Shown: positions 1-64,000 of the stretch, in pieces | Layout of the letters: the number at the start of each line of letters is the position of its first letter | Position numbering within the stretch: position 1 is the stretch's first letter | Origin: Acidobacteriota bacterium | GTDB lineage: Bacteria; Acidobacteriota; Terriglobia; Bryobacterales; Bryobacteraceae | Assembly: GCA_017304135.1 (NCBI GenBank) | Contig: JAFLBB010000026.1 | Span: 1 to 64,000 of the forward strand | Direction: 5' to 3' | DNA length: 64,000 nt | Translations under genes and position numbers: made by a program | The notes under the pieces: model-generated | Databases searched by the model: none | The model's input: the letters and a program-made list of their open reading frames with translations, nothing else | Told to the model about the DNA's origin: nothing

Positions 1-91
1 CCCCCTACCCCCAACCCACCGTCTCCGCTCCCCCCCCAGCCGCCAATCACACAACCTGTATTAAACTGCGACAAATCCCGGACCGTACCGT

Positions 92-115
92 ACATTCACA
101 AATGTTAAATGTAAC
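92..115. promoter_or_regulatory. overlapping inverted repeats, possible MarR operator
   Basis: Two short palindromes lie in an AT-rich island (about 60-190) that contrasts with the GC-rich surroundings: ACATT-CACA-AATGT at 92-105 and GTTA-AATG-TAAC at 104-115. They sit about 55-75 bases upstream of the likely -10 box of the MarR-type gene. MarR proteins usually bind AT-rich palindromes and often control their own gene, so autoregulation is an inference from position and symmetry only. Confidence 0.35.
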
Positions 116-167
116 AAAAAATATTTAAGTAACAACAATTATCGTCATAACGTTAGTAAGTCTGCTG

Positions 168-176
168 TGCTATGCT
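168..176 (+). promoter_or_regulatory. extended -10 promoter of the MarR-type gene
   Basis: TGC followed by TATGCT (TATGCT at 171-176) fits an extended -10 element. No clear -35 is visible 16-18 bases upstream, which is common for extended -10 promoters. Transcription from about 183 would give a leader of roughly 110 bases before the GTG start at 296. Confidence 0.4.
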
Positions 177-295
177 AAACGCTTTAAACCCCGTTGTTCG
201 CTGGCGTGTTTCAGATTTTAGGAGCCGATAGCCTGGGCCATGAAGGCTACCTCCGCTCCTCTCTCCAGCGGCACAGGAGGACGGGAGGCTTGCTA

Positions 296-754
296 GTGCC
301 AGGAAAAATCAGCGCCGAGATTCGCCTGTCGAAATCAACCATCGAACCGGAAGTCGAGGCCTTTCTCAATATCCAGCGGACAGCCGAGATCCAACTTGGG
401 CAGTTGACTCAGCTCCTCCGCCCCCTTGGGCTTTCACCCGCCCAATATAATGTCCTCAGAATCCTCCGCGGCGCTGGAGAACAGGGCCTTCCCTGCGGCG
501 AAATCGCCACCCGCATGATCTCCCGCGACCCGGACATCACCCGCCTCATCGACCGCATGGAGCAGCGTGGTTGGGTCACCCGCACCCGTTCCGCGCAGGA
601 TCGCCGTGTTGTCACCGTGAGCGCCCAACCCGCGGCCCTGGAGATCCTCTCCACTCTCGATGAGCAGGTGGCCATGCTCCACCGGTCCCAGTTCTCCCCC
701 TTCGACGCCTCGCGAGTGCTCACCCTCATCTCGCTGCTCGAAGAATTGCGCTAA
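296..754 (+). CDS. MarR-family transcriptional regulator
   Basis: Predicted DNA-binding repressor or activator of the MarR type, 152 residues, the usual length of the family. A winged helix-turn-helix spans about residues 46-110; the recognition helix lies near residues 78-91 and the wing ends in a DRRVVTVSA stretch typical of the family. The frame is open back to a TTG at 194, but GTG at 296 is chosen because GGGAGG at 283-288 sits 7 bases upstream and gives the normal family length. The gene stands alone in the same direction as aroC, 329 bases away, so it need not control aroC. Palindromes at 92-115 may be its own operator. The effector cannot be told from sequence. Confidence 0.85.
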   Translation: MPGKISAEIRLSKSTIEPEVEAFLNIQRTAEIQLGQLTQLLRPLGLSPAQYNVLRILRGAGEQGLPCGEIATRMISRDPDITRLIDRMEQRGWVTRTRSAQDRRVVTVSAQPAALEILSTLDEQVAMLHRSQFSPFDASRVLTLISLLEELR

Positions 755-1083
755 CGCCTTCCTCGCCCGGCATCTGGCCACGTTGGCCTCTTGTACCCTC
801 ATCCGTTATCGCCTTTTCTTCTCCCTCTCGCCCCACCTCTCGCCCCGACCCACCTTTTTGACAAAACGAACCCAAACTTATATTGCAAACAAACACTTGT
901 CCGCCACCCGCCGTCCCGCTCACCCAACCCTCCGCCCTCTCCCTCCCCATCCCCGCTCCGTCACCCCAACGCCCTCCTCGCCCTCTCACCCCCTCTGCTT
1001 GCCCCTCACCCCGCCCTGCTTGCCCCTCACCCCCGTCACTTGCCCTCCCCTTCGCCCCTCCGATAGGATGGTAGATTCCCACG
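755..1083. other. gene-free polypyrimidine stretch between the MarR-type gene and aroC
   Basis: About 330 bases with no convincing gene. From about 780 the plus strand is very rich in C and T and poor in G, a strong strand bias unlike the flanking genes. It holds an imperfect 21-base repeat (995-1036). Any promoter of the aroC operon should lie here, but no clear -35/-10 pair was found; TAGGAT at 1064-1069 is a weak -10-like box 14 bases before the aroC start. Confidence 0.6.
995..1036. repeat. two tandem copies of a 21-base C-rich unit
   Basis: Units 995-1015 and 1016-1036 share the core CTGCTTGCCCCTCACCCC exactly. A third, degraded copy (CACTTGCCCTCCCC) follows from 1037. This is a short tandem duplication inside the polypyrimidine stretch; no function is evident. 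Confidence 0.7.
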
Positions 1084-2256
1084 ATGTTCCGCTTCGAAAC
1101 CGCCGGCGAGTCCCACGGTCAATGCCTCGTCGCCACGCTCACCGGCCTGCCTGCCCACGTCCCCATATCCCTTGACGCCCTCAACCATGAGCTCTGGCGC
1201 CGCCAGCAGGGCTTCGGACGCGGCGGCCGCATGAAGATCGAAACCGACACCGTGGAACTCGTCTCCGGCGTCCGCCACGGCATCACCATCGGCTCTCCCA
1301 TCGCCATGCTCATCCAGAACCGCGACTGGAAGAACTGGACCGAGATCCTTCCCGTCGAGGACTACGCAGGCAGCAACACCAACAAGAAACCCGTCACCCG
1401 CCCCCGCCCCGGCCACGCCGACCTCGCCGGCGGCATCAAGTACGACTTCCCCGACGCCCGCTACATCCTCGAACGCGCCAGCGCTCGCGAAACCACCGCC
1501 CGCGTCGCCGTTGGAGCCATTTGCAAGCAGTTCCTCAAACAGTTCGGTGTCGAAGTCCTCAGCCACGTCATCGCCGTCGGTCCCGTGCGCCTCGAACGCT
1601 CCGCCACCTGGGACGAGATCGCCGCCCTTGCCCGCAAGGAAGAGGTCCTGCTCGGCTGCGTCGACCCCGAAACCGAAGCCCGCATGAAAGAGGCCGTCGA
1701 TGTCGCCTACCGCACCGGCGACACCATCGGCGCTATCTTCGAAGTGGTGGCACACAACGTCCCAACCGGCCTCGGCTCGCACATCACCTGGGACTCGCGC
1801 CTCGACGGCCGCCTCGCCCAGGCCATCGTCTCCATGCAGGCCGTCAAAGGCGTTGAGGTCGGCTTCGCTGAAGAGGGCGCCCTCAGCTACGGCTCCAAGG
1901 TTCAGGACACCATCCACTACAACAAGGAAGAGCGCGCCTTCACACGCGGCGCCAACCGCGCCGGAGGCATCGAAGGCGGCATGACCAACGGCCAGGACAT
2001 CCTCGTCCGCGGCTTCCTCAAACCCATCTCCACCCTCCGCCGCCCGCTCGAATCCGTCGACCTCACCACCCGCGAATCCAAAGAGGCCGCCTACGAACGC
2101 TCCGACGTCTGCGTTGCCCCGGCCGCCGGCGTCATCGGAGAAGCGATGGTCGCTATCGTTCTCGCCCAGGCCTTCCTGGAAAAGTTCGGCGGCGACTCCC
2201 TTCAGGAAACCTGCCGCAACTTCCAGGGCTATCGCGAGCAGGTACGGAACTACTAA
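1084..2256 (+). CDS. aroC: chorismate synthase
   Basis: Last step of the shikimate pathway: 5-enolpyruvylshikimate-3-phosphate to chorismate with loss of phosphate, using reduced FMN, in the cytoplasm. The protein is 390 residues, within the normal range, and starts with the family pattern FRFETAGESHGQ. The conserved RPGHADLAGGIKY stretch and ASARETTARVAVGA are intact, as is the GGIEGGMTNGQ segment. The TAA stop overlaps the def ATG by one base, so the two are translationally coupled. It heads a run with def, fmt, argJ and mrp. Confidence 0.97.
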   Translation: MFRFETAGESHGQCLVATLTGLPAHVPISLDALNHELWRRQQGFGRGGRMKIETDTVELVSGVRHGITIGSPIAMLIQNRDWKNWTEILPVEDYAGSNTNKKPVTRPRPGHADLAGGIKYDFPDARYILERASARETTARVAVGAICKQFLKQFGVEVLSHVIAVGPVRLERSATWDEIAALARKEEVLLGCVDPETEARMKEAVDVAYRTGDTIGAIFEVVAHNVPTGLGSHITWDSRLDGRLAQAIVSMQAVKGVEVGFAEEGALSYGSKVQDTIHYNKEERAFTRGANRAGGIEGGMTNGQDILVRGFLKPISTLRRPLESVDLTTRESKEAAYERSDVCVAPAAGVIGEAMVAIVLAQAFLEKFGGDSLQETCRNFQGYREQVRNY

Positions 2257-2771
2257 TGGTCTACAAGATCGTCAAACTCGGCCACCCCGTCCTCGAGCAG
2301 GTCGCCGAACCCGTCCAGCAATTCGACACCCCCGAACTCCGTGAACTCGTCGATGGCATGTTCGAGACCATGTACGCCAACAAAGGCGTCGGCCTTGCCG
2401 CTCCGCAGGTCAACGTCAGCCAGCGCGTCACCGTCATCGACACCTCCAACGGCGAAGACCCCAACGCCAAGGTCGTCCTCATCAATCCCGAGATCACCAG
2501 GCTCGAAGGCACGCAGTTGGGCGAAGAGGGCTGCCTCTCCATCCCCGGCTTTCGCGAAGACGTGAAGCGCGCCATGAAAGCCACCATCCGCGCCCGCAAC
2601 GTGAAGGGCGAGGAGTTCGAACTCACCGGCGAGGAACTGCTCGCCCGCGCCATGCAGCACGAGATCGATCACCTCAACGGCATCCTCTTCCTGCAGCACC
2701 TCAGCGCCCTCAAGCGCGACCTCATCCGCCGCAAGATCCGCAAGCTCCAAAAAGCCGGCGAGTGGGATTGA
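2256..2771 (+). CDS. def: peptide deformylase
   Basis: Removes the N-formyl group from nascent proteins; metal-dependent, cytoplasmic, ribosome-associated. The 171-residue protein carries all three family motifs: GVGLAAPQ (residues 44-51), EGCLSIP with the metal-ligand Cys93, and QHEIDHLNG with the HEXXH pair His135/His139 and Glu136. The start overlaps the aroC stop. It is followed after 6 bases by fmt, which adds the formyl group to initiator tRNA, the classic def-fmt pairing. Confidence 0.97.
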   Translation: MVYKIVKLGHPVLEQVAEPVQQFDTPELRELVDGMFETMYANKGVGLAAPQVNVSQRVTVIDTSNGEDPNAKVVLINPEITRLEGTQLGEEGCLSIPGFREDVKRAMKATIRARNVKGEEFELTGEELLARAMQHEIDHLNGILFLQHLSALKRDLIRRKIRKLQKAGEWD

Positions 2772-2777
2772 TCCGCC

Positions 2778-3728
2778 ATGCGGCTGATCTTCATGGGAAC
2801 CCCCGCCTTCGCGGTGCCTACGTTGGAGGCATGCCTCGAAGCGGGCCACGAAATCGCCGCCGTCTTCACACAGCCTGACCGCCCCAAGGGCCGCGGCGGC
2901 GCGCTCGCCCAGTCGCCGGTGAAGGAATGCGCCCTCGCCCACTCACTCTCCGTTCACCAGCCGCGCCGCGTGCGCTTCCCTGACGTGGTCGAAGAGATCC
3001 GCGCCCTCGCCCCGCGCGCCATCGTCGTCGTCGGCTACGGCCAGATCATCCCGCAATCGATCATCGACATCCCGCCGCTCGGTATCCTCAACGTCCACGC
3101 CTCACTGCTGCCGCTCTATCGCGGTGCGGCCCCCATCCAGTGGGCCATTGCCAATGGCGAGACCGAAACCGGGGTCACCATCATGCGCATCGACGCCGGC
3201 CTCGACACCGGCGACATGCTGCTCACCGCTTCCACCGCCATCGGTCCCGACGAAACCGCGCCTGAGCTCTCCGCGCGCCTCGCCGCCACCGGCGCACCGC
3301 TGTTGCTCGATGCCCTGCAGGGCCTCGACGCCGGCACCCTCCCCGCCACGCCGCAGGACCACGCGCGACACACCCTCGCCCCCATCCTCAAGAAGGAAGA
3401 CGGGCGCATCGACTGGACCGCCCCGGCCCAGGTCATCTACAACCGCCTGCGCGGCTTCAACCCCTGGCCCGGCGCCTGGACCACCTTCCGAGGCCAGCAA
3501 CTCCACATCCTCGCCGCGCGGCCTTCCGCCGAACCTGCCGCCGATCCCGCCCCCGCGCCCGGCACGCTTCTGCCCGCCAAAAACCACCTCCGCGTCACTT
3601 GCGGCCAGGGCACCGCACTCGATATCCTCGAACTCCAATTGGAGGGTCGCAAGCGAATTCCCACCGCCGCCTTCCTCAACGGGCATCGTTTGACCGACAA
3701 TGAACGCTTAGGAGATTCCTCGACTTGA
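2778..3728 (+). CDS. fmt: methionyl-tRNA formyltransferase
   Basis: Formylates Met-tRNA(fMet) with 10-formyltetrahydrofolate for translation initiation. At 316 residues it has the usual length. The N-terminal formyltransferase domain begins MRLIFMGTPAFAVPTLEA, and the catalytic triad matches the enzyme family: Asn105 and His107 in NVHASLLPLYRGAAPIQ and Asp143 in the RIDAGLDTGDM segment. The C-terminal tRNA-binding half begins near residue 210 (NRLRGFNPWPGAW). Its TGA overlaps the TTG start of argJ, indicating coupling. Confidence 0.97.
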   Translation: MRLIFMGTPAFAVPTLEACLEAGHEIAAVFTQPDRPKGRGGALAQSPVKECALAHSLSVHQPRRVRFPDVVEEIRALAPRAIVVVGYGQIIPQSIIDIPPLGILNVHASLLPLYRGAAPIQWAIANGETETGVTIMRIDAGLDTGDMLLTASTAIGPDETAPELSARLAATGAPLLLDALQGLDAGTLPATPQDHARHTLAPILKKEDGRIDWTAPAQVIYNRLRGFNPWPGAWTTFRGQQLHILAARPSAEPAADPAPAPGTLLPAKNHLRVTCGQGTALDILELQLEGRKRIPTAAFLNGHRLTDNERLGDSST

Positions 3729-4903
3729 CACTCCCCCTCGGATATCGCTACGCCAGTTCCTACGCCAAGATCCGCAAGGTGGCCAAGGACGACCTGGCCC
3801 TGATCGTCTCCGACACCCCGGCCACGGCCGCCGCCGTCTTCACCGCCAATCAGGTGGCCGCCGCGCCAGTCGTGCTTTCGCGCCAGCACCTGGCCGCCAC
3901 CAAGGGCAAGCTCCGCGCCTTCCTCATCAATGCGGGCAACGCCAACTGCGCCACGCGCACCGGCATGGAAGTCGCCCAGCAAACCGCCGCCGCCGCCGCC
4001 GCCGCGTTGAACATCCCCGCCAATCAGGTGCTGCCCTCCTCCACCGGCGTCATCGGCGTGGAGTTGAAAGCCTCCCTCATCACCAAGGCCCTGCCGAAAC
4101 TGGTCAAGCAACTCACCCCCGACGGCTTCCAACAAGTGGCCGAAGCGATCATGACCACCGACCTCGTGCCCAAGACCGCCACCGCCGAACTCTCCCTCAA
4201 GGGCGGAACAGTCTGCATCGCCGGCATGACCAAAGGCTCCGGCATGATCATGCCCAACATGGCCACCACCCTCGGCTTCCTCATGACCGACGCCGCCCTG
4301 CCCGCGCCCGTGTTGAAGAAGATGCTCGTCGCCGCCACTGAAGAGAGCTATCACCGCCTCAGCGTCGACGGCGACACTTCCACCAACGACACCGTCGCCA
4401 TCATGGCTAACGGCGCTTCCGGCATTACGCTCAAACCGGCCGACTATCCGCTCTTCCAGCAGGCGCTCACCAAGCTCATGCAGGACCTCGCCGCCAAAAT
4501 CGCCCGCGACGGCGAAGGCGCCACCAAGCTCGTCACCATCCATGTCTCCGGCGCGCGCACCAACGACGAAGCCGCCCGCATTGCCCGCTCCATCGCCAAT
4601 TCGCCGCTGGTGAAAACCGCCATCGCCGGCTCTGATCCCAACTGGGGCCGCATCATCTGCGCCGCCGGTTACTCCGGCGTGAAGTTCGATCCGGCTCAGG
4701 TCGACATCGCCATGCAGGGCCTGCTCGTCTGCCAGGGCGGCCTCGCCGCTCCCTTCCGCGAAAAGGAACTCAAGAAGCGCCTCGACGAGAAAGACGTCCA
4801 CATCGAATTCGCTTTCCGCGGCAAGAAGCCCGGCCGCGCCAAGTTCTGGACCTGCGACCTCACCGAGGGCTACATTCGCATCAACGCCAGCTACCGGACC
4901 TAG
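3725..4903 (+). CDS. argJ: bifunctional glutamate N-acetyltransferase / ornithine acetyltransferase
   Basis: Recycles the acetyl group from N-acetylornithine to glutamate in arginine synthesis; some members also use acetyl-CoA. The 392-residue protein has the autoprocessing site in KGSGMIMPNMATTLGF, with predicted cleavage between Ala180 and Thr181, Thr181 becoming the catalytic nucleophile of the beta chain. The C-terminus ends in the family pattern (INASYRT). The start is TTG at 3725 inside the fmt stop (TTGA), with AGGAG at 3710-3714; no ATG gives the conserved N-terminus. Whether it is mono- or bifunctional cannot be told from sequence alone. Confidence 0.95.
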   Translation: MTLPLGYRYASSYAKIRKVAKDDLALIVSDTPATAAAVFTANQVAAAPVVLSRQHLAATKGKLRAFLINAGNANCATRTGMEVAQQTAAAAAAALNIPANQVLPSSTGVIGVELKASLITKALPKLVKQLTPDGFQQVAEAIMTTDLVPKTATAELSLKGGTVCIAGMTKGSGMIMPNMATTLGFLMTDAALPAPVLKKMLVAATEESYHRLSVDGDTSTNDTVAIMANGASGITLKPADYPLFQQALTKLMQDLAAKIARDGEGATKLVTIHVSGARTNDEAARIARSIANSPLVKTAIAGSDPNWGRIICAAGYSGVKFDPAQVDIAMQGLLVCQGGLAAPFREKELKKRLDEKDVHIEFAFRGKKPGRAKFWTCDLTEGYIRINASYRT

Positions 4904-4935
4904 TCTGGCTGCATCCAATCATCGAGGACTGATCC

Positions 4936-5769
4936 GTGCAACCATCTCAACCCCCCGACGCCCCCAAACCGCCCATACCCGGCATCCGCCACATGATCGC
5001 CGTCGGCTCCGGCAAAGGCGGCGTCGGCAAGACCACCGTTTCGGTGAATCTGGCTATCGCGCTGTCTAAGCTCGGCTACCGCACCGGCCTGCTTGACGCC
5101 GATGTCTACGGGCCGAATATCCCCCTGATGCTCGGCATCCAGCAACAGCCCTACGCCGTGGAGAACCGCATCATCCCGCTGGAGAAGGAAGGCCTCAAGC
5201 TCATGTCGATGGGCTTCCTCAACCCCGGCGACAAGCCGCTCATCTGGCGCGGCCCGATGCTGCACAGCGTCATCGGCCAGTTCCTGCGCGGCACCGAGTG
5301 GGGCGAACTCGACTACCTCGTCATCGACCTTCCGCCCGGCACCGGCGACGTCCAGCTCTCGCTCATCCAGACCGCGCCGCTCACCGGCGCCATCGTCGTC
5401 ACAACGCCCTCCGACGTGTCGCTTGAAGACGCCCGCAAGGCCGTCAACATGTTCCGCCAGGTGCGTGTGCCCATCCTCGGTTTCGTGGAGAACATGAGCT
5501 ACCTCATCGCCCCGCAGTCAGGCGAACGCATCGATGTGTTCGGCACCGGAGGCGGCAGGCGCACCGCCGAGGCGATGGAGGTTCACTTCCTCGGCGAGTT
5601 GCCACTCGACCCGCAGATCCGCATCGGCGGCGACACCGGCCATGCCGTTGCCTGGCGCGGCGAGCAGGACGGCGCCGCCGCGGGCTTTTACCGCATGGCC
5701 CGCGAAGCCGCCCAGCGTGCCGAAGCCAGCGCCGCGGAAAGCGGACCGAGCATTACCATCGAAGACTAA
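4936..5769 (+). CDS. mrp: Mrp/ApbC-type P-loop ATPase lacking the cluster-binding CxxC
   Basis: Member of the Mrp/ApbC/Nbp35 family, whose known members carry and transfer iron-sulfur clusters. The deviant Walker A GKGGVGKT is at residues 26-33, followed by the switch and Walker B motifs (DADVYGPNIP, DLPPGTGDVQ). The protein is 277 residues and lacks the N-terminal MIP18-like domain found in longer Mrp proteins. Where the family normally has CPxCG after ENMSYF, this protein reads ENMSYLIAPQSGER: residues 192-195 are A-P-Q-S, so both bridging cysteines are gone. ATPase function looks intact, cluster carriage by the usual site does not. GTG start at 4936; GAGGA lies just upstream. Last gene of the aroC run. 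Confidence 0.9.
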   Translation: MQPSQPPDAPKPPIPGIRHMIAVGSGKGGVGKTTVSVNLAIALSKLGYRTGLLDADVYGPNIPLMLGIQQQPYAVENRIIPLEKEGLKLMSMGFLNPGDKPLIWRGPMLHSVIGQFLRGTEWGELDYLVIDLPPGTGDVQLSLIQTAPLTGAIVVTTPSDVSLEDARKAVNMFRQVRVPILGFVENMSYLIAPQSGERIDVFGTGGGRRTAEAMEVHFLGELPLDPQIRIGGDTGHAVAWRGEQDGAAAGFYRMAREAAQRAEASAAESGPSITIED

Positions 5770-5782
5770 CCAGCCCCAAATA

Positions 5783-5820
5783 CGAAAGGCCGCCTGCCCC
5801 GTGGGGAAGGCGGCCTTTCG
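5783..5820. terminator. strong hairpin between convergent mrp and TonB receptor genes
   Basis: A perfect 13-base stem (CGAAAGGCCGCCT with AGGCGGCCTTTCG) encloses a short loop that can itself pair CCCC with GGGG. It lies between two converging genes and can serve both. There is no long T run after it on either strand, so efficiency as a simple intrinsic terminator is uncertain. Confidence 0.7.
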
Positions 5821-5838
5821 TGTATGCGCGGTGGTCAA

Positions 5839-8800
5839 TTAAAACCGCAGGCGCAGTTCGTAGCGCATCACACGCCCGCCGCCGTCGGCAAATTGCGGCT
5901 GCAGGAAGCGCCCGGCCGGCGACGTGGCCACGTTCGCCGAGATGCCCTGCTGGGTCGGCGAAAACGGGCTGATCGACGGGTTGCCGTACTGCGGCGTGTT
6001 GAACACGTTGAACGCGTCGGCGCGCAGTTGCAGGTTGAACCGTTCGTTGAGGCGGATCGACTTGGTCAGCGACACGTTCCAGTTCTTCTGCCCCGGCACG
6101 AACTCCGTGTTGCGCCCGGCGTTGCCGCCCGGTAGCACGGTCGCCCCCGTATTGGCCGCCACGCCGATGTAGCGGGCTTCGTTCGGGTTGATCGGGGTGC
6201 GAATGAAGCCCACTCCGTTCGGATTGGGCGTATCCGGGTTGACATAGCCGGTCGGGCTGCTCGGGTCGACCAGCGCGCGCACGCCGGCGCGGCCACTCGG
6301 GTTGACCAGCGGCCGGTCCACCCCGCCGCCGCCCAGTCCATCGGCATCGAGGCCATTGGTCACGTTCAGCGGCACACCTGTTTCGAACGTCGTGATGCCG
6401 CTCAACTGCCAGCCGCCCAGCACACGGCCCGCCACGCCCTTCTGCGCCTGGAAAACGGGCAGATCATAGACATAGCTGAATACAAGCCGGTGGGCGCGGT
6501 GGAACAGGCTCAGGCCACGTTCGCGCTGCAATCCGCCAAACATCGGCGGCACCACTTGCGTGGCGATCAGATTGGCCCCGGCCTGGGCGAAGATCTCGCT
6601 GCCGTTGTCGATCGTCCTGCCCCAGGTGTAGGCCGCGCTGGCCTGGAAGCCACGCGAGAAGCGGCGATTGGCCGACATCTGCAGGGAATGGAAGCTCGAT
6701 GAGCCGCCGTTGGTGCGGATGTTGCGCGGGCCCTGCAGGTTATCCAGTCGCCCGGTGAGGCTGGCAGCCGGAATCGGCGTCGAGGTTACCGGTGTGATGC
6801 GCAGCGAACTCGGCACCAGCGGGTTCAGGTCCTCGGTCAGGAACAGCCTGGTTCCCTTCGAGCCGACATAGCTGATGTCGTAGATCACGTTGCCCGGCAG
6901 TTCGCGCTGGATGCCGAACGACCAGCGCTGGATGTAGGGGTTCACCAGGTCGCCCGCGACCAGCGTCTGGCTGTCGGTGGGGTTCGGATTGCGCGCCGTG
7001 CGCGGAATCGACTGCAGCGGATTGGGCACTCCGCGCGGCTCCGACGGCTGTGAGTTGATGTTCGTCGCGATCACGTTCGGCGTCGAAGCCTGCGCGTTCG
7101 AGGCGATGTTGTTGAAGAAGCTGTCGTAGCCGATCTGATAGCCGGTGCGGATGACGCTCTTCTTGTTGCCGAGCACCTTGGCCAGGAACCCGTCGTTATA
7201 GCTCGGCGACCACGCGATGCCGAGCGAAGGCGAGAAGTTGTTGGTGTCCTTGGTTACCTTCGACGGCTGGCTGAACGGGCCAGTGAACGTCAATGGATCG
7301 ACGTTGAACAGTCCGGACCACGCCGACTTGCTCACCGAATTCATTGGCTGGCCGAAGTACTCATACCGCCCGCCGAGGGTGAGCGTGAGGTTCGAGGTCA
7401 TGCGCCAGCGGTCACTGATAAACAGCGCCATGCGGTTCATGTTCGGATAGTAGGCCGCGCTGCCGAAGGTGCGCTGCACGCTGCCGCCCGAGCCGGCAAA
7501 GCCGTCCACCCAGTTGGCGAACGAAGAAAAGCCCGTGCTGGCGCGAATGTCCAGCGCGCCTCGTTCGGCGATGGGGGCAAACTGCTTGGAGCGTTGATGC
7601 AGAATGTCGCCTCCGAAGCGGATGCTGTGCTTGCCACGTACCAGCGTCGCTGTGTCCTGAATCTGGTAGTTGTTGCCGTAGCGCCCTTGGGGGAAGCGGT
7701 TGTCCAGGCCGATCTGCGTGAGACCGGCGATCTGAATCTGCGGCGCCGTCTTCACCAGCGGATTGTCGGGATTCGACACGGGAAACAGCGGGTTCAGCCG
7801 CATGTAATTCAGGCGCAGCTCGTTGGTGAACGTTGGCGAGAAGATGTGCGTCTCGGTGATCGACGCGCTGACGTTCTTCGTGACCGCGTCGGCCTCAAAG
7901 CCGGGAAACACGTTCAGCAGCGCGCCCTTGGGCGTGTCGATGGTCTGGTAGATGAAGCGCCCCGAGAGCTGGTCGGATTCCCTCAGCCGGTGGTCGACGC
8001 GGCCCAGGTACTGGCGGTCCAACTGCGAGGTGGACAGCCCCTGTACGGCCGTGCCAAACTCCAGCGCGGGCCGCCCGTTGCCTAACTCCTGGTTGAAAAA
8101 CTGCGAGGTGGCGTCCACGCCCGCCGTCAGGTCGTTATAGAGATCGACATTGGCGTTTGCGCCCTTGGGAAACAGCGAATTCAGCGTCGAACGTCCGCGC
8201 GCCGAAAGCGTGTTCAGCACGCGCGTCGAGTTCGAGCGCTGGCGGTCCTCCTGAAACGCGCCAAAGAAGAAAGTGCGGTTCTTCACGATCGGCCCGCCGA
8301 AGGTGCCGCCCCAAAACTGCTGGATGCCGAAGGCCGGCCGCCCGCGCTCTTGCAGCGCGGTGGAAAGCGACTGCGAATTCGTGAGCGCGTCGTCGTAGGT
8401 GGAATCCAGCACGTAGTTCACTGTGCCGCGATACTCGTTTGTGCCGCCCTTGGTGATCACGTTCACCACCGCGCCGGCAGAACGGCCGAACTCGGCGTCG
8501 AAGTTGGTGGTCTGGATGTTCACCTCGGCCACCACGTCGGGGTTTGAGATGGTCAGCCCTTCGCCCGAGACGGAGATGTCGTTGTTCTCCGTGCCGTCAA
8601 TCATGAAGTTGTTGGAGCGTTGGCGGGCGCCGTTCACTGAGAAACCGTTCAACACGCTGTTGCTCGAGAAACGGTTGCTCACCACGCCGGGGATGGTAAA
8701 GGCGAGGTTGGTTGGACGCCGCGTCGGCAGCGGCAGGTTGGTGATTTCGCGCGCACCCATGTTGCCGCCGCGTACCGGAGCTTCATACTGCAAGGCGCTC

Positions 8801-9192
8801 TCGGTTTGCGCCACGACTTCCACGGTCTGCTGCGTTTCGCCGATCTCCAGTTGCACGTCGACCGAGACGGTCTGCGCCGCGCTGACGGGAATCTGGCGTT
8901 TGGAATAGGTGCGGAAGCCGGGGGCCTGCACGGCCACCTGATACGGTCCTGGATCGACGGCGTCGAAGCGATACAGGCCCGCCTCATTCGCCGTCGTCGT
9001 GCGGCGGACGTTGGTGCTCTCGTTCGTGAGAGCAACCTGAGCCCCGGCCATGGCCGCGCCCTGCGCGTCCGTGACAATACCCGTTAGTGTGCCGCGGCTG
9101 GTCTGTGCGCCCAGGCTCGCGACCGTTACGACTACTGCAATGACCCATCTTGCGACGGATCGAATAGATGTTCCCTGTGTCGGGGTTTCCAT
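5839..9192 (-). CDS. Oar-like TonB-dependent outer-membrane receptor with carboxypeptidase-type regulatory domain
   Basis: Outer-membrane transporter of 1,117 residues, of the large type abundant in Acidobacteria. In order: a signal peptide (residues about 1-32), a carboxypeptidase-regulatory-like beta-sandwich (about 33-120, GTLTGIVTDAQGAAMAGA), a plug domain (about 130-250, ending in VVNVITKGGTNEYRG), and a long beta-barrel ending in the aromatic residue Phe of YELRLRF. The first in-frame start is ten codons upstream, but ATG at 9190-9192 is preceded by GGGAGGT 5 bases away and gives a proper signal sequence. It lies downstream of galactarate dehydratase in the same direction, 126 bases away. 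Carbohydrate or peptide ligands are typical for the family; the substrate here is unknown. Confidence 0.92.
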   Translation of the reverse strand: METPTQGTSIRSVARWVIAVVVTVASLGAQTSRGTLTGIVTDAQGAAMAGAQVALTNESTNVRRTTTANEAGLYRFDAVDPGPYQVAVQAPGFRTYSKRQIPVSAAQTVSVDVQLEIGETQQTVEVVAQTESALQYEAPVRGGNMGAREITNLPLPTRRPTNLAFTIPGVVSNRFSSNSVLNGFSVNGARQRSNNFMIDGTENNDISVSGEGLTISNPDVVAEVNIQTTNFDAEFGRSAGAVVNVITKGGTNEYRGTVNYVLDSTYDDALTNSQSLSTALQERGRPAFGIQQFWGGTFGGPIVKNRTFFFGAFQEDRQRSNSTRVLNTLSARGRSTLNSLFPKGANANVDLYNDLTAGVDATSQFFNQELGNGRPALEFGTAVQGLSTSQLDRQYLGRVDHRLRESDQLSGRFIYQTIDTPKGALLNVFPGFEADAVTKNVSASITETHIFSPTFTNELRLNYMRLNPLFPVSNPDNPLVKTAPQIQIAGLTQIGLDNRFPQGRYGNNYQIQDTATLVRGKHSIRFGGDILHQRSKQFAPIAERGALDIRASTGFSSFANWVDGFAGSGGSVQRTFGSAAYYPNMNRMALFISDRWRMTSNLTLTLGGRYEYFGQPMNSVSKSAWSGLFNVDPLTFTGPFSQPSKVTKDTNNFSPSLGIAWSPSYNDGFLAKVLGNKKSVIRTGYQIGYDSFFNNIASNAQASTPNVIATNINSQPSEPRGVPNPLQSIPRTARNPNPTDSQTLVAGDLVNPYIQRWSFGIQRELPGNVIYDISYVGSKGTRLFLTEDLNPLVPSSLRITPVTSTPIPAASLTGRLDNLQGPRNIRTNGGSSSFHSLQMSANRRFSRGFQASAAYTWGRTIDNGSEIFAQAGANLIATQVVPPMFGGLQRERGLSLFHRAHRLVFSYVYDLPVFQAQKGVAGRVLGGWQLSGITTFETGVPLNVTNGLDADGLGGGGVDRPLVNPSGRAGVRALVDPSSPTGYVNPDTPNPNGVGFIRTPINPNEARYIGVAANTGATVLPGGNAGRNTEFVPGQKNWNVSLTKSIRLNERFNLQLRADAFNVFNTPQYGNPSISPFSPTQQGISANVATSPAGRFLQPQFADGGGRVMRYELRLRF

Positions 9193-9249
9193 CTGTGACC
9201 TCCCACCATGGAGAAACCCCAACCATCCAATGCTGCTAGTTCAATCTAA

Positions 9250-9278
9250 CAGTAACCAAACGGTCTTGAATTTGCAAA
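9250..9278 (-). promoter_or_regulatory. possible promoter of the TonB receptor gene
   Basis: On the minus strand TTGCAA (9273-9278) and TACTGT (9250-9255) are separated by 17 bases. This places the start of transcription about 50 bases before the ATG. The -35 matches well and the -10 is weak, so support is modest. Confidence 0.3.
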
Positions 9279-9318
9279 CCCACCCACGCGTGGAGGAGGA
9301 GACTGAAGACCGGCCCGC

Positions 9319-10863
9319 TCAGGTGACCGGGCCTGGATTGAACGGCGCCAGTGCGTTGTGCAGACCCCAGTGGTCAGCCCACGTCTGTTTGCGCCCGCTG
9401 GCGACGTCGAGCATCAGGTGGAACAGTTCCCAGCCGATGTCCTCAATCGTTGCCTCTCCGGTGGCGATGCGTCCGGCGTCGACGTCAATGAGGTCGTGCC
9501 AGCGCTCGGCCAGCGCCGTGCGCGAACTCACCTTGATCACCGGCGACAGCGCCAGCCCGTAGGGCGAGCCCTCGCCGGTGGTGAAGATGTGCAGGTTCAT
9601 ACCGGCGGCCAGTTGCTCGGTGCCGCAGATGAAGTCGCTCGCCGGCGTGGCGGCGAAGATGAGGCCGCGCGAGGTGACGCGCTCGCCCGGCGCGGTGACC
9701 GCGGCCAGGGCCGAGGTGCCCGCCTTGGCCACGCTGCCGAGAGCTTTTTCGACGACGTTGGAAAGCCCGCCGCGCTTGTTGCCGGGCGTCGGGTTGGCGC
9801 TGCGGTCGGCCGAGCCACGCGCCAGGTAGTCGTCATACCAGCGCATCTCGCGGATCAGGTCGCGGCCCACGTCGGGCGTGGCGGCGCGCGGCGTGAGCAG
9901 GTGGACGGCGTCGCGCACCTCGGTCACTTCACTGAACATCACCGTTGCCCCGGCGCGCACGAGCAGATCGGCCGCGTAGCCAACGGCGGGGTTGCAGGTG
10001 ACGCCGGAGAAGGCATCGCTGCCGCCGCATTGCAGGCCCACTACCAGGTCGCTGGCCGGGCATTCCACACGCTGCCTGCGGTTCAGCTCCTCCAAGCGCT
10101 GCTCGGCGTAGCGCATGATGGAGCCGACGATGCTGCCGAAGCCCTTCAAATCGGCATCCTGCATGCGCACCACGTGCGGCTCGCCGTCGAGCACCGGCAG
10201 CGACGCGCCCGAGGGGGCAGGGAAGAGCCGCTGCGGCTGCATCTTCTCGCAGCCCAGGCTCACCACCAGCGGCCAGCCGCCGAGGTTGGCGTGCGTGCTA
10301 ATGTTGCGGATCGTGCGAATCGGCACGGCTGCGCCCGGCGCGTCGATGGCCACGCCGCAGCCATAGGTGTGCGTGATGGCCACCACGTCGTCGACGTTGG
10401 GGTAGCGCGGCAGCAGTTCGGCCTTGATGCGGCGCACGGCGAACTCCACCGTTGGGGCCACGCACTGCACCGTGGTCGTGATGCCGAGAATGTTCTTCGT
10501 GCCTACGCTGCCATCGGCGTTGCGGTAGCCGGCGAAGGTGTGGCCTTCGAGCGGAGGCAGCGGCGGAGGCGTGGCGGTGGCCAGCGGCAGTTCGTCGAGC
10601 GGCGGCGGTTGGGGCAGCGCCAGCATCTCCTCACGCACCCAGTCGCCAGCCTCGATGGCGCGCGTGGCCAGTCCGATCACCTCTCCATAACGAACTACCG
10701 GCGCACCCTGCTCGATGCCGGAGAGGGCCACCTTGTGCGACTGCGGAATCGCCTCGCGCAGCCGCAGGCCGCTGTCGAACACGGTCCCCGCCGCAAGCCC
10801 TTCGGCGTTCACAATGATGGCCACGTTGTCGCGTGGATGCACGCGCACATACAGCGGTTTCAT
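9319..10863 (-). CDS. garD: galactarate dehydratase (UxaA/GarD family)
   Basis: Predicted to dehydrate galactarate to 5-keto-4-deoxyglucarate, the entry step of galactarate catabolism; iron-dependent and cytoplasmic. The 514-residue protein has an N-terminal SAF-like domain (about residues 1-80), a linker rich in proline (about 84-105) and the dehydratase body. Features typical of GarD rather than altronate dehydratase include [21 protein letters not shown], the [20 protein letters not shown] segment and the C-terminal [12 protein letters not shown]. Conserved cysteines occur in [16 protein letters not shown] and GLQCGGSD. It follows the DUF1080 gene by 10 bases, so the two form an operon. 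Altronate dehydratase activity is the main alternative. Confidence 0.88.
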
Positions 10864-10873
10864 GCGGCGCGCC

Positions 10874-11749
10874 TTACGGCTGATCGTAGCCCTTCAGACG
10901 CCGCACCCAGACGTTGCGGTAGCGCACCGGCACGTCGTGATCCTGCAGCGCCAGCGGCTCTTCCGGCCCGTGGCCCTTGTAGATGCCCACCACCTTGTGA
11001 GCCATCTCGCCGATCACCTCTTTGCGGTTGTGCAGCAGCACGCCGTTCAGGAACACCGTCGCGTAGGCGGGCCGGGTCAGCTTGCCGTTCTCGAATGCAG
11101 GCGCCTCCCACACAATGTCGTAGGCGTTCCACTGGCCGCGTTTGCGCACCGGGTTCACCAGCGGCGGCCACTGGCCGTAGATGGCGCCCGCCTGCCCGTC
11201 GGCATAGGTCGGATTGTTGTCGCTGTCGAGCACCTGAATCTCATAGCGGCCCATGATCAGCACGCCGCTGTTGCCGCGCCACTGGCTGTCGCCATAAATG
11301 ACCTCGGTGGAGGCCCACTCGAGGTGCAACTGCATGTCGCCGAATTTGTCTTTCGTCTGCAGGGTTCCCGCGCCGGGGGCGATCTCGAAGTAGCCGTTCT
11401 CCACCTTCCACGATGTGGGCCGCGGCCGCTCTACGCCCTTCTTGTTGCGGCCCGCCGGACGCGGTGGAATCTCCCACTTCGACAGGTCCTTGCCGTCAAA
11501 GAGCACGATGGCGTCCGAAGGCGCGTCGCCCAGTTTGGCTCCCGGCGTCACCACGGCCGGCCGCGGACGGTCAATGTCGTGCACCTTCCACTTCTGGCCG
11601 GGCAGCACGGGCGTGTCGTTGTAGCCGGTGGCCGAGGTTCGGAAGTTCGGCGCCTTCTTGGGTTCGGGGTCGGCCGCACCGGCCGTCCAGAGCAGGGCCA
11701 CGGCGCTCAGTGCGCCTGCGGCCATGAGCATTCGCAAGTGTTGATTCAT
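10874..11749 (-). CDS. secreted DUF1080 (3-keto-disaccharide hydrolase-like) protein
   Basis: A 291-residue protein with an N-terminal signal sequence ([20 protein letters not shown]) followed by a DUF1080 concanavalin-like beta-sandwich (about residues 85-290). Family signatures include [15 protein letters not shown], the [20 protein letters not shown] stretch and [18 protein letters not shown]. Some relatives hydrolyse 3-keto-disaccharides; others are of unknown role. The frame is open further upstream, but ATG at 11747-11749 is preceded by GAGGAGGT 7 bases away. It heads a two-gene operon with garD and is divergent from a ThuA-like gene, another frequent companion in sugar-degradation loci. 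Confidence 0.87.
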
Positions 11750-11831
11750 GAGAAGCACCTCCTCGATGGGAACCTGCCACTCTATCAAACGCGCCCGGCT
11801 CCTGCCTTGCACTTTGCTCCGCGTTTTGCGA

Positions 11832-11837
11832 TACACT
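11832..11837 (+). promoter_or_regulatory. -10-like box TACACT close to the ThuA-like start
   Basis: TACACT ends 8 bases before the ATG at 11846, and no purine-rich ribosome site lies between. This suggests a leaderless or nearly leaderless transcript. TTGCAC at 11807-11812 may be part of the -35 region, though the 19-base spacing is long. Confidence 0.4.
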
Positions 11838-11845
11838 CCCCTCCC

Positions 11846-12676
11846 ATGACCACACGCCGCAACGCCCTCGCCGCCCTTGCCGCCGCTTTTGCCTCCCGCG
11901 CCGCCGCGGCACAGAAGGCCACCGCCTACGCGCTCATCGGAGACCGCTATCACAACTCCGACTACATCCGCACCGGCCTCACCCGCACCATTCAGGACGG
12001 GCTCGGCGTGACCATCGACTTCAACGACAACTACAGGGCGCTCACCTCGGAAACCCTCGACGGCTATAAGCTGCTCATCATCCTCCGTGACGGCATGATC
12101 TGGCCCGACGGCTACCCTGACGAAACAACCAACGCCGCCTGGGTGGTCACCGGCAAACCCCCGCTGGTCTCAGAACCGCCCGTGCCCAAGACCGCCGCCA
12201 AGCCGGCCTTCTGGATCAAGCCCGATCAGGGCAAGGCCGTGCGCGCGTTCGTTGAGAACGGTGGCTCGGCGCTGTTCCTCCACAACGTCACCCACGTCGG
12301 CCTCACCGACCCCGACTTCCGCCACACTCTTGGCGCCGCCTACGCCGGACACCCGCCCATCCGCACGTTCAAAGTGAAGATCACCAATCCCAATCACCCC
12401 ATCGCCAAGGGCGTGAACGACTTCATCGTCACCGACGAGCAGCACTATATGGTCTACGACAAGGACAAGAAGCACATCTTCGCCGAGAGCGTGAATGAGC
12501 AGGGCCTTGACTACAACAAGCAGGGCGCAACGGCTCCGGCCGGATGGGCCTACGACCTTGGCAAGGGGCGCGTCTGCTACCTCTCGCCCGGCCACCTGCT
12601 GAACGTCATCTGGAACCCCGAGTACGTCAAACTGCAGCAGAACGCCGTGCGCTGGCTGATGCGCACAAGCGGCTAG
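11846..12676 (+). CDS. ThuA-like secreted protein
   Basis: A 276-residue protein with an RR-containing signal (MTTRRNALAALAAAFASRAAAAQ) and a ThuA/trehalose-utilisation-type glutamine-amidotransferase-like fold. The pattern is visible in the stretch from ALIGDRYHNSDYIR through ENGGSALFLHNVTH to the C-terminal GKGRVCYLSPGHLLNVIWNPEYVKLQQNAVRW. Members occur in sugar-utilisation loci, but their activity is poorly defined. The large open frame upstream is antisense to other genes and is ignored. No Shine-Dalgarno precedes the ATG. Its stop overlaps that of the converging ECF gene at the palindrome CTAG. Confidence 0.82.
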   Translation: MTTRRNALAALAAAFASRAAAAQKATAYALIGDRYHNSDYIRTGLTRTIQDGLGVTIDFNDNYRALTSETLDGYKLLIILRDGMIWPDGYPDETTNAAWVVTGKPPLVSEPPVPKTAAKPAFWIKPDQGKAVRAFVENGGSALFLHNVTHVGLTDPDFRHTLGAAYAGHPPIRTFKVKITNPNHPIAKGVNDFIVTDEQHYMVYDKDKKHIFAESVNEQGLDYNKQGATAPAGWAYDLGKGRVCYLSPGHLLNVIWNPEYVKLQQNAVRWLMRTSG

Positions 12677-13236
12677 CCCGTGTGCTCGCTCCGCCCCAGC
12701 GCGGACTTGAGCCAGGCCTTGGCCATGCGCAATTCGCGATCGACGGTGGCTTCGCTGAGCCCCATCTCCACGGCGATTTCGGCGTAGGAAAGCCCGCCAA
12801 AATAGTGCATCTCGACAATCCGCGCCTTGCGCTCGTCCTGCGCTTCGAGCCGCGAGAGCGCGTCGTCGAGTTCCAACAGCGTCTCGCTGCGCTCCTCAAT
12901 TGCCATTCCCTCGTCGAGCGTGGCTTGCTGTGCGCCGCCGCCGCGCTTGGCCCGCCCCGCCGCGCGCAAAGCATCGATCACGACCATTCGCATGGCGCGC
13001 GAGGCGACCGCCAGGAAATGGGTCCGGCCGCGGTAGTCGACCTCCGCGCCGGCCAGTTTCAGATAGGCTTCGTGCGCCAGCACGGTGGGTTGGATGGAGC
13101 CGGAACCGCCCGCTTTCTTTCGTGCCAGCCGGCGTAGCTCCTCATACAGACGCGGCGAGATATCCAGGTGCGCGGGCTTGTCTTCCCGTGGCTTGCCGGC
13201 CTCGAAATCTCCGCTGCGGCGCTCCTTCGTTGACAC
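12673..13236 (-). CDS. ECF-family RNA polymerase sigma factor
   Basis: Alternative sigma factor of the acidobacterial/planctomycete ECF type, 187 residues. Region 2 spans about residues 25-95 (SPRLYEELRRLARKKAGG to the RAMRMVVIDALR segment) and region 4 about 125-180, with the helix-turn-helix YAEIAVEMGLSEATVDRELR. The start is GTG at 13234-13236; the upstream ribosome site is weak. It is divergent from the kinase-TPR gene, 56 bases away, a pairing often seen in these phyla and suggesting that the kinase acts in the same signalling route. No anti-sigma factor gene is adjacent. Confidence 0.88.
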   Translation of the reverse strand: MSTKERRSGDFEAGKPREDKPAHLDISPRLYEELRRLARKKAGGSGSIQPTVLAHEAYLKLAGAEVDYRGRTHFLAVASRAMRMVVIDALRAAGRAKRGGGAQQATLDEGMAIEERSETLLELDDALSRLEAQDERKARIVEMHYFGGLSYAEIAVEMGLSEATVDRELRMAKAWLKSALGRSEHTG

Positions 13237-13292
13237 TTTATGGAAAAAACCTCATCATCGCTACATAAGCATACTGCGTGACGGAGGGATGC

Positions 13293-16073
<2,781 letters not shown>

Positions 16074-18435
16074 CGATTCCGAACGAGGCGATGTTGTCCG
16101 GCCGCAGGCGCACTTCCACGGTGGAGCGCTTGCCCTGCTGCAGGACGATCACCTGGTAGATCCACTCCACCTGGCCTAGCGGGAAGCGGAAGCCGATGCT
16201 TTCCACTCGCGGGATGGCCGCCGTGATTCCCTTCTCAATCGCCTCGCCGGTCTGCCGCAGAATCTCGCGTTTGGGGAGCCGGTTCCAGGCATCTTCCGCG
16301 CTGACCTTGCGCGTGCTCACTTCCGGCAGGGCGCGCACGCCGGCCAGAGCCAGATTGAGCCGCGCCGTCATGGTGGCGTCGATGATCACGGCGTCGTAGA
16401 TGGTGATGTTGGTTCCGATGACCGGCACGCGGTAGGTAATGCGCAGCCGCGGGTTGGCGATCAGGGCGCGGATGGCCGCCTCAATGGCCGCGCGCACCGT
16501 CGCGCTGTCGCCGGTTTGCACCTGCCTCTTTAACTCGCGCAGCCGTGCCTCGTGCGGGTCGGCCTGCGACCGCGCGTAACTCAGCGCCGCGCTCTTGCCG
16601 GGCGCCTCGATGGTGCCAAAGATGGTGCTCGTTTTCGGCCAGCGCGCGTTCAGGTTGGAGACGATCTGACGGTCGATCTCGGCGATGATGGCGTCGGTAG
16701 CAGGCGGGATCACCGTTCTCATCCCACGCAGGCTCAACTCGAACTCGAAGTCCTTGGTGGCTTGTTGATAGCGCGAAAGCGTGCGGTCCAACTCCGATTG
16801 CGCCTCGCTTGCGGCCTTCTTGATTTCGGACTGGAAGTCAGGCTGCAGCGCATCGGGCACCGACATGTTGCCATAGACGAAGGGTTGGCCATTTTGCGGT
16901 TTCTGCACGCCGCCGTTGACGGCCAGTTCGAACTTCGGCGCCGTCGTTCGTCCCGTGATCGCCAGCCCGCTGCGCGACACCCGGCTCACGGCGTTCATCC
17001 CCAACCCGGCGAACTCCATCTGCCCAGCCAGTTGATAGAACGAGTTTTCCGGAGCGTTGGCCGGAATCTCCAACTCCGTGCTTAGCCGTGCATTCGATTT
17101 CAGCGGACCGGCATTGACGCCGGCCTCGCTCAGGCCGCGCACGAACAGGCCTGTCTGGTCAGCCCGCAGGCTCGCCTCGATGCGTATCAGGTTGCCTACG
17201 TCGAAGCCCGTCATCTTCCCGAATTCGCTTGCGCCGACGGTGTACTGGCCTTCCATGAAGAGCCGGTTCTCGCGCGGCTGAGCGCTCACCGCTGCCGCTA
17301 CCTTCAATTCGCCGTCCTGCGCCAGAAGCAGCCCGGTCTGAAACTTCTCAGCCGGGTCGAGAATGCCGCTGAGGTAGGCCAACTGCCGTCCGTTCACAAT
17401 CTCCACCGCCGCCGTTGCCTTGCCCAGGGGGATGGTCAGGTTGATGATCTTCCCCAGCCCGGTCACCTTGAGGTAATCCAGCGAAAGCGCGAACCGGCCG
17501 TTGGCGCCGGCCTGGGCCGCCGGTCCGAAGCCGATCCCCAGCGGATCGATTGCCAGTTCCCCCGTCGCCAGCGGATCGAGATTCGTAATCAGGTGCCCGC
17601 GCACCTGCACCGGCAGGCCAAACAGCGGAAATGTGCCCGTCTGAATGCGGTGCCCGTTGAACTCACGGGCGACATCCTCGATGCCCCACTTCACCAGCGG
17701 CCGGAAGGGGAACAACCCCTGCACTGAGCTGCCCTTGCCGGTGATGATGCCGTCGTCCTCGGCCTCGCCCGCTTCCGAGCCTGGTTCCTTGCCAGAGCCC
17801 GCGGAACCCTCAGCGCCACCCTCGCCGCCTTCGCCGTCCTGTTTCGGCTTCTTGTTGGGATAACTGACGCCACCGGCGAAATAGTACATCGGGTCGAGCG
17901 GGTCCACCACGATGCGCGCCGTCGCGCCGGCCGGGAAGGAGATGGTGAACGAGGTGTCCTCTTCTTCCTCCAGGTCCTCCGGCGGCGCCTTGCCAACGCG
18001 CATGGTCAGGCCGGCGTCGAAGCGGAAAAACAGGTAGCCTCGTGTGTCCTGGAGCGGAACGCCGAGGTCGCGCAGGTTGGCGCCGCGGTCGTAGCCCACC
18101 TCGGCCATCACAGGCTCGTCGATGGACACCGCTTCGCCGCTCAACGGGGTGGGCACGAAGGACTTGCCCCTCACGGTTTCCACGCGCTCGGTGCCCTCGG
18201 CATAGCCAAACCACAACTCCGACTGCGCCAGCACCATCCGGCCCAGCGGGGTCACCAGCGACGCATCGCCCACATACTGAATGCCGCCCGGCAGCCGCAT
18301 CGCGCCGCTCGAACGGAGTTCGAATTGCATCACCCGGGTTCCCGCCGGCCCCACGTCGACGGTAACCGTCTCCTGCGCCCAGACGTGCCCCGCCGTGACG
18401 GCGCACACACTCAGCAGCCAGCCCAGTTTGTTCAT

Positions 18436-18767
18436 CGGCGTCAGTCCTCTATACAGGGAATCGAGGATTCCGTGCCAATCCCCTCACGACTACTGAAAAA
18501 AATTTATGCTTCAGTGGCCCGCCCTCGTCCCCAGGGGAGGACAGAGCCACAACTTTGAACTATACGCCCAGTCCTGGCTGCCCCGGGGCGCCAATGCCGG
18601 GCCCTCATCCTGCCGCCGTGCGAGATGCGATGACGACCCCGCTTTCTCGTCCTGCTGCCAGCAGGCTTACCCTACAGCGATTCCCCGAGTTGCATGCCCA
18701 GGCAACTTTCCTGCCGCGCCCTGATCATCGCCTCCCCTCTCTGCCGCTATCCCCAGTGAGGACCACT
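18436..18767. other. intergenic region with divergent regulatory sequence
   Basis: About 330 bases between the divergent secreted-protein gene (minus) and the PEP-CTERM gene (plus), with no credible gene. A perfect palindrome GGAATC-GAG-GATTCC lies at 18457-18471, 20-35 bases upstream of the minus-strand start. An AT-rich stem ACTGAA/TTCAGT with a 12-base loop lies at 18492-18515. Both could be regulator sites; neither matches a motif I can name. Confidence 0.5.
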
Positions 18768-19460
18768 ATGACCTTTCGCATACTCAGCGCACTCGCGCTC
18801 TCGTTGTCCCTGTGGACACCCACGGCTGGGGCCACCGTTTTGGCCGGCACATCGCAGAACACGCCTCTGCCCTTCCACCAGTTCAACACCTTCGCTCAGA
18901 TCGGCGTCCAGACGAACGGGAACCGCGCGGAGATGGGCTTTCTCTTCACCGTTCCATCCAACGGGCCTGATTACTTCTTGGATAGCCTGATCGTCCCGCT
19001 GCGCTCCATTACCGACGACAACACGGTCCGCTTCTCGCTCTACGATCAGGACCCGAACTTCCTGCGCCCCGGCTCCGTGCTGGAGCATTCGGAGATGTTC
19101 ATCGGGGAAGTCTACACATACAGCCTGCGCACCTTCCTCTTCTCCGGCAACACAAAGCTGGAAGCCGGCCGGAACTACTTCCTCATCGGAAGCATCACGG
19201 ATCCCACCAGCCAGGGGATTCAACAGATCGACTGGGCCGGCTCCAGTCCTGCGGCCACCGTGCAGCAGTTCTACCGCGTCACGCCTCCCGGCGGTTGGAA
19301 CACGATCACCAATAGCAACGGTCCGGCCTACCAGATCAACGCGACCGAGGGGGAGTCCTCGCCCGTGCCCGAACCCAACATGTTTCCCCTGCTCACGGCC
19401 GGGGTGTTTGCCCTTGTTGTGGGAAAGGGCTTGCGCCGCCGCCGGAATCGGGTATTCTAA
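18768..19460 (+). CDS. PEP-CTERM sorted exported protein
   Basis: A 230-residue exported protein with an N-terminal signal peptide (MTFRILSALALSLSLWTPTAGA) and a C-terminal sorting signal: the motif VPEP, a hydrophobic helix (MFPLLTAGVFALVVGKG) and an Arg-rich tail (LRRRRNRVF). Such proteins are processed and anchored by an exosortase, which is not in this window. The central domain (FLFTVPSNGPDYFLDSLIVPLR and onward) resembles the choice-of-anchor beta-domains common in PEP-CTERM proteins. GAGGA lies just before the ATG at 18768. The upstream extension of the frame has no start signal and is not used. Confidence 0.88.
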   Translation: MTFRILSALALSLSLWTPTAGATVLAGTSQNTPLPFHQFNTFAQIGVQTNGNRAEMGFLFTVPSNGPDYFLDSLIVPLRSITDDNTVRFSLYDQDPNFLRPGSVLEHSEMFIGEVYTYSLRTFLFSGNTKLEAGRNYFLIGSITDPTSQGIQQIDWAGSSPAATVQQFYRVTPPGGWNTITNSNGPAYQINATEGESSPVPEPNMFPLLTAGVFALVVGKGLRRRRNRVF

Positions 19461-19468
19461 ACGGTGCC

Positions 19469-19804
19469 ATGCACCGCGAATTCGCCGCGTTCCTGATTGC
19501 CGGCGCTCTTCTGACGATCTCCCTGGCCTTGCTTGCCTGGCCCGGCCACATCCTGAAATCGCAGACCAGGCTCCAGCAGCGCCTTTCAATGCTGCTGGCG
19601 CCCGGACTGGCCACGGCCCTCGCGCTGGTCACCCTGTTCCGTTCGCTGCTGCCCGCGCATTCGCTGCGCGCCGCCAATCCGCTCACCTGGATTCCCATCG
19701 GCCTCTCCTCACTCGGCGCGCTCCTGGTGCAATCGTCCGTATTCGGCCTCGTGCTATGGCTCGTTTCGCTGCCCCTGGTGCCGCTGGAACCGCTGTTCCG
19801 GTGA
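19469..19804 (+). CDS. small integral membrane protein
   Basis: A 111-residue hydrophobic protein of no recognised family. Three membrane helices are apparent at about residues 5-24, 42-60 and 75-102, with a charged cytoplasmic or periplasmic loop (KSQTRLQQRLS) between the first two. It lies 8 bases after the PEP-CTERM gene and 16 before the sulfatase, so it is probably in one transcript with them. TATTCT lies 10 bases before the ATG but inside the preceding gene, so its use as a promoter is doubtful. Confidence 0.6.
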   Translation: MHREFAAFLIAGALLTISLALLAWPGHILKSQTRLQQRLSMLLAPGLATALALVTLFRSLLPAHSLRAANPLTWIPIGLSSLGALLVQSSVFGLVLWLVSLPLVPLEPLFR

Positions 19805-19820
19805 TACAGTAGCGGGCACC

Positions 19821-21182
19821 ATGAGTTCCCTATCGCGACGCCACTTTCTTGGAACCATTCCCGCGGCCGCGGCGGCCCAAACTCAACCGGACCGTCCCAA
19901 TGTGCTCCTGATCATGGCCGACGACCTCGGCTTTGAGACGCTCAATTGCAACGGCGGCGCCTCCTACAAGACGCCCAACCTCGATCGCCTCGCCCGCGAA
20001 GGCGTCCGCTTCACCCATGCCTACGCGCAACCGCTCTGCACCCCCACGCGCGTCCAGTTGATGACCGGCCAGCACAATTTCCGCAACTGGAAGGGCTTCG
20101 GCCTGATCGATCCCAACGAGAAGACCTACGGCCACATGATGCAGCGCGCCGGTTACCGCACGGCCATCATGGGCAAGTGGCAGTTCTACAGCTACGAGTC
20201 AAAGGGATCGCCGCGCTACCGCACCGGCATGCGCCCCGAACAGTCGGGCTTTGACGAATACCTGCTCTGGCACGACCTCGACACCGAGGACAAGGGTTCG
20301 CGCTACGCCGAGCCTGTGCTCAACGAGAACGGAAAGAAGCGCACCGATACCAAGGGCAAATACGGCCCCGATCTCGAATTCGAGTTCCTCAAGAATTTCC
20401 TCGACCGAAACCGCCGCAATCCGTTCTTCGCTTATTACTCCATGACGCTCACGCACGGGCCGTTCAACCCCACGCCCAAGAGTGCCGATTGGGCCGCCGG
20501 CAACCGCCTGAAGGACGATCCGAAATACTACGCCGACATGGTGGAATACATGGACTTCACCATGGGCCAGATCATGGACCACCTGAACCGCACGGGCCTT
20601 GCGTCGAACACGCTGGTCATGTTCTACGCCGACAACGGCACTCCGCGCGAGATCACGGGATCGCGCATGGGCAGCCGCGTCGTTCCCGGCGGCAAGGGCC
20701 TTACCACCGATGCCGGCATGCACGTGCCGATGATCGCCCGCTGGCAGGGCGTCTCGGGAGCGGGCAAGGTATGCCCGGATCTGATCGACTCCACCGACTT
20801 TCTGCCGACCATCATGGACGCCACCGGCGCCAAGTGGTTCGATGGCCGCCCTCTCGACGGCCGCAGCTTCCTGCCGCAACTGCGCGGCCAGAAGGGCAAC
20901 CCGCGGCAGTGGGCGTTTTCGCATTTCGATCCGCACCCCGGCTGCAAGGTGAACTTCACACCCACGCGCCTCACCTGGGACCACCGCCACAAGCTCTATC
21001 TCGATGGGCGGCTCTTCGATCTCTCCCAGGACATCGACGAGAAGAATCCCATTCCGGCGGCCTCCACCGACGCCGCCCACCGCGCCGCGCGCAGGAAATT
21101 GCAAGCCGGCCTCGACGAGATGGCCCGCGTCATGCCGCCGAAGTTCAACAAGTTTGCCACCGACGGCCGCACGGCTTACTGA
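19821..21182 (+). CDS. Tat-signalled arylsulfatase-like enzyme
   Basis: Sulfatase of 453 residues, predicted to release sulfate from a sulfated carbohydrate or similar ester in the periplasm. The signal carries RRHFLG (residues 6-11). Metal ligands Asp34 and Asp35 lie in NVLLIMADDLGFE, and the formylglycine-precursor Cys73 lies in the signature LCTPTRVQLMTG. The motif with the second metal-ligand pair appears as FYADNGTPREI. A formylglycine-generating enzyme is not in the window. TACAGT ends 10 bases before the ATG. The last 7 bases overlap the converging gene 21176-21814. Confidence 0.92.
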   Translation: MSSLSRRHFLGTIPAAAAAQTQPDRPNVLLIMADDLGFETLNCNGGASYKTPNLDRLAREGVRFTHAYAQPLCTPTRVQLMTGQHNFRNWKGFGLIDPNEKTYGHMMQRAGYRTAIMGKWQFYSYESKGSPRYRTGMRPEQSGFDEYLLWHDLDTEDKGSRYAEPVLNENGKKRTDTKGKYGPDLEFEFLKNFLDRNRRNPFFAYYSMTLTHGPFNPTPKSADWAAGNRLKDDPKYYADMVEYMDFTMGQIMDHLNRTGLASNTLVMFYADNGTPREITGSRMGSRVVPGGKGLTTDAGMHVPMIARWQGVSGAGKVCPDLIDSTDFLPTIMDATGAKWFDGRPLDGRSFLPQLRGQKGNPRQWAFSHFDPHPGCKVNFTPTRLTWDHRHKLYLDGRLFDLSQDIDEKNPIPAASTDAAHRAARRKLQAGLDEMARVMPPKFNKFATDGRTAY

Positions 21183-21814
21183 CGCTGGATGCGCTCGGCG
21201 TGAAACCAGAGTTGGACATCGAAGGGGACTCGATCTTTCGCCTTCACGCCCAGTGCCCGCAATTGCGCGAAGAACGGTAGCCCGCCTGCGTTCATCACCA
21301 GCGCCTTCTCCGCGCTCGCCACGCGCAACCGCCAGCCCTCAGCGGCGAAGGCGGCCCGTATCTCCTCATAGAGCTTGCCCTCTTCCAACGCCCGCGCCAC
21401 CCACGCCTCGCGCCCTCCTTTCGCGGGCCGCCCCGTGCGGGCGCTCCAATCCCTGGCCCGCTTAGCCGCCGTGGCCACACGCACGCCCAGCGCGTAGTCG
21501 CGAGCCCCGTCGGGAACCAGGCGGCCCCAGGACAGCGCGCGGAATTTCTGCATCACGACGGGCTCTTCCATTGCCCTGCGCAGCAGCGCTCGCAGCATCG
21601 GCGCCTGCCCCGCCAGATCGCGCGCGCAGTCAGACCGGTGGCGAATCACGCCCGCGTTCAGCTCGCTTTCATATAGGGTCCAGGTGATCCGGCAATCGCC
21701 CTCCATAATCGTGAGCTGTGTCTCATGCAACGCCGCGTCACGGGCCACCTGTACTTGTCCGTGTGAGGTTGTCCCTATCCCCGCCGAGAGCACCGCGAGC
21801 AACAACTTTCGCAT
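21176..21814 (-). CDS. small secreted protein of unknown function
   Basis: A 212-residue protein with a short signal peptide (MRKLLLAVLSAGIGTTSHGQ). Two cysteines (EGDCRITW and RSDCARDL) may form a disulfide outside the cytoplasm. The remainder is Ala/Arg-rich and helical, with no family I recognise. The frame extends upstream, but ATG at 21812-21814 is the start that gives a signal sequence. It lies between the sulfatase and the first glycoside-hydrolase-like gene but on the other strand, so a shared role is not implied. Confidence 0.65.
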   Translation of the reverse strand: MRKLLLAVLSAGIGTTSHGQVQVARDAALHETQLTIMEGDCRITWTLYESELNAGVIRHRSDCARDLAGQAPMLRALLRRAMEEPVVMQKFRALSWGRLVPDGARDYALGVRVATAAKRARDWSARTGRPAKGGREAWVARALEEGKLYEEIRAAFAAEGWRLRVASAEKALVMNAGGLPFFAQLRALGVKAKDRVPFDVQLWFHAERIQRQ

Positions 21815-21881
21815 CCACCAGAATTCTTCCACACCGCACCACACCGCTGCGACCCCATACGTTTTGTGATCAGCTATTCGC

Positions 21882-24047
21882 ATGCACACGCGCCGCGACT
21901 TCCTCGCACAGACCGCGCTCGCCACCGCCACTGCCGCGCAAACGCCCTCCGCCGCGGCCCCCTGGTACAACCGCCCCATGCGATGGGCCCAGCTCACGCT
22001 CGTTGAAGACGACCCCGGCAACTACGACCCCAACTTCTGGCTCGACTATTTCCGGCGCACGCACTCCGATGCCGCTTGCCTCTCCGCCGGCGGCTGCGTC
22101 GCCTACTATCCGACGAAGGTTCCCCTGCACTACCGCAGCAAGTTCCTCGACGATCGCGATTCGTTCGGCGAACTCGTCGCCGGCTGCCGCAAGCTCGGCA
22201 TGAACGTCGTCGCCCGCACCGATCCGCATGCCGCCCATCAGGACGTCTACGATGCCCATCCCGATTGGATCGCCGTCGAAGCCAACGGTAAACCGCGCCG
22301 CCATTGGGCCGACCCCACGCTCTGGGTCACTTGCGGCCTCGGTCCCTACAACTTCGAGTTCATGACCGAAGTGACGCGCGAAATCATGACGCTCTATCGC
22401 GTCGACGGCATCTTCTCCAATCGCTGGGACGGCTCCGGCATGTGTTACTGCCGCCATTGCCAGCAGAACTTCCGCGCCTTCAGCGGCCTCGAACTGCCGC
22501 GCACCGAAGACCCGCGCCACGAAGCGCGCCGCCAGTACATCGTCTGGCGGCAGAAGCGCCTCTTCGATCTCTGGCATCTATGGGACGGCGAAATCAAGAA
22601 GATCAACCCCAACGCCGCATTCATCGCCAACGCCGGCGGCGGTGCGCTCAGCGATCTCGACATGAAGACCATCGGCGAGCTTGCGCCCACGCTCTTTGCC
22701 GACCGCCAGGCGCGCCGAGGCCTCATGCCCCCCTGGACCAATGGCAAGAACGGCAAGGAATACGGCGCCACACTCGGCAACAAGGCCATCGCCGGCATCT
22801 TCAGCATGGGCGTCGAAGAGCAATACCGCTGGAAGGACTCCGTGCAGGGCGCCGGCGAGATCCGCCTCTGGGTGGCCGACGGCATCGCTCACAACCTGCG
22901 CCCGTGGTTCACCAAGTTCAACGGCAAGGTGATTGACCACCGCTGGATCAAGGTGGTTGAAGACATCTACACCTGGCACCATCGCAACGAACGCTACCTT
23001 CGCAACGAACACTCGCTCGCCCGCGTGGCGCTGGTCTATTCGCAGCAGACGGCTTCTTTCTATGGTGGCGAAAGGGCGCGCGCGAAGGTGGAGGATCATG
23101 CCCTCGGCTATTATCAAGCGCTCGTCGAAGCGCGCGTGCCGTTCGACATGGTGCACGACCACTTGCTCGAACCTGCCCGCCTCTCGCCCTACCGCACGCT
23201 CATTCTGCCCAACATTGCCGCGCTTTCCGATGCCCAGTGCCGGCAGTTGACGCAATTCGTGGAGGCGGGTGGCAACCTCATCGCCACGCACGAAACCTCG
23301 CTCTACGACGAGTGGGGTCGCCCGCGCCGCGATTTCGGACTGGCGAATCTCTTTGGCGCACGCTACGAGGGGCGCGTCGAGCAGCGTGTCCAAAATTCCT
23401 ATCTCAACGTCGACAAGGATCCACGCTCAGGCCGGTTCCACCCACTCGTGCGCGGACTTGAAGACGCCACGCGCATCGTGAACGGCGCGGGTTGGGTTCA
23501 TGTCGCGCCCACCACGCCGCTCGATGCAGTGCCGCTTACGCTGGTTCCCTCCTACCCGGACCTGCCCATGGAGCAGGTCTTCCCGCGTGTGCCTCGCACG
23601 ACCACGCCGGGCGTCTACATGCGTCAGGTGGGCCGTGGTCGCGTTGTCTACTTTCCCTTCGATCTCGACCGCACCTTCTGGGAAGTGCTCGCACCCGACC
23701 ACGGCCTGCTGCTTCGCAACGCCCTCGCCTGGGCGCACAACGAACCGCAACCGCTCATCGTCGAAGGCAAGGGCGTGCTCGATGTCTCGCTCTGGCAGCA
23801 GAAGGACTCCCTCGCCGCGCATCTGGTGAATCTCACCAACCCGATGATGATGAAAGGGCCCGTGCGCGAGATCATTCCCTCGCCCCCGCAAACGGCCCGC
23901 ATCCGCCTGCCCGAGGGACGCCGCGCGCGGCGCGTGCAGTTCCTCGTGAGCGGCAAGCCCGCGCGGCATCGCATAGCCAATGGCGTTATCACCGTCGAGG
24001 TGCCTCCGCTCGGCGTCCATGAAGTGATTGCCGTCGATCTTGCCTAA
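21882..24047 (+). CDS. Tat-signalled glycoside-hydrolase-like protein (GHL6 type with beta-galactosidase trimerisation-like domain)
   Basis: A 721-residue protein. An RR signal (TRRDFLAQTALATATAAQ) is followed by a TIM-barrel-like domain (about residues 30-370) of the hypothetical-glycoside-hydrolase type; it contains VDGIFSNRWDGSGMCYCRHC, where the CxCxxC group may bind metal. A flavodoxin-like domain resembling the trimerisation domain of GH42 beta-galactosidases follows (about 390-590, TLILPNIAALSDAQCRQL, VEAGGNLIATHETSLYDEWG), then a C-terminal beta-domain. A substrate cannot be assigned. It is 9 bases upstream of a shorter paralogue and probably co-transcribed with it. Confidence 0.8.
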   Translation: MHTRRDFLAQTALATATAAQTPSAAAPWYNRPMRWAQLTLVEDDPGNYDPNFWLDYFRRTHSDAACLSAGGCVAYYPTKVPLHYRSKFLDDRDSFGELVAGCRKLGMNVVARTDPHAAHQDVYDAHPDWIAVEANGKPRRHWADPTLWVTCGLGPYNFEFMTEVTREIMTLYRVDGIFSNRWDGSGMCYCRHCQQNFRAFSGLELPRTEDPRHEARRQYIVWRQKRLFDLWHLWDGEIKKINPNAAFIANAGGGALSDLDMKTIGELAPTLFADRQARRGLMPPWTNGKNGKEYGATLGNKAIAGIFSMGVEEQYRWKDSVQGAGEIRLWVADGIAHNLRPWFTKFNGKVIDHRWIKVVEDIYTWHHRNERYLRNEHSLARVALVYSQQTASFYGGERARAKVEDHALGYYQALVEARVPFDMVHDHLLEPARLSPYRTLILPNIAALSDAQCRQLTQFVEAGGNLIATHETSLYDEWGRPRRDFGLANLFGARYEGRVEQRVQNSYLNVDKDPRSGRFHPLVRGLEDATRIVNGAGWVHVAPTTPLDAVPLTLVPSYPDLPMEQVFPRVPRTTTPGVYMRQVGRGRVVYFPFDLDRTFWEVLAPDHGLLLRNALAWAHNEPQPLIVEGKGVLDVSLWQQKDSLAAHLVNLTNPMMMKGPVREIIPSPPQTARIRLPEGRRARRVQFLVSGKPARHRIANGVITVEVPPLGVHEVIAVDLA

Positions 24048-24056
24048 GGAGCCGCC

Positions 24057-26033
24057 ATGCGCAACCGCCTCATTGCCGCTTTGCTCTGCCCCCTCGCTGT
24101 GTGCGCCCAGGAAGGCTGGTGGATGACCGAGCCGATCCGCTGGGTCCAAACCAATCTTCGCCAGGTGGACGCCACGCTCGATGCGGCACATCATGCGCAA
24201 CAGCTCGCCGATATGCGCGCCACCGTCTGCCTGATGGGCATGGGCGGCATTGCCGCCTACTATCCCACGGCGGCCGAATTTCACTACGCCAGCCCGCAAC
24301 TTCCTCCAGGCCGCGACATGTTTGGCGACTTCGTGCGCGAAGCCCACGCACGCAAGATCCGGGTCGTTGGCCGCTACGACCTCAGCAAGACGCGCAAAGA
24401 GGTGTTCGATGCCCATCCTGAGTGGTTTTTCCGCCAGCGCAACGGCGAGCCCGTCATCTACAACGGCCTCTATTCGACGTGCATCAACGGCGGCTACTAT
24501 CGCACGCAGGCCATGAAGATCCTCGCCGAAGGCCTCGAGAAGTACGACGTCGACGGCCTCTTCTTCAATATGTTCGGCAACCAGGCGCGCGACTACAGCG
24601 GCCGCTATGTCGGCCTCTGCCACTGCGACAACTGCCGCCGCCTCTACCGCGCGCAAACGGGCAAAGAGATCCCCGAGATGCCCGATGACGACTACCGCAA
24701 ATTCATGTTCACCTCGTCGCGCGAAGTGGCCGCCGCCATCGGCGCACTCATCCGTTCGAAGCGCCCGCGCGCCGGCTACTTCAACTACATCCAGGAACAC
24801 ACCGACGGCATCATGTCGGAATCGAACACGGCCATCGCTCGCCCGCTGCCGCTGTGGCCTTACTCGGCAAGCGATCGCGTGAACCGCGCCCGCAACAGCC
24901 AGCCGTCGAAAATGAGCGTGAATCTCAACATGCAGTTCGTTGACTACTGGTGGCGCTTTGCCACGGTCCCTTCGGGCGAGATCGCGTTGCGCTCCTGGCA
25001 AAGCATCGCTCACGGCGGTGCGCTCACCTTCGAAGTGAACGGCACGCTTGATCAACAGGACCGCCAGGCGCTCGAAACCGCCAAGCCCATCTTCCGCTGG
25101 GTGGCCGGGCACGAACAGTTCTACGCGGGCCAGTCGAGCGCCGCCCGCGTGCTGCTGCTCGGCGCGCCGGCAGGCACGGGCCGCACCTATAGCGAAGAGC
25201 CCTATCGCGGGGCGTTCCGGTTGCTGAGCGAAGAGCACATTCCTTTCGCCGTTTCCGACAACATGGATTGGCTCGGCAAACGCGCGTTCGATCTCGTCGT
25301 GGCCACCGATTGGGCGCCCGCCGAATTGCGCGGCTATGTCGAGGCCGGTGGCAACGTGTTACTGCTCTCGGCTGCCGCGCCGGAGTTCGACATCGCGCCG
25401 GTGGTGCGCACCACACCCGACCTTCGCGGCTACATCCGCATCCGCGACCACGCTTCCTTTCCCTCGCTTCGCGAAGCCGATCTTGTCATGCTCACGGGAC
25501 CGTTCACCGAAGTCAGTGCCTCGCCGGGGGCGCCCTCCGGCGCGCCGCTCACGCTCATCCCGCCCTCTCTCTTCGGTCCGCCAGAATTCGTGCACATCGA
25601 CATGAAGGACACAGATACGCCGGCCATCGTCACGCGCCAATTGGGGAAAGGAACCGTCACCTGGCTGCCGTGGAATCTTGCCGGTATGTATCAACGCCTC
25701 AGCCTGCCCGCGCACGCGGCGCTGTTCGGCGATCTTGTGCGTACGCTCCACCCGCGACGCCAGTTGGAAACCAACGCCCACCCGCTCGTTGAGATGTCGC
25801 TCATGCGCCAGAAGGGCCGCACACTGCTCCACCTGATCAACCTGAGCGGTCATTCGCAGACGGCCTACTTCGCGCCCGTGCCGATGAATGGTATCGAGGT
25901 GCGTCTCGAAGGCGCCTTCACCTCGGCCCGCGCGCAACGCACACCGGCGCGCCTCCCCATCAAGAGCGCCGCCGGCTACTCCACCTTCACCGTCCCGCGT
26001 CTGGCCGACTACGAACTCGTTGTTCTCGAATAG
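24057..26033 (+). CDS. secreted paralogue of the preceding glycoside-hydrolase-like protein
   Basis: A 658-residue protein with a Sec-type signal (MRNRLIAALLCPLAVCAQ) rather than the twin-arginine signal of its neighbour. It shares the same layout: barrel-like domain with IRWVQTNLRQVD, GGIAAYYPTAAEFHY and the Cys group GLCHCDNCRRLYRAQTGKEIP, then a trimerisation-like domain containing YVEAGGNVLLLSA, and a C-terminal beta-domain. TAAGGAG sits 5 bases before the ATG. The tandem pair looks like an old duplication with diverged export routes. The end lies only 3 bases from the end of the converging 26037-27275 gene, with no terminator between. Confidence 0.8.
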   Translation: MRNRLIAALLCPLAVCAQEGWWMTEPIRWVQTNLRQVDATLDAAHHAQQLADMRATVCLMGMGGIAAYYPTAAEFHYASPQLPPGRDMFGDFVREAHARKIRVVGRYDLSKTRKEVFDAHPEWFFRQRNGEPVIYNGLYSTCINGGYYRTQAMKILAEGLEKYDVDGLFFNMFGNQARDYSGRYVGLCHCDNCRRLYRAQTGKEIPEMPDDDYRKFMFTSSREVAAAIGALIRSKRPRAGYFNYIQEHTDGIMSESNTAIARPLPLWPYSASDRVNRARNSQPSKMSVNLNMQFVDYWWRFATVPSGEIALRSWQSIAHGGALTFEVNGTLDQQDRQALETAKPIFRWVAGHEQFYAGQSSAARVLLLGAPAGTGRTYSEEPYRGAFRLLSEEHIPFAVSDNMDWLGKRAFDLVVATDWAPAELRGYVEAGGNVLLLSAAAPEFDIAPVVRTTPDLRGYIRIRDHASFPSLREADLVMLTGPFTEVSASPGAPSGAPLTLIPPSLFGPPEFVHIDMKDTDTPAIVTRQLGKGTVTWLPWNLAGMYQRLSLPAHAALFGDLVRTLHPRRQLETNAHPLVEMSLMRQKGRTLLHLINLSGHSQTAYFAPVPMNGIEVRLEGAFTSARAQRTPARLPIKSAAGYSTFTVPRLADYELVVLE

Positions 26034-26036
26034 CCG

Positions 26037-27275
26037 CTACCGCTGCGCCGCGCCGCTGCGGCCCATGATCGGCCACACGTCCACTATCTGATCGCCCTTG
26101 GCGATGTAGTAGCGGTCGTAGCAGTTCGTGCTCATGTCGAGATTGCTGCAGTAGATCTCCAGCCGGTCGCCGACCTTCAACTCGCCGCCGCCGTCCTTCC
26201 AACGCAGAATGCCGTACTCGGCGCCCTGCCGGTCCACCTGCAGCCACGACATGCCCTTCACCTGATCCGTCGTCTGGATCATCGCCTTGTTGCCGTAATC
26301 GATGGTCACTTGCCCCGCATGATGCTTGCTGTCGACGGTCACCAGCACCGACATGGCGTTGTCAAAGTCGCTGTAGACCTGCTCGTCTGATTTCCCACCA
26401 ATGCGCCGGTAGATGGAATCCATGAACACATAGGAGCCGCACTCGAGCTCAGTGAGCCCAAGTTCGTGGTCCATGTTGTAGGTGCCCGTCGAGCCGCCGC
26501 TCACGATGCCCACCGGCAGCCCGGCCTTTTTGGCCAGCGCCACCGTTTCCTGAACGCCCGAGAGATCATCGGCCGATTTCTTTCGCCGCGCGGCGAAGCC
26601 CTTCGTATGCGAGGCGCCGCCCGAGTAGGCCATGAAACCTTCGAGCGCCATGTGCTTCGATGAGTGAATCTTCTGCGCCAACTCCAGCGCCGGTTTGCCG
26701 TTGGCGATGCCCTGCCGCGTCAGCCCTGCGTAGACAGCCACCGCCACGCGGCACTTCACCTTGGCCGCGCCCGCTGCCTCTTCCACCTGGTCGGCCACGC
26801 GCGGATCGTCGATCACAAACATAAACGTCGGATCGCGTTTCGACAGCGCCACTGCCCGCAGCAGGTTGTTCATGCTCGCGGGCTGCTTGGTCCACAGCAC
26901 GCCCTTGATGCCCGAGTTCGACATCAATTCGGACTCGGCAATCGTTGCCGTGGTCACACCAATCGCGCCCAGCGCCACCTGCCGCTTGGCCACGTCGACG
27001 CTCTTGTGCACCTTCACGTGCGGCCGCAGCAGAATCGGCGAGGCCTTCGCGCTCGTGGCCATCGTCCTCAGGTTCTTCTCGAAGAGGTCGATGTCCACCA
27101 CCATGCTCGGCGTGGGCAGCACGTCCTTCGTCATGCCGCGGAAGTCCTTCCGCGCGATGCGCTGCTCAAGCTCCGCGTACGGATACCCCTTTGCATCGGC
27201 GCGCGCCACGCGAGCGGCGGCCCCCATCGCGAGGCCCGTGGCCCCGGCGGCAATGAACTGTCGGCGTGAAGTCAT
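26037..27275 (-). CDS. Tat-signalled PLP-dependent alanine-racemase-fold protein (D-threonine aldolase / D-serine dehydratase-like)
   Basis: A 412-residue protein of the fold-type III PLP family. The signal is SRRQFIAAGATGLAMGAAA. The PLP-binding lysine is Lys88 in LRPHVKVHKS. The GGSTG phosphate-binding element is present (GIVSGGSTGTYN). Known relatives bind a metal through His-x-Cys or His-x-Asp near the C-terminus. Here the matching site reads SNLDMSTN, so His is replaced by Asn378 while Asp380 fits; the usual EEHG element also reads AEYG. It is the last gene of an operon with the DegT aminotransferase and the Gfo/Idh/MocA protein. Substrate and reaction are unknown. Confidence 0.85.
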   Translation of the reverse strand: MTSRRQFIAAGATGLAMGAAARVARADAKGYPYAELEQRIARKDFRGMTKDVLPTPSMVVDIDLFEKNLRTMATSAKASPILLRPHVKVHKSVDVAKRQVALGAIGVTTATIAESELMSNSGIKGVLWTKQPASMNNLLRAVALSKRDPTFMFVIDDPRVADQVEEAAGAAKVKCRVAVAVYAGLTRQGIANGKPALELAQKIHSSKHMALEGFMAYSGGASHTKGFAARRKKSADDLSGVQETVALAKKAGLPVGIVSGGSTGTYNMDHELGLTELECGSYVFMDSIYRRIGGKSDEQVYSDFDNAMSVLVTVDSKHHAGQVTIDYGNKAMIQTTDQVKGMSWLQVDRQGAEYGILRWKDGGGELKVGDRLEIYCSNLDMSTNCYDRYYIAKGDQIVDVWPIMGRSGAAQR

Positions 27276-27341
27276 GCGTCCACTCTCCTTGGTTCGTACA
27301 GGATACCGCCCCCAGGGTGGACGCTGCTCACCAGCCTCGCC

Positions 27342-28661
27342 TCAGGCCTTCAGCGCCGCCCCATGCACCTTGCGGAATGCCGCGATCACGTCGTCCGTAT
27401 CCCGCCTGGTGAATTTCGGATCCATGGCAACGCCGGCAAAACGGCTCAGGATGTCGAGCGTCTTCGGGCACGCCTCGGCCCCATAGCGGATCGCCTTGCC
27501 GCGCGGTGAGGTGAACGACGGCCATGCCGGATGCACTGTTGTCTTGCTCTCAATGTATGGCTGCACCGGCAGGATCACCGAGCCCGACGGCGGACGCGCC
27601 GGCACGTTCTCGGCCCGCATCAGCTCCATGAATCTGTCGCGCTGCCGTTGCGAGGCGAAGCCCGCGAACACAGCCGTGCCGATGTCGCCTTCCACATCGT
27701 TGCGCAGCCGCGTTGTGAGCCCCGGCAAATCGGCGATGCCCGCGTAGACCCGCGCCGCGTTCGCGCGCACCCCGCCCACGATCTTGTCCAACTTGCGCAA
27801 CTGCGCCAATAAGACGCCGCCGCTGAACTCATTCATGCGGAAGTTCGTCCCCACAAACGGGCTCAGTTGCGGCTTGCCCACCCACTGCTCATGCGGCGCG
27901 CGGAAGCCTCCCACATCGTGGAACCGCGCCGCGCGCTCGAGCAGCAGCGGATCGCTCGTCACCACCGCGCCGCCCTCGCCGGCCGTGATCGACTTGTTCA
28001 ATTGCAGGCTATAGATTCCGATATCGCCCATCGAGCCCAGCGGCTTGCCCTTGTAGCTGCCGCCCACGCTCTGTGCGCAATCCTCCAGCACCTTCACTTT
28101 GCGCCGCCGCGCCACTTCCAACACGCGGTCCATGTTGGCCGGCATCCCTTGCAGGTGCACCGCCATCACGGCTTTCGTGCGCGGCGTGATCTTGCGTTCC
28201 AAATCCTCAGGGTCGATGTCGAATGACTCGTCGATCTCGGCGAACACGGGCAGCGCCCCGGCCAGCACAATCGCCGCATAGCAGGAATGCCACGTCCAGG
28301 CCGGCAACACGACCTCATCGCCCGGCCCCACCTCAAGCGCTGCCATGGCGCACTGCAGCGCCGCCGTGCCTGAGGTCACCGCCAGCGCATACTTCGCTCC
28401 CATGCGCGCGGCGAACTCCTTCTCAAACGTGGCCACCTTGTCCGGCGCCTGGCGGCCCGTGCCATACCAGCGGAACGGCCGCCGCGTCTCCAGCACGTTC
28501 AGTAACTGCTCGCGCTCCTCGTCGCCATAGAACTGCGTGCCCCAATAGCCCGCATTCAATGGCTCGGTCCTCACCGGCGCGCCGCCTTCGGCCGCCAGCG
28601 CCGGCGCGGCGCTCAATCCCGCCGCCGCGCTTGCCACCACGAAGTGTCTGCGATTCACCAT
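27342..28661 (-). CDS. Tat-signalled DegT/DnrJ/EryC1-type aminotransferase
   Basis: A 439-residue PLP enzyme of the family that aminates keto-sugars. The catalytic lysine is in YSLQLNKSITAGEGGAV; the PLP-contact regions SGTAALQCAMAAL and ALPVFAEIDESFDIDPEDLE are typical. Unusually, the N-terminus is a twin-arginine signal (MVNRRHFVVASAAAGLSAAPALA), so the protein should leave the cytoplasm folded with its cofactor. ATG at 28659-28661 is chosen because GGGGAGGT lies 5 bases upstream; the longer frame adds no signal features. It is 13 bases downstream of the Gfo/Idh/MocA gene and 66 bases upstream of the alanine-racemase-fold gene. Confidence 0.88.
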   Translation of the reverse strand: MVNRRHFVVASAAAGLSAAPALAAEGGAPVRTEPLNAGYWGTQFYGDEEREQLLNVLETRRPFRWYGTGRQAPDKVATFEKEFAARMGAKYALAVTSGTAALQCAMAALEVGPGDEVVLPAWTWHSCYAAIVLAGALPVFAEIDESFDIDPEDLERKITPRTKAVMAVHLQGMPANMDRVLEVARRRKVKVLEDCAQSVGGSYKGKPLGSMGDIGIYSLQLNKSITAGEGGAVVTSDPLLLERAARFHDVGGFRAPHEQWVGKPQLSPFVGTNFRMNEFSGGVLLAQLRKLDKIVGGVRANAARVYAGIADLPGLTTRLRNDVEGDIGTAVFAGFASQRQRDRFMELMRAENVPARPPSGSVILPVQPYIESKTTVHPAWPSFTSPRGKAIRYGAEACPKTLDILSRFAGVAMDPKFTRRDTDDVIAAFRKVHGAALKA

Positions 28662-28674
28662 GACCCACCTCCCC

Positions 28675-29844
28675 TTACATATCGTTCCGGCCGTCATACG
28701 GCGTCGCTGACGCCATCATCTCGTCCCACGTCACCACGCGTTCGCGCGCCGCCGCCATGCGCCCCAGAATGCCCGTGTAGTTGGATTGCGCTGACTCGGC
28801 GCCGTTGTTCAACACCGGGTTTCCCGCTTTCACGGCCTGAATGAAGTCCTTGATGTTCTGGATCGCCCCGCCGGTGAATGTGTTGTCCTTCTCACTGCCA
28901 TTCCAGGGCTGCTCTCCGGTGATCCGCACAAAGCCGTTGTAATGCGCGTCGCATGTTCCGGCCGAGCCATACAACCGCATGCACAGATCGCTGTAGCCCT
29001 TGGTGAATTGCACGCTGCTGAAATCCACCTTCACGCCGCGGTCAAACCAATAGGTCACCTGGTAGACATCGGAGACGTCGCCCACTTTGCGCACCATCTG
29101 CCCGCAGGTGCCGATGGCCTTCAGCGGATGCCCCTTCAGATACCAGCAGCCGACGTCGAGCACGTGCACGTTCTGCTCCACGATGATGTCGCCCGAAAGC
29201 TTCTTCGAATGGAGCCACCCCTTCACCTCGGCCATCTTCGCGTCGAGTCCAGTGGTTTCCGGCGCGCGGTTCCGCCCAGCGTGATAGTAGATGTGGCCGA
29301 ACACCGGGTCGCCGATACCGCCGTTGTGCACGCGCGAAACAGCTTCCTTAAACACGTCGCGGTTGCGCGTCTGGAAGTCGACCAGGAAGTTCAGCTTCTT
29401 CTTCGCCGCCAGTTCGGAAGCCTGCACGAAACGCTTGGTGCCAGGCACATCGCTGGCCACAGGCTTGGCGCAGTAGACGTGCTTGCCCGCCTCCACCGCC
29501 GCCATCGCATGGTCCGGGTGAAAGTAGGGCGGCGACTCGATCACCACCGCATCCACATTCTGCTTCACCATCTCGCGGAAGCCGTCAAGCCCCACGAACG
29601 AGCGTTTCTCGCTCACCCCGAACTTCTCGCGAAACGCAGCCAGCGGCGGTTCGAACGCATCGGCAATCGCCGTCACCTTGGCGCCCGTCTGCTCCAGAAA
29701 GTGTCCCGTGATCCACACGCCGCGATTGCCGCAGCCGATCAACCCGAGCTCCGGCGTCGAGTTGGCCTGCGAGCCAAAGGCGGTTTCGGGCCGCAATATC
29801 AGAAGGCCTGCTCCTGTTTCCAAAAATGCCCGGCGATTGCTCAT
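28675..29844 (-). CDS. Tat-signalled Gfo/Idh/MocA-family oxidoreductase
   Basis: A 389-residue NAD(P)-dependent oxidoreductase family member with an RR signal (MSNRRAFLETGAGLLIL). The Rossmann start is GLIGCGNRGVWITG and the AGKHVYCAKPVASDV segment corresponds to the family EKP motif, here with Ala in place of Glu. Family members oxidise sugars or act on glycosides using tightly bound NAD. GGGAGAG lies 5 bases before ATG 29842-29844. It is the first gene of the minus-strand operon with the aminotransferase and the alanine-racemase-fold protein, and is divergent from the DUF362 operon. Confidence 0.88.
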   Translation of the reverse strand: MSNRRAFLETGAGLLILRPETAFGSQANSTPELGLIGCGNRGVWITGHFLEQTGAKVTAIADAFEPPLAAFREKFGVSEKRSFVGLDGFREMVKQNVDAVVIESPPYFHPDHAMAAVEAGKHVYCAKPVASDVPGTKRFVQASELAAKKKLNFLVDFQTRNRDVFKEAVSRVHNGGIGDPVFGHIYYHAGRNRAPETTGLDAKMAEVKGWLHSKKLSGDIIVEQNVHVLDVGCWYLKGHPLKAIGTCGQMVRKVGDVSDVYQVTYWFDRGVKVDFSSVQFTKGYSDLCMRLYGSAGTCDAHYNGFVRITGEQPWNGSEKDNTFTGGAIQNIKDFIQAVKAGNPVLNNGAESAQSNYTGILGRMAAARERVVTWDEMMASATPYDGRNDM

Positions 29845-30004
29845 GAAGGCTCTCCCTCGCCGCGCGCGGCGCGGCTTCAGTATGTTCAGCATCACCATAC
29901 AGCCATCGCGCCGGGAAGGGAAGCGGGCTCAAGTTGTACGAAATCGTCAAGTAAGCCCGCGCAAATCCGCACAAAAGGGCATGGGATTTCAGCGCGCGCA
30001 ACTA

Positions 30005-30010
30005 TATACT
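30005..30010 (+). promoter_or_regulatory. -10-like box TATACT for the DUF362 operon
   Basis: TATACT ends 9 bases before the ATG at 30020 and no Shine-Dalgarno lies between, so transcription should start within a few bases of the codon. The 175-base divergent region (29845-30019) should also hold the promoter of the Gfo/Idh/MocA operon on the minus strand; no clear box was found for it. Confidence 0.45.
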
Positions 30011-30019
30011 GAACTTGCC

Positions 30020-31042
30020 ATGCAGGCCTCCCCTCCGGCCCCCGCGAGCCGCCCCAAGGAGTCGATGCTCGCCTCCGCCACATACGACTCCACTCCCCGC
30101 GTCGGTCTTGTTCTCTCCTCGTTCAAAGAAGGGATGGAACACGACGGCACCGCCCTCCCCGGCCTTGCCCAACCCGCCGCCACCGATCAACCCATCACCC
30201 CTGCGCAGATGTCCGCTCTGCTCACGCGCGCCCAGGAACTGGCCATGCGCGGCAATCCACGCCGTGGCGGCCGAAGCGGACCAGGTTCAGAGGACTGGAT
30301 CGTCTTCCTCGTCACCCGCACCGAGCAGATCGCCACTGACCCGCTCCTGCTCTCCCGCCTGCTCGATCAGTATGCCACCCAGAAGCGCGGTAAGCGATTC
30401 ACCGTCGCCGCCTCGGGCGCGCCGCCCTCGGGCTATGAGGCCATGCTCGGCGAACTGGCCAAGCGTTATCCCACCATCCTGTTTCAATACGCTGACCTCG
30501 CTAGCGAGCCGTACCTGCAAGTTCCCGCCACGCGCCGCACCTTTGCCGCCAAGAACCCCAACTCCGAATATGCGATTCCCAAGGTGATCCGCGAGTGTGA
30601 CCGGCTGATTTCGGTTGCTCCGATGCAGACCTCGCCGCTCACCGGCGTCTCGCTCACCATCGGCAACTACTGGGCGCTGGCGCCGGAAAGCGTCTACGGT
30701 GCGCGGCACGAAAAGCTCTTTGCCATGGGCGATCCCGTCGATCTGCTCACCGATCTCTACTTGCACCACCCGGCCGATTACGCCATCCTCGGCGGCCCCG
30801 TGCATCGCGACGCCTCGGGCGAGATTCGCCACAACATCGTCATCGCCGGAACCAACGCGCTTTCCGTCGATGCCATCGGCGCGGCCGTCATGGGCTTCGA
30901 TGCCCTCAAGCTTCCTCTGCTCGACAAACTCGAACTCCGCGGCTTCGGCGTTCGCGATCCCGATCTCATCTGGACCCGCGGCAACGAACTCGACGAAGCC
31001 CGCAAACCGTTCCGCAAACCGCAGGGTTGGGAGAAATCATGA
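30020..31042 (+). CDS. DUF362-type protein, first of three
   Basis: A 340-residue protein without a clear export signal. The C-terminal half matches DUF362: CDRLISVAPMQTSPLTGVSL, HHPADYAILGGPVHRD, AGTNALSVDAIGAAVMGFDAL and WTRGNELDEARKPFRKPQGW. The longer frame upstream lacks a start signal; ATG at 30020 is preferred for the TATACT box just before it. Its TGA overlaps the next ATG (ATGA). DUF362 proteins have no settled biochemical role. Unlike its two neighbours it seems to stay in the cytoplasm. Confidence 0.75.
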   Translation: MQASPPAPASRPKESMLASATYDSTPRVGLVLSSFKEGMEHDGTALPGLAQPAATDQPITPAQMSALLTRAQELAMRGNPRRGGRSGPGSEDWIVFLVTRTEQIATDPLLLSRLLDQYATQKRGKRFTVAASGAPPSGYEAMLGELAKRYPTILFQYADLASEPYLQVPATRRTFAAKNPNSEYAIPKVIRECDRLISVAPMQTSPLTGVSLTIGNYWALAPESVYGARHEKLFAMGDPVDLLTDLYLHHPADYAILGGPVHRDASGEIRHNIVIAGTNALSVDAIGAAVMGFDALKLPLLDKLELRGFGVRDPDLIWTRGNELDEARKPFRKPQGWEKS

Positions 31043-32634
31043 ATCGCCGCCACTTCCTGATGAGTTCCGCCGCCGTCCCGATGGCCGCGCCGCTGCTGGC
31101 CGCGCCCGATACGCGCGCCCGGCTTGGCCTGGTCCGCTCCACGCACGCCAAGCTCCGCCAACCCGCGCCGCTCGACGACGGGCTCACCTATGAGCAGGTG
31201 CGCGACATGGTCCACTCGGCCATCCGCTATGGCGCGCCGCAAGCCGGATCGCTCGAAAAGAAGATCAAACCTGGCTCGTGGGTCGTGATCAAGCCGAACA
31301 TCGTCTTTCTACGCCCGCATCCCGGGTATGCGCCAGGCGACATCACCGATTTCCGCGTCACCCGCGCCGTGCTCGAATACGTTGCCACGCATTCGCAGGC
31401 CGCCCGCATCACCATCGCCGAGGGCGGCACCTATCGCAACCACAAGGACAAGGCCGAGGACAACGTCGTCACCCAGGACGGCCGCCGCGTCAACGCCTAC
31501 GATTTCGATTGGGGACCGGATGAGTTCCCCGGCTTCAACGGTTCGGTTGGCTCAATGTTGAAAGAGATGTCGCGCCTCCATCCAGGTAAGCGCTTCGACT
31601 TCGTTGACCTCTCCTACGACGCCGTGCGCGGCCCCGATGGCCAGTTCCAGCGCATCGTCGTTCCCAAGTCCTCAAACGGCATCGGCGCCTTTGGCGGCCG
31701 CGCCGATTACTTCGTCACCAATACGATCACCAAGTGCGACTTCCTGATTTCCGTTCCCGTCATGAAGGTCCACCTGCAGTGCGGCATCACAGCCAGCCTG
31801 AAGAACTACGTCGGCACCGCGCCGCGCCAGGCCTACGCCACGCCGGGCCTGTTCCACAACGCCAACCTTCATTCGGAACATTCCGCCGGTGACCGCATCG
31901 ATCCGTTCATCGTCGACCTCGCCGCCTTCCATCCGCCCGACTTCTGCGTCGTCGATGGCATTCGCGGCCTGCAAGCCCAGGAGCATTCCGCCCACCGCGC
32001 CGATCAGACCGTGCGCTCCAATCTGGTCTTCGCCACCGAGGACCCCATTGCCGCCGATGCCATGGCCGCCCGCCTGCTCGGCTTCAACCCGTACGACATT
32101 GAACACCTCCACATGGCCGCCCGCCGCGGCATGGGTACGCTGGAGTTGAGCCGCATCGACCACCGCGGCGATGAGCCTGACCGCTCCACGCGCAAGTGGG
32201 AAAAGCCGCGCCAGTGGTACGGCCGCTGCAATCGCGAATGGACGCTCTCGGCCGGCTCGGCGGCGCCGCGCGCCCATTCCGCGCCGTACGATACGCTCGA
32301 CCTGCCCGCGGCCACAGGCGTGGCGCCTTCGAATAGCACAAGCTATCGCGCGGCCGTCAACGTCCAGTCGCAGGGCCACCACAACGGCTACCTCTGGCTC
32401 GGCCTGCGCGGACGCCTCACCGCGCGTGTGAACGGCGAAACGGTCGCCACCTCCGAGTCGCAGACCCGCTACCGCACAGGCCAGTTCCAATTCCCCGTCG
32501 CCCTTCGCCCCGGCATGAATCGTGTCGAGTTCGATGTGCAACCCCTCGCCGGCCAGGCCAAACTCAGCGTCCTGCTTACCAACTCTCGCAACGATGGCGA
32601 CTCCATCGATGGCATTCGTTGGGTGAAGGCGTAA
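31039..32634 (+). CDS. Tat-signalled DUF362 protein, second of three
   Basis: A 531-residue protein with signal NRRHFLMSSAAVPMAAPLLAA. The DUF362 domain spans about residues 70-370: KPGSWVVIKPNIVFLRP, the DLSYDAVRGPDGQFQRI segment, LISVPVMKVHLQCGITASLKNYVG and DGIRGLQAQEH. A C-terminal beta-sandwich of about 120 residues follows (GYLWLGLRGRLTARVNGET). The start overlaps the previous stop and the stop shares one base with the next start (taATG), so all three genes are coupled. It closely resembles the next protein over its whole length. Confidence 0.82.
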   Translation: MNRRHFLMSSAAVPMAAPLLAAPDTRARLGLVRSTHAKLRQPAPLDDGLTYEQVRDMVHSAIRYGAPQAGSLEKKIKPGSWVVIKPNIVFLRPHPGYAPGDITDFRVTRAVLEYVATHSQAARITIAEGGTYRNHKDKAEDNVVTQDGRRVNAYDFDWGPDEFPGFNGSVGSMLKEMSRLHPGKRFDFVDLSYDAVRGPDGQFQRIVVPKSSNGIGAFGGRADYFVTNTITKCDFLISVPVMKVHLQCGITASLKNYVGTAPRQAYATPGLFHNANLHSEHSAGDRIDPFIVDLAAFHPPDFCVVDGIRGLQAQEHSAHRADQTVRSNLVFATEDPIAADAMAARLLGFNPYDIEHLHMAARRGMGTLELSRIDHRGDEPDRSTRKWEKPRQWYGRCNREWTLSAGSAAPRAHSAPYDTLDLPAATGVAPSNSTSYRAAVNVQSQGHHNGYLWLGLRGRLTARVNGETVATSESQTRYRTGQFQFPVALRPGMNRVEFDVQPLAGQAKLSVLLTNSRNDGDSIDGIRWVKA

Positions 32635-34238
32635 TGAAGCTCCAGCGACGTCAGTTCCTCGCCGCCACGGCGATGGCCGCGGTCCCGTTGCCCGCAGCTG
32701 AAGCCGCCAAGACGCGCCTCGGCCTGGTCGCCTCCACGCACGCCGCTCTTCGCCAGCCCGCGCCGCTCGACGCCACGCTCACGCTCGATCAAGTCCGCGC
32801 CATGGTCTTCCGCGCCATCTCGCTCGGCTCACCGCACGCCGGCTCGCTCGAAGAGAAGATCAAGCCCGGCTCCTGGGTCGTCATCAAGCCGAACATCGTC
32901 GCCCTGCGCCCACGCCCCACGTATCGCCTTGGCGACATCACCGACTTCCGCGTCACCCAGGCCGTTCTCGAATACGTCGCCGCCCGCTCGCGCGCCGGAC
33001 GCATCACGATTGCCGAAGGCGGCTCCTACCGCCGGCCGAACGACCCGGCCGAAGACAACGCCACCATCCAGGACGGCCGCCGCGTCAGCGCCTACGACTT
33101 CGATTGGGGACCCGATGAGTTCCCCGGCTTCCATGGCTCCATCCAATCGATGCTCGCCGTGCTGGCCCGCCGCCATCCCGACAAGAAGTTCGACTACATC
33201 GACCTCTCCTACGACTGCGTGCGCGACCCCGCCGGCCGCTTCCGCCGCATCGTTGTCCCCAAGTCGGCCAACGGCACAGGCGCGTTCGGTGGCCGCCCGG
33301 ATTACTTCGTCACCAACACCATCCTCAACTGCGACTTCCTCATCACCGTGCCCGTCATGAAGTGTCACCTCCAGTGCGGCATCACGGCCAGCCTCAAGAA
33401 CTACGTCGGCACGGCCCCGCGCGAGGCTTACAGCCTGCCCGGCATCTTTTCCAATCACAACCTCCATGCCGAACACTCCGCTGGTGGACGCATCGACCCC
33501 TTCATCGTCGACCTCGCCGCCTTCCATCCGCCCGACTACTGCGTCGTCGACGGCATCCGCGGCTTGCAATCGCAGGAGCACGGCAACGGCAGGCCCGACC
33601 AGATGATGCAATCCAATCTCGTCCTTGCCGGCGAAGATCCCGTCGCCGCCGACTCGCTTGTGGCCCAGCTGCTCGGCTACAACACGCACGACATGGAGTT
33701 CCTCCACATGGCCGCGCGCCGCGGCATGGGCACAATGGATGCCGCCCGCATGGACGTGCGCGGCGACGACGCCGACCGCCACATGCGCCGCTGGGAACGC
33801 CCGCGCCACTGGTATGGCCGCTGCAACCGCGACTGGCTGCTTCAGGACGCCAAGGGCCACTGGACGCGCACCGAAGCCCGTTTTGACACGCTCGATCTCG
33901 TCGAAGCCACCGGCCGCAAACCCGCGCCAGGCACGGTCTACAATGCCGCCGCGCAGTTTGACTCTCCCGGCCACGCCCGCGGACTGCTCTGGCTGGGTGC
34001 GCGCGGCGAGGTGAGCGTCCGCATCAACGGCGAAGCCGTGGCCTCATTCACCGCCGCCACCAGCTATCGCGTTGGCCAGTATCAGTACCCCATCACGGCG
34101 CGCCCTGGAGCCAATCGCATCGAGATCACCCTCGCTCCGTTGGGCGGCAAGGCCCTGCTCGGCCTGCTTGTCACCGGCCGCTCCAACGACGGCGGCACGC
34201 TTGCCGGCATGCGCTGGACCACGCCCAGCGCCGCTTAG
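32634..34238 (+). CDS. Tat-signalled DUF362 protein, third of three
   Basis: A 534-residue tandem paralogue of the preceding protein with signal QRRQFLAATAMAAVPLPAAE. The same blocks recur: KPGSWVVIKPNIVALRP, RFRRIVVPKSANGTGAFGG, LITVPVMKCHLQCGITASL and DGIRGLQSQEH, then the C-terminal sandwich (GLLWLGARGEVSVRINGEA). Metal-type residues such as the MKxHLQCG group are kept in both copies, so both are probably active. It converges on the btuC gene, overlapping by 4 bases (TTAG). Confidence 0.82.
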   Translation: MKLQRRQFLAATAMAAVPLPAAEAAKTRLGLVASTHAALRQPAPLDATLTLDQVRAMVFRAISLGSPHAGSLEEKIKPGSWVVIKPNIVALRPRPTYRLGDITDFRVTQAVLEYVAARSRAGRITIAEGGSYRRPNDPAEDNATIQDGRRVSAYDFDWGPDEFPGFHGSIQSMLAVLARRHPDKKFDYIDLSYDCVRDPAGRFRRIVVPKSANGTGAFGGRPDYFVTNTILNCDFLITVPVMKCHLQCGITASLKNYVGTAPREAYSLPGIFSNHNLHAEHSAGGRIDPFIVDLAAFHPPDYCVVDGIRGLQSQEHGNGRPDQMMQSNLVLAGEDPVAADSLVAQLLGYNTHDMEFLHMAARRGMGTMDAARMDVRGDDADRHMRRWERPRHWYGRCNRDWLLQDAKGHWTRTEARFDTLDLVEATGRKPAPGTVYNAAAQFDSPGHARGLLWLGARGEVSVRINGEAVASFTAATSYRVGQYQYPITARPGANRIEITLAPLGGKALLGLLVTGRSNDGGTLAGMRWTTPSAA

Positions 34239-35248
34239 CGCGACCAGAGAATCCACACAAAGAACGGCCCGCCCAACAGCGCCGTGGCAACGCCCACCGG
34301 TATCTCCACCGGCGCCAGCACGCTGCGCGAGATCGTGTCACACACCACCAGGAACGCCCCGCCGCCAAAGATCGACGCGGGCAACAGCAAGCGGTAATCG
34401 GGCCCCACGATGCGCCGCAGCAGGTGCGGCACAATCAAGCCCACGAACGCGATCGGCCCCGTCACCGCCGTCGTTGTCCCCACCAACACCGTGCCGGCGA
34501 TGAAGCCGCGCAGCGTCACGCTGCGGCAGTCCACGCCCCGCCCCGCCGCCCACGCCTCGCCATAGGAGATCACGTTCAACACCCGCGCCAGCCGCAACAC
34601 CCAGATGTTCACCGGCACGATCACCAGCGCCAGCAGCGCAAGCACCGGATACTCCACCGCCGCGATGCCTCCCATCAGCCAGTGCGTGATTTGGAACGCC
34701 TTCGTGATGCCCGCCAGGCTGTGCAGCAGCAGGATCAACGCCGAGCAGATGCCATTCACCGCAATGCCCGTCAATAGCAGCGTGAACGCCGAGAAGCGCT
34801 TGTGCGAACGGCTCAATGCCGCCACCAGTGCGATCACGGCCCCCGCGCCCGCCAGGGCCGAGATCCACACCACCGGGAACCACGACGTCTCGCTGGGGAA
34901 GAACGCAATCGCCACCACCGCGCCCAACGCGGATGCCGCCGTCACGCCCAGGCTCGATGGTGTCGCCAGCGCATCGCGCAACAGTGCTTGAAACATCGCG
35001 CCAGAACCGGAGAGCGCCGCTCCGGCGAGCAGAGCCAGCAGCGCCCGCGGCAGCCGAAGGTTGATCAAAATAGGCCAATCCGGCGCTTGCCCCGCCCACA
35101 CCCTCCCGTAGTCCAGGCCCGAGCCGCCCACCAGCGGACACACCGCCACGCTCACCGCCGCCGCCAGCAGCGACAGCACAAACACGGTGCGCGCGCGAGC
35201 GCGAAGGTCAGGGGATGCCGGCGCAGTGGCCCCCAGTTCAGTGGCCAT
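34235..35248 (-). CDS. btuC: vitamin B12 ABC transporter permease (FecCD/BtuC family)
   Basis: Inner-membrane permease of 337 residues with about ten hydrophobic helices. Family signatures are LPRALLALLAGAALSGSGAMFQALLRDALATPSSLGV, here covering the first helices, and GPIAFVGLIVPHLLRRIVGPDYRLLLPASIFGG near the coupling helix. ATG at 35246-35248 overlaps the end of btuD by 11 bases. It is the third gene of the riboswitch-controlled set btuF-btuD-btuC. Iron-siderophore permeases are homologous, but the cobalamin riboswitch upstream argues for B12 or a cobinamide. Confidence 0.92.
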   Translation of the reverse strand: MATELGATAPASPDLRARARTVFVLSLLAAAVSVAVCPLVGGSGLDYGRVWAGQAPDWPILINLRLPRALLALLAGAALSGSGAMFQALLRDALATPSSLGVTAASALGAVVAIAFFPSETSWFPVVWISALAGAGAVIALVAALSRSHKRFSAFTLLLTGIAVNGICSALILLLHSLAGITKAFQITHWLMGGIAAVEYPVLALLALVIVPVNIWVLRLARVLNVISYGEAWAAGRGVDCRSVTLRGFIAGTVLVGTTTAVTGPIAFVGLIVPHLLRRIVGPDYRLLLPASIFGGGAFLVVCDTISRSVLAPVEIPVGVATALLGGPFFVWILWSR

Positions 35249-36008
35249 AACCCAGAAACACCCGCCCTTCTCCATTCACATACCGGTGAAAGGGCACATG
35301 GAACACGCGCTCCAACAATTCCGGCTCCAGCGCCGCATCGGCCGCACCGTCGGCTGCCAGCTTCCCGTGATGCAACACCCACACCCGGTCGGCATGCCGC
35401 GCCGCCAGCGCCAGATGATGCGTCACCACCAGCACCAGCCGGCCCATGTCACGCAATTCGCCCAACAGCTTCCACAACTGCGCCTGATTCTCCGGATCCA
35501 GATGCGCGCTTGGCTCATCCAGCAGCAACACCGGCGACTGCTGGCACAACGCCGCCGCCAGCAACACCCGCTGCTTCTCGCCCCCGCTCAACGAATCGAA
35601 CCGCCGCCGGCGAAACTCCTCCAGCCTCATGCGCGCGATGGCCTGCTCCATCGCCTCATGGTCCTCTTCGTTCTCATACAGCCCGCGCCCATAGGGAATG
35701 CGGCCCGTCAGCACCACCTCTTCCACCGTGAAGGGAATCCCCGACGGCGTCTGCTGCGGCACGTGGGCCACCATGCGGCACACCTCATCGCGGCCGGCGC
35801 GATTCACATCCAAGCCGTTCACCAGACACCGGCCTGCCTCTGGTCGCTTCAGGCCCGCCACCACATCCAGCAGCGTCGACTTCCCGGCCCCATTGGGACC
35901 CACCACCGCCACCAGCGCCGCCTCCCTGGCCTCCACGCTGATGCCGTCCAACACCGCCGGCGCGCCCGGGTAGCGGAAGCTCACATCCACCAATCGCAGC
36001 AGGCTCAT
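35238..36008 (-). CDS. btuD: vitamin B12 ABC transporter ATP-binding protein
   Basis: A 256-residue ATPase subunit driving uptake through the permease. Walker A is GPNGAGKST (about residues 38-46), the ABC signature is LSGGEKQR, Walker B is PVLLLDEPSAHLD and the switch histidine is in VVTHHL. The ATG overlaps the btuF stop (ATGA). Operon position after the cobalamin riboswitch indicates a B12-type substrate. Confidence 0.93.
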   Translation of the reverse strand: MSLLRLVDVSFRYPGAPAVLDGISVEAREAALVAVVGPNGAGKSTLLDVVAGLKRPEAGRCLVNGLDVNRAGRDEVCRMVAHVPQQTPSGIPFTVEEVVLTGRIPYGRGLYENEEDHEAMEQAIARMRLEEFRRRRFDSLSGGEKQRVLLAAALCQQSPVLLLDEPSAHLDPENQAQLWKLLGELRDMGRLVLVVTHHLALAARHADRVWVLHHGKLAADGAADAALEPELLERVFHVPFHRYVNGEGRVFLGYGH

Positions 36009-36913
36009 CGTCCCGGCGCCTTGCTCAACATTGCCGCGAACGCCTCGGCGGCTTCCACCACGCGCGGTCCAGGCACAACGAAGATGTCATCGGCCACGGC
36101 GAACACCGTCTTCTGCTTCACGGCGCGCACCACCGGCTGGCCTTCCCACAACCGCACCACCGCGCGCTTGTGTTCCTCGCTCACACCCTCGGTTGCCGTC
36201 ATGTCGCCCATGTCCACAATCACGTCCGGATCCAGCCGGATCACGCCTTCCAGTGAAATCTGCGGATAGGCCACGTGGGAGTCGTCGAGCACGTTGCGTC
36301 CCCCGGCGATGCGCATCAACTCGTTCAAATACGACCCGCTGCCCACCGCCATCATGCCGTCCAGCCGTCCCGGCGTCCGTCCCACCACAAACAGCAGCGT
36401 CCGCCGCGGCCGGCCCTTCACGCGTTCGGCAATCGCCCCCAGCCGCGCGCGCAACTCGCCTTCGAGCCTCGCTCCCTCGCGCGCCAGACCCAACGCCGCG
36501 CCCACCTGCTTCACCGAAGCCATCGTGTCTTCGAGCGTCGTGTTGCGCAGCGTGAGAACGCGGATGCCCATCGCCGTCAGTTGGCCCGCCGCCTGCCGTT
36601 GCTCGGTGTGCAACAACACCAGGCCGGGCTTCAGCCGCGCGATGGCTTCCACGTTCGGGTCCAGGTAATTGCCGATCTTCGGCAGCCGGTTCACTTCAGG
36701 CGGATAGTGACAATAGTTGGAGACCGCCGCCAACCGCTTCCCCGCACCCAAGGCAAAGACGGTCTCAGTGAAACTCGGCGCCGTCGACACCACCGTCGCC
36801 GGTTGCGCCATCGCCCCTGACGCGCTCAGCAGCCACGCCACGACCACCCCGGCCCTCATGGCCGCACTTCGGCCCAAGCCGTTGTCTCTCTCTCGGATCG
36901 TGCGCAATGGCAT
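36005..36913 (-). CDS. btuF: vitamin B12 ABC transporter substrate-binding protein
   Basis: Periplasmic binding protein of 302 residues with a signal sequence ending near residue 36 (VVVAWLLSASGAMAQ). The two-lobed BtuF/FepB fold is seen in VVSTAPSFTETVFALGAG, VSNYCHYPPEVNRLPKIG and LKPGLVLLHTEQRQ. ATG at 36911-36913 is preferred for AGGAGG and GAGGGA upstream; ATG at residue 19 is an alternative that shortens the signal. It is the first gene after the cobalamin riboswitch and probably controlled at translation start, since the riboswitch ends about 50 bases before it. Confidence 0.92.
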   Translation of the reverse strand: MPLRTIRERDNGLGRSAAMRAGVVVAWLLSASGAMAQPATVVSTAPSFTETVFALGAGKRLAAVSNYCHYPPEVNRLPKIGNYLDPNVEAIARLKPGLVLLHTEQRQAAGQLTAMGIRVLTLRNTTLEDTMASVKQVGAALGLAREGARLEGELRARLGAIAERVKGRPRRTLLFVVGRTPGRLDGMMAVGSGSYLNELMRIAGGRNVLDDSHVAYPQISLEGVIRLDPDVIVDMGDMTATEGVSEEHKRAVVRLWEGQPVVRAVKQKTVFAVADDIFVVPGPRVVEAAEAFAAMLSKAPGR

Positions 36914-36959
36914 TCCCTCTGCCCCTCCTTCGAGAGCAAAGTTGAGTTCGGCTGTGCGC

Positions 36960-37125
36960 CGCTCCCAGGCAGGTCTTCGGACTCATGGGCTTCCTACCAA
37001 CCGCGACTTCCCGGCTTTCCCCGCCAGTGTCGTGTGCGGCCTTCGTTCCCAATTACCGCTGCGGGACAGTCCCGGATTCGCGCCGGGTTCCCTTTTCAAC
37101 GCTCCGTCGCCGGGGCGTACCTGAG
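36960..37125 (-). promoter_or_regulatory. cobalamin riboswitch
   Basis: The minus strand carries the B12 box as AGTCCGAAGACCTGCC (complement of 36968-36983). Upstream of it, in the expected order, are a GGGAA element, the paired arm CCCGGCGCGAATCCGGG, CTGTCCCGCAGCGGTAA and the GACACTGGC segment. This is the full layout of an adenosylcobalamin-responsive aptamer. It lies directly ahead of btuF and should lower btuFDC expression when B12 is abundant. No T run follows the B12 box, which favours control of ribosome access. Confidence 0.93.
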
Positions 37126-37159
37126 AAGTTTCGAGCTTAGCAGATTGCGCCGCGCACCA

Positions 37160-37477
37160 TCATCCGGGCGCGATTTCGTTCAACACCAGCCGCAGCGCCG
37201 CGCCACAGTCCGTGCACGCCAGTTCGTCGCCGGTGAGCATGTACACCTTCGTCGAGTCGCACTTCGCGCACGCCACCGTCGGGTCAGCCGCCTCGGGCAG
37301 CGACTGCGGCGGCAGGGCGCCGCTCACCATCTTTCCCGTCGCCTCAGTTGCCGGCTCAAACGTCGTGTAGCACTCCGCGCAGACATGGTTGAAGCAGCAA
37401 CTCGGCGAGCAGCTATAGGAGATGTCCCGCGAACCGCACTGCGGGCAGGCAATCGTCAGCTTGCGCGTTTGCATCAT
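37160..37477 (-). CDS. small double zinc-ribbon protein
   Basis: A 105-residue cytoplasmic protein with two four-cysteine zinc-ribbon sites: CPQC (with CAEC about 20 residues on) and CAKC (with CTDC about 18 residues on). An extra SCSPSCC group lies in the first ribbon. No enzyme domain is present; a nucleic-acid or protein-binding adaptor role is possible. The start region has three successive start codons (GTG-ATG-ATG); the first ATG (37475-37477) is used. It is upstream of the riboswitch on the same strand but separate from the btu operon. Confidence 0.65.
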   Translation of the reverse strand: MMQTRKLTIACPQCGSRDISYSCSPSCCFNHVCAECYTTFEPATEATGKMVSGALPPQSLPEAADPTVACAKCDSTKVYMLTGDELACTDCGAALRLVLNEIAPG

Positions 37478-37574
37478 CACTTCCAGCTTCCTTCATGCAG
37501 TCCTTCGCCGCAAAACTTCGCTCGCACCCGCGATCCACTTTCGCCCCTCGCCGCGCGTGTTCGTGTGGATACCC

Positions 37575-38897
37575 ATGAACATCATTCGCAACGTAGCCTT
37601 TGCCCTCGCACTGGGCACTCTCGGAGCCGCTTCTTCTTTCGCCGCTGTAAAGCTGACGGCCCTGCAAATCACCTCCACTGACGCTGAAGGCAAGATCCAG
37701 GGCGTGGGCGCCCACCGCTTCAAAACCACGCAGCAGGGCGGCCACCCCACCATCTTCCTCGTCAAAGGTGAGGACATCGACGGCGAAATCATCAATGGCC
37801 CCAAGGCCTCCGACGCCAACATCAATCTCGATCTCGCCGTCGGCACGCATACCTACACCATCTACACCGAGAAGCTGAACTCCTACGACTGGAATTACTA
37901 CACGATCAATTTCTACTTTGATCGCGCCAACGCGCCCCAGGTTTCCGCGTATGCGCCGCTCAACGTCACCTCCACGCAGTTCTTCCCGCCCTTCTCCGTG
38001 AACCCTGGCGCGAAGACCGAAAACCTCGCCGGCCACCAGATGGACACGCCCAAAACCCTCATCTACAAGAACGGGCCCACTGAAGTGAAGGTCACGGCGT
38101 TCAACTTCTCCGACCCCAGCCTCTTTCAGAAGGACCGCGTGCACGCTCACGAGATCCGCGCCGACAAGATTCTCGATTTCGTCGGCCAGTTCACCGTGGA
38201 AGTCACCGCCCCGCCCACCATCTCCGCCGGCGGCGTCGTCAACGCGGCCAGCTTCATGCCCCGCGTTGCACCCGGCGCGCTGGTGAGCATCTTCGGCAAC
38301 GACCTCGCCACCGGCACCTTCAGCGCCTCCAGCGTGCCCCTGCCCACTGAGATCGCCGGCACCTCCGTGAAGATCGGCGGCAAGGACGCTCCGCTCGTCT
38401 TCGTCAGCGCCGGACAGATCAACGCCCAGATGCCCTTCGAAGTGGCTGAAAGCGCCAACGTCCCCGTGATCGTCAAGGTGAACGGTGTATCGAGCCCCGC
38501 CGGTAACGTTGCGGTCGTGCCCGCCGCACCCGGCGTCTTCCAGTTCGGCAACAAGCGCGCCGTCGTCCAGAACGCCGACTACACAGTGAACGACGTGAGC
38601 AATGGCGCGCCAGTCGGAAGCTATGCCGTCGCCTACATGACCGGCTGCGGCGCGCTCGACAACCCCGTGGCCACCGGCACGCCCGCCGGCAGCGAACCCC
38701 TCTCGCGCCCCCGCGGCTCCGTCTCAGCCACCATCAACAACGCCCCGGTCGAAATCGCCTTCGCCGGCCTCACCCCCGGCTTCATCGGCCTCATGCAGAT
38801 GAACTTCAAGGTCCCCTCGATGGCCCCCGGCAGCTACCCGCTTGTGGTCACCATCAACGGCGAAAAGAGCAACGCCGCCATGGTCACCATCAAGTAG
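37575..38897 (+). CDS. secreted protein with Solibacter-type C-terminal domain
   Basis: A 440-residue secreted protein with signal MNIIRNVAFALALGTLGAASSFAA. The N-terminal half is a beta-rich domain with no known family. The C-terminal 220 residues match the repeat-rich domain typical of Solibacter-like genomes: GGVVNAASFMPRVAPGALVSIFG, APLVFVSAGQINAQMPFEV, the AAPGVFQFGNKRAVVQN stretch, FAGLTPGFIGLMQMNFKVP and PLVVTINGEKSNAAMVTIK. This domain is the best taxonomic marker in the window. ATG 37575 gives the signal peptide. A strong terminator follows at 38922-38954. Confidence 0.85.
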   Translation: MNIIRNVAFALALGTLGAASSFAAVKLTALQITSTDAEGKIQGVGAHRFKTTQQGGHPTIFLVKGEDIDGEIINGPKASDANINLDLAVGTHTYTIYTEKLNSYDWNYYTINFYFDRANAPQVSAYAPLNVTSTQFFPPFSVNPGAKTENLAGHQMDTPKTLIYKNGPTEVKVTAFNFSDPSLFQKDRVHAHEIRADKILDFVGQFTVEVTAPPTISAGGVVNAASFMPRVAPGALVSIFGNDLATGTFSASSVPLPTEIAGTSVKIGGKDAPLVFVSAGQINAQMPFEVAESANVPVIVKVNGVSSPAGNVAVVPAAPGVFQFGNKRAVVQNADYTVNDVSNGAPVGSYAVAYMTGCGALDNPVATGTPAGSEPLSRPRGSVSATINNAPVEIAFAGLTPGFIGLMQMNFKVPSMAPGSYPLVVTINGEKSNAAMVTIK

Positions 38898-38921
38898 CGT
38901 CACCCGCAATTCGACTCACTC

Positions 38922-38954
38922 ACCGGAGCGCGCCCGTTGGGCCGCTCCGGTTTT
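38922..38954 (+). terminator. intrinsic terminator after the Solibacter-domain gene
   Basis: ACCGGAGCG (38922-38930) pairs with CGCTCCGGT (38943-38951), the loop can extend the stem (GCCC with GGGC), and the stem runs into TTTT at 38951-38954. It lies 25 bases after the stop at 38897 and directly before the end of a converging gene. Confidence 0.85.
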
Positions 38955-38956
38955 GG

Positions 38957-39694
38957 CTAGATCCCCGCATACCAGGCGTAGCCTCTCGCGCGAGCGGGCA
39001 GCTGCAAGCCATCGGTCACTGTCAGCCGGTTGATGTACTTCACGCTCTTGTAGCCGAGTTGGCGCGGCACGCGCATCCGCAGCGGTCCACCATGGCCTGT
39101 CGGCAAATCGCCTCCGTTCATCCCATAGATCACCAGCGTTTGCGGATGCAAGGCGTCCGCCATATCCACGCTGTTGCGCCAACGCTTCTGGAACGACTGG
39201 TAGGTCACGAATCGCGCCTGCGGCAGGATGCCCACAGCCGCCAGCACGTCGGACAGCACCACCCCGGTCCACTCCGCGATGAACGACCAACCCTCTTCAC
39301 ACGCCAGTTGCGTAATCTGGCTGCGCGCCGGCATGCTCTTCAACTCTGCCAGCGTAAAGGTCGCCGGCCGCGCCACCAGTCCGTCAACGCTCAACCGCCA
39401 CTCGCTGAATCCCCCCTCTTGCAGGCGCAGGAACTCCGCCTCCTGTAGCGGCTTTCCATTCGCAAAGGGACGCGCGGATATCTGGCTCCGTGTGAACTCC
39501 CGCGCCATCGTGCCATCGGTCAACAGCCGCTGCGTAGCGTAGGTCAGCGTCGCTCCAGGGCCGTAGATGTTCCCGGCGTCCGGCGGCACCAAGCCATACC
39601 GCTCAGCCAGCCGCGCCGCCACTGCGATGCCCGAGGCGCCCGCCGCCGCACCCAGTCCGGCCCTCAACCATTTCCGGCGTGATGAATTGCTCAT
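38957..39694 (-). CDS. Tat-signalled molybdopterin-dependent oxidoreductase (sulfite-oxidase fold)
   Basis: A 245-residue periplasmic enzyme of the YedY/MsrP and sulfite-oxidase fold. The RR signal is [19 protein letters not shown]. The molybdenum-ligand cysteine is in QLACEEGWSFIAEWTGV, and the GMNGGDLPTGHGGPLRMRVPRQLGYKSVKYI block binds the cofactor. GGAGGAA lies 8 bases before ATG 39692-39694, which overlaps the stop of the cytochrome b561-type gene (ATGA). The partner is presumably the electron route. Substrate is open: methionine sulfoxide, sulfite or another oxo compound. Confidence 0.88.
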   Translation of the reverse strand: MSNSSRRKWLRAGLGAAAGASGIAVAARLAERYGLVPPDAGNIYGPGATLTYATQRLLTDGTMAREFTRSQISARPFANGKPLQEAEFLRLQEGGFSEWRLSVDGLVARPATFTLAELKSMPARSQITQLACEEGWSFIAEWTGVVLSDVLAAVGILPQARFVTYQSFQKRWRNSVDMADALHPQTLVIYGMNGGDLPTGHGGPLRMRVPRQLGYKSVKYINRLTVTDGLQLPARARGYAWYAGI

Positions 39695-40452
39695 GCCTGG
39701 TTCCTCCCCTCTGCTCCACCGCCCGTGATCATCGCCCCCACCCTCTTGCTGAACCCCGCGCGCCACACCATCGCCACGTGGCCAACCGAAAAGAGCACCA
39801 GGTACCACATCGCGAAAAAGTGAATCGTGCGCGCCGATTGGTGTCCGCCCAGGATCGTTACCGTACTGGGGAATGCCGATGTGAAGCCCGGCGACATCGC
39901 CAATCCCGACCAGATCATCAAGGGCATCGCGACGAACACCACGCTCAAATAGGAGAGCCGCTGCAGCACGTTGTACGACCACGCCGTATCCGCGCCTGGC
40001 CGCTCGAATCGAAGGTGCTCCCGGATGGCTGCTGAAAGCGGCTTCCAGCCGAGATCACCACGCGCAGGCAGCAAGTGAACGCGGAAGTGCCACGTGAACA
40101 GCCCCCAGAGCACATAGAGCAGCCCCGTCAACACAACCAACCAGGCAGCCTGAAAATGCAGGGAACGGCTCCAGCCGTTCTGATCCGGCAATACGTAATC
40201 GTAAGCGGTGGGCACCGTGTCGCGCGAAGCTGGAATCGGCAGCACAAATAGCGGAGCCGTGTTGACGTTCCCCTCTTCGCCCCAATAGAACCTCGGATGC
40301 GAGATCACAAGCTCCATCCCGCTCACAAGCAAAGCGACGAAGCAAAGCGCCGTGATCCAATGCGTCACCCGGACAAGGGCGGCATGACGTGGCGCCGCCA
40401 TCGGCGTTGCGCCCGCAGACGGAATTCCAGCGGCCCAGGCGGTATCTGCCAT
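39691..40452 (-). CDS. cytochrome b561-type membrane subunit
   Basis: A 253-residue di-haem cytochrome of the bacterial b561/Ni-hydrogenase b-subunit type. Membrane helices with candidate haem histidines occur at HAALVRVTHWITALCFVALL, SLHFQAAWLVVLTGLLYVL, LQRLSYLSVVFVAMPLMIW and ARTIHFFAMWYLVLFSVGH. It overlaps the molybdopterin enzyme gene by 4 bases and should move electrons between the quinone pool and that enzyme, as in MsrPQ-like pairs. There is no Shine-Dalgarno; TACGAT lies exactly 6 bases before ATG 40450-40452. Confidence 0.88.
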   Translation of the reverse strand: MADTAWAAGIPSAGATPMAAPRHAALVRVTHWITALCFVALLVSGMELVISHPRFYWGEEGNVNTAPLFVLPIPASRDTVPTAYDYVLPDQNGWSRSLHFQAAWLVVLTGLLYVLWGLFTWHFRVHLLPARGDLGWKPLSAAIREHLRFERPGADTAWSYNVLQRLSYLSVVFVAMPLMIWSGLAMSPGFTSAFPSTVTILGGHQSARTIHFFAMWYLVLFSVGHVAMVWRAGFSKRVGAMITGGGAEGRNQA

Positions 40453-40458
40453 CCGGGG

Positions 40459-40464
40459 ATCGTA
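40459..40464 (-). promoter_or_regulatory. -10-like TACGAT, leaderless start of cytochrome b561-type gene
   Basis: TACGAT (minus strand) is 6 bases from the ATG of the gene ending at 40452, which would put the first transcribed base at or next to the start codon. It mirrors the arrangement of the divergent gene at 40517. Confidence 0.5.
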
Positions 40465-40504
40465 CCACCTCTGTCACTCGAGCGCTGCCCGCCAGCGCCA
40501 CTGA

Positions 40505-40510
40505 TACCAT
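40505..40510 (+). promoter_or_regulatory. -10-like TACCAT, leaderless start of oxidoreductase gene
   Basis: TACCAT is 6 bases from the GTG at 40517 and no ribosome site lies between. Together with TACGAT on the other strand it fills a divergent region of only 64 bases. Confidence 0.5.
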
Positions 40511-40516
40511 AACCCC

Positions 40517-43500
40517 GTGAAGCTCACTGACCGGTTCACAGCCGAATCCGGCCACCATTACCTCACCGGCATCCAGGCCCTCGTCCGCCTGCCCATGGAC
40601 CAGATGCGCCTCGACCGCCGCGCCCGCCTCCGCACCGGCGCCTACATCACCGGCTACGAAGGCTCCCCGCTCGGCGGCTACGACATGGCGCTGGCCCGCG
40701 TCACTCGCCTCCTTGCCGAACTCGACATCCACTTCCGCCCCGCCGTCAACGAAGACCTCGCCGCCACCGCCGTCCTCGGCACGCAAATCCTCTCCGCCGC
40801 CGGACCTGCCCGCGTCGATGGCGTCGTCGGCATCTGGTACGGCAAAGGTCCCGGCGTCGACCGCTCCGGCGATGCCCTGCGCCACGCCAACCTCGCCGGC
40901 ACCTCCGGCCTCTCCGCCGCCCTCGTCCTCGCCGGCGACGACCACGCCTGCAAAAGCTCCTCCATCCCGCATCACTCCGACTTCAGCCTCCTCAACGTCG
41001 GCATCCCCATCCTCCAACCCGGCACGCCACAAGAGATCCTCGACTTCGGCCTCTATGCCATCGCCCTCTCGCGCCACTCCGGCGCCTGGACCTCGCTCAA
41101 ACTCGTCACCAACACCTGCGACGGCGGCGGCACGGTGGACGTCGCCCTCGACCGCCACTCGTTCACGATTCCCGAGGGCTATCGCAAGGTCTCCAGCGGC
41201 CTGCTCGTTCCCACCGTCGCCAACAGCCTCGAAGTGGAAGCCTATGTCCGTCGCATGGACGCCGTGCGCGCCTTCCACGACCTCAACCCAATCGACCGCA
41301 TCCACGGCGCCGCCAACGCGCGCTTCGGCATCGCCGCCGCCGGCAAGGCGTACCATGACCTCCGCCAGGCCCTCGACGATCTCGGCTTCGACGAAGCCGC
41401 CCTGCGCGCACTCGGCATCCGCATTGCGCAATACGCCATCACCTATCCCGTCTCCGCCTCCTTCACGCGCGACTTCGCCGCCGGCCTCGAAACGCTGCTC
41501 GTGATCGAAGAAAAACGCAGCTTCCTCGAACTGCAAATCAAGGACGCCCTCTTCAACTCCGCCCCGCGCCCCACCGTCATCGGCAAGCTCGATGCCTCAG
41601 GCCAGCCGCTCGTTCCTCTCACCGGCGAACTCGACCCCGACCTCATCGCCCGCCTTCTACTGCGCTGTCTTCCTGCGCTGCCCGCTGAACTCGATGCCCG
41701 TGCCCGCCGCCGCATCGCCGCCCTCGATGCCGCCGCCGCGCTCGTCACTCCCGCCGCTACCATTCGCACGCCCAACTACTGCCCCGGCTGCCCGCACAAC
41801 CGCAGCACTCTGCTCCTCGATGGCCAGATCTCCGGTGGCGGCATCGGCTGTCACGGCATGGGCATGCTGCTCGGCGAAGTGCATCGCGGCTACGAGTTCG
41901 CTGCCCAGATGGGTTCCGAAGGCGCCGCCTGGATCGGCATGTCGCCCTTCACCGAACGCCGCCACATCTTCCAGAACATGGGCGACGGCACGCTCTTCCA
42001 CTCCGGCTTCCTCGCCATCGAAGCCGCCGTCGCCGCCGGCGTCAACATCACCTACCGCATCCTCTACAACGGCCATGTCGCCATGACCGGCGGCCAGGAT
42101 GCCATCGGCGCCATCCCCATCCCCGCCCTTACGCGCAAGCTCGAAGCCGAAGGCGTGAAGCGCACCATCATCCTCGCCGAAGACACATCGAGCTACTACG
42201 ATCAGCCCCTCGCCGCCAACACCATCCTGCGCGACCGCTCGGCGCTTGAGCAGACCCTCCGCGAACTGGAACAGGTCGAAGGCGTCTCCATCCTCATCTA
42301 TGACCAGGAGTGCGCCGCTGAGAAACGCCGCAAGCGCTCGCGCGGCATCTACGCCGAGCCCTCCTCGCGCCTCGTCATCCACCCCCGCGTGTGCGAAGGC
42401 TGCGGCGACTGCCTGCGCCAGTCCAACTGCATGAGCCTCGTGCCCCAGCAAACGCCCTACGGTGAGCGCATGGCCATCCACCAGTCCTCCTGCAACAAGG
42501 ATGAATCCTGCGCGCTCGGTGACTGCCCCAGCTTCGTTCGCATTCATCTCAAACCAGGTGGCGGTCCGCGCCGCACAGCGCTCAACGTCGTACCCAAGTT
42601 CGACCCGCCACCGCCCCTACCTTCACCCATGCTTGATGCCCCGTGGCGCATGCTCGCCCCCGGCATCGGCGGCGCCGGCGTTGTCACCATCAACGCCATC
42701 CTCGCCGCCGCGGCCACGATGCAGGGCCTCCACGCCACCACGCTCGATCAGACCGGGCTCGCCCAAAAAGGCGGCGCCGTCGTTTCGCACCTCACCCTGA
42801 CGCGCGCCGCCTCCAGCCCTCCGCCGCGCATCAACGCCGCCAACACCCATCTCCTGCTGGCCTACGATCCCCTCGGTGCGGCCAGCGCCGCCAACCTGCC
42901 ACTGCTCACCGCGGCCCTCACCCGCGCCGTCGTCAACACCGCGCTCACCCCCACCGCCGCCAGCCTGCGCACTCGCTTCGTTCTCTTCGGCGAACCCGAT
43001 CCCGTCACGCCGCTCAACACGATTGTTTCAAACACACAGTCGCAAATCTGTTTCGACGCCACCGCGCTCGCCGAAACGCACTTCGGCTCCCACATGTTCG
43101 CCAACATGATCCTGCTTGGCGCGGCCCTCCAGGAAGGTCTCATCCCGCTCCCTCTCGCCGCCATCGAATCGGCCATCCGCCTGAACAACGTCGATGCCGA
43201 GCGCAACCTCGCCGCGCTTGCCTGCGGCCGCGATTGGCGCCGCCAGGCTGCCCCGCGTGAATCCGCGCCGCCCGCCGAACTCACCCACGAACAGCGCCTG
43301 GCTGAACTCACCGCTTATCAAAACGCCGCCTGGGCCGCCCGCTACGACGCGCTCATCCAACGCGTCCGCGCCGCCCGCCCCGAGCTTGCCCCCACCGTCG
43401 AGCAGGCCCTCTTCACACTCATGACGTATAAGGACGAGTACGAAGTCGCCCGGCTGCTCCTGCTGCCTGAATTCACCGCGCAACTCACCGCCGATTGGCA

Positions 43501-43885
43501 CCAGATCGAGCGCGTTGAGTTCCTGCTCCATCCGCCCCTGCTGCGCCGTTGGGGCCTCTCGCGCAAGATGAAACTTGGCCCCAGCGCCCGCCCCCTGCTC
43601 GCCCTCCTCGCCTCACTCAAGTTCCTCCGCGGCGGCCCGCTCGACCTCTTCGGCGCCACCGCCCATCGCTGCCGCGAACGCGCCCTCATCACCTGGTACG
43701 AAGACATCATCCAGCGCCTTCTCACTGCGCCCTCCACCCCTGCCGCCGCCGAACTCGCCGCACTGCCGCTCACCATCCGCGGCTACGAGTCGCTGAAGGA
43801 CCGCCACATCGAAACCGCCCGCGCCCGCGCCGTCACGATTCTGGAACAAATCAACTCCCCTAGCGAGCTTTCCCTTTCGACATAA
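40517..43885 (+). CDS. indolepyruvate:ferredoxin oxidoreductase-like fused enzyme
   Basis: A 1,122-residue thiamine-diphosphate enzyme predicted to decarboxylate a 2-oxoacid oxidatively to an acyl-CoA with reduction of ferredoxin. It joins what are separate subunits elsewhere: pyrimidine-binding domain (about residues 20-390, ITGYEGSPLGGYD), TDP-binding domain (about 430-640, NYCPGCPHNRSTLL, GGGIGCHGMGMLLGE), a 4Fe-4S segment (about 640-700, CEGCGDCLRQSNC with further Cys groups), a gamma-type domain (about 725-930, IGGAGVVTINAIL) and a C-terminal domain (about 950-1,110). GTG start at 40517. Aromatic or branched 2-oxoacids are the likely substrates. Confidence 0.9.
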   Translation: MKLTDRFTAESGHHYLTGIQALVRLPMDQMRLDRRARLRTGAYITGYEGSPLGGYDMALARVTRLLAELDIHFRPAVNEDLAATAVLGTQILSAAGPARVDGVVGIWYGKGPGVDRSGDALRHANLAGTSGLSAALVLAGDDHACKSSSIPHHSDFSLLNVGIPILQPGTPQEILDFGLYAIALSRHSGAWTSLKLVTNTCDGGGTVDVALDRHSFTIPEGYRKVSSGLLVPTVANSLEVEAYVRRMDAVRAFHDLNPIDRIHGAANARFGIAAAGKAYHDLRQALDDLGFDEAALRALGIRIAQYAITYPVSASFTRDFAAGLETLLVIEEKRSFLELQIKDALFNSAPRPTVIGKLDASGQPLVPLTGELDPDLIARLLLRCLPALPAELDARARRRIAALDAAAALVTPAATIRTPNYCPGCPHNRSTLLLDGQISGGGIGCHGMGMLLGEVHRGYEFAAQMGSEGAAWIGMSPFTERRHIFQNMGDGTLFHSGFLAIEAAVAAGVNITYRILYNGHVAMTGGQDAIGAIPIPALTRKLEAEGVKRTIILAEDTSSYYDQPLAANTILRDRSALEQTLRELEQVEGVSILIYDQECAAEKRRKRSRGIYAEPSSRLVIHPRVCEGCGDCLRQSNCMSLVPQQTPYGERMAIHQSSCNKDESCALGDCPSFVRIHLKPGGGPRRTALNVVPKFDPPPPLPSPMLDAPWRMLAPGIGGAGVVTINAILAAAATMQGLHATTLDQTGLAQKGGAVVSHLTLTRAASSPPPRINAANTHLLLAYDPLGAASAANLPLLTAALTRAVVNTALTPTAASLRTRFVLFGEPDPVTPLNTIVSNTQSQICFDATALAETHFGSHMFANMILLGAALQEGLIPLPLAAIESAIRLNNVDAERNLAALACGRDWRRQAAPRESAPPAELTHEQRLAELTAYQNAAWAARYDALIQRVRAARPELAPTVEQALFTLMTYKDEYEVARLLLLPEFTAQLTADWHQIERVEFLLHPPLLRRWGLSRKMKLGPSARPLLALLASLKFLRGGPLDLFGATAHRCRERALITWYEDIIQRLLTAPSTPAAAELAALPLTIRGYESLKDRHIETARARAVTILEQINSPSELSLST

Positions 43886-43926
43886 ACCCTCCATCCGCCA
43901 TTCATCCGCAATTCAAACATCGTCCG

Positions 43927-43932
43927 TATAAC
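43927..43932 (+). promoter_or_regulatory. -10-like TATAAC for the glycolipid operon
   Basis: TATAAC lies 7 bases before ATG 43940, in a short AT-rich gap (43886-43939) after the oxidoreductase gene. No ribosome site is present, so this probably starts a leaderless mRNA for the five-gene operon 43940-49928. Confidence 0.45.
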
Positions 43933-43939
43933 TTGTTTG

Positions 43940-45742
43940 ATGCGCCTCTCCACGGAACGTCCGCTCCAGGCTACAGACGTTCTCGGCAGCTGGCTGCCCG
44001 GCGCTCCGCCCTTTGCTGGCCGCCTGATTGAACGCCTCCTTGGCGTCGATCGCCTCATCGAGTTGTACGCCTCCGCCGAGCGCGATCCGCATAAGTCGCT
44101 CTTCTCCGCCCTGCTCGCCCAACTATCCGCTCATTGCGATGTCGAGCAGGAAGAACTGAACCGCATCCCCACACAAGGCCCGGTGGTGGTGGTCTCCAAT
44201 CATCCTTTCGGCATGCTGGACGGCGTCGCCCTCGGCGCGATTCTTGTCGGCCTGCGCCCGGACGCCCGCCTGCTGGCCAACCGCATGCTCGGCATCGCCC
44301 CCGGCTTTGCCCGCCACTGCGTCTTCGTCGATCCGTTCGGCACCCGCCATTCGACCGTCTCCAACGTCCGCGCCTACCGCGAGGCCACCCGCTTCCTCAC
44401 CAACGGCGGGCTGCTCGGCGTCTTCCCCGCCGGCGAAGTCGCCTCCTGGGATCCCGCGCGGCAATCCATCGTGGAGCGCCCCTGGTCGCCCGCCATCGCC
44501 GCGCTCATCCGCCGCACGGGCGCCACGGTGGTCCCCGTCCATTTCGAGGGCGCCAACAGCCTGCCATTCCATCTCCTCGGCATGGTCCATCCTTTTCTGC
44601 GCACGGCTCGCCTGCCGCACGAGTTCTTCAACAAGGCCGGCCAGACCATCCGCCTGCGCATTGGCCATCCCATCGCTCCAGCCAAGCTGGCCACGTTCGA
44701 CACCGACGTCGACGCCATCCAATACCTGCGTTGGCGCACCGAGTTGCTCTCGCATCGCCGCACCATCTCCATCCGCTCTGCCCCGCAACGCCAGGCGCCC
44801 CTGGCCACCCCCATGTCCCCCACGGCGCTGCGCCGCGAACTCGATGCCCTGCCCGTCGACGCCACGGTCGAGGCCAACTCCGGCTGGCGCGTCATCATCT
44901 CAACGGCCCAACCCATGCCTCTCGTCATGCAGGAAATCGGCCGCCTGCGCGAACTCACCTTCCGTGCCGCCGGCGAAGGCACCGGCCGGCCCGCCGACCT
45001 CGACCGCTTCGATCCCCACTACCTTCATCTCGTCCTCTGGAATGAGGCCGATCAGCGCATCGCCGGCGGTTACCGCCTCGGCCTCACGCCGGATCTGCTG
45101 GCAAGCGGCGGTGTTCGCGCTTTATATACGAGCACGCTGTTCCACTTCGACCCTCGCTTCTTCTCCCACATCGGCCCGGCCGTCGAACTGGGCCGCAGCT
45201 TCGTCCACCCGGCCTACCAGAAACAATTCGCCCCGCTCCTGTTGTTGTGGAAAGGCATCGGCGCCTGGCTCGCCCGCCACCCTGAAGCGCCCGTCCTCTT
45301 CGGAGCCGTCAGCATCAGCAACGAATACACCGACGCCAGCCGCCGCCTCATCGTCGAATACAGCCGAGCCCAGATTGACCGCGACCCACTCTCTCGCCTC
45401 GTGCGCCCGCGCTGCCCGTTCCGCCCCCAGTTCCACACCCGCCTTGACACCGCAGCCCTGCGCCGCTTCGCCCAAACTCTCGACGACCTGCAAGCCCCGC
45501 TCGCCGATCTCGAACGCGATGGCAAGGGCGTGCCCGTCCTCCTTCGTCAATACGCCAAGCTCGGCGGACGCCTCCTCGGCTACCACGTCGATTCGCGCTT
45601 CTCCAACACCCTCGATGGCCTCATCCTGGTCGATCTCCGCCAATCCGAACCACAATCCCTGGAACGCTACATGACCCGCGCCGGCGCGGCCTCCTTCCTC
45701 GCCTATCACGCCAACTCCTCCGCCCCGAGGCTTGCAGGGTGA
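43940..45742 (+). CDS. OlsF-like bifunctional acyltransferase (ornithine-lipid type)
   Basis: A 600-residue fusion. The N-terminal half is a PlsC-like glycerolipid acyltransferase (about residues 75-275) with SNHPFGMLDG (His88, Asp94; this His-x5-Asp spacing is usual in haemolysin-like relatives) and GGLLGVFPAGEVASWD. The C-terminal half (about 320-575) is a GNAT-like domain of the OlsB/haemolysin type (RELTFRAAGEGTGRPADLDRFDPHYLHLVLW). This order matches OlsF, which makes ornithine lipid by N-acylation then O-acylation. Other amino-acid lipids are possible. ATG 43940 follows an alternative TTG at 43937. It heads an operon with two glycosyltransferases. Confidence 0.82.
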   Translation: MRLSTERPLQATDVLGSWLPGAPPFAGRLIERLLGVDRLIELYASAERDPHKSLFSALLAQLSAHCDVEQEELNRIPTQGPVVVVSNHPFGMLDGVALGAILVGLRPDARLLANRMLGIAPGFARHCVFVDPFGTRHSTVSNVRAYREATRFLTNGGLLGVFPAGEVASWDPARQSIVERPWSPAIAALIRRTGATVVPVHFEGANSLPFHLLGMVHPFLRTARLPHEFFNKAGQTIRLRIGHPIAPAKLATFDTDVDAIQYLRWRTELLSHRRTISIRSAPQRQAPLATPMSPTALRRELDALPVDATVEANSGWRVIISTAQPMPLVMQEIGRLRELTFRAAGEGTGRPADLDRFDPHYLHLVLWNEADQRIAGGYRLGLTPDLLASGGVRALYTSTLFHFDPRFFSHIGPAVELGRSFVHPAYQKQFAPLLLLWKGIGAWLARHPEAPVLFGAVSISNEYTDASRRLIVEYSRAQIDRDPLSRLVRPRCPFRPQFHTRLDTAALRRFAQTLDDLQAPLADLERDGKGVPVLLRQYAKLGGRLLGYHVDSRFSNTLDGLILVDLRQSEPQSLERYMTRAGAASFLAYHANSSAPRLAG

Positions 45743-46233
45743 ACTTCCAGCACTGGAACTACAAGTCGGCACTGTTCAGCTCCACCATCCGCGCCCTCCT
45801 CTTCCTGCTCGCCAACCTGCGTTCCGGCTGGCACGCGGCCACCGGCGCCATGCTCGCCGAGTTCATCTACCGAGCCATCACGGCCGGCTTTTACGGCGCC
45901 CTCACACAATCGTTCCGGCGTGTCCAACCGCCCTGGAAAGGCACGCTTGGCGCGCTCCTCATCGTGCCGATCATCACGCACGGCATCGAGTTCACCATCC
46001 ACTACCTGCGCGGTACGCCCAATCTGAAAACCTCCATGATCGCCTCCCTCTGCTTCACCCTGGTTTCCACCAGCTTCAACCTGTTCGCCATGCGCCGCGG
46101 CGCGCTCGTGAGCGGACGCGACGCATGGTCCATCTCTGACGACATGCGCGCCCTTCCTGCACTCATCGCCGGCTTCCTCGGCGCCGGTCCGCTCTGGCTC
46201 TGGCGCTGCGCGGCACGAAAGCCCGCCCGATGA
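45739..46233 (+). CDS. membrane protein of the glycolipid operon
   Basis: A 164-residue membrane protein of no recognised family with about three to four hydrophobic segments (ALLFLLANL, GTLGALLIVPIITHGIEFTI, MIASLCFTLVSTSFNLFAM, ALIAGFLGAGPLWLW). The start is GTG at 45739, overlapping the acyltransferase stop, and its own stop overlaps the next ATG (ATGA). Tight coupling on both sides means it probably works with the lipid or sugar enzymes, perhaps as a membrane partner or transporter. Confidence 0.7.
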   Translation: MNFQHWNYKSALFSSTIRALLFLLANLRSGWHAATGAMLAEFIYRAITAGFYGALTQSFRRVQPPWKGTLGALLIVPIITHGIEFTIHYLRGTPNLKTSMIASLCFTLVSTSFNLFAMRRGALVSGRDAWSISDDMRALPALIAGFLGAGPLWLWRCAARKPAR

Positions 46234-47528
46234 AGACACTCCATTTCACCAATGCCTGGCATGAGCGCTCCGGCGGCATCCGCACCTTCTACCTTCAGCT
46301 CATGCGCCACGCGCCCGCGCACAACCACGAAATGTGCATGGTTGTACCCGCCGCCCAAGACGGTATCGAAGAGATCAACGCCCACGCCCGCGTCCGCTAC
46401 CTGCGCGCCTGGCCTGCGCCGTTCAACCGCGCCTACCGCATGCTCGCCCCGCAAAGCTACCTCACGCCGCGTTCCCCCATCGTCCGCATCCTCAATGAGG
46501 AATCGCCCGACCTCATCGAGATCTGCGACAAATACTCGCTGCCCTACCTCGGCGGCCTCATCCGCATCGGCATGCTGCCCGGCTACCGCGCGCGCCCCAC
46601 CGTCACTGCCCTCTCTTGTGAACGGCTCGATGAAAACGTCGCCGCCTACCTTGGCCTGGGCCCCTCGGCCAGCGCCCTCGCCCCGCACCTTCTGCGCTGG
46701 CTCTACTTCCCCCTCGCCGATCATCACATCGCCGTCAGCCGCCACACCGCCGGCGAACTGCACGAGGTCTCCAACGGCCACAAAGTCACGCGCGGCCTTT
46801 GGCTGGGCCCCATGGGCGTTGACCTTGACACCTTCTCTCCCTCCCTGCGCACTCGCCCCCATGCTTCCGGCGGCGAGGCGAACCTGCTCTACGCCGGCCG
46901 GCTCGTTCCGGAAAAGAACACGCGACTTCTGCTGGATACCATGGCCCGGCTCGGCGACACTATCCGCGCCCGCCTCTTCGTTGCCGGCGATGGCATTCTG
47001 CGCCCTCAGTTGGAGCGCGCCGCCGCCACGCTTGCCCCCGGCCGCGTTGTGTTCCTGGGCCACGTCGCCTCACGCCAGGAACTGGCCCGCCTCATCGCCA
47101 ACGCCGATGCCTTCCTCCATCCCAATCCGCGCGAACCGTTCGGCATAGCCCCGCTGGAAGCCATGGCTTCGGGCACCCCTCTCGTTGCGCCCACCACGGG
47201 CGGCGTTACCACCTACGCCCACTCGGGCAACGCCTGGCTTAGTGAGCCCACCGGCGATGCGTTCGCTTCCGCCATCCGCTCCATTCTCTTTGAGCCCGGG
47301 GACCGCCAGCGCCGCGTCGCCGAAGCCCTGCTCACCGCCTCGCGCTTCGGCTGGCCCGACGCCGCGGCCCATTTCTTCCGCCTCTACGCCGCCCTCCATG
47401 CCATCCGCCTCGGATCTTCCCCGGAACATTTTCCACCTGCTTTGTTTTATTCCACGACACACCGCTCCTGTTTCGACGCTGCAGGCCTGGCGCGCAGCGG
47501 TCTTTACAACAAATTCACCGGGAAATGA
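46230..47528 (+). CDS. GT4-type glycosyltransferase
   Basis: A 432-residue GT-B glycosyltransferase transferring a sugar from a nucleotide donor, probably to a lipid acceptor. The N-terminal acceptor domain begins LHFTNAWHERSGGIRTFYLQ. The donor half has YAGRLVPEKNTRLLLDTMA and the EPFGIAPLEAMASGTPLVAP motif with the family glutamates. The C-terminal 35 residues beyond the GT-B core are unusual and end near a short AT-rich stretch. It overlaps the preceding gene by 4 bases. Confidence 0.88.
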   Translation: MKTLHFTNAWHERSGGIRTFYLQLMRHAPAHNHEMCMVVPAAQDGIEEINAHARVRYLRAWPAPFNRAYRMLAPQSYLTPRSPIVRILNEESPDLIEICDKYSLPYLGGLIRIGMLPGYRARPTVTALSCERLDENVAAYLGLGPSASALAPHLLRWLYFPLADHHIAVSRHTAGELHEVSNGHKVTRGLWLGPMGVDLDTFSPSLRTRPHASGGEANLLYAGRLVPEKNTRLLLDTMARLGDTIRARLFVAGDGILRPQLERAAATLAPGRVVFLGHVASRQELARLIANADAFLHPNPREPFGIAPLEAMASGTPLVAPTTGGVTTYAHSGNAWLSEPTGDAFASAIRSILFEPGDRQRRVAEALLTASRFGWPDAAAHFFRLYAALHAIRLGSSPEHFPPALFYSTTHRSCFDAAGLARSGLYNKFTGK

Positions 47529-47562
47529 TGTAAGCGTAACGCCCCTCCTTCATCCTCATCCC

Positions 47563-48696
47563 GTGCCCCACCATTCCCTTACATTCGCCTGGAAGCACCC
47601 CGCAGCCGCCGCTTCCTTCCGCACCGGCGTCTCCCTGCACAGCCACACACTCCACTCCGTCGAGAGCCTCACCTTCATTCCCCGCGTGGCCTCGCGCATC
47701 CCGGTCCTCATGAGCGCCATTGACCGTCAGCGCGACAAATACCGCGCCCTCCATGGCCGCGATCTCGATCTCCACAACGCCCACTGGACTCCACCGCTCT
47801 CGGCCCAGCAGGCCTACTCCGTTGAATCCTCCCAGATCGAGGCCCTTGGTCTTGCCCCGCTGGTTTCCCTTTCCGACCACGACAATCTCGACGCCGCCGG
47901 CCGCCTCCACATGGTCGAGGAAACCCGCCACGTTCCCATCTCCGTCGAGTGGACCGTCCCCTTCGACGACAGCTTCTTTCACCTTGGCATTCACAACCTG
48001 CCTCCCGCCCGCGCCCACGCCATGATGGAGGCCATGGCTGAGTACACCGCCTCCGCCACACCTGCGCGCCTTGGCGAAATTCTCGAGTGGATCGCCTGGA
48101 ACGAGGAGGTCCTCGTCGTTTTCAACCACCCTTGCTGGGATGAAAAGGGCGTCGGCGCCGAACGCCACGACCTCCTCAGCCGCCGCTTCCTCCGCGGCTG
48201 CGGCCGCTGGGTCCACGCTCTCGAACTGAATGGCTTGCGCCCCTGGGCCGAAAACCAGCGCGCCATCGCCCTGGCCACTGACTTCGACCGCCCGGTCGTC
48301 TCCGGCGGCGACCGCCATGGCTGCGAACCCAATGCCAACATCAACCTCACCAACGCCGCCACCTTTGGCGAATTCGTCAGCGAAGTGCGCGCCGAGGGCA
48401 TTAGCCACGTCCACTTCCTCCCCCAGTACGCCGACTCCCTGGTCTACCGCCAGATCCAATGCATCGCCGATGTGCTCGGCGATCAGCCCGCTCATTCGCT
48501 CGGCTGGACGAGTTGGAACAGCCGCATCTTTTACCGTCTGCCCTCCGGCGAATTGCAGCCCCTGAGCCGCCTCTGGACTCGCGGCGCCCCCTGGATCGTT
48601 GCTTCCTTCGTCAACCTCATCCGCGCCTCGCAGCAGCGCCACATGCGCAGCGCCCTCAAAGTCTGGCTCACTCCGCAGCGGGAGTTCGCCGGATGA
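47563..48696 (+). CDS. PHP-domain metal-dependent phosphoesterase-like protein
   Basis: A 377-residue protein with PHP metal sites: VSLHSHTLHS (His26, His28, His31), VSLSDHDNLDAAG, VFNHPCWDEKG and SGGDRHGCEPN. Such proteins hydrolyse phosphodiesters or phosphomonoesters with two or three metals. GTG at 47563 is used as it precedes the conserved part; the long upstream frame is antisense-like noise over the glycosyltransferase. It lies between two GT4 genes and ends on the start of the second (ATGA), so it likely acts on a phosphorylated sugar or lipid intermediate. Confidence 0.8.
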   Translation: MPHHSLTFAWKHPAAAASFRTGVSLHSHTLHSVESLTFIPRVASRIPVLMSAIDRQRDKYRALHGRDLDLHNAHWTPPLSAQQAYSVESSQIEALGLAPLVSLSDHDNLDAAGRLHMVEETRHVPISVEWTVPFDDSFFHLGIHNLPPARAHAMMEAMAEYTASATPARLGEILEWIAWNEEVLVVFNHPCWDEKGVGAERHDLLSRRFLRGCGRWVHALELNGLRPWAENQRAIALATDFDRPVVSGGDRHGCEPNANINLTNAATFGEFVSEVRAEGISHVHFLPQYADSLVYRQIQCIADVLGDQPAHSLGWTSWNSRIFYRLPSGELQPLSRLWTRGAPWIVASFVNLIRASQQRHMRSALKVWLTPQREFAG

Positions 48697-49928
48697 TGCA
48701 CCGCCCTCGTATCGCGATCTTCACCGACACCTTCCATGAGGTGAATGGCGTTGCCCTCACCTGCCGCCAGTTTGCCGCCCATGCCGCCGCCAAGGGCGCG
48801 CCCTTCCTGCGCGTCCACCCCGGCGCGCATACCAGGACCTTTCGCGAAGGCGCGCAATCGGTCTGCGAACTGGCTGCTTCGCCGCTCTCGATTCGCTTTG
48901 AAGCCGACCTTTGCTTCGACCTCCGTTTCCTTCGCCATAAAGCCCTCTTGCGGGCTCAGCTCGAACAGTTTCAGCCCGACTGGATTCACGTCACCTCGCC
49001 CGGCCACATCTCCATCCTCGGCGTCATCCTGGCCCACGAACTGGGCATCCCGCTGGCCGCAAGCTGGCACACCAACGTCCATCAGTTTGGCGCCCGGCGT
49101 CTGGCTAACCTCCTCTCCTTCCTCCCCGGAGGCCTGCCCGCGGCCGCCGCCGAACACGCCGAGTTTGCAATCCTCAAGCTGATCACGCGCTACTACCGCA
49201 TTGCCAGACTGCTATTCGCCCCCAACCCCGAGCTCTGCCAGATGCTCACCGCCCGCACAGGCAAACCCGTCCACCCCATGCACCGCGGAGTCGATCTCGA
49301 CCTCTACCGTCCCCGCCCCGAAACACGTTCCCCATCCGGGCCGCTCACCATCGGCTATGTCGGCCGGCTCACGCCGGAGAAGAACCTCCGCCTCCTCGCC
49401 GCCCTCCACTCGGCGCTTGGCCTGCGTGGCATTCCGGTGCGCTTCCTCATCGTGGGGCAGGGCAGTGAAGAAGCATGGCTCCGCGCCAACATCCCCAGCG
49501 CTGAACTCCCAGGTGTCCTCCGCGGCGAGGCCCTCGCCCGCGCCTACGCCTCCATGGACATCTTCGCCTTCCCCTCCCAAACCGACACCTACGGCAATGT
49601 CGTCCAGGAGGCTAAAGCCTGTGGCGTGCCGGTCGTGGTCACCTCGGGCGGCGGACCAAAGTATCTCGTCCAGCACGGCGTCGATGGCCTGATCACCTCC
49701 ACCGATGCCGAGTTCGTCGCGGCCATCATCCTTCTGGCTCAGGATCACAGCCTCCGCTCGCGTCTGGCCCAGGCCGCGTTTTCCGCCGCCCAATCACTCA
49801 GTTGGGGCGCCGTTTTCACCTCGGTCTATCAGGCCTACGCGGGGACCGCTAGCACAGATGCGCACACTGCGTTGCGCCCCTCCCCGGTCCTCACCCATTC
49901 CGGCCGCACGCCACGCGACGCAGCCTAG
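48693..49928 (+). CDS. second GT4-type glycosyltransferase
   Basis: A 411-residue GT-B enzyme of the diacylglycerol-glucosyltransferase/mannosyltransferase-like type. Conserved parts include RIAIFTDTFHEVNGVALTCRQ at the start, SWHTNVHQFGARRL, YVGRLTPEKNLRLLAAL and PSQTDTYGNVVQEAKACGVPVVV. ATG 48693 overlaps the PHP gene stop. Last gene of the operon; its stop overlaps that of the convergent SulP gene at CTAG. A lipid acceptor is likely from the context of the acyltransferase in the same operon. Confidence 0.88.
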   Translation: MMHRPRIAIFTDTFHEVNGVALTCRQFAAHAAAKGAPFLRVHPGAHTRTFREGAQSVCELAASPLSIRFEADLCFDLRFLRHKALLRAQLEQFQPDWIHVTSPGHISILGVILAHELGIPLAASWHTNVHQFGARRLANLLSFLPGGLPAAAAEHAEFAILKLITRYYRIARLLFAPNPELCQMLTARTGKPVHPMHRGVDLDLYRPRPETRSPSGPLTIGYVGRLTPEKNLRLLAALHSALGLRGIPVRFLIVGQGSEEAWLRANIPSAELPGVLRGEALARAYASMDIFAFPSQTDTYGNVVQEAKACGVPVVVTSGGGPKYLVQHGVDGLITSTDAEFVAAIILLAQDHSLRSRLAQAAFSAAQSLSWGAVFTSVYQAYAGTASTDAHTALRPSPVLTHSGRTPRDAA

Positions 49929-51511
49929 TGGCCGCCGCCCGCCGGTTCGCCTTGTGGAATCAAGCTCGAGTTGCTCTCCGTCGGCCGCCCGCCCACCGGC
50001 GTCCGGTAGCGCTCTTCCAGGTCATCCCACTCCACCACCAGCGATGAGCCCAGCTCCTCGTGCTGCTTCCGCCAGTTGTGAATCAGCTCCAAACAGGCAT
50101 GATCGATGTAGTTCAGCTTGTCAAAATGCAGGTGCACGCGCTGGCCCGAAGGCACCGAGTCCAGCTCCTTGGCCAGCTTCGGCAGCGCCACGAACGTCGC
50201 CGCCCCCTCCAGGTAGAGATCCAGGCGCCGGTCGGCTTCGCAAGCCACACAGCGCACCGAGAGATGCGTGAAGGTGTAGAGCAGCTTGCCCACCGCCAGC
50301 ACCACGCCCAATACCACGCCTGTCAGCAGATCGGTCACCACAATGCCCAGCAACGTCACGATGTAGACCGCCACTTCGGCCCTGCCGAAGCGCGCCAGAA
50401 TCCGCACCCGGGCCGGGTTGAATAGCTTGAAACCGGTGTACACCAGAATCGCCGCCAGCCCCGATGTGGGAATCAGCCGCAGCACGTTCGGCAGCGCCAC
50501 GATGGTGAGCAGCAGCCAGAACCCATGTAGTATTGCCGACCATTTCGTCGTCGCACCCGAATTCACATTCGCGCTGGAACGCACGATCACGCCCGTCATC
50601 GGCAAGGCGCCCACGAACCCGCACAGCATGTTGCCCACCCCCTGCGCCGCCAGTTCCCGGTCGTAATCGGCGCGCGGCCCCTTGTGCATCTGGTCCACCG
50701 CCGCCGTCGAAAGCAGCGTCTCGGCGCTGGCGATAAAAGCTAGCGCCGCCGCCACCCCCAGCATCTCCTTCGAGAGCATCTTCCCTAGCGTCTCCGCCGT
50801 CGGGTACAGAAAGGAGTCCACCAGCGCGTCCGGCACCTTCACATAGCTGATGTCCAGCTTCAGGAACATCGCGATCCCCGACACCAGCAGAATCGCCAGC
50901 AGCGGCCCCGGCACATTGGCCAGCTTCGACGGCCGGAACTTCTCCCACACCACCATCGTCACGATCGTGATCACCCCGACCATCGCCGCAATGTGGTGGC
51001 TCGTCCCATCCAGCGGGAAGATCCCCTTATATACCGACTCTGGAATCGACATCAGGTTGGCCAGCCCCGTCCCGCGCGGCTTATCGTCCACCATAATGTG
51101 AAACTGCGAGGCGAAGATCAGCACCCCGATGCCCGCCAGCATGCCGTGAATCACCGAAGGCGAAATGGCCCGGAACCACTGCCCCGTCTTGAACAGCCCC
51201 GCCGCCAACTGCATCACACCGGCCACCAGCACCACCGTGCCCAGCATCGGCAACCCGTAGTTTTGCACCAGCTCCCACACCAGCACCGTCAGGCCCGCCG
51301 CCGGACCGCTCACCTGCAGCGGCGCTCCGCCGATCAGCCCCACCAGTATGCCGCCCACAATCCCCGCCACAAGCCCCGCCGCCGGTGGTACGCCCGAAGC
51401 GATGGCCACACCCATACAAAGCGGCAAGGCCACCAAGAACACCACCACCGAAGCCAGCAGGTCCTTCCCTGGCGGAAGCGCCACTCCGCGCGCTTGATTC
51501 GTTGTATTCAT
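49925..51511 (-). CDS. SulP-family anion transporter (probable bicarbonate)
   Basis: A 528-residue inner-membrane transporter with 10-14 helices and a C-terminal STAS-like domain (about residues 410-510). Signatures include LPLCMGVAIASGVPPAAGLVAGIVGG near the start, then AETLLSTAAVDQMHKGPRADYDRELAAQG and ALPMTGVIVRSSANVNSGA. ATG at 51509-51511 follows GAGGAG 7 bases upstream; the five extra codons of the open frame are not used. It lies 11 bases after the carbonic anhydrase gene, and this pairing suggests bicarbonate rather than sulfate as substrate. Confidence 0.9.
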   Translation of the reverse strand: MNTTNQARGVALPPGKDLLASVVVFLVALPLCMGVAIASGVPPAAGLVAGIVGGILVGLIGGAPLQVSGPAAGLTVLVWELVQNYGLPMLGTVVLVAGVMQLAAGLFKTGQWFRAISPSVIHGMLAGIGVLIFASQFHIMVDDKPRGTGLANLMSIPESVYKGIFPLDGTSHHIAAMVGVITIVTMVVWEKFRPSKLANVPGPLLAILLVSGIAMFLKLDISYVKVPDALVDSFLYPTAETLGKMLSKEMLGVAAALAFIASAETLLSTAAVDQMHKGPRADYDRELAAQGVGNMLCGFVGALPMTGVIVRSSANVNSGATTKWSAILHGFWLLLTIVALPNVLRLIPTSGLAAILVYTGFKLFNPARVRILARFGRAEVAVYIVTLLGIVVTDLLTGVVLGVVLAVGKLLYTFTHLSVRCVACEADRRLDLYLEGAATFVALPKLAKELDSVPSGQRVHLHFDKLNYIDHACLELIHNWRKQHEELGSSLVVEWDDLEERYRTPVGGRPTESNSSLIPQGEPAGGGH

Positions 51512-51522
51512 GTCCAGTCTCC

Positions 51523-52200
51523 TCAATCGGCAAATGCCGCGTTCCCCGCCGTGCGCATCCGCGGCAGCATCTGCGCCGGCATGCCCGGCTGCAACGGCCG
51601 GAACTCGTTCCGCCCCGCGTCGTAGGCGAATACGTGCCCCGTACCGATCTCATACACCCAGCCATACAGGCTCACCGCCCCCGCCAGCAGCCGCGAGGCC
51701 ACCGATGGATGCGTGTGCAGGTTCACCATCTGCTCCATCACGTTCTCTTCCACCAGCCGCCGCAGCCGGATCTCTTCTTCCTCGTGCCCGAACCGGTCCT
51801 GCACGATCCGCCTCGCGCAGCTCGCATGCCGCAGCCAGTTGCGCACCGCCGGAAGCTCGCCCGCCAGCTCCGGCTTCAACACCGCCCGCATCGCCCCGCA
51901 ATCGGTGTGCCCGCACACGATGATGTGCTTCAACTCCAGCACCGACATGGCGTACTCAATCGTCGCCGCTTCGGCCCCCATCGCCGTCGTGTAGGCAGGC
52001 ACCATATTGCCGGCGTTGCGCAGCATGAAGACCTCGCCCGGCCGCGTCTGCAGAATGTGGCTCGGATCCACCCGCGCATCGGCGCAAGTGATCATCATCG
52101 CCCGCGGCTCGTGGTGGTGCGCCAGGTGCGCGAACAAATCCCGCTCATGCGGAAACACATCCGACTGAAAATGTTCGAATCCCCGAAGTATCTTGTCCAT
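51523..52200 (-). CDS. beta-class carbonic anhydrase
   Basis: A 225-residue zinc enzyme interconverting CO2 and bicarbonate. Zinc ligands are Cys39 (CADARVDPS, with Asp41-Arg43 dyad), His98 and Cys101 (CGHTDCGAM). ATG at 52198-52200 follows AGAAAGAG; an upstream frame extension lacks a start signal. Paired with the SulP transporter in one transcript, it would hydrate CO2 or supply it from imported bicarbonate for carboxylation reactions. The preceding gene on the same strand ends 174 bases away. Confidence 0.94.
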   Translation of the reverse strand: MDKILRGFEHFQSDVFPHERDLFAHLAHHHEPRAMMITCADARVDPSHILQTRPGEVFMLRNAGNMVPAYTTAMGAEAATIEYAMSVLELKHIIVCGHTDCGAMRAVLKPELAGELPAVRNWLRHASCARRIVQDRFGHEEEEIRLRRLVEENVMEQMVNLHTHPSVASRLLAGAVSLYGWVYEIGTGHVFAYDAGRNEFRPLQPGMPAQMLPRMRTAGNAAFAD

Positions 52201-52374
52201 GGCTCTTTCTCGCTCGAACGTTCCCTTGGTTGCTTTGCCGCCCGCGCCTGCCGGCTTGCTCGCGGCCGCTGCGCACTTGCGCACCGGCAACAGGGCCGAA
52301 CCTCGGCGCTATTCGGACCCGTCGCTCGCGGCGACATCCGGAGGCGGTGTTCTTCTGTGGAAAAAAAGGGGGAA

Positions 52375-52749
52375 CTAGGAGAGGAGGGAAGGCGGGGCGC
52401 GTCCGGGCGGCGTCAGGTGGACGCCTGACGTCCGCTTGCGCACGGGTCGCGGCGAGGTTTCGCACGCCCTCATGGCGGGCACGCCCAAGTACACGAAGGC
52501 CGCGATCAGCCCAACCGTGTCATCCGCTTGCCCGTCATGGCCCTGCTCGCGCGGAACCAAGGTGTGCGGTGTTTCTTCGTGGTGGTGGTCGCCCTCCAGG
52601 CGCACACCACCGGATCGGGCTGGGCGTTGAACCCGGTTTCGATTTGACGACGGAGACTGGCTACGAACCGCGGACGCAGGTGTCCTCACCGCTAGCAGGC
52701 ATGCCAGCAGCGGCAGGAGACTGACCCAGAGCCGCGTCCTTCTTCGCAT
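52375..52749 (-). CDS. small secreted His-rich protein after arsR
   Basis: A 124-residue protein with a plausible signal peptide (MRRRTRLWVSLLPLLACLLAVRTPASA). The mature part has a His-rich cluster (GDHHHEETPH, then EQGHDGQ) that could bind metal, and a Pro/Arg-rich tail. Its ATG directly follows the arsR stop (TGATG overlap), which is the main reason to accept it. No family is recognised. After the stop on the minus strand comes a T-rich run, and a 7-base stem (CGTCAGG/CCTGACG) lies in the last codons at 52411-52430. Confidence 0.5.
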   Translation of the reverse strand: MRRRTRLWVSLLPLLACLLAVRTPASAVRSQSPSSNRNRVQRPARSGGVRLEGDHHHEETPHTLVPREQGHDGQADDTVGLIAAFVYLGVPAMRACETSPRPVRKRTSGVHLTPPGRAPPSLLS

Positions 52750-53141
52750 CAATCATCAGTTGGCTCCAATCGAACCGGAACCGCGCCGCCCGTCGGAGAC
52801 CAGATCACTCGGGCCTGCTCCACAGCCGCACGAATCTCGTGCTCCTGTGTCAGGTCCCGCTCTATGAAGTCTAATCCACCCCGCACCCACTCCGCCAGCT
52901 TCGCCTGCGTCAGCCTGTAGAACACATGCCGGCCCTCACGGCGCTCGGCGACGATCCGGTGCGCCCGCAACACCGCCAGGTGTTGAGAAACGCTAGAATG
53001 ACTGATACCCAGGGCCTTCTGCAGCCCGTTGACATCCACCTCACCTTCGCGCAGCTCTTCCACCAGCCGCACACGGTGCGGATTGGCAAGCACTGCGAAC
53101 AGCGACGATAGCTCTCGACTGACGGTGACCCTGGCCGGCAA
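52749..53141 (-). CDS. ArsR-family transcriptional regulator
   Basis: A 130-residue winged-helix regulator. The recognition region is LQKALGISHSSVSQHLAVLRAHRIVAERREGRHVFYRL. There is no cysteine in the whole protein, so the classic thiol metal sites of ArsR/CadC are absent; a His/Asp site or a non-metal signal is likely. The start is TTG at 53139-53141 with GGAGGT 8 bases upstream. It precedes the His-rich protein, carbonic anhydrase and SulP genes on the same strand and may control them. A peptidase-like pseudogene diverges 30 bases away. Confidence 0.85.
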   Translation of the reverse strand: MPARVTVSRELSSLFAVLANPHRVRLVEELREGEVDVNGLQKALGISHSSVSQHLAVLRAHRIVAERREGRHVFYRLTQAKLAEWVRGGLDFIERDLTQEHEIRAAVEQARVIWSPTGGAVPVRLEPTDD

Positions 53142-53171
53142 GTGGTTCGACCTCCAACATCATAGGTTCGC

Positions 53172-54424
53172 ATGTTTGAATCTGAGGATGCAATCCTCAG
53201 CCTCCCTTCGCACTCTCCTGAATCCTCTCTGCCTCCTGACGCACTCGCCCACCGCTTTGCGCAATTCCAGCGAGAGAGACTGCAAACCATGGGCTTCGGT
53301 TGGATGACCGCCGGCGAATGCGCCGGTTCCTGGAACGACCTGATCGGCAAGCAGACCGAAAAAATTCAAAAATTGTCGGAGTCGAAAGGCTACGGCGCCG
53401 ACACCACGGTTGGCTTCTGCCTCTTCTGGGGCACCAACAGCCTTCAGACGGCGAGCGATATCCTGCTCATCGACAATCTCAAACTGGGCAGCGGCTCGGG
53501 CAGCGCCTCCGCCGGCGGTTCCCAATGGGGTTATCTCGCCGACGTCGGCCGGTTCACCGCCTTCATTCCGCTCTGTAAAGCCCCCCGGCGCCATGGGGAA
53601 AGCCATACAGGGCGGCGCTAAAACGGAGCAAACGGTCCTGCAATCCGTGCAAGCCGCCGGCAAGTCCAGCCAGTCCGGCGCGAAGCTGGCTGCCGAGGGC
53701 GAACACCTGGCCATGAGCGGCAAGGACTGCCTGCTGCAGGTGTTCAAGCTGCAGGACCCCGCTTCGCAACATGGCATCTGCTGGGCTGTGGCCATCGCCC
53801 AGGCGCTCCGCCACACAGGGCGCTATTGGGCCCGCGTCGAGGACATCGCCAAAATGCTCCAGGTCGGAAAAGGCGCAGCCATGTTTGACGATCTGCAGAA
53901 AATCTCCATCACCACGCTCAAACAGCTCAAGACCATCCTCGACGGATTCAAGGTCAAATGCGTCTTTCAGGAACTGGACGCTTTTCGCGCCCTCGGCTAC
54001 AACACCAAGCAGATGCTCGAAGCCGCCACACCGCGCTGAGCCAGGCCCGCGGCGTTCTGCTCTTCGGCGTGCGCTGGGTCACGAAGACGGGCGAAGAAGT
54101 CGGCCATGTGCTCTACGCCTTCCGCGACAAACAGGGCATCCTGCAGATCGCCGACCGCTCAGGCAGGGTGGTCAGCGGTTTCAGCAAATTGGAAGACATC
54201 TACGGTGGCATCTCCCACGCCTCCATGTCCACCGTCGATGCCGCCATGTTCATTCACGAAGCGGCCATCCCGCAGGTCACCAAGGAGGCGTTGAAGAACA
54301 TGGGCCCCCTCGGCTGTCTCATGATCCCCATCGTCCTCACGCCCGCCTTATCCCCATCGTCCTCACGCCGGCCTTCCTGAATGCCAAACAGAAGGCCGCC
54401 CAGTCCAACGGCAAACAGGGCTGA
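53172..54424 (+). pseudogene. frame-broken papain-like cysteine peptidase gene
   Basis: One original frame of about 415 codons now runs through three frames. It reads from ATG 53172 to the C6 run at 53581-53586, shifts there to the frame of KAIQGGAKTEQTVL, shifts again near 54025-54040 to the frame of ALSQARGVLLFGVRW, and is broken finally by a 26-base tandem duplication at 54324-54375, which replaces the C-terminus FLNAKQKAAQSNGKQG with a short wrong tail. Peptidase features survive in separate frames: the nucleophile region QHGICWAVAIAQALR, the histidine region GEEVGHVLYAFRDKQG and IADRSG. Assembly error could explain the C-run shift, but not easily the duplication. Confidence 0.75.
54324..54375. 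repeat. 26-base tandem duplication
   Basis: ATCCCCATCGTCCTCACGCC occurs at 54324-54343 and again at 54350-54369. The full unit is 26 bases with one mismatch. As 26 is not a multiple of three it shifts the reading frame of the peptidase gene near its end. Confidence 0.9.
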
Positions 54425-54434
54425 CGCCCCGGCC

Positions 54435-56486
54435 CTACAGCCTCGCTGGCGCCTTCACCACCCGTCCCTCTCTGATCACCAGCGTCACCCTTTCTGTCGC
54501 CCGGATGTCCTGCAGCGGATTGCCCGGCATGGCCACGATATCGGCCAGCTTGCCCGCCTGCAGCGTCCCCAGCCGGTCGCTCAGCCCCAACAATTCCGCC
54601 GCCCCGCTTGTCGCCGATTTCAGCGCGTCGATCGGCTTCAGCCCGCGCCCCGCCATCAGCCGGAACTCCTCGGCGTTCCTCCCATGCTGCGACACGCCCG
54701 AGTCCGTGCCAAACGCGATCTTCACCCCCATCCGGATCGCCTTGCTCACCGTCACATCCAGCGCATCCATCGCCAGCCGCGCCTTGCGCTCCGTGCGCGG
54801 ATCCATCCGCCCGCCCTTGGCCAACTGCTCGCGGATGCTCTCCACCGCCATCAGTGTCGGCACCAGGTAGGTCCCCTTATCCACCATCATCCGCAGCGCC
54901 TCGTCATCGAGAAACGACCCATGCTCGATCGAATCGATCCCCGCCCGGATCGCCCGCTTCGCCGCCTCGGCCCCATGAGAATGCGCCGCCGCCTTCTTGC
55001 GCTTCGAGTGCGCCTCATCCACCAGCGCGTTCAACTCCTCTTGCGTCAACTGCGGTGAATCGACGTCATCGTTTAACGACAGCACTCCGCCCGACGCCGT
55101 CACCTTAATCACATCCGCGCCAAACTTCACCGCCCACCGCACCGCATTGCGCATCCCATCCGGACCACTGGCCACGTTCGGCATCATCGCGTCCGGATGC
55201 AGGAATCCGAACCGGTAGCCGTTTGTGCCATCGCAGTGCCCACCCAGCGTGCAGATGCTCCGCACGGCCACCAGCATCCGCGGCCCTTCCGTGTAGCCCT
55301 TGTTGATCGCGTTGCGCAGCCCGACATCAATAAAGTCCGCCCCGCCCAAATCGCGCACCGTTGTGAAGCCCGCCATCAGCGTCTTCCTCGCATAGGTGGC
55401 CGCAATCAGCGCCCGCTCGGCCGCCGACTCCTCTAATTGCCGGATGCGGTCGTCACGAGAGTCGGCCGAGCGCTCAAATCGCATGTGCGTGTGCGAGTCC
55501 ATGAACCCCGGCGACAACGTCGCGTCCCCCAGGTCGATCACCTTCGACCCCGCCGGAATCGCCGACTGTGGCCCCACGCTTTCAATCCGCGCGCCGTTCA
55601 CCACCACCACGCCAGGAGTCTGCAGCGTCTCCGAACGCCCGTCAAATAGCCGCGCCGCCTTCAACACCGTCACGCCCTGTGCCTGCGCCGGCGCCGCGCT
55701 CAACACCAGCGCCGTCATCACCACAGGCAGATAACGCCGGATGCCAAAGTCGTAAACCACCGCCCCCACCACACCGCCAATCAGCGGCCCGATCAGCGGC
55801 ACCCAGAACACGCCCGTGCCATCCGTCAGCCCGTTGTTGCGGAAGCCCGCCGCCACCGTGAACAGCCGCGGCCCCAGGTCGCGCGCCGGGTTGATCGCAT
55901 AGCCATGCAGCGACCCCCAGCTCATCCCGATCGCCACCACCACCAGACCCACCGCAAACGGCGTGAACCAGCCCACAGGCTGGTTCTTCTCATCCGTAAT
56001 CGCCAGCACCAGCAGCACCAACAGCGCCGTGCCGATGATCTGATCGATCCATCCTGACGCCGGCGTCGCCGGAAACGTCGGAAAGGTGCAAAAGATGCCC
56101 GCCGTCTTCTCCAGCGCCGGATCGAACTTCAGGAACGCCGCGTGGTAGCCCAGAAACACGACCGCCGCACCGGCAAACGCCCCCGCCGTCTGCGCCAGCG
56201 AATACGGCAACACCTTGCCCCAAGGGAACCCGCGCCGCACCGCCAGCGCCACCGTCACCGCCGGATTCAAATGCGCCCCCGTCACCTTCCCAGCCACGAA
56301 GATGCCCATCGTCACCCCAAGCCCCCAGGCAAAGTTGATGTTCGTGAACCCTCCGTTCACGATCTCGCCCGGCGTCCCCGTGCCGAACAACACAACCGAG
56401 GCCACCACCCCCGCGCCAAACATCAGCAACACCATCGTGCCGAGAAACTCGGCCATCAATTCCCCTGCCATTCCCGCTTTTTGCAT
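54435..56486 (-). CDS. aquaglyceroporin fused to a secreted-type amidohydrolase
   Basis: A 683-residue single frame. Residues 1-250 form a MIP channel with both NPA boxes (AHLNPAVTV at 72-80, INPARDLGPRLF with Asp203 typical of glycerol channels). Residues about 252-268 (YLPVVMTALVLSAAPAQA) look like the signal peptide of a separate protein. Residues 270-683 are an imidazolonepropionase/Xaa-Pro-dipeptidase-like amidohydrolase: MDSHTHMRF (His332, His334), AAHSHGAEAA, SIEHGSF and GTDSG. A seventh helix would place the enzyme outside the membrane. Separate translation from ATG 55716-55718 is possible but no ribosome site is there. TACACT lies 10 bases before the ATG. Confidence 0.8.
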   Translation of the reverse strand: MQKAGMAGELMAEFLGTMVLLMFGAGVVASVVLFGTGTPGEIVNGGFTNINFAWGLGVTMGIFVAGKVTGAHLNPAVTVALAVRRGFPWGKVLPYSLAQTAGAFAGAAVVFLGYHAAFLKFDPALEKTAGIFCTFPTFPATPASGWIDQIIGTALLVLLVLAITDEKNQPVGWFTPFAVGLVVVAIGMSWGSLHGYAINPARDLGPRLFTVAAGFRNNGLTDGTGVFWVPLIGPLIGGVVGAVVYDFGIRRYLPVVMTALVLSAAPAQAQGVTVLKAARLFDGRSETLQTPGVVVVNGARIESVGPQSAIPAGSKVIDLGDATLSPGFMDSHTHMRFERSADSRDDRIRQLEESAAERALIAATYARKTLMAGFTTVRDLGGADFIDVGLRNAINKGYTEGPRMLVAVRSICTLGGHCDGTNGYRFGFLHPDAMMPNVASGPDGMRNAVRWAVKFGADVIKVTASGGVLSLNDDVDSPQLTQEELNALVDEAHSKRKKAAAHSHGAEAAKRAIRAGIDSIEHGSFLDDEALRMMVDKGTYLVPTLMAVESIREQLAKGGRMDPRTERKARLAMDALDVTVSKAIRMGVKIAFGTDSGVSQHGRNAEEFRLMAGRGLKPIDALKSATSGAAELLGLSDRLGTLQAGKLADIVAMPGNPLQDIRATERVTLVIREGRVVKAPARL

Positions 56487-56596
56487 ACGGTAGGCGAGTG
56501 TACCAGACTACGCAGCCTTGATTGCGGATCGCCCCTCGCTCGGCTACACTCACGAGGTCCCGCCAGACGGGACTCCGACCTCGAAAGGACCCAGCC

Positions 56597-56917
56597 ATGC
56601 CGAAATATCTCGTGCAAGCCACTTACACAGCCGAAGGAATCAAAGGCCTCATGAAGGACAAGGCCTCGGGCCGCAAAGCCGCCGTCGCCGCCGCCGTGAA
56701 AGCCGCCAAAGGCAAACTCGAAGCCTTTTACTTCGCCTTCGGCTCCGACGACGCCGTGCTCATCATCGACGTCCCCGACAGCGTCACCGCCGCCGCCATC
56801 TCGCTCGCCGCCGGCGCCTCCGGCCTCGTCAACCTGAAGACCACCCCCTTGCTCACCGTCGACGAAGTCGACCAGGCCCTCGCCATGCCCTCCAAATACC
56901 GAGCGCCCGGCCAGTAG
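56597..56917 (+). CDS. GYD-domain protein
   Basis: A 106-residue cytoplasmic protein of the GYD family, a ferredoxin-like fold of unknown role. Typical parts are MPKYLVQATYTAEGIKGL, KLEAFYFAFGSDDAVLIID and LKTTPLLTVDEVDQA. GAAAGGA lies 7 bases before the ATG at 56597. It stands alone, divergent from the channel-amidohydrolase gene and converging on lon. Confidence 0.82.
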   Translation: MPKYLVQATYTAEGIKGLMKDKASGRKAAVAAAVKAAKGKLEAFYFAFGSDDAVLIIDVPDSVTAAAISLAAGASGLVNLKTTPLLTVDEVDQALAMPSKYRAPGQ

Positions 56918-56945
56918 GGCCAGGCGCTTCGGGTTTCGTCTCTCG

Positions 56946-56978
56946 ATGGCCGCCCTCTAAACCAGGACGGCCATTCTC
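56946..56978 (+). terminator. possible terminator of the GYD gene inside the lon 3' end
   Basis: ATGGCCG (56946-56952) pairs with CGGCCAT (56968-56974) and is followed by a T/C-rich stretch. The 15-base loop is long and the T run is interrupted, so support is moderate. The right arm lies in the last codons of lon on the other strand. Confidence 0.4.
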
Positions 56979-59305
56979 TCTTTCATGCCCGGCACCAGCG
57001 CCTCCAGCACATCGTGAATGTGCGCGGCGAACACAAACTCCATCTCCGGCCGGATCTCCTCCGGCACGTTGCGCAGGTCCTTCTCGTTCGCCTTGGGCAG
57101 CACAATCCTGCGAATGCCCGCACGCCGCGCCGCCAACACCTTCTCCTTCAATCCGCCAATCGGCAACACCAGTCCGGCCAGCGTGATTTCTCCGGTCATC
57201 GCCGTGTCCATGCGCACCGGCAGCCCGGTGTATAACGACGCCAGCGCCACCGCCATCGTCACACCCGCCGATGGGCCATCTTTCGGAATCGCCCCCGCCG
57301 GCACGTGCACATGCAGGCCCGAATCGGAGAACCGCTTCACGTCAATGCCGAACTCCGAGGCGTGCGACCACAAATAGCTCTGGGCCGCCTTCACTGACTC
57401 CTGCATCACATCGCCCAGCTGCCCCGTCAGCGTGAGACCCTTGCCATCCGGCAGCAGCGTCGCTTCGATGTACAGTACATCGCCGCCCGTCTCGGTCCAG
57501 GCCAGCCCCGCCGCCACGCCCGGAGGCGAGTTGCGCCGCGCCTGCTCCATCGTGAACGGTTGAGGCCCCAGCAGGTCAATCAACTCCTCCTCGCCAATCA
57601 CCAGCGGCTCCGTCCGCCCCTCGGCGAACTTCAACGCTGACTTCCGCATCACCCGGCCAATGGCCCGCTCCAGCCGCCGCAACCCCGCCTCGCGCGTGTA
57701 GTTGCGGATTACGGCCGTCAGCGCTTCCTCGCTCAACTTCACCTTCTCCGCGTCCAGCCCGGTCTCTTTCATCTGCCGCGGAATCAGGTACCGGTGCGCA
57801 ATCTGCGTCTTCTCCTCTTCCGTGTAGCCGCTCAGCCGCAACACTTCCATGCGGTCCAGCAATGCGCTCGGAATCGTGTCCAGCGTGTTCGCCGTCGTAA
57901 TGAACAGCACCTTGGAAAGGTCAAACGCCAGGTCGAGATAGTTGTCACGAAACGTATTGTTCTGCTCCGGATCGAGCACCTCCAGCAGCGCGCTTGCCGG
58001 ATCGCCCCGGTAGTCGCGCCCCAGTTTGTCGATCTCATCCAGCATGATCACCGGGTTCCGCGCCCCGGCCCGCCGCATGGCCTGAATCAGCCGCCCCGGC
58101 AGCGCCCCGATGTAGGTGCGGCGGTGGCCGCGCAACTCAGCCTCGTCGTGCATCGCGCCCAAAGAGAAGCGCTCAAAGGCACGCCCCAGCGCTCGCGCAA
58201 TCGACTTGCCCAGCGACGTCTTGCCCACGCCCGGAGGCCCCACGAAGCAAAGAATGGGAGCCTTCGCCAATGGGTTCATGTGCAGCACGCCGAGGTGCTC
58301 CAGAATGCGCTCCTTCACTTCCTTCAGGTCGAAGTGATCCTCATCCAACACCTGCCGCGCATGGCCAATGTCCAGGTTGTCCTCGGTCGCCTTCGTCCAC
58401 GGCAGCTCGATCACAATGTCCAGCCACGTGCGGATCACGTTGTACTCCGGCGACGCCGCCGGAATCCGCTCCAGCCGCTTCAACTCCCGCTCAGCCTCCT
58501 TGCGCACCTCGTCCGGCAACTCCGCCGCCGCCAGCTTCTTGCGCAACTCTTCCGCCTCGGCCTTATCGGCGTCCTGCTCGCCCAGCTCGTCCTGAATCGC
58601 CCGCAACTGCTGCCGCAGAACGTAGTCCTTCTGCTCCTTCGACATCTCATCGCTGGCCTTCGTCGAAATGTTGTTGCGGATCTCCATCACCTGCAACTCG
58701 CGCGACAGGTAGCTGTGCAACAGCCGGAACGCATCGGCCACCGACTGCGCCTCCAGCAGCGTCTGCTCCTTCTCCAGATCCAGGTGCACGATTGAACTCA
58801 GGAGGTACACCACCCGGATCGGGTCCTTGTCCTGCACAATCAGTTGCGTCAGCTCAACCGGCAGTTGAATGTTGGACAGATCCACCAGCTTCGCCGTCAC
58901 CTCCAGCACGCTGCGCTGCAGCGCCTCGATCTCCGGCGTAATTTCGCCCTCCACCACGGCCCGCTGCACGCGCCCTTTGAGGTACGGTTCGGTCGACTCC
59001 AGCTTGAGCAGCATCACCCGCTCCAGCCCCTGCACCAATACCTCAATCAGTTCGCCGTTTTGCTGCGACTTGCGGATCACCGCCCGCGTCCCGTATGTGT
59101 AGAGATCGTTCTGCCCCGGCTCCTCCACCGAAGAGTCCTTCTGCGAGAGCAGCACGACCTCTTTCGATTCCGTCGCCAGCGCCGCCTCCACCGCCGCCCG
59201 CGAGCGCGAACGCCCTACCGACAACGGCATCAGCAGATGCGGAAACAACGCCGTGTTCTTCATTGGAATCACCGGCAGCGTCAGGATCAGCTCTTGTTTG
59301 CTCAT
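56957..59305 (-). CDS. lon: ATP-dependent Lon protease
   Basis: A 782-residue cytoplasmic AAA+ protease that degrades damaged and regulatory proteins. The N-terminal substrate domain (about residues 8-200) is followed by a coiled coil, the AAA+ module with Walker A GPPGVGKTSLGKS and Walker B PVIMLDEIDK, and the protease domain with the catalytic dyad Ser679 (PKDGPSAGVT) and Lys720 (PIGGLKEKVLAA). GGGAGG lies 3-4 bases before the ATG. It follows clpB by 36 bases, so the two quality-control ATPases form one transcript, probably stress-induced. Confidence 0.97.
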   Translation of the reverse strand: MSKQELILTLPVIPMKNTALFPHLLMPLSVGRSRSRAAVEAALATESKEVVLLSQKDSSVEEPGQNDLYTYGTRAVIRKSQQNGELIEVLVQGLERVMLLKLESTEPYLKGRVQRAVVEGEITPEIEALQRSVLEVTAKLVDLSNIQLPVELTQLIVQDKDPIRVVYLLSSIVHLDLEKEQTLLEAQSVADAFRLLHSYLSRELQVMEIRNNISTKASDEMSKEQKDYVLRQQLRAIQDELGEQDADKAEAEELRKKLAAAELPDEVRKEAERELKRLERIPAASPEYNVIRTWLDIVIELPWTKATEDNLDIGHARQVLDEDHFDLKEVKERILEHLGVLHMNPLAKAPILCFVGPPGVGKTSLGKSIARALGRAFERFSLGAMHDEAELRGHRRTYIGALPGRLIQAMRRAGARNPVIMLDEIDKLGRDYRGDPASALLEVLDPEQNNTFRDNYLDLAFDLSKVLFITTANTLDTIPSALLDRMEVLRLSGYTEEEKTQIAHRYLIPRQMKETGLDAEKVKLSEEALTAVIRNYTREAGLRRLERAIGRVMRKSALKFAEGRTEPLVIGEEELIDLLGPQPFTMEQARRNSPPGVAAGLAWTETGGDVLYIEATLLPDGKGLTLTGQLGDVMQESVKAAQSYLWSHASEFGIDVKRFSDSGLHVHVPAGAIPKDGPSAGVTMAVALASLYTGLPVRMDTAMTGEITLAGLVLPIGGLKEKVLAARRAGIRRIVLPKANEKDLRNVPEEIRPEMEFVFAAHIHDVLEALVPGMKERMAVLV

Positions 59306-59341
59306 GGTCCTCCCGTCGTTCCACCCACTCGTGTCAGCTTG

Positions 59342-61975
59342 TTAGATGCGCGCCGCCGGCATCTCGCTTCGTTTGGCTGTAAACACCAGCCCGCCGCCCG
59401 CTGCTTCGGCCACCACCGTCTGCCCGTCCCGCACCTCGCCGGCCAGGATCTGCCGCGCCAGCGGCGTTTCCAACTCGCGCTGCAAGGCCCTCTTTAACGG
59501 CCGCGCCCCATAGCCCGGCTCATAGCCCGTCTCCACCAGGTGCGCCAGCGCCGCCTCGGTCAGCTCCAGTTGAATGTGCCGCTCGGCCAGCCGCTGCCGC
59601 AGCCCGCCTAACTGGATGTCCACAATCCGCCGCAGGTGCGAACGGTCCAGCGCGTGAAACACAATCATCTCGTCCACGCGGTTCAAAAACTCCGGCCTGA
59701 AGTGCCGCCGCATCTCCTCCACCACGGCTTCCCGCATGCGATCAAAGTCCGCCGTGCCCACATCGCCGCGGAACTCCAACACCCGATGGCTGCCAATGTT
59801 CGACGTCATGATGATCAGCGTGTTCTTGAAATCCACCACGCGCCCCTGCCCGTCGGTCAGCCGCCCGTCATCGAGAATCTGCAGCATCACGTTGAACACA
59901 TCCGGATGCGCCTTCTCAATCTCGTCAAACAGAAGCACGGAATACGGGCGCCGCCGCACCGCCTCGGTCAACTGCCCGCCTTCGTCATAGCCCACATATC
60001 CAGGCGGAGCGCCGATCAACCGCGCCACATTGTGCTTCTCTTGGTACTCGCTCAAATCGATGCGGATCATCGCCCGCTCATCGTCAAACAACGACTGCGC
60101 CAGCGCCCGCGCCAACTCCGTCTTGCCCACCCCCGTCGGCCCCAGGAAGATGAAACTGCCAACCGGCCGCTGCGGATCTTTCAAGCCCGCCCGCGCCCGC
60201 AGCACCGCTTCGGATACCGCCGTCACCGCCTGGTCCTGGCCCACCACGCGCTGATGCAACTGGTCTTCGAGATGCAACAGCTTCTGCAACTCCCCCTCCA
60301 GCAGCTTCGTCACCGGAACGCCCGTCCACCGGCTCACCACCTCGGCGATGTCTTCCTCATCCACCTCTTCCTTCATCAGCCGCGGTCCGGCCGCCGACGC
60401 CAATGCAATCTTCCCTTCGGCCTCCTTCAACTCCCGCTCCAGCGCCGTCAGCGTCCCGTACTTCAATTCGGCGGCTTTGTTCAAATCATAGGCGCGCTCG
60501 GCTTTCTCGATCTCCACGCGCACCTGCTCCATACGCTCACGCAGCGTGCGCAGCTTCCCGATGGCTTCTTTCTCCGACTTCCAGCGCGCCTGCAGACCCT
60601 GCGTCGTCGACTGCAACTCAGCCAGCTCTTTTTCCAGCTTCGCCAGCCGCTCCTTCGACGCCGCATCGGATTCCTTCTTCAGGGCTTCCCGTTCAATCTC
60701 CAACTGCATCGACCGCCGCATCGCCTCGTCCAGCTCCGCCGGCATCGAGTCAATCTCCGTCCGCAGCCGCGCCGCCGATTCATCCATCAAATCAATGGCC
60801 TTGTCCGGCAGAAAGCGGTCCGTAATGTAGCGGTGCGACAACACCGCCGCCGACACCAGCGCTGAGTCCTTGATCCGCACCCCGTGGTGCAGCTCATAGC
60901 GCTCGCGCAGCCCGCGCAAAATCGAAATCGTGTCCTCCACGCTCGGCTGGTCCACCAACACCGGCTGGAAGCGCCGCTCCAGCGCCGCGTCTTTTTCAAT
61001 GTGCTTGCGGTACTCATCAAGCGTCGTCGCGCCAATACAATGCAACTCGCCCCGCGCCAGCATCGGCTTCAACAGGTTGCCCGCATCCATTGCCCCCTCG
61101 GCCTTGCCCGCCCCCACCACGGTGTGGAGTTCGTCGATGAACAGAATCACCTCACCGTTGGCATCCAATACCTCCTTGAGCACAGCCTTCAGCCGCTCCT
61201 CAAACTCGCCGCGGAACTTCGCCCCCGCAATCAGCGCACCCATATCGAGCGAGATGATCTTCCGGTTCTTCAGTCCCTCTGGCACATCGCCGCGCATGAT
61301 GCGCTGCGCCAGTCCCTCGGCAATCGCCGTCTTGCCCACGCCCGGCTCGCCAATCAACACCGGGTTGTTCTTCGTCCGCCGCGACAACACCTGAATCACC
61401 CGCCGGATCTCTTCATCCCGCCCAATCACCGGATCGAGCTTCCCCTGCGCCGCCAGCGCCGTCAGGTCGCGGCCATACTTTTCCAGCGATTGATAGGTCG
61501 CCTCCGGATTCTGCGTCGTCACCCTCTGGCTCCCCCTCACCTCCTGCAGCGTCCGCATCAGCCGGTCGCGCGTCACTCCCAGGTTCTTCAGCACTCGTCC
61601 CGCGGCGCCCGTATCCTCAATCGCCGCCAGCAACACATGCTCCACCGAGATGTATTCATCGCGGAGCTTCTTGGCCTCTTCCTCGGCCGCCACCAGCAGT
61701 TTTTGCAGCCGCCCCGTCACGTACACCTGGTCTGGCGGCCCACCCGATACCGACACCTTCGGCATCCGCTCTAATTCGCCCGCCAACTGCCGGTGCAACT
61801 CCGGCAGCGGCACCGAGGCCCGCAGCAAAATCGCCGCCGCCAGCCCCTCGCTCTGCTCCAACAGCGCCACCAGCAGATGCTCCACGTCAATTTGTTGATG
61901 GCTGTGCCGCACGGCCAGCGATTGCGCCCCGCGCACGGCCTCCTGCAACTTCTCGGTGAAACGGTTCATATCCAT
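59342..61975 (-). CDS. clpB: ATP-dependent disaggregase ClpB
   Basis: An 877-residue hexameric AAA+ chaperone that rescues aggregated proteins with DnaK. Two N-terminal repeats (residues about 5-145) precede AAA+ module 1 ([17 protein letters not shown]), the long coiled-coil middle domain (about 410-525, a feature that separates ClpB from ClpA/ClpC), and module 2 ([16 protein letters not shown]). ATG at 61973-61975 has GGAG 9 bases upstream; a second ATG two codons later is possible. A promoter with 18-base spacing lies upstream at 62022-62051. First gene of clpB-lon. Confidence 0.97.
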
Positions 61976-62021
61976 GGCTCAATGCTCCATTGCGGCGCGG
62001 GAGCTCCCCGTGCCTGAGATG

Positions 62022-62051
62022 AGCATATCACATGAGCGATGTGGTGTTCAA
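62022..62051 (-). promoter_or_regulatory. promoter of clpB-lon with an internal inverted repeat
   Basis: On the minus strand TTGAAC (62046-62051) and TATGCT (62022-62027) are 18 bases apart, giving a leader of about 40 bases. Between them lies the palindrome CACAT-GAGCG-ATGTG (62030-62044), in a position where a repressor would block polymerase. It does not match the CIRCE element of HrcA. Confidence 0.45.
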
Positions 62052-62142
62052 TGATCTGAGTGTGTCTTTATCAGGTCTACTTCTCGCTCAACCCGCATCC
62101 CCCCTAGCCCTCCCACCATGCGACACTATCCTCAGGCCTAAC

Positions 62143-62937
62143 ATGCTTGTTTTCTTCACCGACCTCGACGGCACCCTCCTCGACCACCATTCCTACGACT
62201 GGCAACCCGCCCGCCCCGCCATCCAACACCTCCAATCCCTCCACCACGCCCTCGTCCTCACCACCAGCAAGGCCCGCGCCGAAGTCACCGAACTCCATGC
62301 TTCCATGGGACTTACCGATCCCATCATCGTCGAAAACGGAGGCGCCCTCTGCCTCCCGCCCGGCTATTTCGGCTCTTCCCCTCAGGGCTCCCTCCGCCGC
62401 GACAACTGGGATGTGATCGAACTCGGCACCCCCTACCCTGTCCTGGTCGAAGCCCTCCGCCGCGCCGCCGCCTCCTCCGGTGTCCACGCCCGCGGTTTTT
62501 CGGAAATGGACATTGACGAGGTAGCCCGCCGCACCGGCCTGCCCCCCGAAACCGCCCGCCTCTCCCACCAGCGCGAATACGACGAACCCTTCGTCGTCGA
62601 AGCCGGCGACCCCGCCGTGCTCTGCTCAGCCATCGAGACCGCCGGTTTTCAGTGGACCCGCGGCGGCCGCTTCTTCCACATCATCCAGGGCTGCGACAAA
62701 GCCAACGCGGTCCGCATCCTCACCGCCCTCTACCGCCTCCACCGCCCCCTCCACCGCACCATCGGCCTCGGCGACGGCCTCAACGATGCCAAGTTCCTCC
62801 GCGCCGTCGACTCCGCCTGGCTCATCCCCTCGGCGCAAACCGACCAGCTCGCCCTGCTCGTCCCCAACGCCCGCATCGCTCCCCACCCCGGCCCCACCGG
62901 TTGGGCCCACGCCGTCACCTCCGAACTCGCCTCCTAG
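62143..62937 (+). CDS. HAD-IIB phosphatase of the mannosyl/glucosyl-3-phosphoglycerate phosphatase type
   Basis: A 264-residue phosphatase. HAD motif I is FFTDLDGTLLDHH (nucleophile Asp at residue 7), the conserved lysine is in GCDKANAVRIL, and motif IV is GLGDGLNDAKFL. The overall pattern, including IVENGGALCLPPGYF, matches mannosyl-3-phosphoglycerate phosphatases. It would remove phosphate from the glycosyl-3-phosphoglycerate made by the convergent gene product, giving a glycosylglycerate compatible solute. ATG 62143 is the start that yields the family N-terminus; TATCCT lies 10 bases before it. The stop overlaps the neighbour's at CTAG. Confidence 0.85.
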   Translation: MLVFFTDLDGTLLDHHSYDWQPARPAIQHLQSLHHALVLTTSKARAEVTELHASMGLTDPIIVENGGALCLPPGYFGSSPQGSLRRDNWDVIELGTPYPVLVEALRRAAASSGVHARGFSEMDIDEVARRTGLPPETARLSHQREYDEPFVVEAGDPAVLCSAIETAGFQWTRGGRFFHIIQGCDKANAVRILTALYRLHRPLHRTIGLGDGLNDAKFLRAVDSAWLIPSAQTDQLALLVPNARIAPHPGPTGWAHAVTSELAS

Positions 62938-64000
62938 CGGCTCTTCCCCGTCCCCTCCACTTGCATGTCCGCCGTCGCCAGCAACAGCCGCGAATAAAAA
63001 TCCGGAATCGCGCTCAACACGCGGTTCCAGTTGGAAATCTGCGGCAGCGCCAGCGGATCGGTCGTAAACTCCTGCGCCGCGTCGCGAATGCTCCGCGCAA
63101 AGGCGTTCAGCGCCAGGTTCTCCTGGTGCAGGTCAAACTCCAACCCGTTGATGATCGCATCGGCATGGAAGCGCCGTACCGTGTCCTCGGCAAATCGCGT
63201 GTAATACACCTCAAGCGTCCGGAAGTGATCCGTCGTCAACACCGTCCCCTGCTGCGCCAGCGTCCGGAACAGGTGCTTGGCGATGTCGCACGTCATCCGC
63301 CGCAACCCGCGGCTCGTGTCGTCCGCCGATAGCTCCTGGTGCTTGTGCTCATAGTTGTCCGCGATGTCCACCTGCGCCACCCGCCCCAGCGCGCAACTCC
63401 GGTACACCTCCGACAACACGCCCACCTCCAGCCCCCAGTCCGACGGAATCCGGATCACCCGCGCCAGGTCCGCGTCCATCGCAAACTCACCCGAGAGCGC
63501 ATAGCGGAAGCTATCGAGGAATCGCAGGTATGGAATCTCCGGCGTCATCGATTGCACCGCCCGCACCACCGGCGAAAAGAATAGCCGCGTCACCCGCCCA
63601 TGCATCTTCGTCGATACCCGCGCATAGTAGGCCTTCGAAAACTCAAACCCCAGGTTCGGATGCGCCACCGGGTAGATCAGCCGGTTCAACATCCGCCGGG
63701 AGTAGTTCAAAATATCGCAATCATGCAGCGCGATCACATCCACGTCGCCGGCCGCCAGCAGGTAGCCGAAGGACAACCAGCACGTCCGCCCCTTGCCATA
63801 CTCTCCCGTCCGCACACCCTCGTCCCGCAGCAGTTGCAGCAGCCCTTCAATGCGCGGATCCTCCACCCAGATCGCCGTCACCGGTGTGCGAAACCCATCG
63901 AAAAACGCCCGCGCCTTCCGGTACTCCTCATAGCTGCACTTCCCGATCGCCACCACAATCCGCCCCAGATAATCCACCTCGCGCAACTGATCGCAGATCA
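62934..64000 (-). CDS. glucosyl-3-phosphoglycerate synthase-like glycosyltransferase, 5' end outside the window
   Basis: The frame stays open to the window edge, so the N-terminus is missing; 355 residues are visible. The GT-A core includes IVVAIGKCSYEEYRKARAFF, EYGKGRTCWLSFGYLLAAGD and the metal-binding DxD-type motif in IALHDCDILNYSRR. SDWGLEVGVLSEVYR and DIADNYEHKHQ fit glucosyl-3-phosphoglycerate synthases (GT81). A TTG at 63984-63986 is an internal start only by default: codons upstream continue the family pattern. Facing the HAD phosphatase, it points to glucosylglycerate synthesis; mannosyl transfer is the alternative. Confidence 0.83.
   Translation of the reverse strand, partial: ICDQLREVDYLGRIVVAIGKCSYEEYRKARAFFDGFRTPVTAIWVEDPRIEGLLQLLRDEGVRTGEYGKGRTCWLSFGYLLAAGDVDVIALHDCDILNYSRRMLNRLIYPVAHPNLGFEFSKAYYARVSTKMHGRVTRLFFSPVVRAVQSMTPEIPYLRFLDSFRYALSGEFAMDADLARVIRIPSDWGLEVGVLSEVYRSCALGRVAQVDIADNYEHKHQELSADDTSRGLRRMTCDIAKHLFRTLAQQGTVLTTDHFRTLEVYYTRFAEDTVRRFHADAIINGLEFDLHQENLALNAFARSIRDAAQEFTTDPLALPQISNWNRVLSAIPDFYSRLLLATADMQVEGTGKSR

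Follow-up and report, generated by a model that had tools for sequence, protein, structure and literature searches.

A probably lineage-specific cluster of predicted Tat-exported cofactor enzymes in a Bryobacterales genome and a D-threonine aldolase-like clade with an altered metal site

Do six adjoining genes of an Acidobacteriota genome, five of them with twin-arginine (Tat) signals, encode one periplasmic pathway, or separately exported enzymes gathered in one place? The genes lie in the window, the whole stretch of 64,000 nucleotides analysed. The earlier note on this DNA had described a minus-strand trio of Gfo/Idh/MocA oxidoreductase (Gfo), DegT-type aminotransferase (DegT) and PLP protein genes, divergent from three coupled DUF362 genes and next to two glycoside-hydrolase-like proteins and a sulfatase. 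The strands, families and coordinates of the six genes were as described, and the neighbours were present by Pfam matches, the two glycoside-hydrolase-like proteins being of the GHL6 type (Table 1).

Table 1. Position, strand and family matches of the six genes and their neighbours in the window.
Feature	Position	Strand	Pfam or Rfam match
Tat-signalled PLP protein, D-threonine aldolase / BhcC fold (DSD1-like)	26037..27275	-	PF01168 + PF14031
Tat-signalled DegT/DnrJ/EryC1/StrS aminotransferase	27342..28661	-	PF01041, 268 bits
Tat-signalled Gfo/Idh/MocA oxidoreductase	28675..29844	-	PF01408 + PF22725
DUF362 no. 1, short form, without Tat signal	30020..31042	+	PF04015, 25.9 bits
DUF362 no. 2, Tat-signalled	31039..32634	+	PF04015, 91.7 bits
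DUF362 no. 3, Tat-signalled	32634..34238	+	PF04015, 88.5 bits
Neighbour: Tat-signalled GHL6 / Glyco_hydro_42M protein (GHL6a)	21882..24047	+	PF14871, PF08532
Neighbour: GHL6-like protein, Sec-type signal, N-terminus MRNRLIAALLCPLAVCAQ	24057..26033	+	PF14871
Neighbour: sulfatase	19902..21182	+	PF00884, 155.9 bits
Neighbours: btuC, btuD and btuF-like B12 uptake genes	34235..36913	-	
Cobalamin riboswitch ahead of the btu genes	36951..37139	-	Rfam RF00174, 115.4 bits

The two Pfam domains of the PLP protein were Ala_racemase_N and D-ser_dehydrat. The likely start codons of DegT and Gfo were the ATGs at 28661 and 29844, respectively, with a further in-frame ATG upstream of Gfo at 29898. The genes of the minus-strand trio were separated by gaps of 66 bases (PLP to DegT) and 13 bases (DegT to Gfo), while the stop and start codons of the three DUF362 genes overlapped by a few bases each. 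All three DUF362 proteins passed the Pfam gathering score of 24, and the sulfatase had a Tat signal (MSSLSRRHFLG) upstream of its called start. None of the six proteins matched the anti-phage defence models of PADLOC, and sigma-70 promoters and terminators were no more frequent in the region than in shuffles. Elsewhere the window contained an RR-signalled molybdopterin oxidoreductase domain protein (Oxidored_molyb, MsrP-like; 38957-39622, minus strand), a ThuA-family protein with RR close to its start (MTTRRNALAALAAAFASRAAAA; 11846-12676, plus strand), and small plus-strand genes at 53289-54380, where 53289-53621 overlaps 53593-54039, both without a Pfam match, and 54069-54380 is the third.

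Tat signals were seen on the proteins for which they had been proposed, namely Gfo, DegT, PLP and two of the three DUF362 proteins, with none on DUF362 no. 1. The segments were MTSRRQFIAAG (PLP), MVNRRHFVVAS (DegT), MSNRRAFLETG (Gfo), MNRRHFLMSSA (DUF362 no. 2), and MKLQRRQFLAAT (DUF362 no. 3), and a (S/T/N)RRxF-type motif with a hydrophobic stretch, short in Gfo, was present in these five of the six proteins. The neighbouring GHL6 protein at 21882 also carried an RR signal (MHTRRDFLAQ), and a tatC gene was found in the window genome. The RR pair was unchanged across orthologues of PLP (46/46), DegT (27/27), and Gfo (25/25). Outside the RR pair, the mean identity of the signal to that of the window protein was 31% for PLP, 38% for DegT, and 49% for Gfo, against 72%, 67%, and 54%, respectively, for the mature parts. 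Invariant arginines between divergent flanks are strong evidence, at the level of sequence, for a maintained Tat signal in PLP and DegT; for Gfo, RR conservation is weaker evidence, since its N-terminal region as such is almost as well conserved as the mature part. At residues ~14-30 of the Gfo orthologues, the segment LKPETVFGSQANS after the hydrophobic core was unusually conserved for the end of a signal peptide and possibly belongs to the mature protein as an arm.

The predicted export of the enzymes, folded and with cofactor, is supported by the invariant RR pair, by tatC, and by known precedents. It is very improbable that the RR segments are unused for export and that the enzymes remain cytoplasmic. 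The case for the signals is one of sequence, and the hydrophobic core of Gfo is short and broken by Arg, Pro and Glu; yet the RR pair stays invariant although its flanks diverge, hydrophobic regions are present in the PLP, DegT and Tat-signalled DUF362 proteins, and a PLP paralogue of the same genome (L256) carries no signal whatever.

In a strict screen of a 400-kb sample of the window genome, 29 of 292 genes (10%) had Tat-like signals. At this rate five signalled genes in six have a chance of ~5e-5 under independence, for genes that are not independent and a cluster that was picked by eye; the run is unusual, but eye-picked. Owing to its short hydrophobic core, the signal of the window Gfo escaped the strict screen. 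The window genome held 60 Gfo/Idh/MocA matches, and RR signals were present among the best 30 of these in 12 proteins by the screen and in ~17 by eye, so a Tat-signalled Gfo is ordinary in this genome. Another member of the DegT family in this genome, L180 on contig C138, also carried an RR signal (MSMKRRTFAGTLTAASAASLSAIPAPA); at E 1e-60 it was not among the relatives recovered for the window DegT.

The cofactor sites of all three enzymes were intact. In DegT, whose nearest solved relative was KdnA (5k8b), the PLP lysine was in place (SLQLNKSITAGEGG), and this Lys and the RR were invariant among orthologues. An alignment of 25 orthologues showed the Rossmann motif of Gfo intact (LGLIGCGNRG), with the catalytic Lys in AKP and the catalytic His in EQNVHVLD; the Glu of the EKP motif was Ala throughout the orthologue group. 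A literature search on Tat-exported Gfo/Idh or DegT proteins in Acidobacteria found nothing relevant.

The novelty of the locus rests on the clade of the PLP protein. Its relatives in the PDB were 6qkb, 7dib, and 4v15, and its model (pLDDT 86) matched BhcC and the D-threonine aldolases with Z of 45-46 and an rmsd of ~2 over 362-367 residues. It scored 217 bits against the BhcC equivalog NF045642, for which the cut-off is 690. The earlier proposal of a sugar isomerisation does not suit this protein, because the D-threonine aldolase / 3-hydroxyaspartate aldolase fold belongs to an amino-acid enzyme family. In 4v15, Lys59 is the PLP lysine, His193 the base, and His347 and Asp349 the metal ligands (PMC4401734). 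Lys59, Tyr187, Arg157, and His193 of 4v15 corresponded to Lys88 (the PLP lysine), Tyr217, Arg187, and His223 of the window PLP protein, all invariant in orthologues. The metal site was incomplete: His347 was replaced by Asn378, while Asp349 was kept as Asp380, which was also invariant.

The residue at the metal-His position of the 48 clade members was Asn in 44, Thr in 1, Val in 1, and His in 2, and all 19 D-threonine aldolase-family sequences compared from outside the clade kept the His. The substituted-His clade had full support (100/100) and a long branch in the tree, and within it the DEHG motif was changed to AEYG. All members with a complete N-terminus carried RR. Two further members, from another family of the class, had Asn and Ser at the position, and the clade was rare outside the order (1 other in 297 genomes from the phylum, at the threshold used). 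Two paralogues in the window genome differed from the clade protein in having canonical metal sites: L255 (contig C64) combined an RR signal with a PHCD site, and the signal-less L256 (contig C135) had a PHID site. A search of viral contigs for homologues of the PLP protein found none.

We infer that the PLP protein would be a periplasmic enzyme whose reaction does without the canonical metal site. A further reading, to which we give somewhat less than an even chance, is that the Bryobacterales possess a periplasmic, Tat-exported D-threonine aldolase branch that has given up its catalytic metal site (His to Asn) and converts amino acids outside the cytoplasm by PLP chemistry without a metal, beside the metal-type exported paralogue of the same cell. 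Loss of the metal His in 46 of 48 members and in two more from another family, together with the change from DEHG to AEYG, would also suit a catalytically dead clade that now serves as a periplasmic binding or sensing protein. We consider such a loss of catalysis unlikely, as the PLP lysine, Tyr217, Arg187, His223, and Asp380 are all invariant, which is unexpected for a dead enzyme, and as PvdN, a Tat-exported PLP enzyme, performs unusual periplasmic chemistry (PMC6206403).

On the opposite strand, DUF362 no. 2 and no. 3 were 65% identical. The model of no. 3, built from three window sequences, had a core pLDDT of 45 and was usable at the C-terminal beta-sandwich (~residues 399-534), which resembled the PA14/CBM35 ancillary domains of glycoside hydrolases in Foldseek. 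Because the model is good at this sandwich only, carbohydrate binding by no. 3 is offered as a suggestion. No. 2 consisted of the DUF362 core and the same C-terminal region, by alignment to no. 3; a sequence search for solved relatives of no. 3 gave none that were significant. The coupling of a short DUF362 gene to a long Tat-signalled one, or the facing of the two, was recurrent as a module. Of a dozen genomes of the order, about half contained such a pair (L215-L226), its two genes oriented alike in some and oppositely in others.

Orthologues were found among 150 genomes of the order for PLP (48), DegT (46), Gfo (44), and the long DUF362 (12), with E limits of 1e-90 for DegT, 1e-90 for Gfo, and 1e-60 for the long DUF362, and of ~380 bits plus one partial hit for PLP. 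In the annotated loci compared (PLP 36, DegT 20, DUF362 12, and Gfo 8), the neighbours differed from genome to genome, and contig positions in the 150 genomes gave the same picture, with the genes apart; since the contigs of many relatives are short, some neighbours were possibly missed. The earlier note had set the same gene order in other Bryobacterales as its check, and this order was not conserved at the PLP, DegT, Gfo or DUF362 loci. A conserved operon was rejected, each gene having unrelated surroundings elsewhere in the order.

Outside the window, the sole adjacent pair was Gfo-PLP, which occurred only in a genome of the window's own genus (G108 = L054) and in L040, which closely resembles it. 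Both had the order btuF-btuD-btuC-Gfo-PLP on one strand, with Gfo directly downstream of btuC, and this locus lacked DegT, the three DUF362 genes, both GHL6 genes, and the sulfatase gene. Orthologues of DegT, the long DUF362, and GHL6a were not found in the G108 genome at the limits used. In the window, the DUF362 trio lies between the btu genes and Gfo/PLP. As Gfo and PLP come after btuC and are read in the same direction in L040 and L054, B12 may at one time have controlled them. The closest relatives of the window proteins came from different sources, at 87% for PLP (a genome of another family; L010 / L039), 72% for DegT (another genus), and 75% for GHL6a (a third genus), as would be expected of a mosaic. 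The identity of PLP to proteins of the window's own genus was 83-85%, and horizontal transfer of PLP is suggested because its closest relative lies outside its own family and above the own-genus identity.

At genus level, both DegT and Gfo were present in 19 genera, where 10.4 were expected (p=1.1e-5). Odds ratios for co-occurrence with DegT were 15 for Gfo, 10 for GHL6a, and 3.2 for a control Tat-Gfo, a protein from elsewhere in the window genome. Co-occurrence of PLP was null with both DegT (p=0.59) and Gfo (p=0.11). A functional link between DegT and Gfo without gene linkage is possible; shared lifestyle suffices for their co-occurrence, because DegT shows co-occurrence with the control Tat-Gfo and with GHL6a as well. 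The joint periplasmic sugar-amination pathway that the earlier note had proposed was not supported: the neighbourhood is not conserved, the sister genomes lack DegT and DUF362 at their locus, and PLP does not co-occur with its supposed partners.

A narrower periplasmic route, newly assembled in this species, can be drawn for two of the enzymes. Gfo with bound NAD(P) would make the keto form of a sugar or cyclitol, DegT would aminate it with glutamate, and 2-oxoglutarate would re-oxidise the bound NADH. The WbpB/WbpE pair of 3-amino-sugar synthesis, in which bound NADH is re-oxidised by 2-oxoglutarate, is the model for such a route. It would suit the co-directional, closely spaced genes and the excess of shared genera, the DegT matches, which include WbpE and inosose aminotransferases, and the best NCBIfam match of Gfo, an inositol 2-dehydrogenase model, which scored far under its cut-off. 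Against it, DegT and Gfo are adjacent nowhere else, the sister genomes have Gfo-PLP without DegT, and the co-occurrence of the control Tat-Gfo and GHL6a with DegT leaves shared lifestyle as an explanation. We regard this amination route as improbable.

These genes lie at unrelated loci in relatives, and a local gathering is therefore the most likely explanation, not a pathway. The locus is probably a recent, lineage-specific clustering of independently Tat-exported enzymes in a Tat-rich genome, with separate activities. The 13- and 66-base spacing suggests that the trio is co-transcribed in the window, which counts against separate activities. Under the clustering explanation, Gfo, DegT, and the PLP protein would fold and take up their NAD(P) or PLP before leaving the cytoplasm; with their RR pairs invariant and their cofactor sites intact, the loaded enzymes would cross via TatC and act in the periplasm. 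Gfo would oxidise a sugar or cyclitol with its bound cofactor, DegT would transaminate a keto-sugar, and the substrate of the PLP protein would be a D-amino acid, beta-hydroxy or other, handled by a chemistry that leaves the canonical His/Asp metal site unused. The DUF362 pair would be a module of its own, its Tat-signalled member bearing a carbohydrate-binding-like domain. What the locus indicates is that, in the Bryobacterales, mostly cytoplasmic families of PLP- and NAD-enzymes include established branches with Tat signals. The PLP clade is one named branch, its active site altered in a defined and testable way, and a cluster of exported genes in a single genome is no evidence of a pathway.

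Among known systems, the D-threonine aldolases (4v15, 7dib) and the 3-hydroxyaspartate aldolase BhcC (6qkb) share fold, Lys, Tyr, Arg, and base His with the window PLP protein, which differs in its Asn378 and RR signal. KdnA (5k8b) and WbpE are matched by the window DegT over the full length of the family and in the catalytic lysine, the RR signal being that of the window DegT. KdnA and WbpE are cytoplasmic and act on nucleotide-linked or free keto-sugars. Zymomonas GFOR is Tat-exported and binds its cofactor before export, according to Halbig et al. (1999) as cited in a passage of PMC7317946. The window Gfo is like GFOR in superfamily and RR signal and unlike it in the weak sequence match (38 bits) and in having AKP for EKP. 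PvdN and PtaA of Pseudomonas pyoverdine maturation are PLP enzymes exported by Tat, folded with cofactor (PMC6206403). The window PLP proteins are likened to them by cofactor and Tat signal; they are of the DegT type and the alanine-racemase fold type, and no link to pyoverdine was seen in the window. The DUF362 family belongs to clan CL0471, as does the LarA/DUF2088 lactate racemase domain (PMC11770544), and the window proteins are set apart from the family by the Tat signals of two of the three and by the PA14/CBM35-like domain of no. 3.
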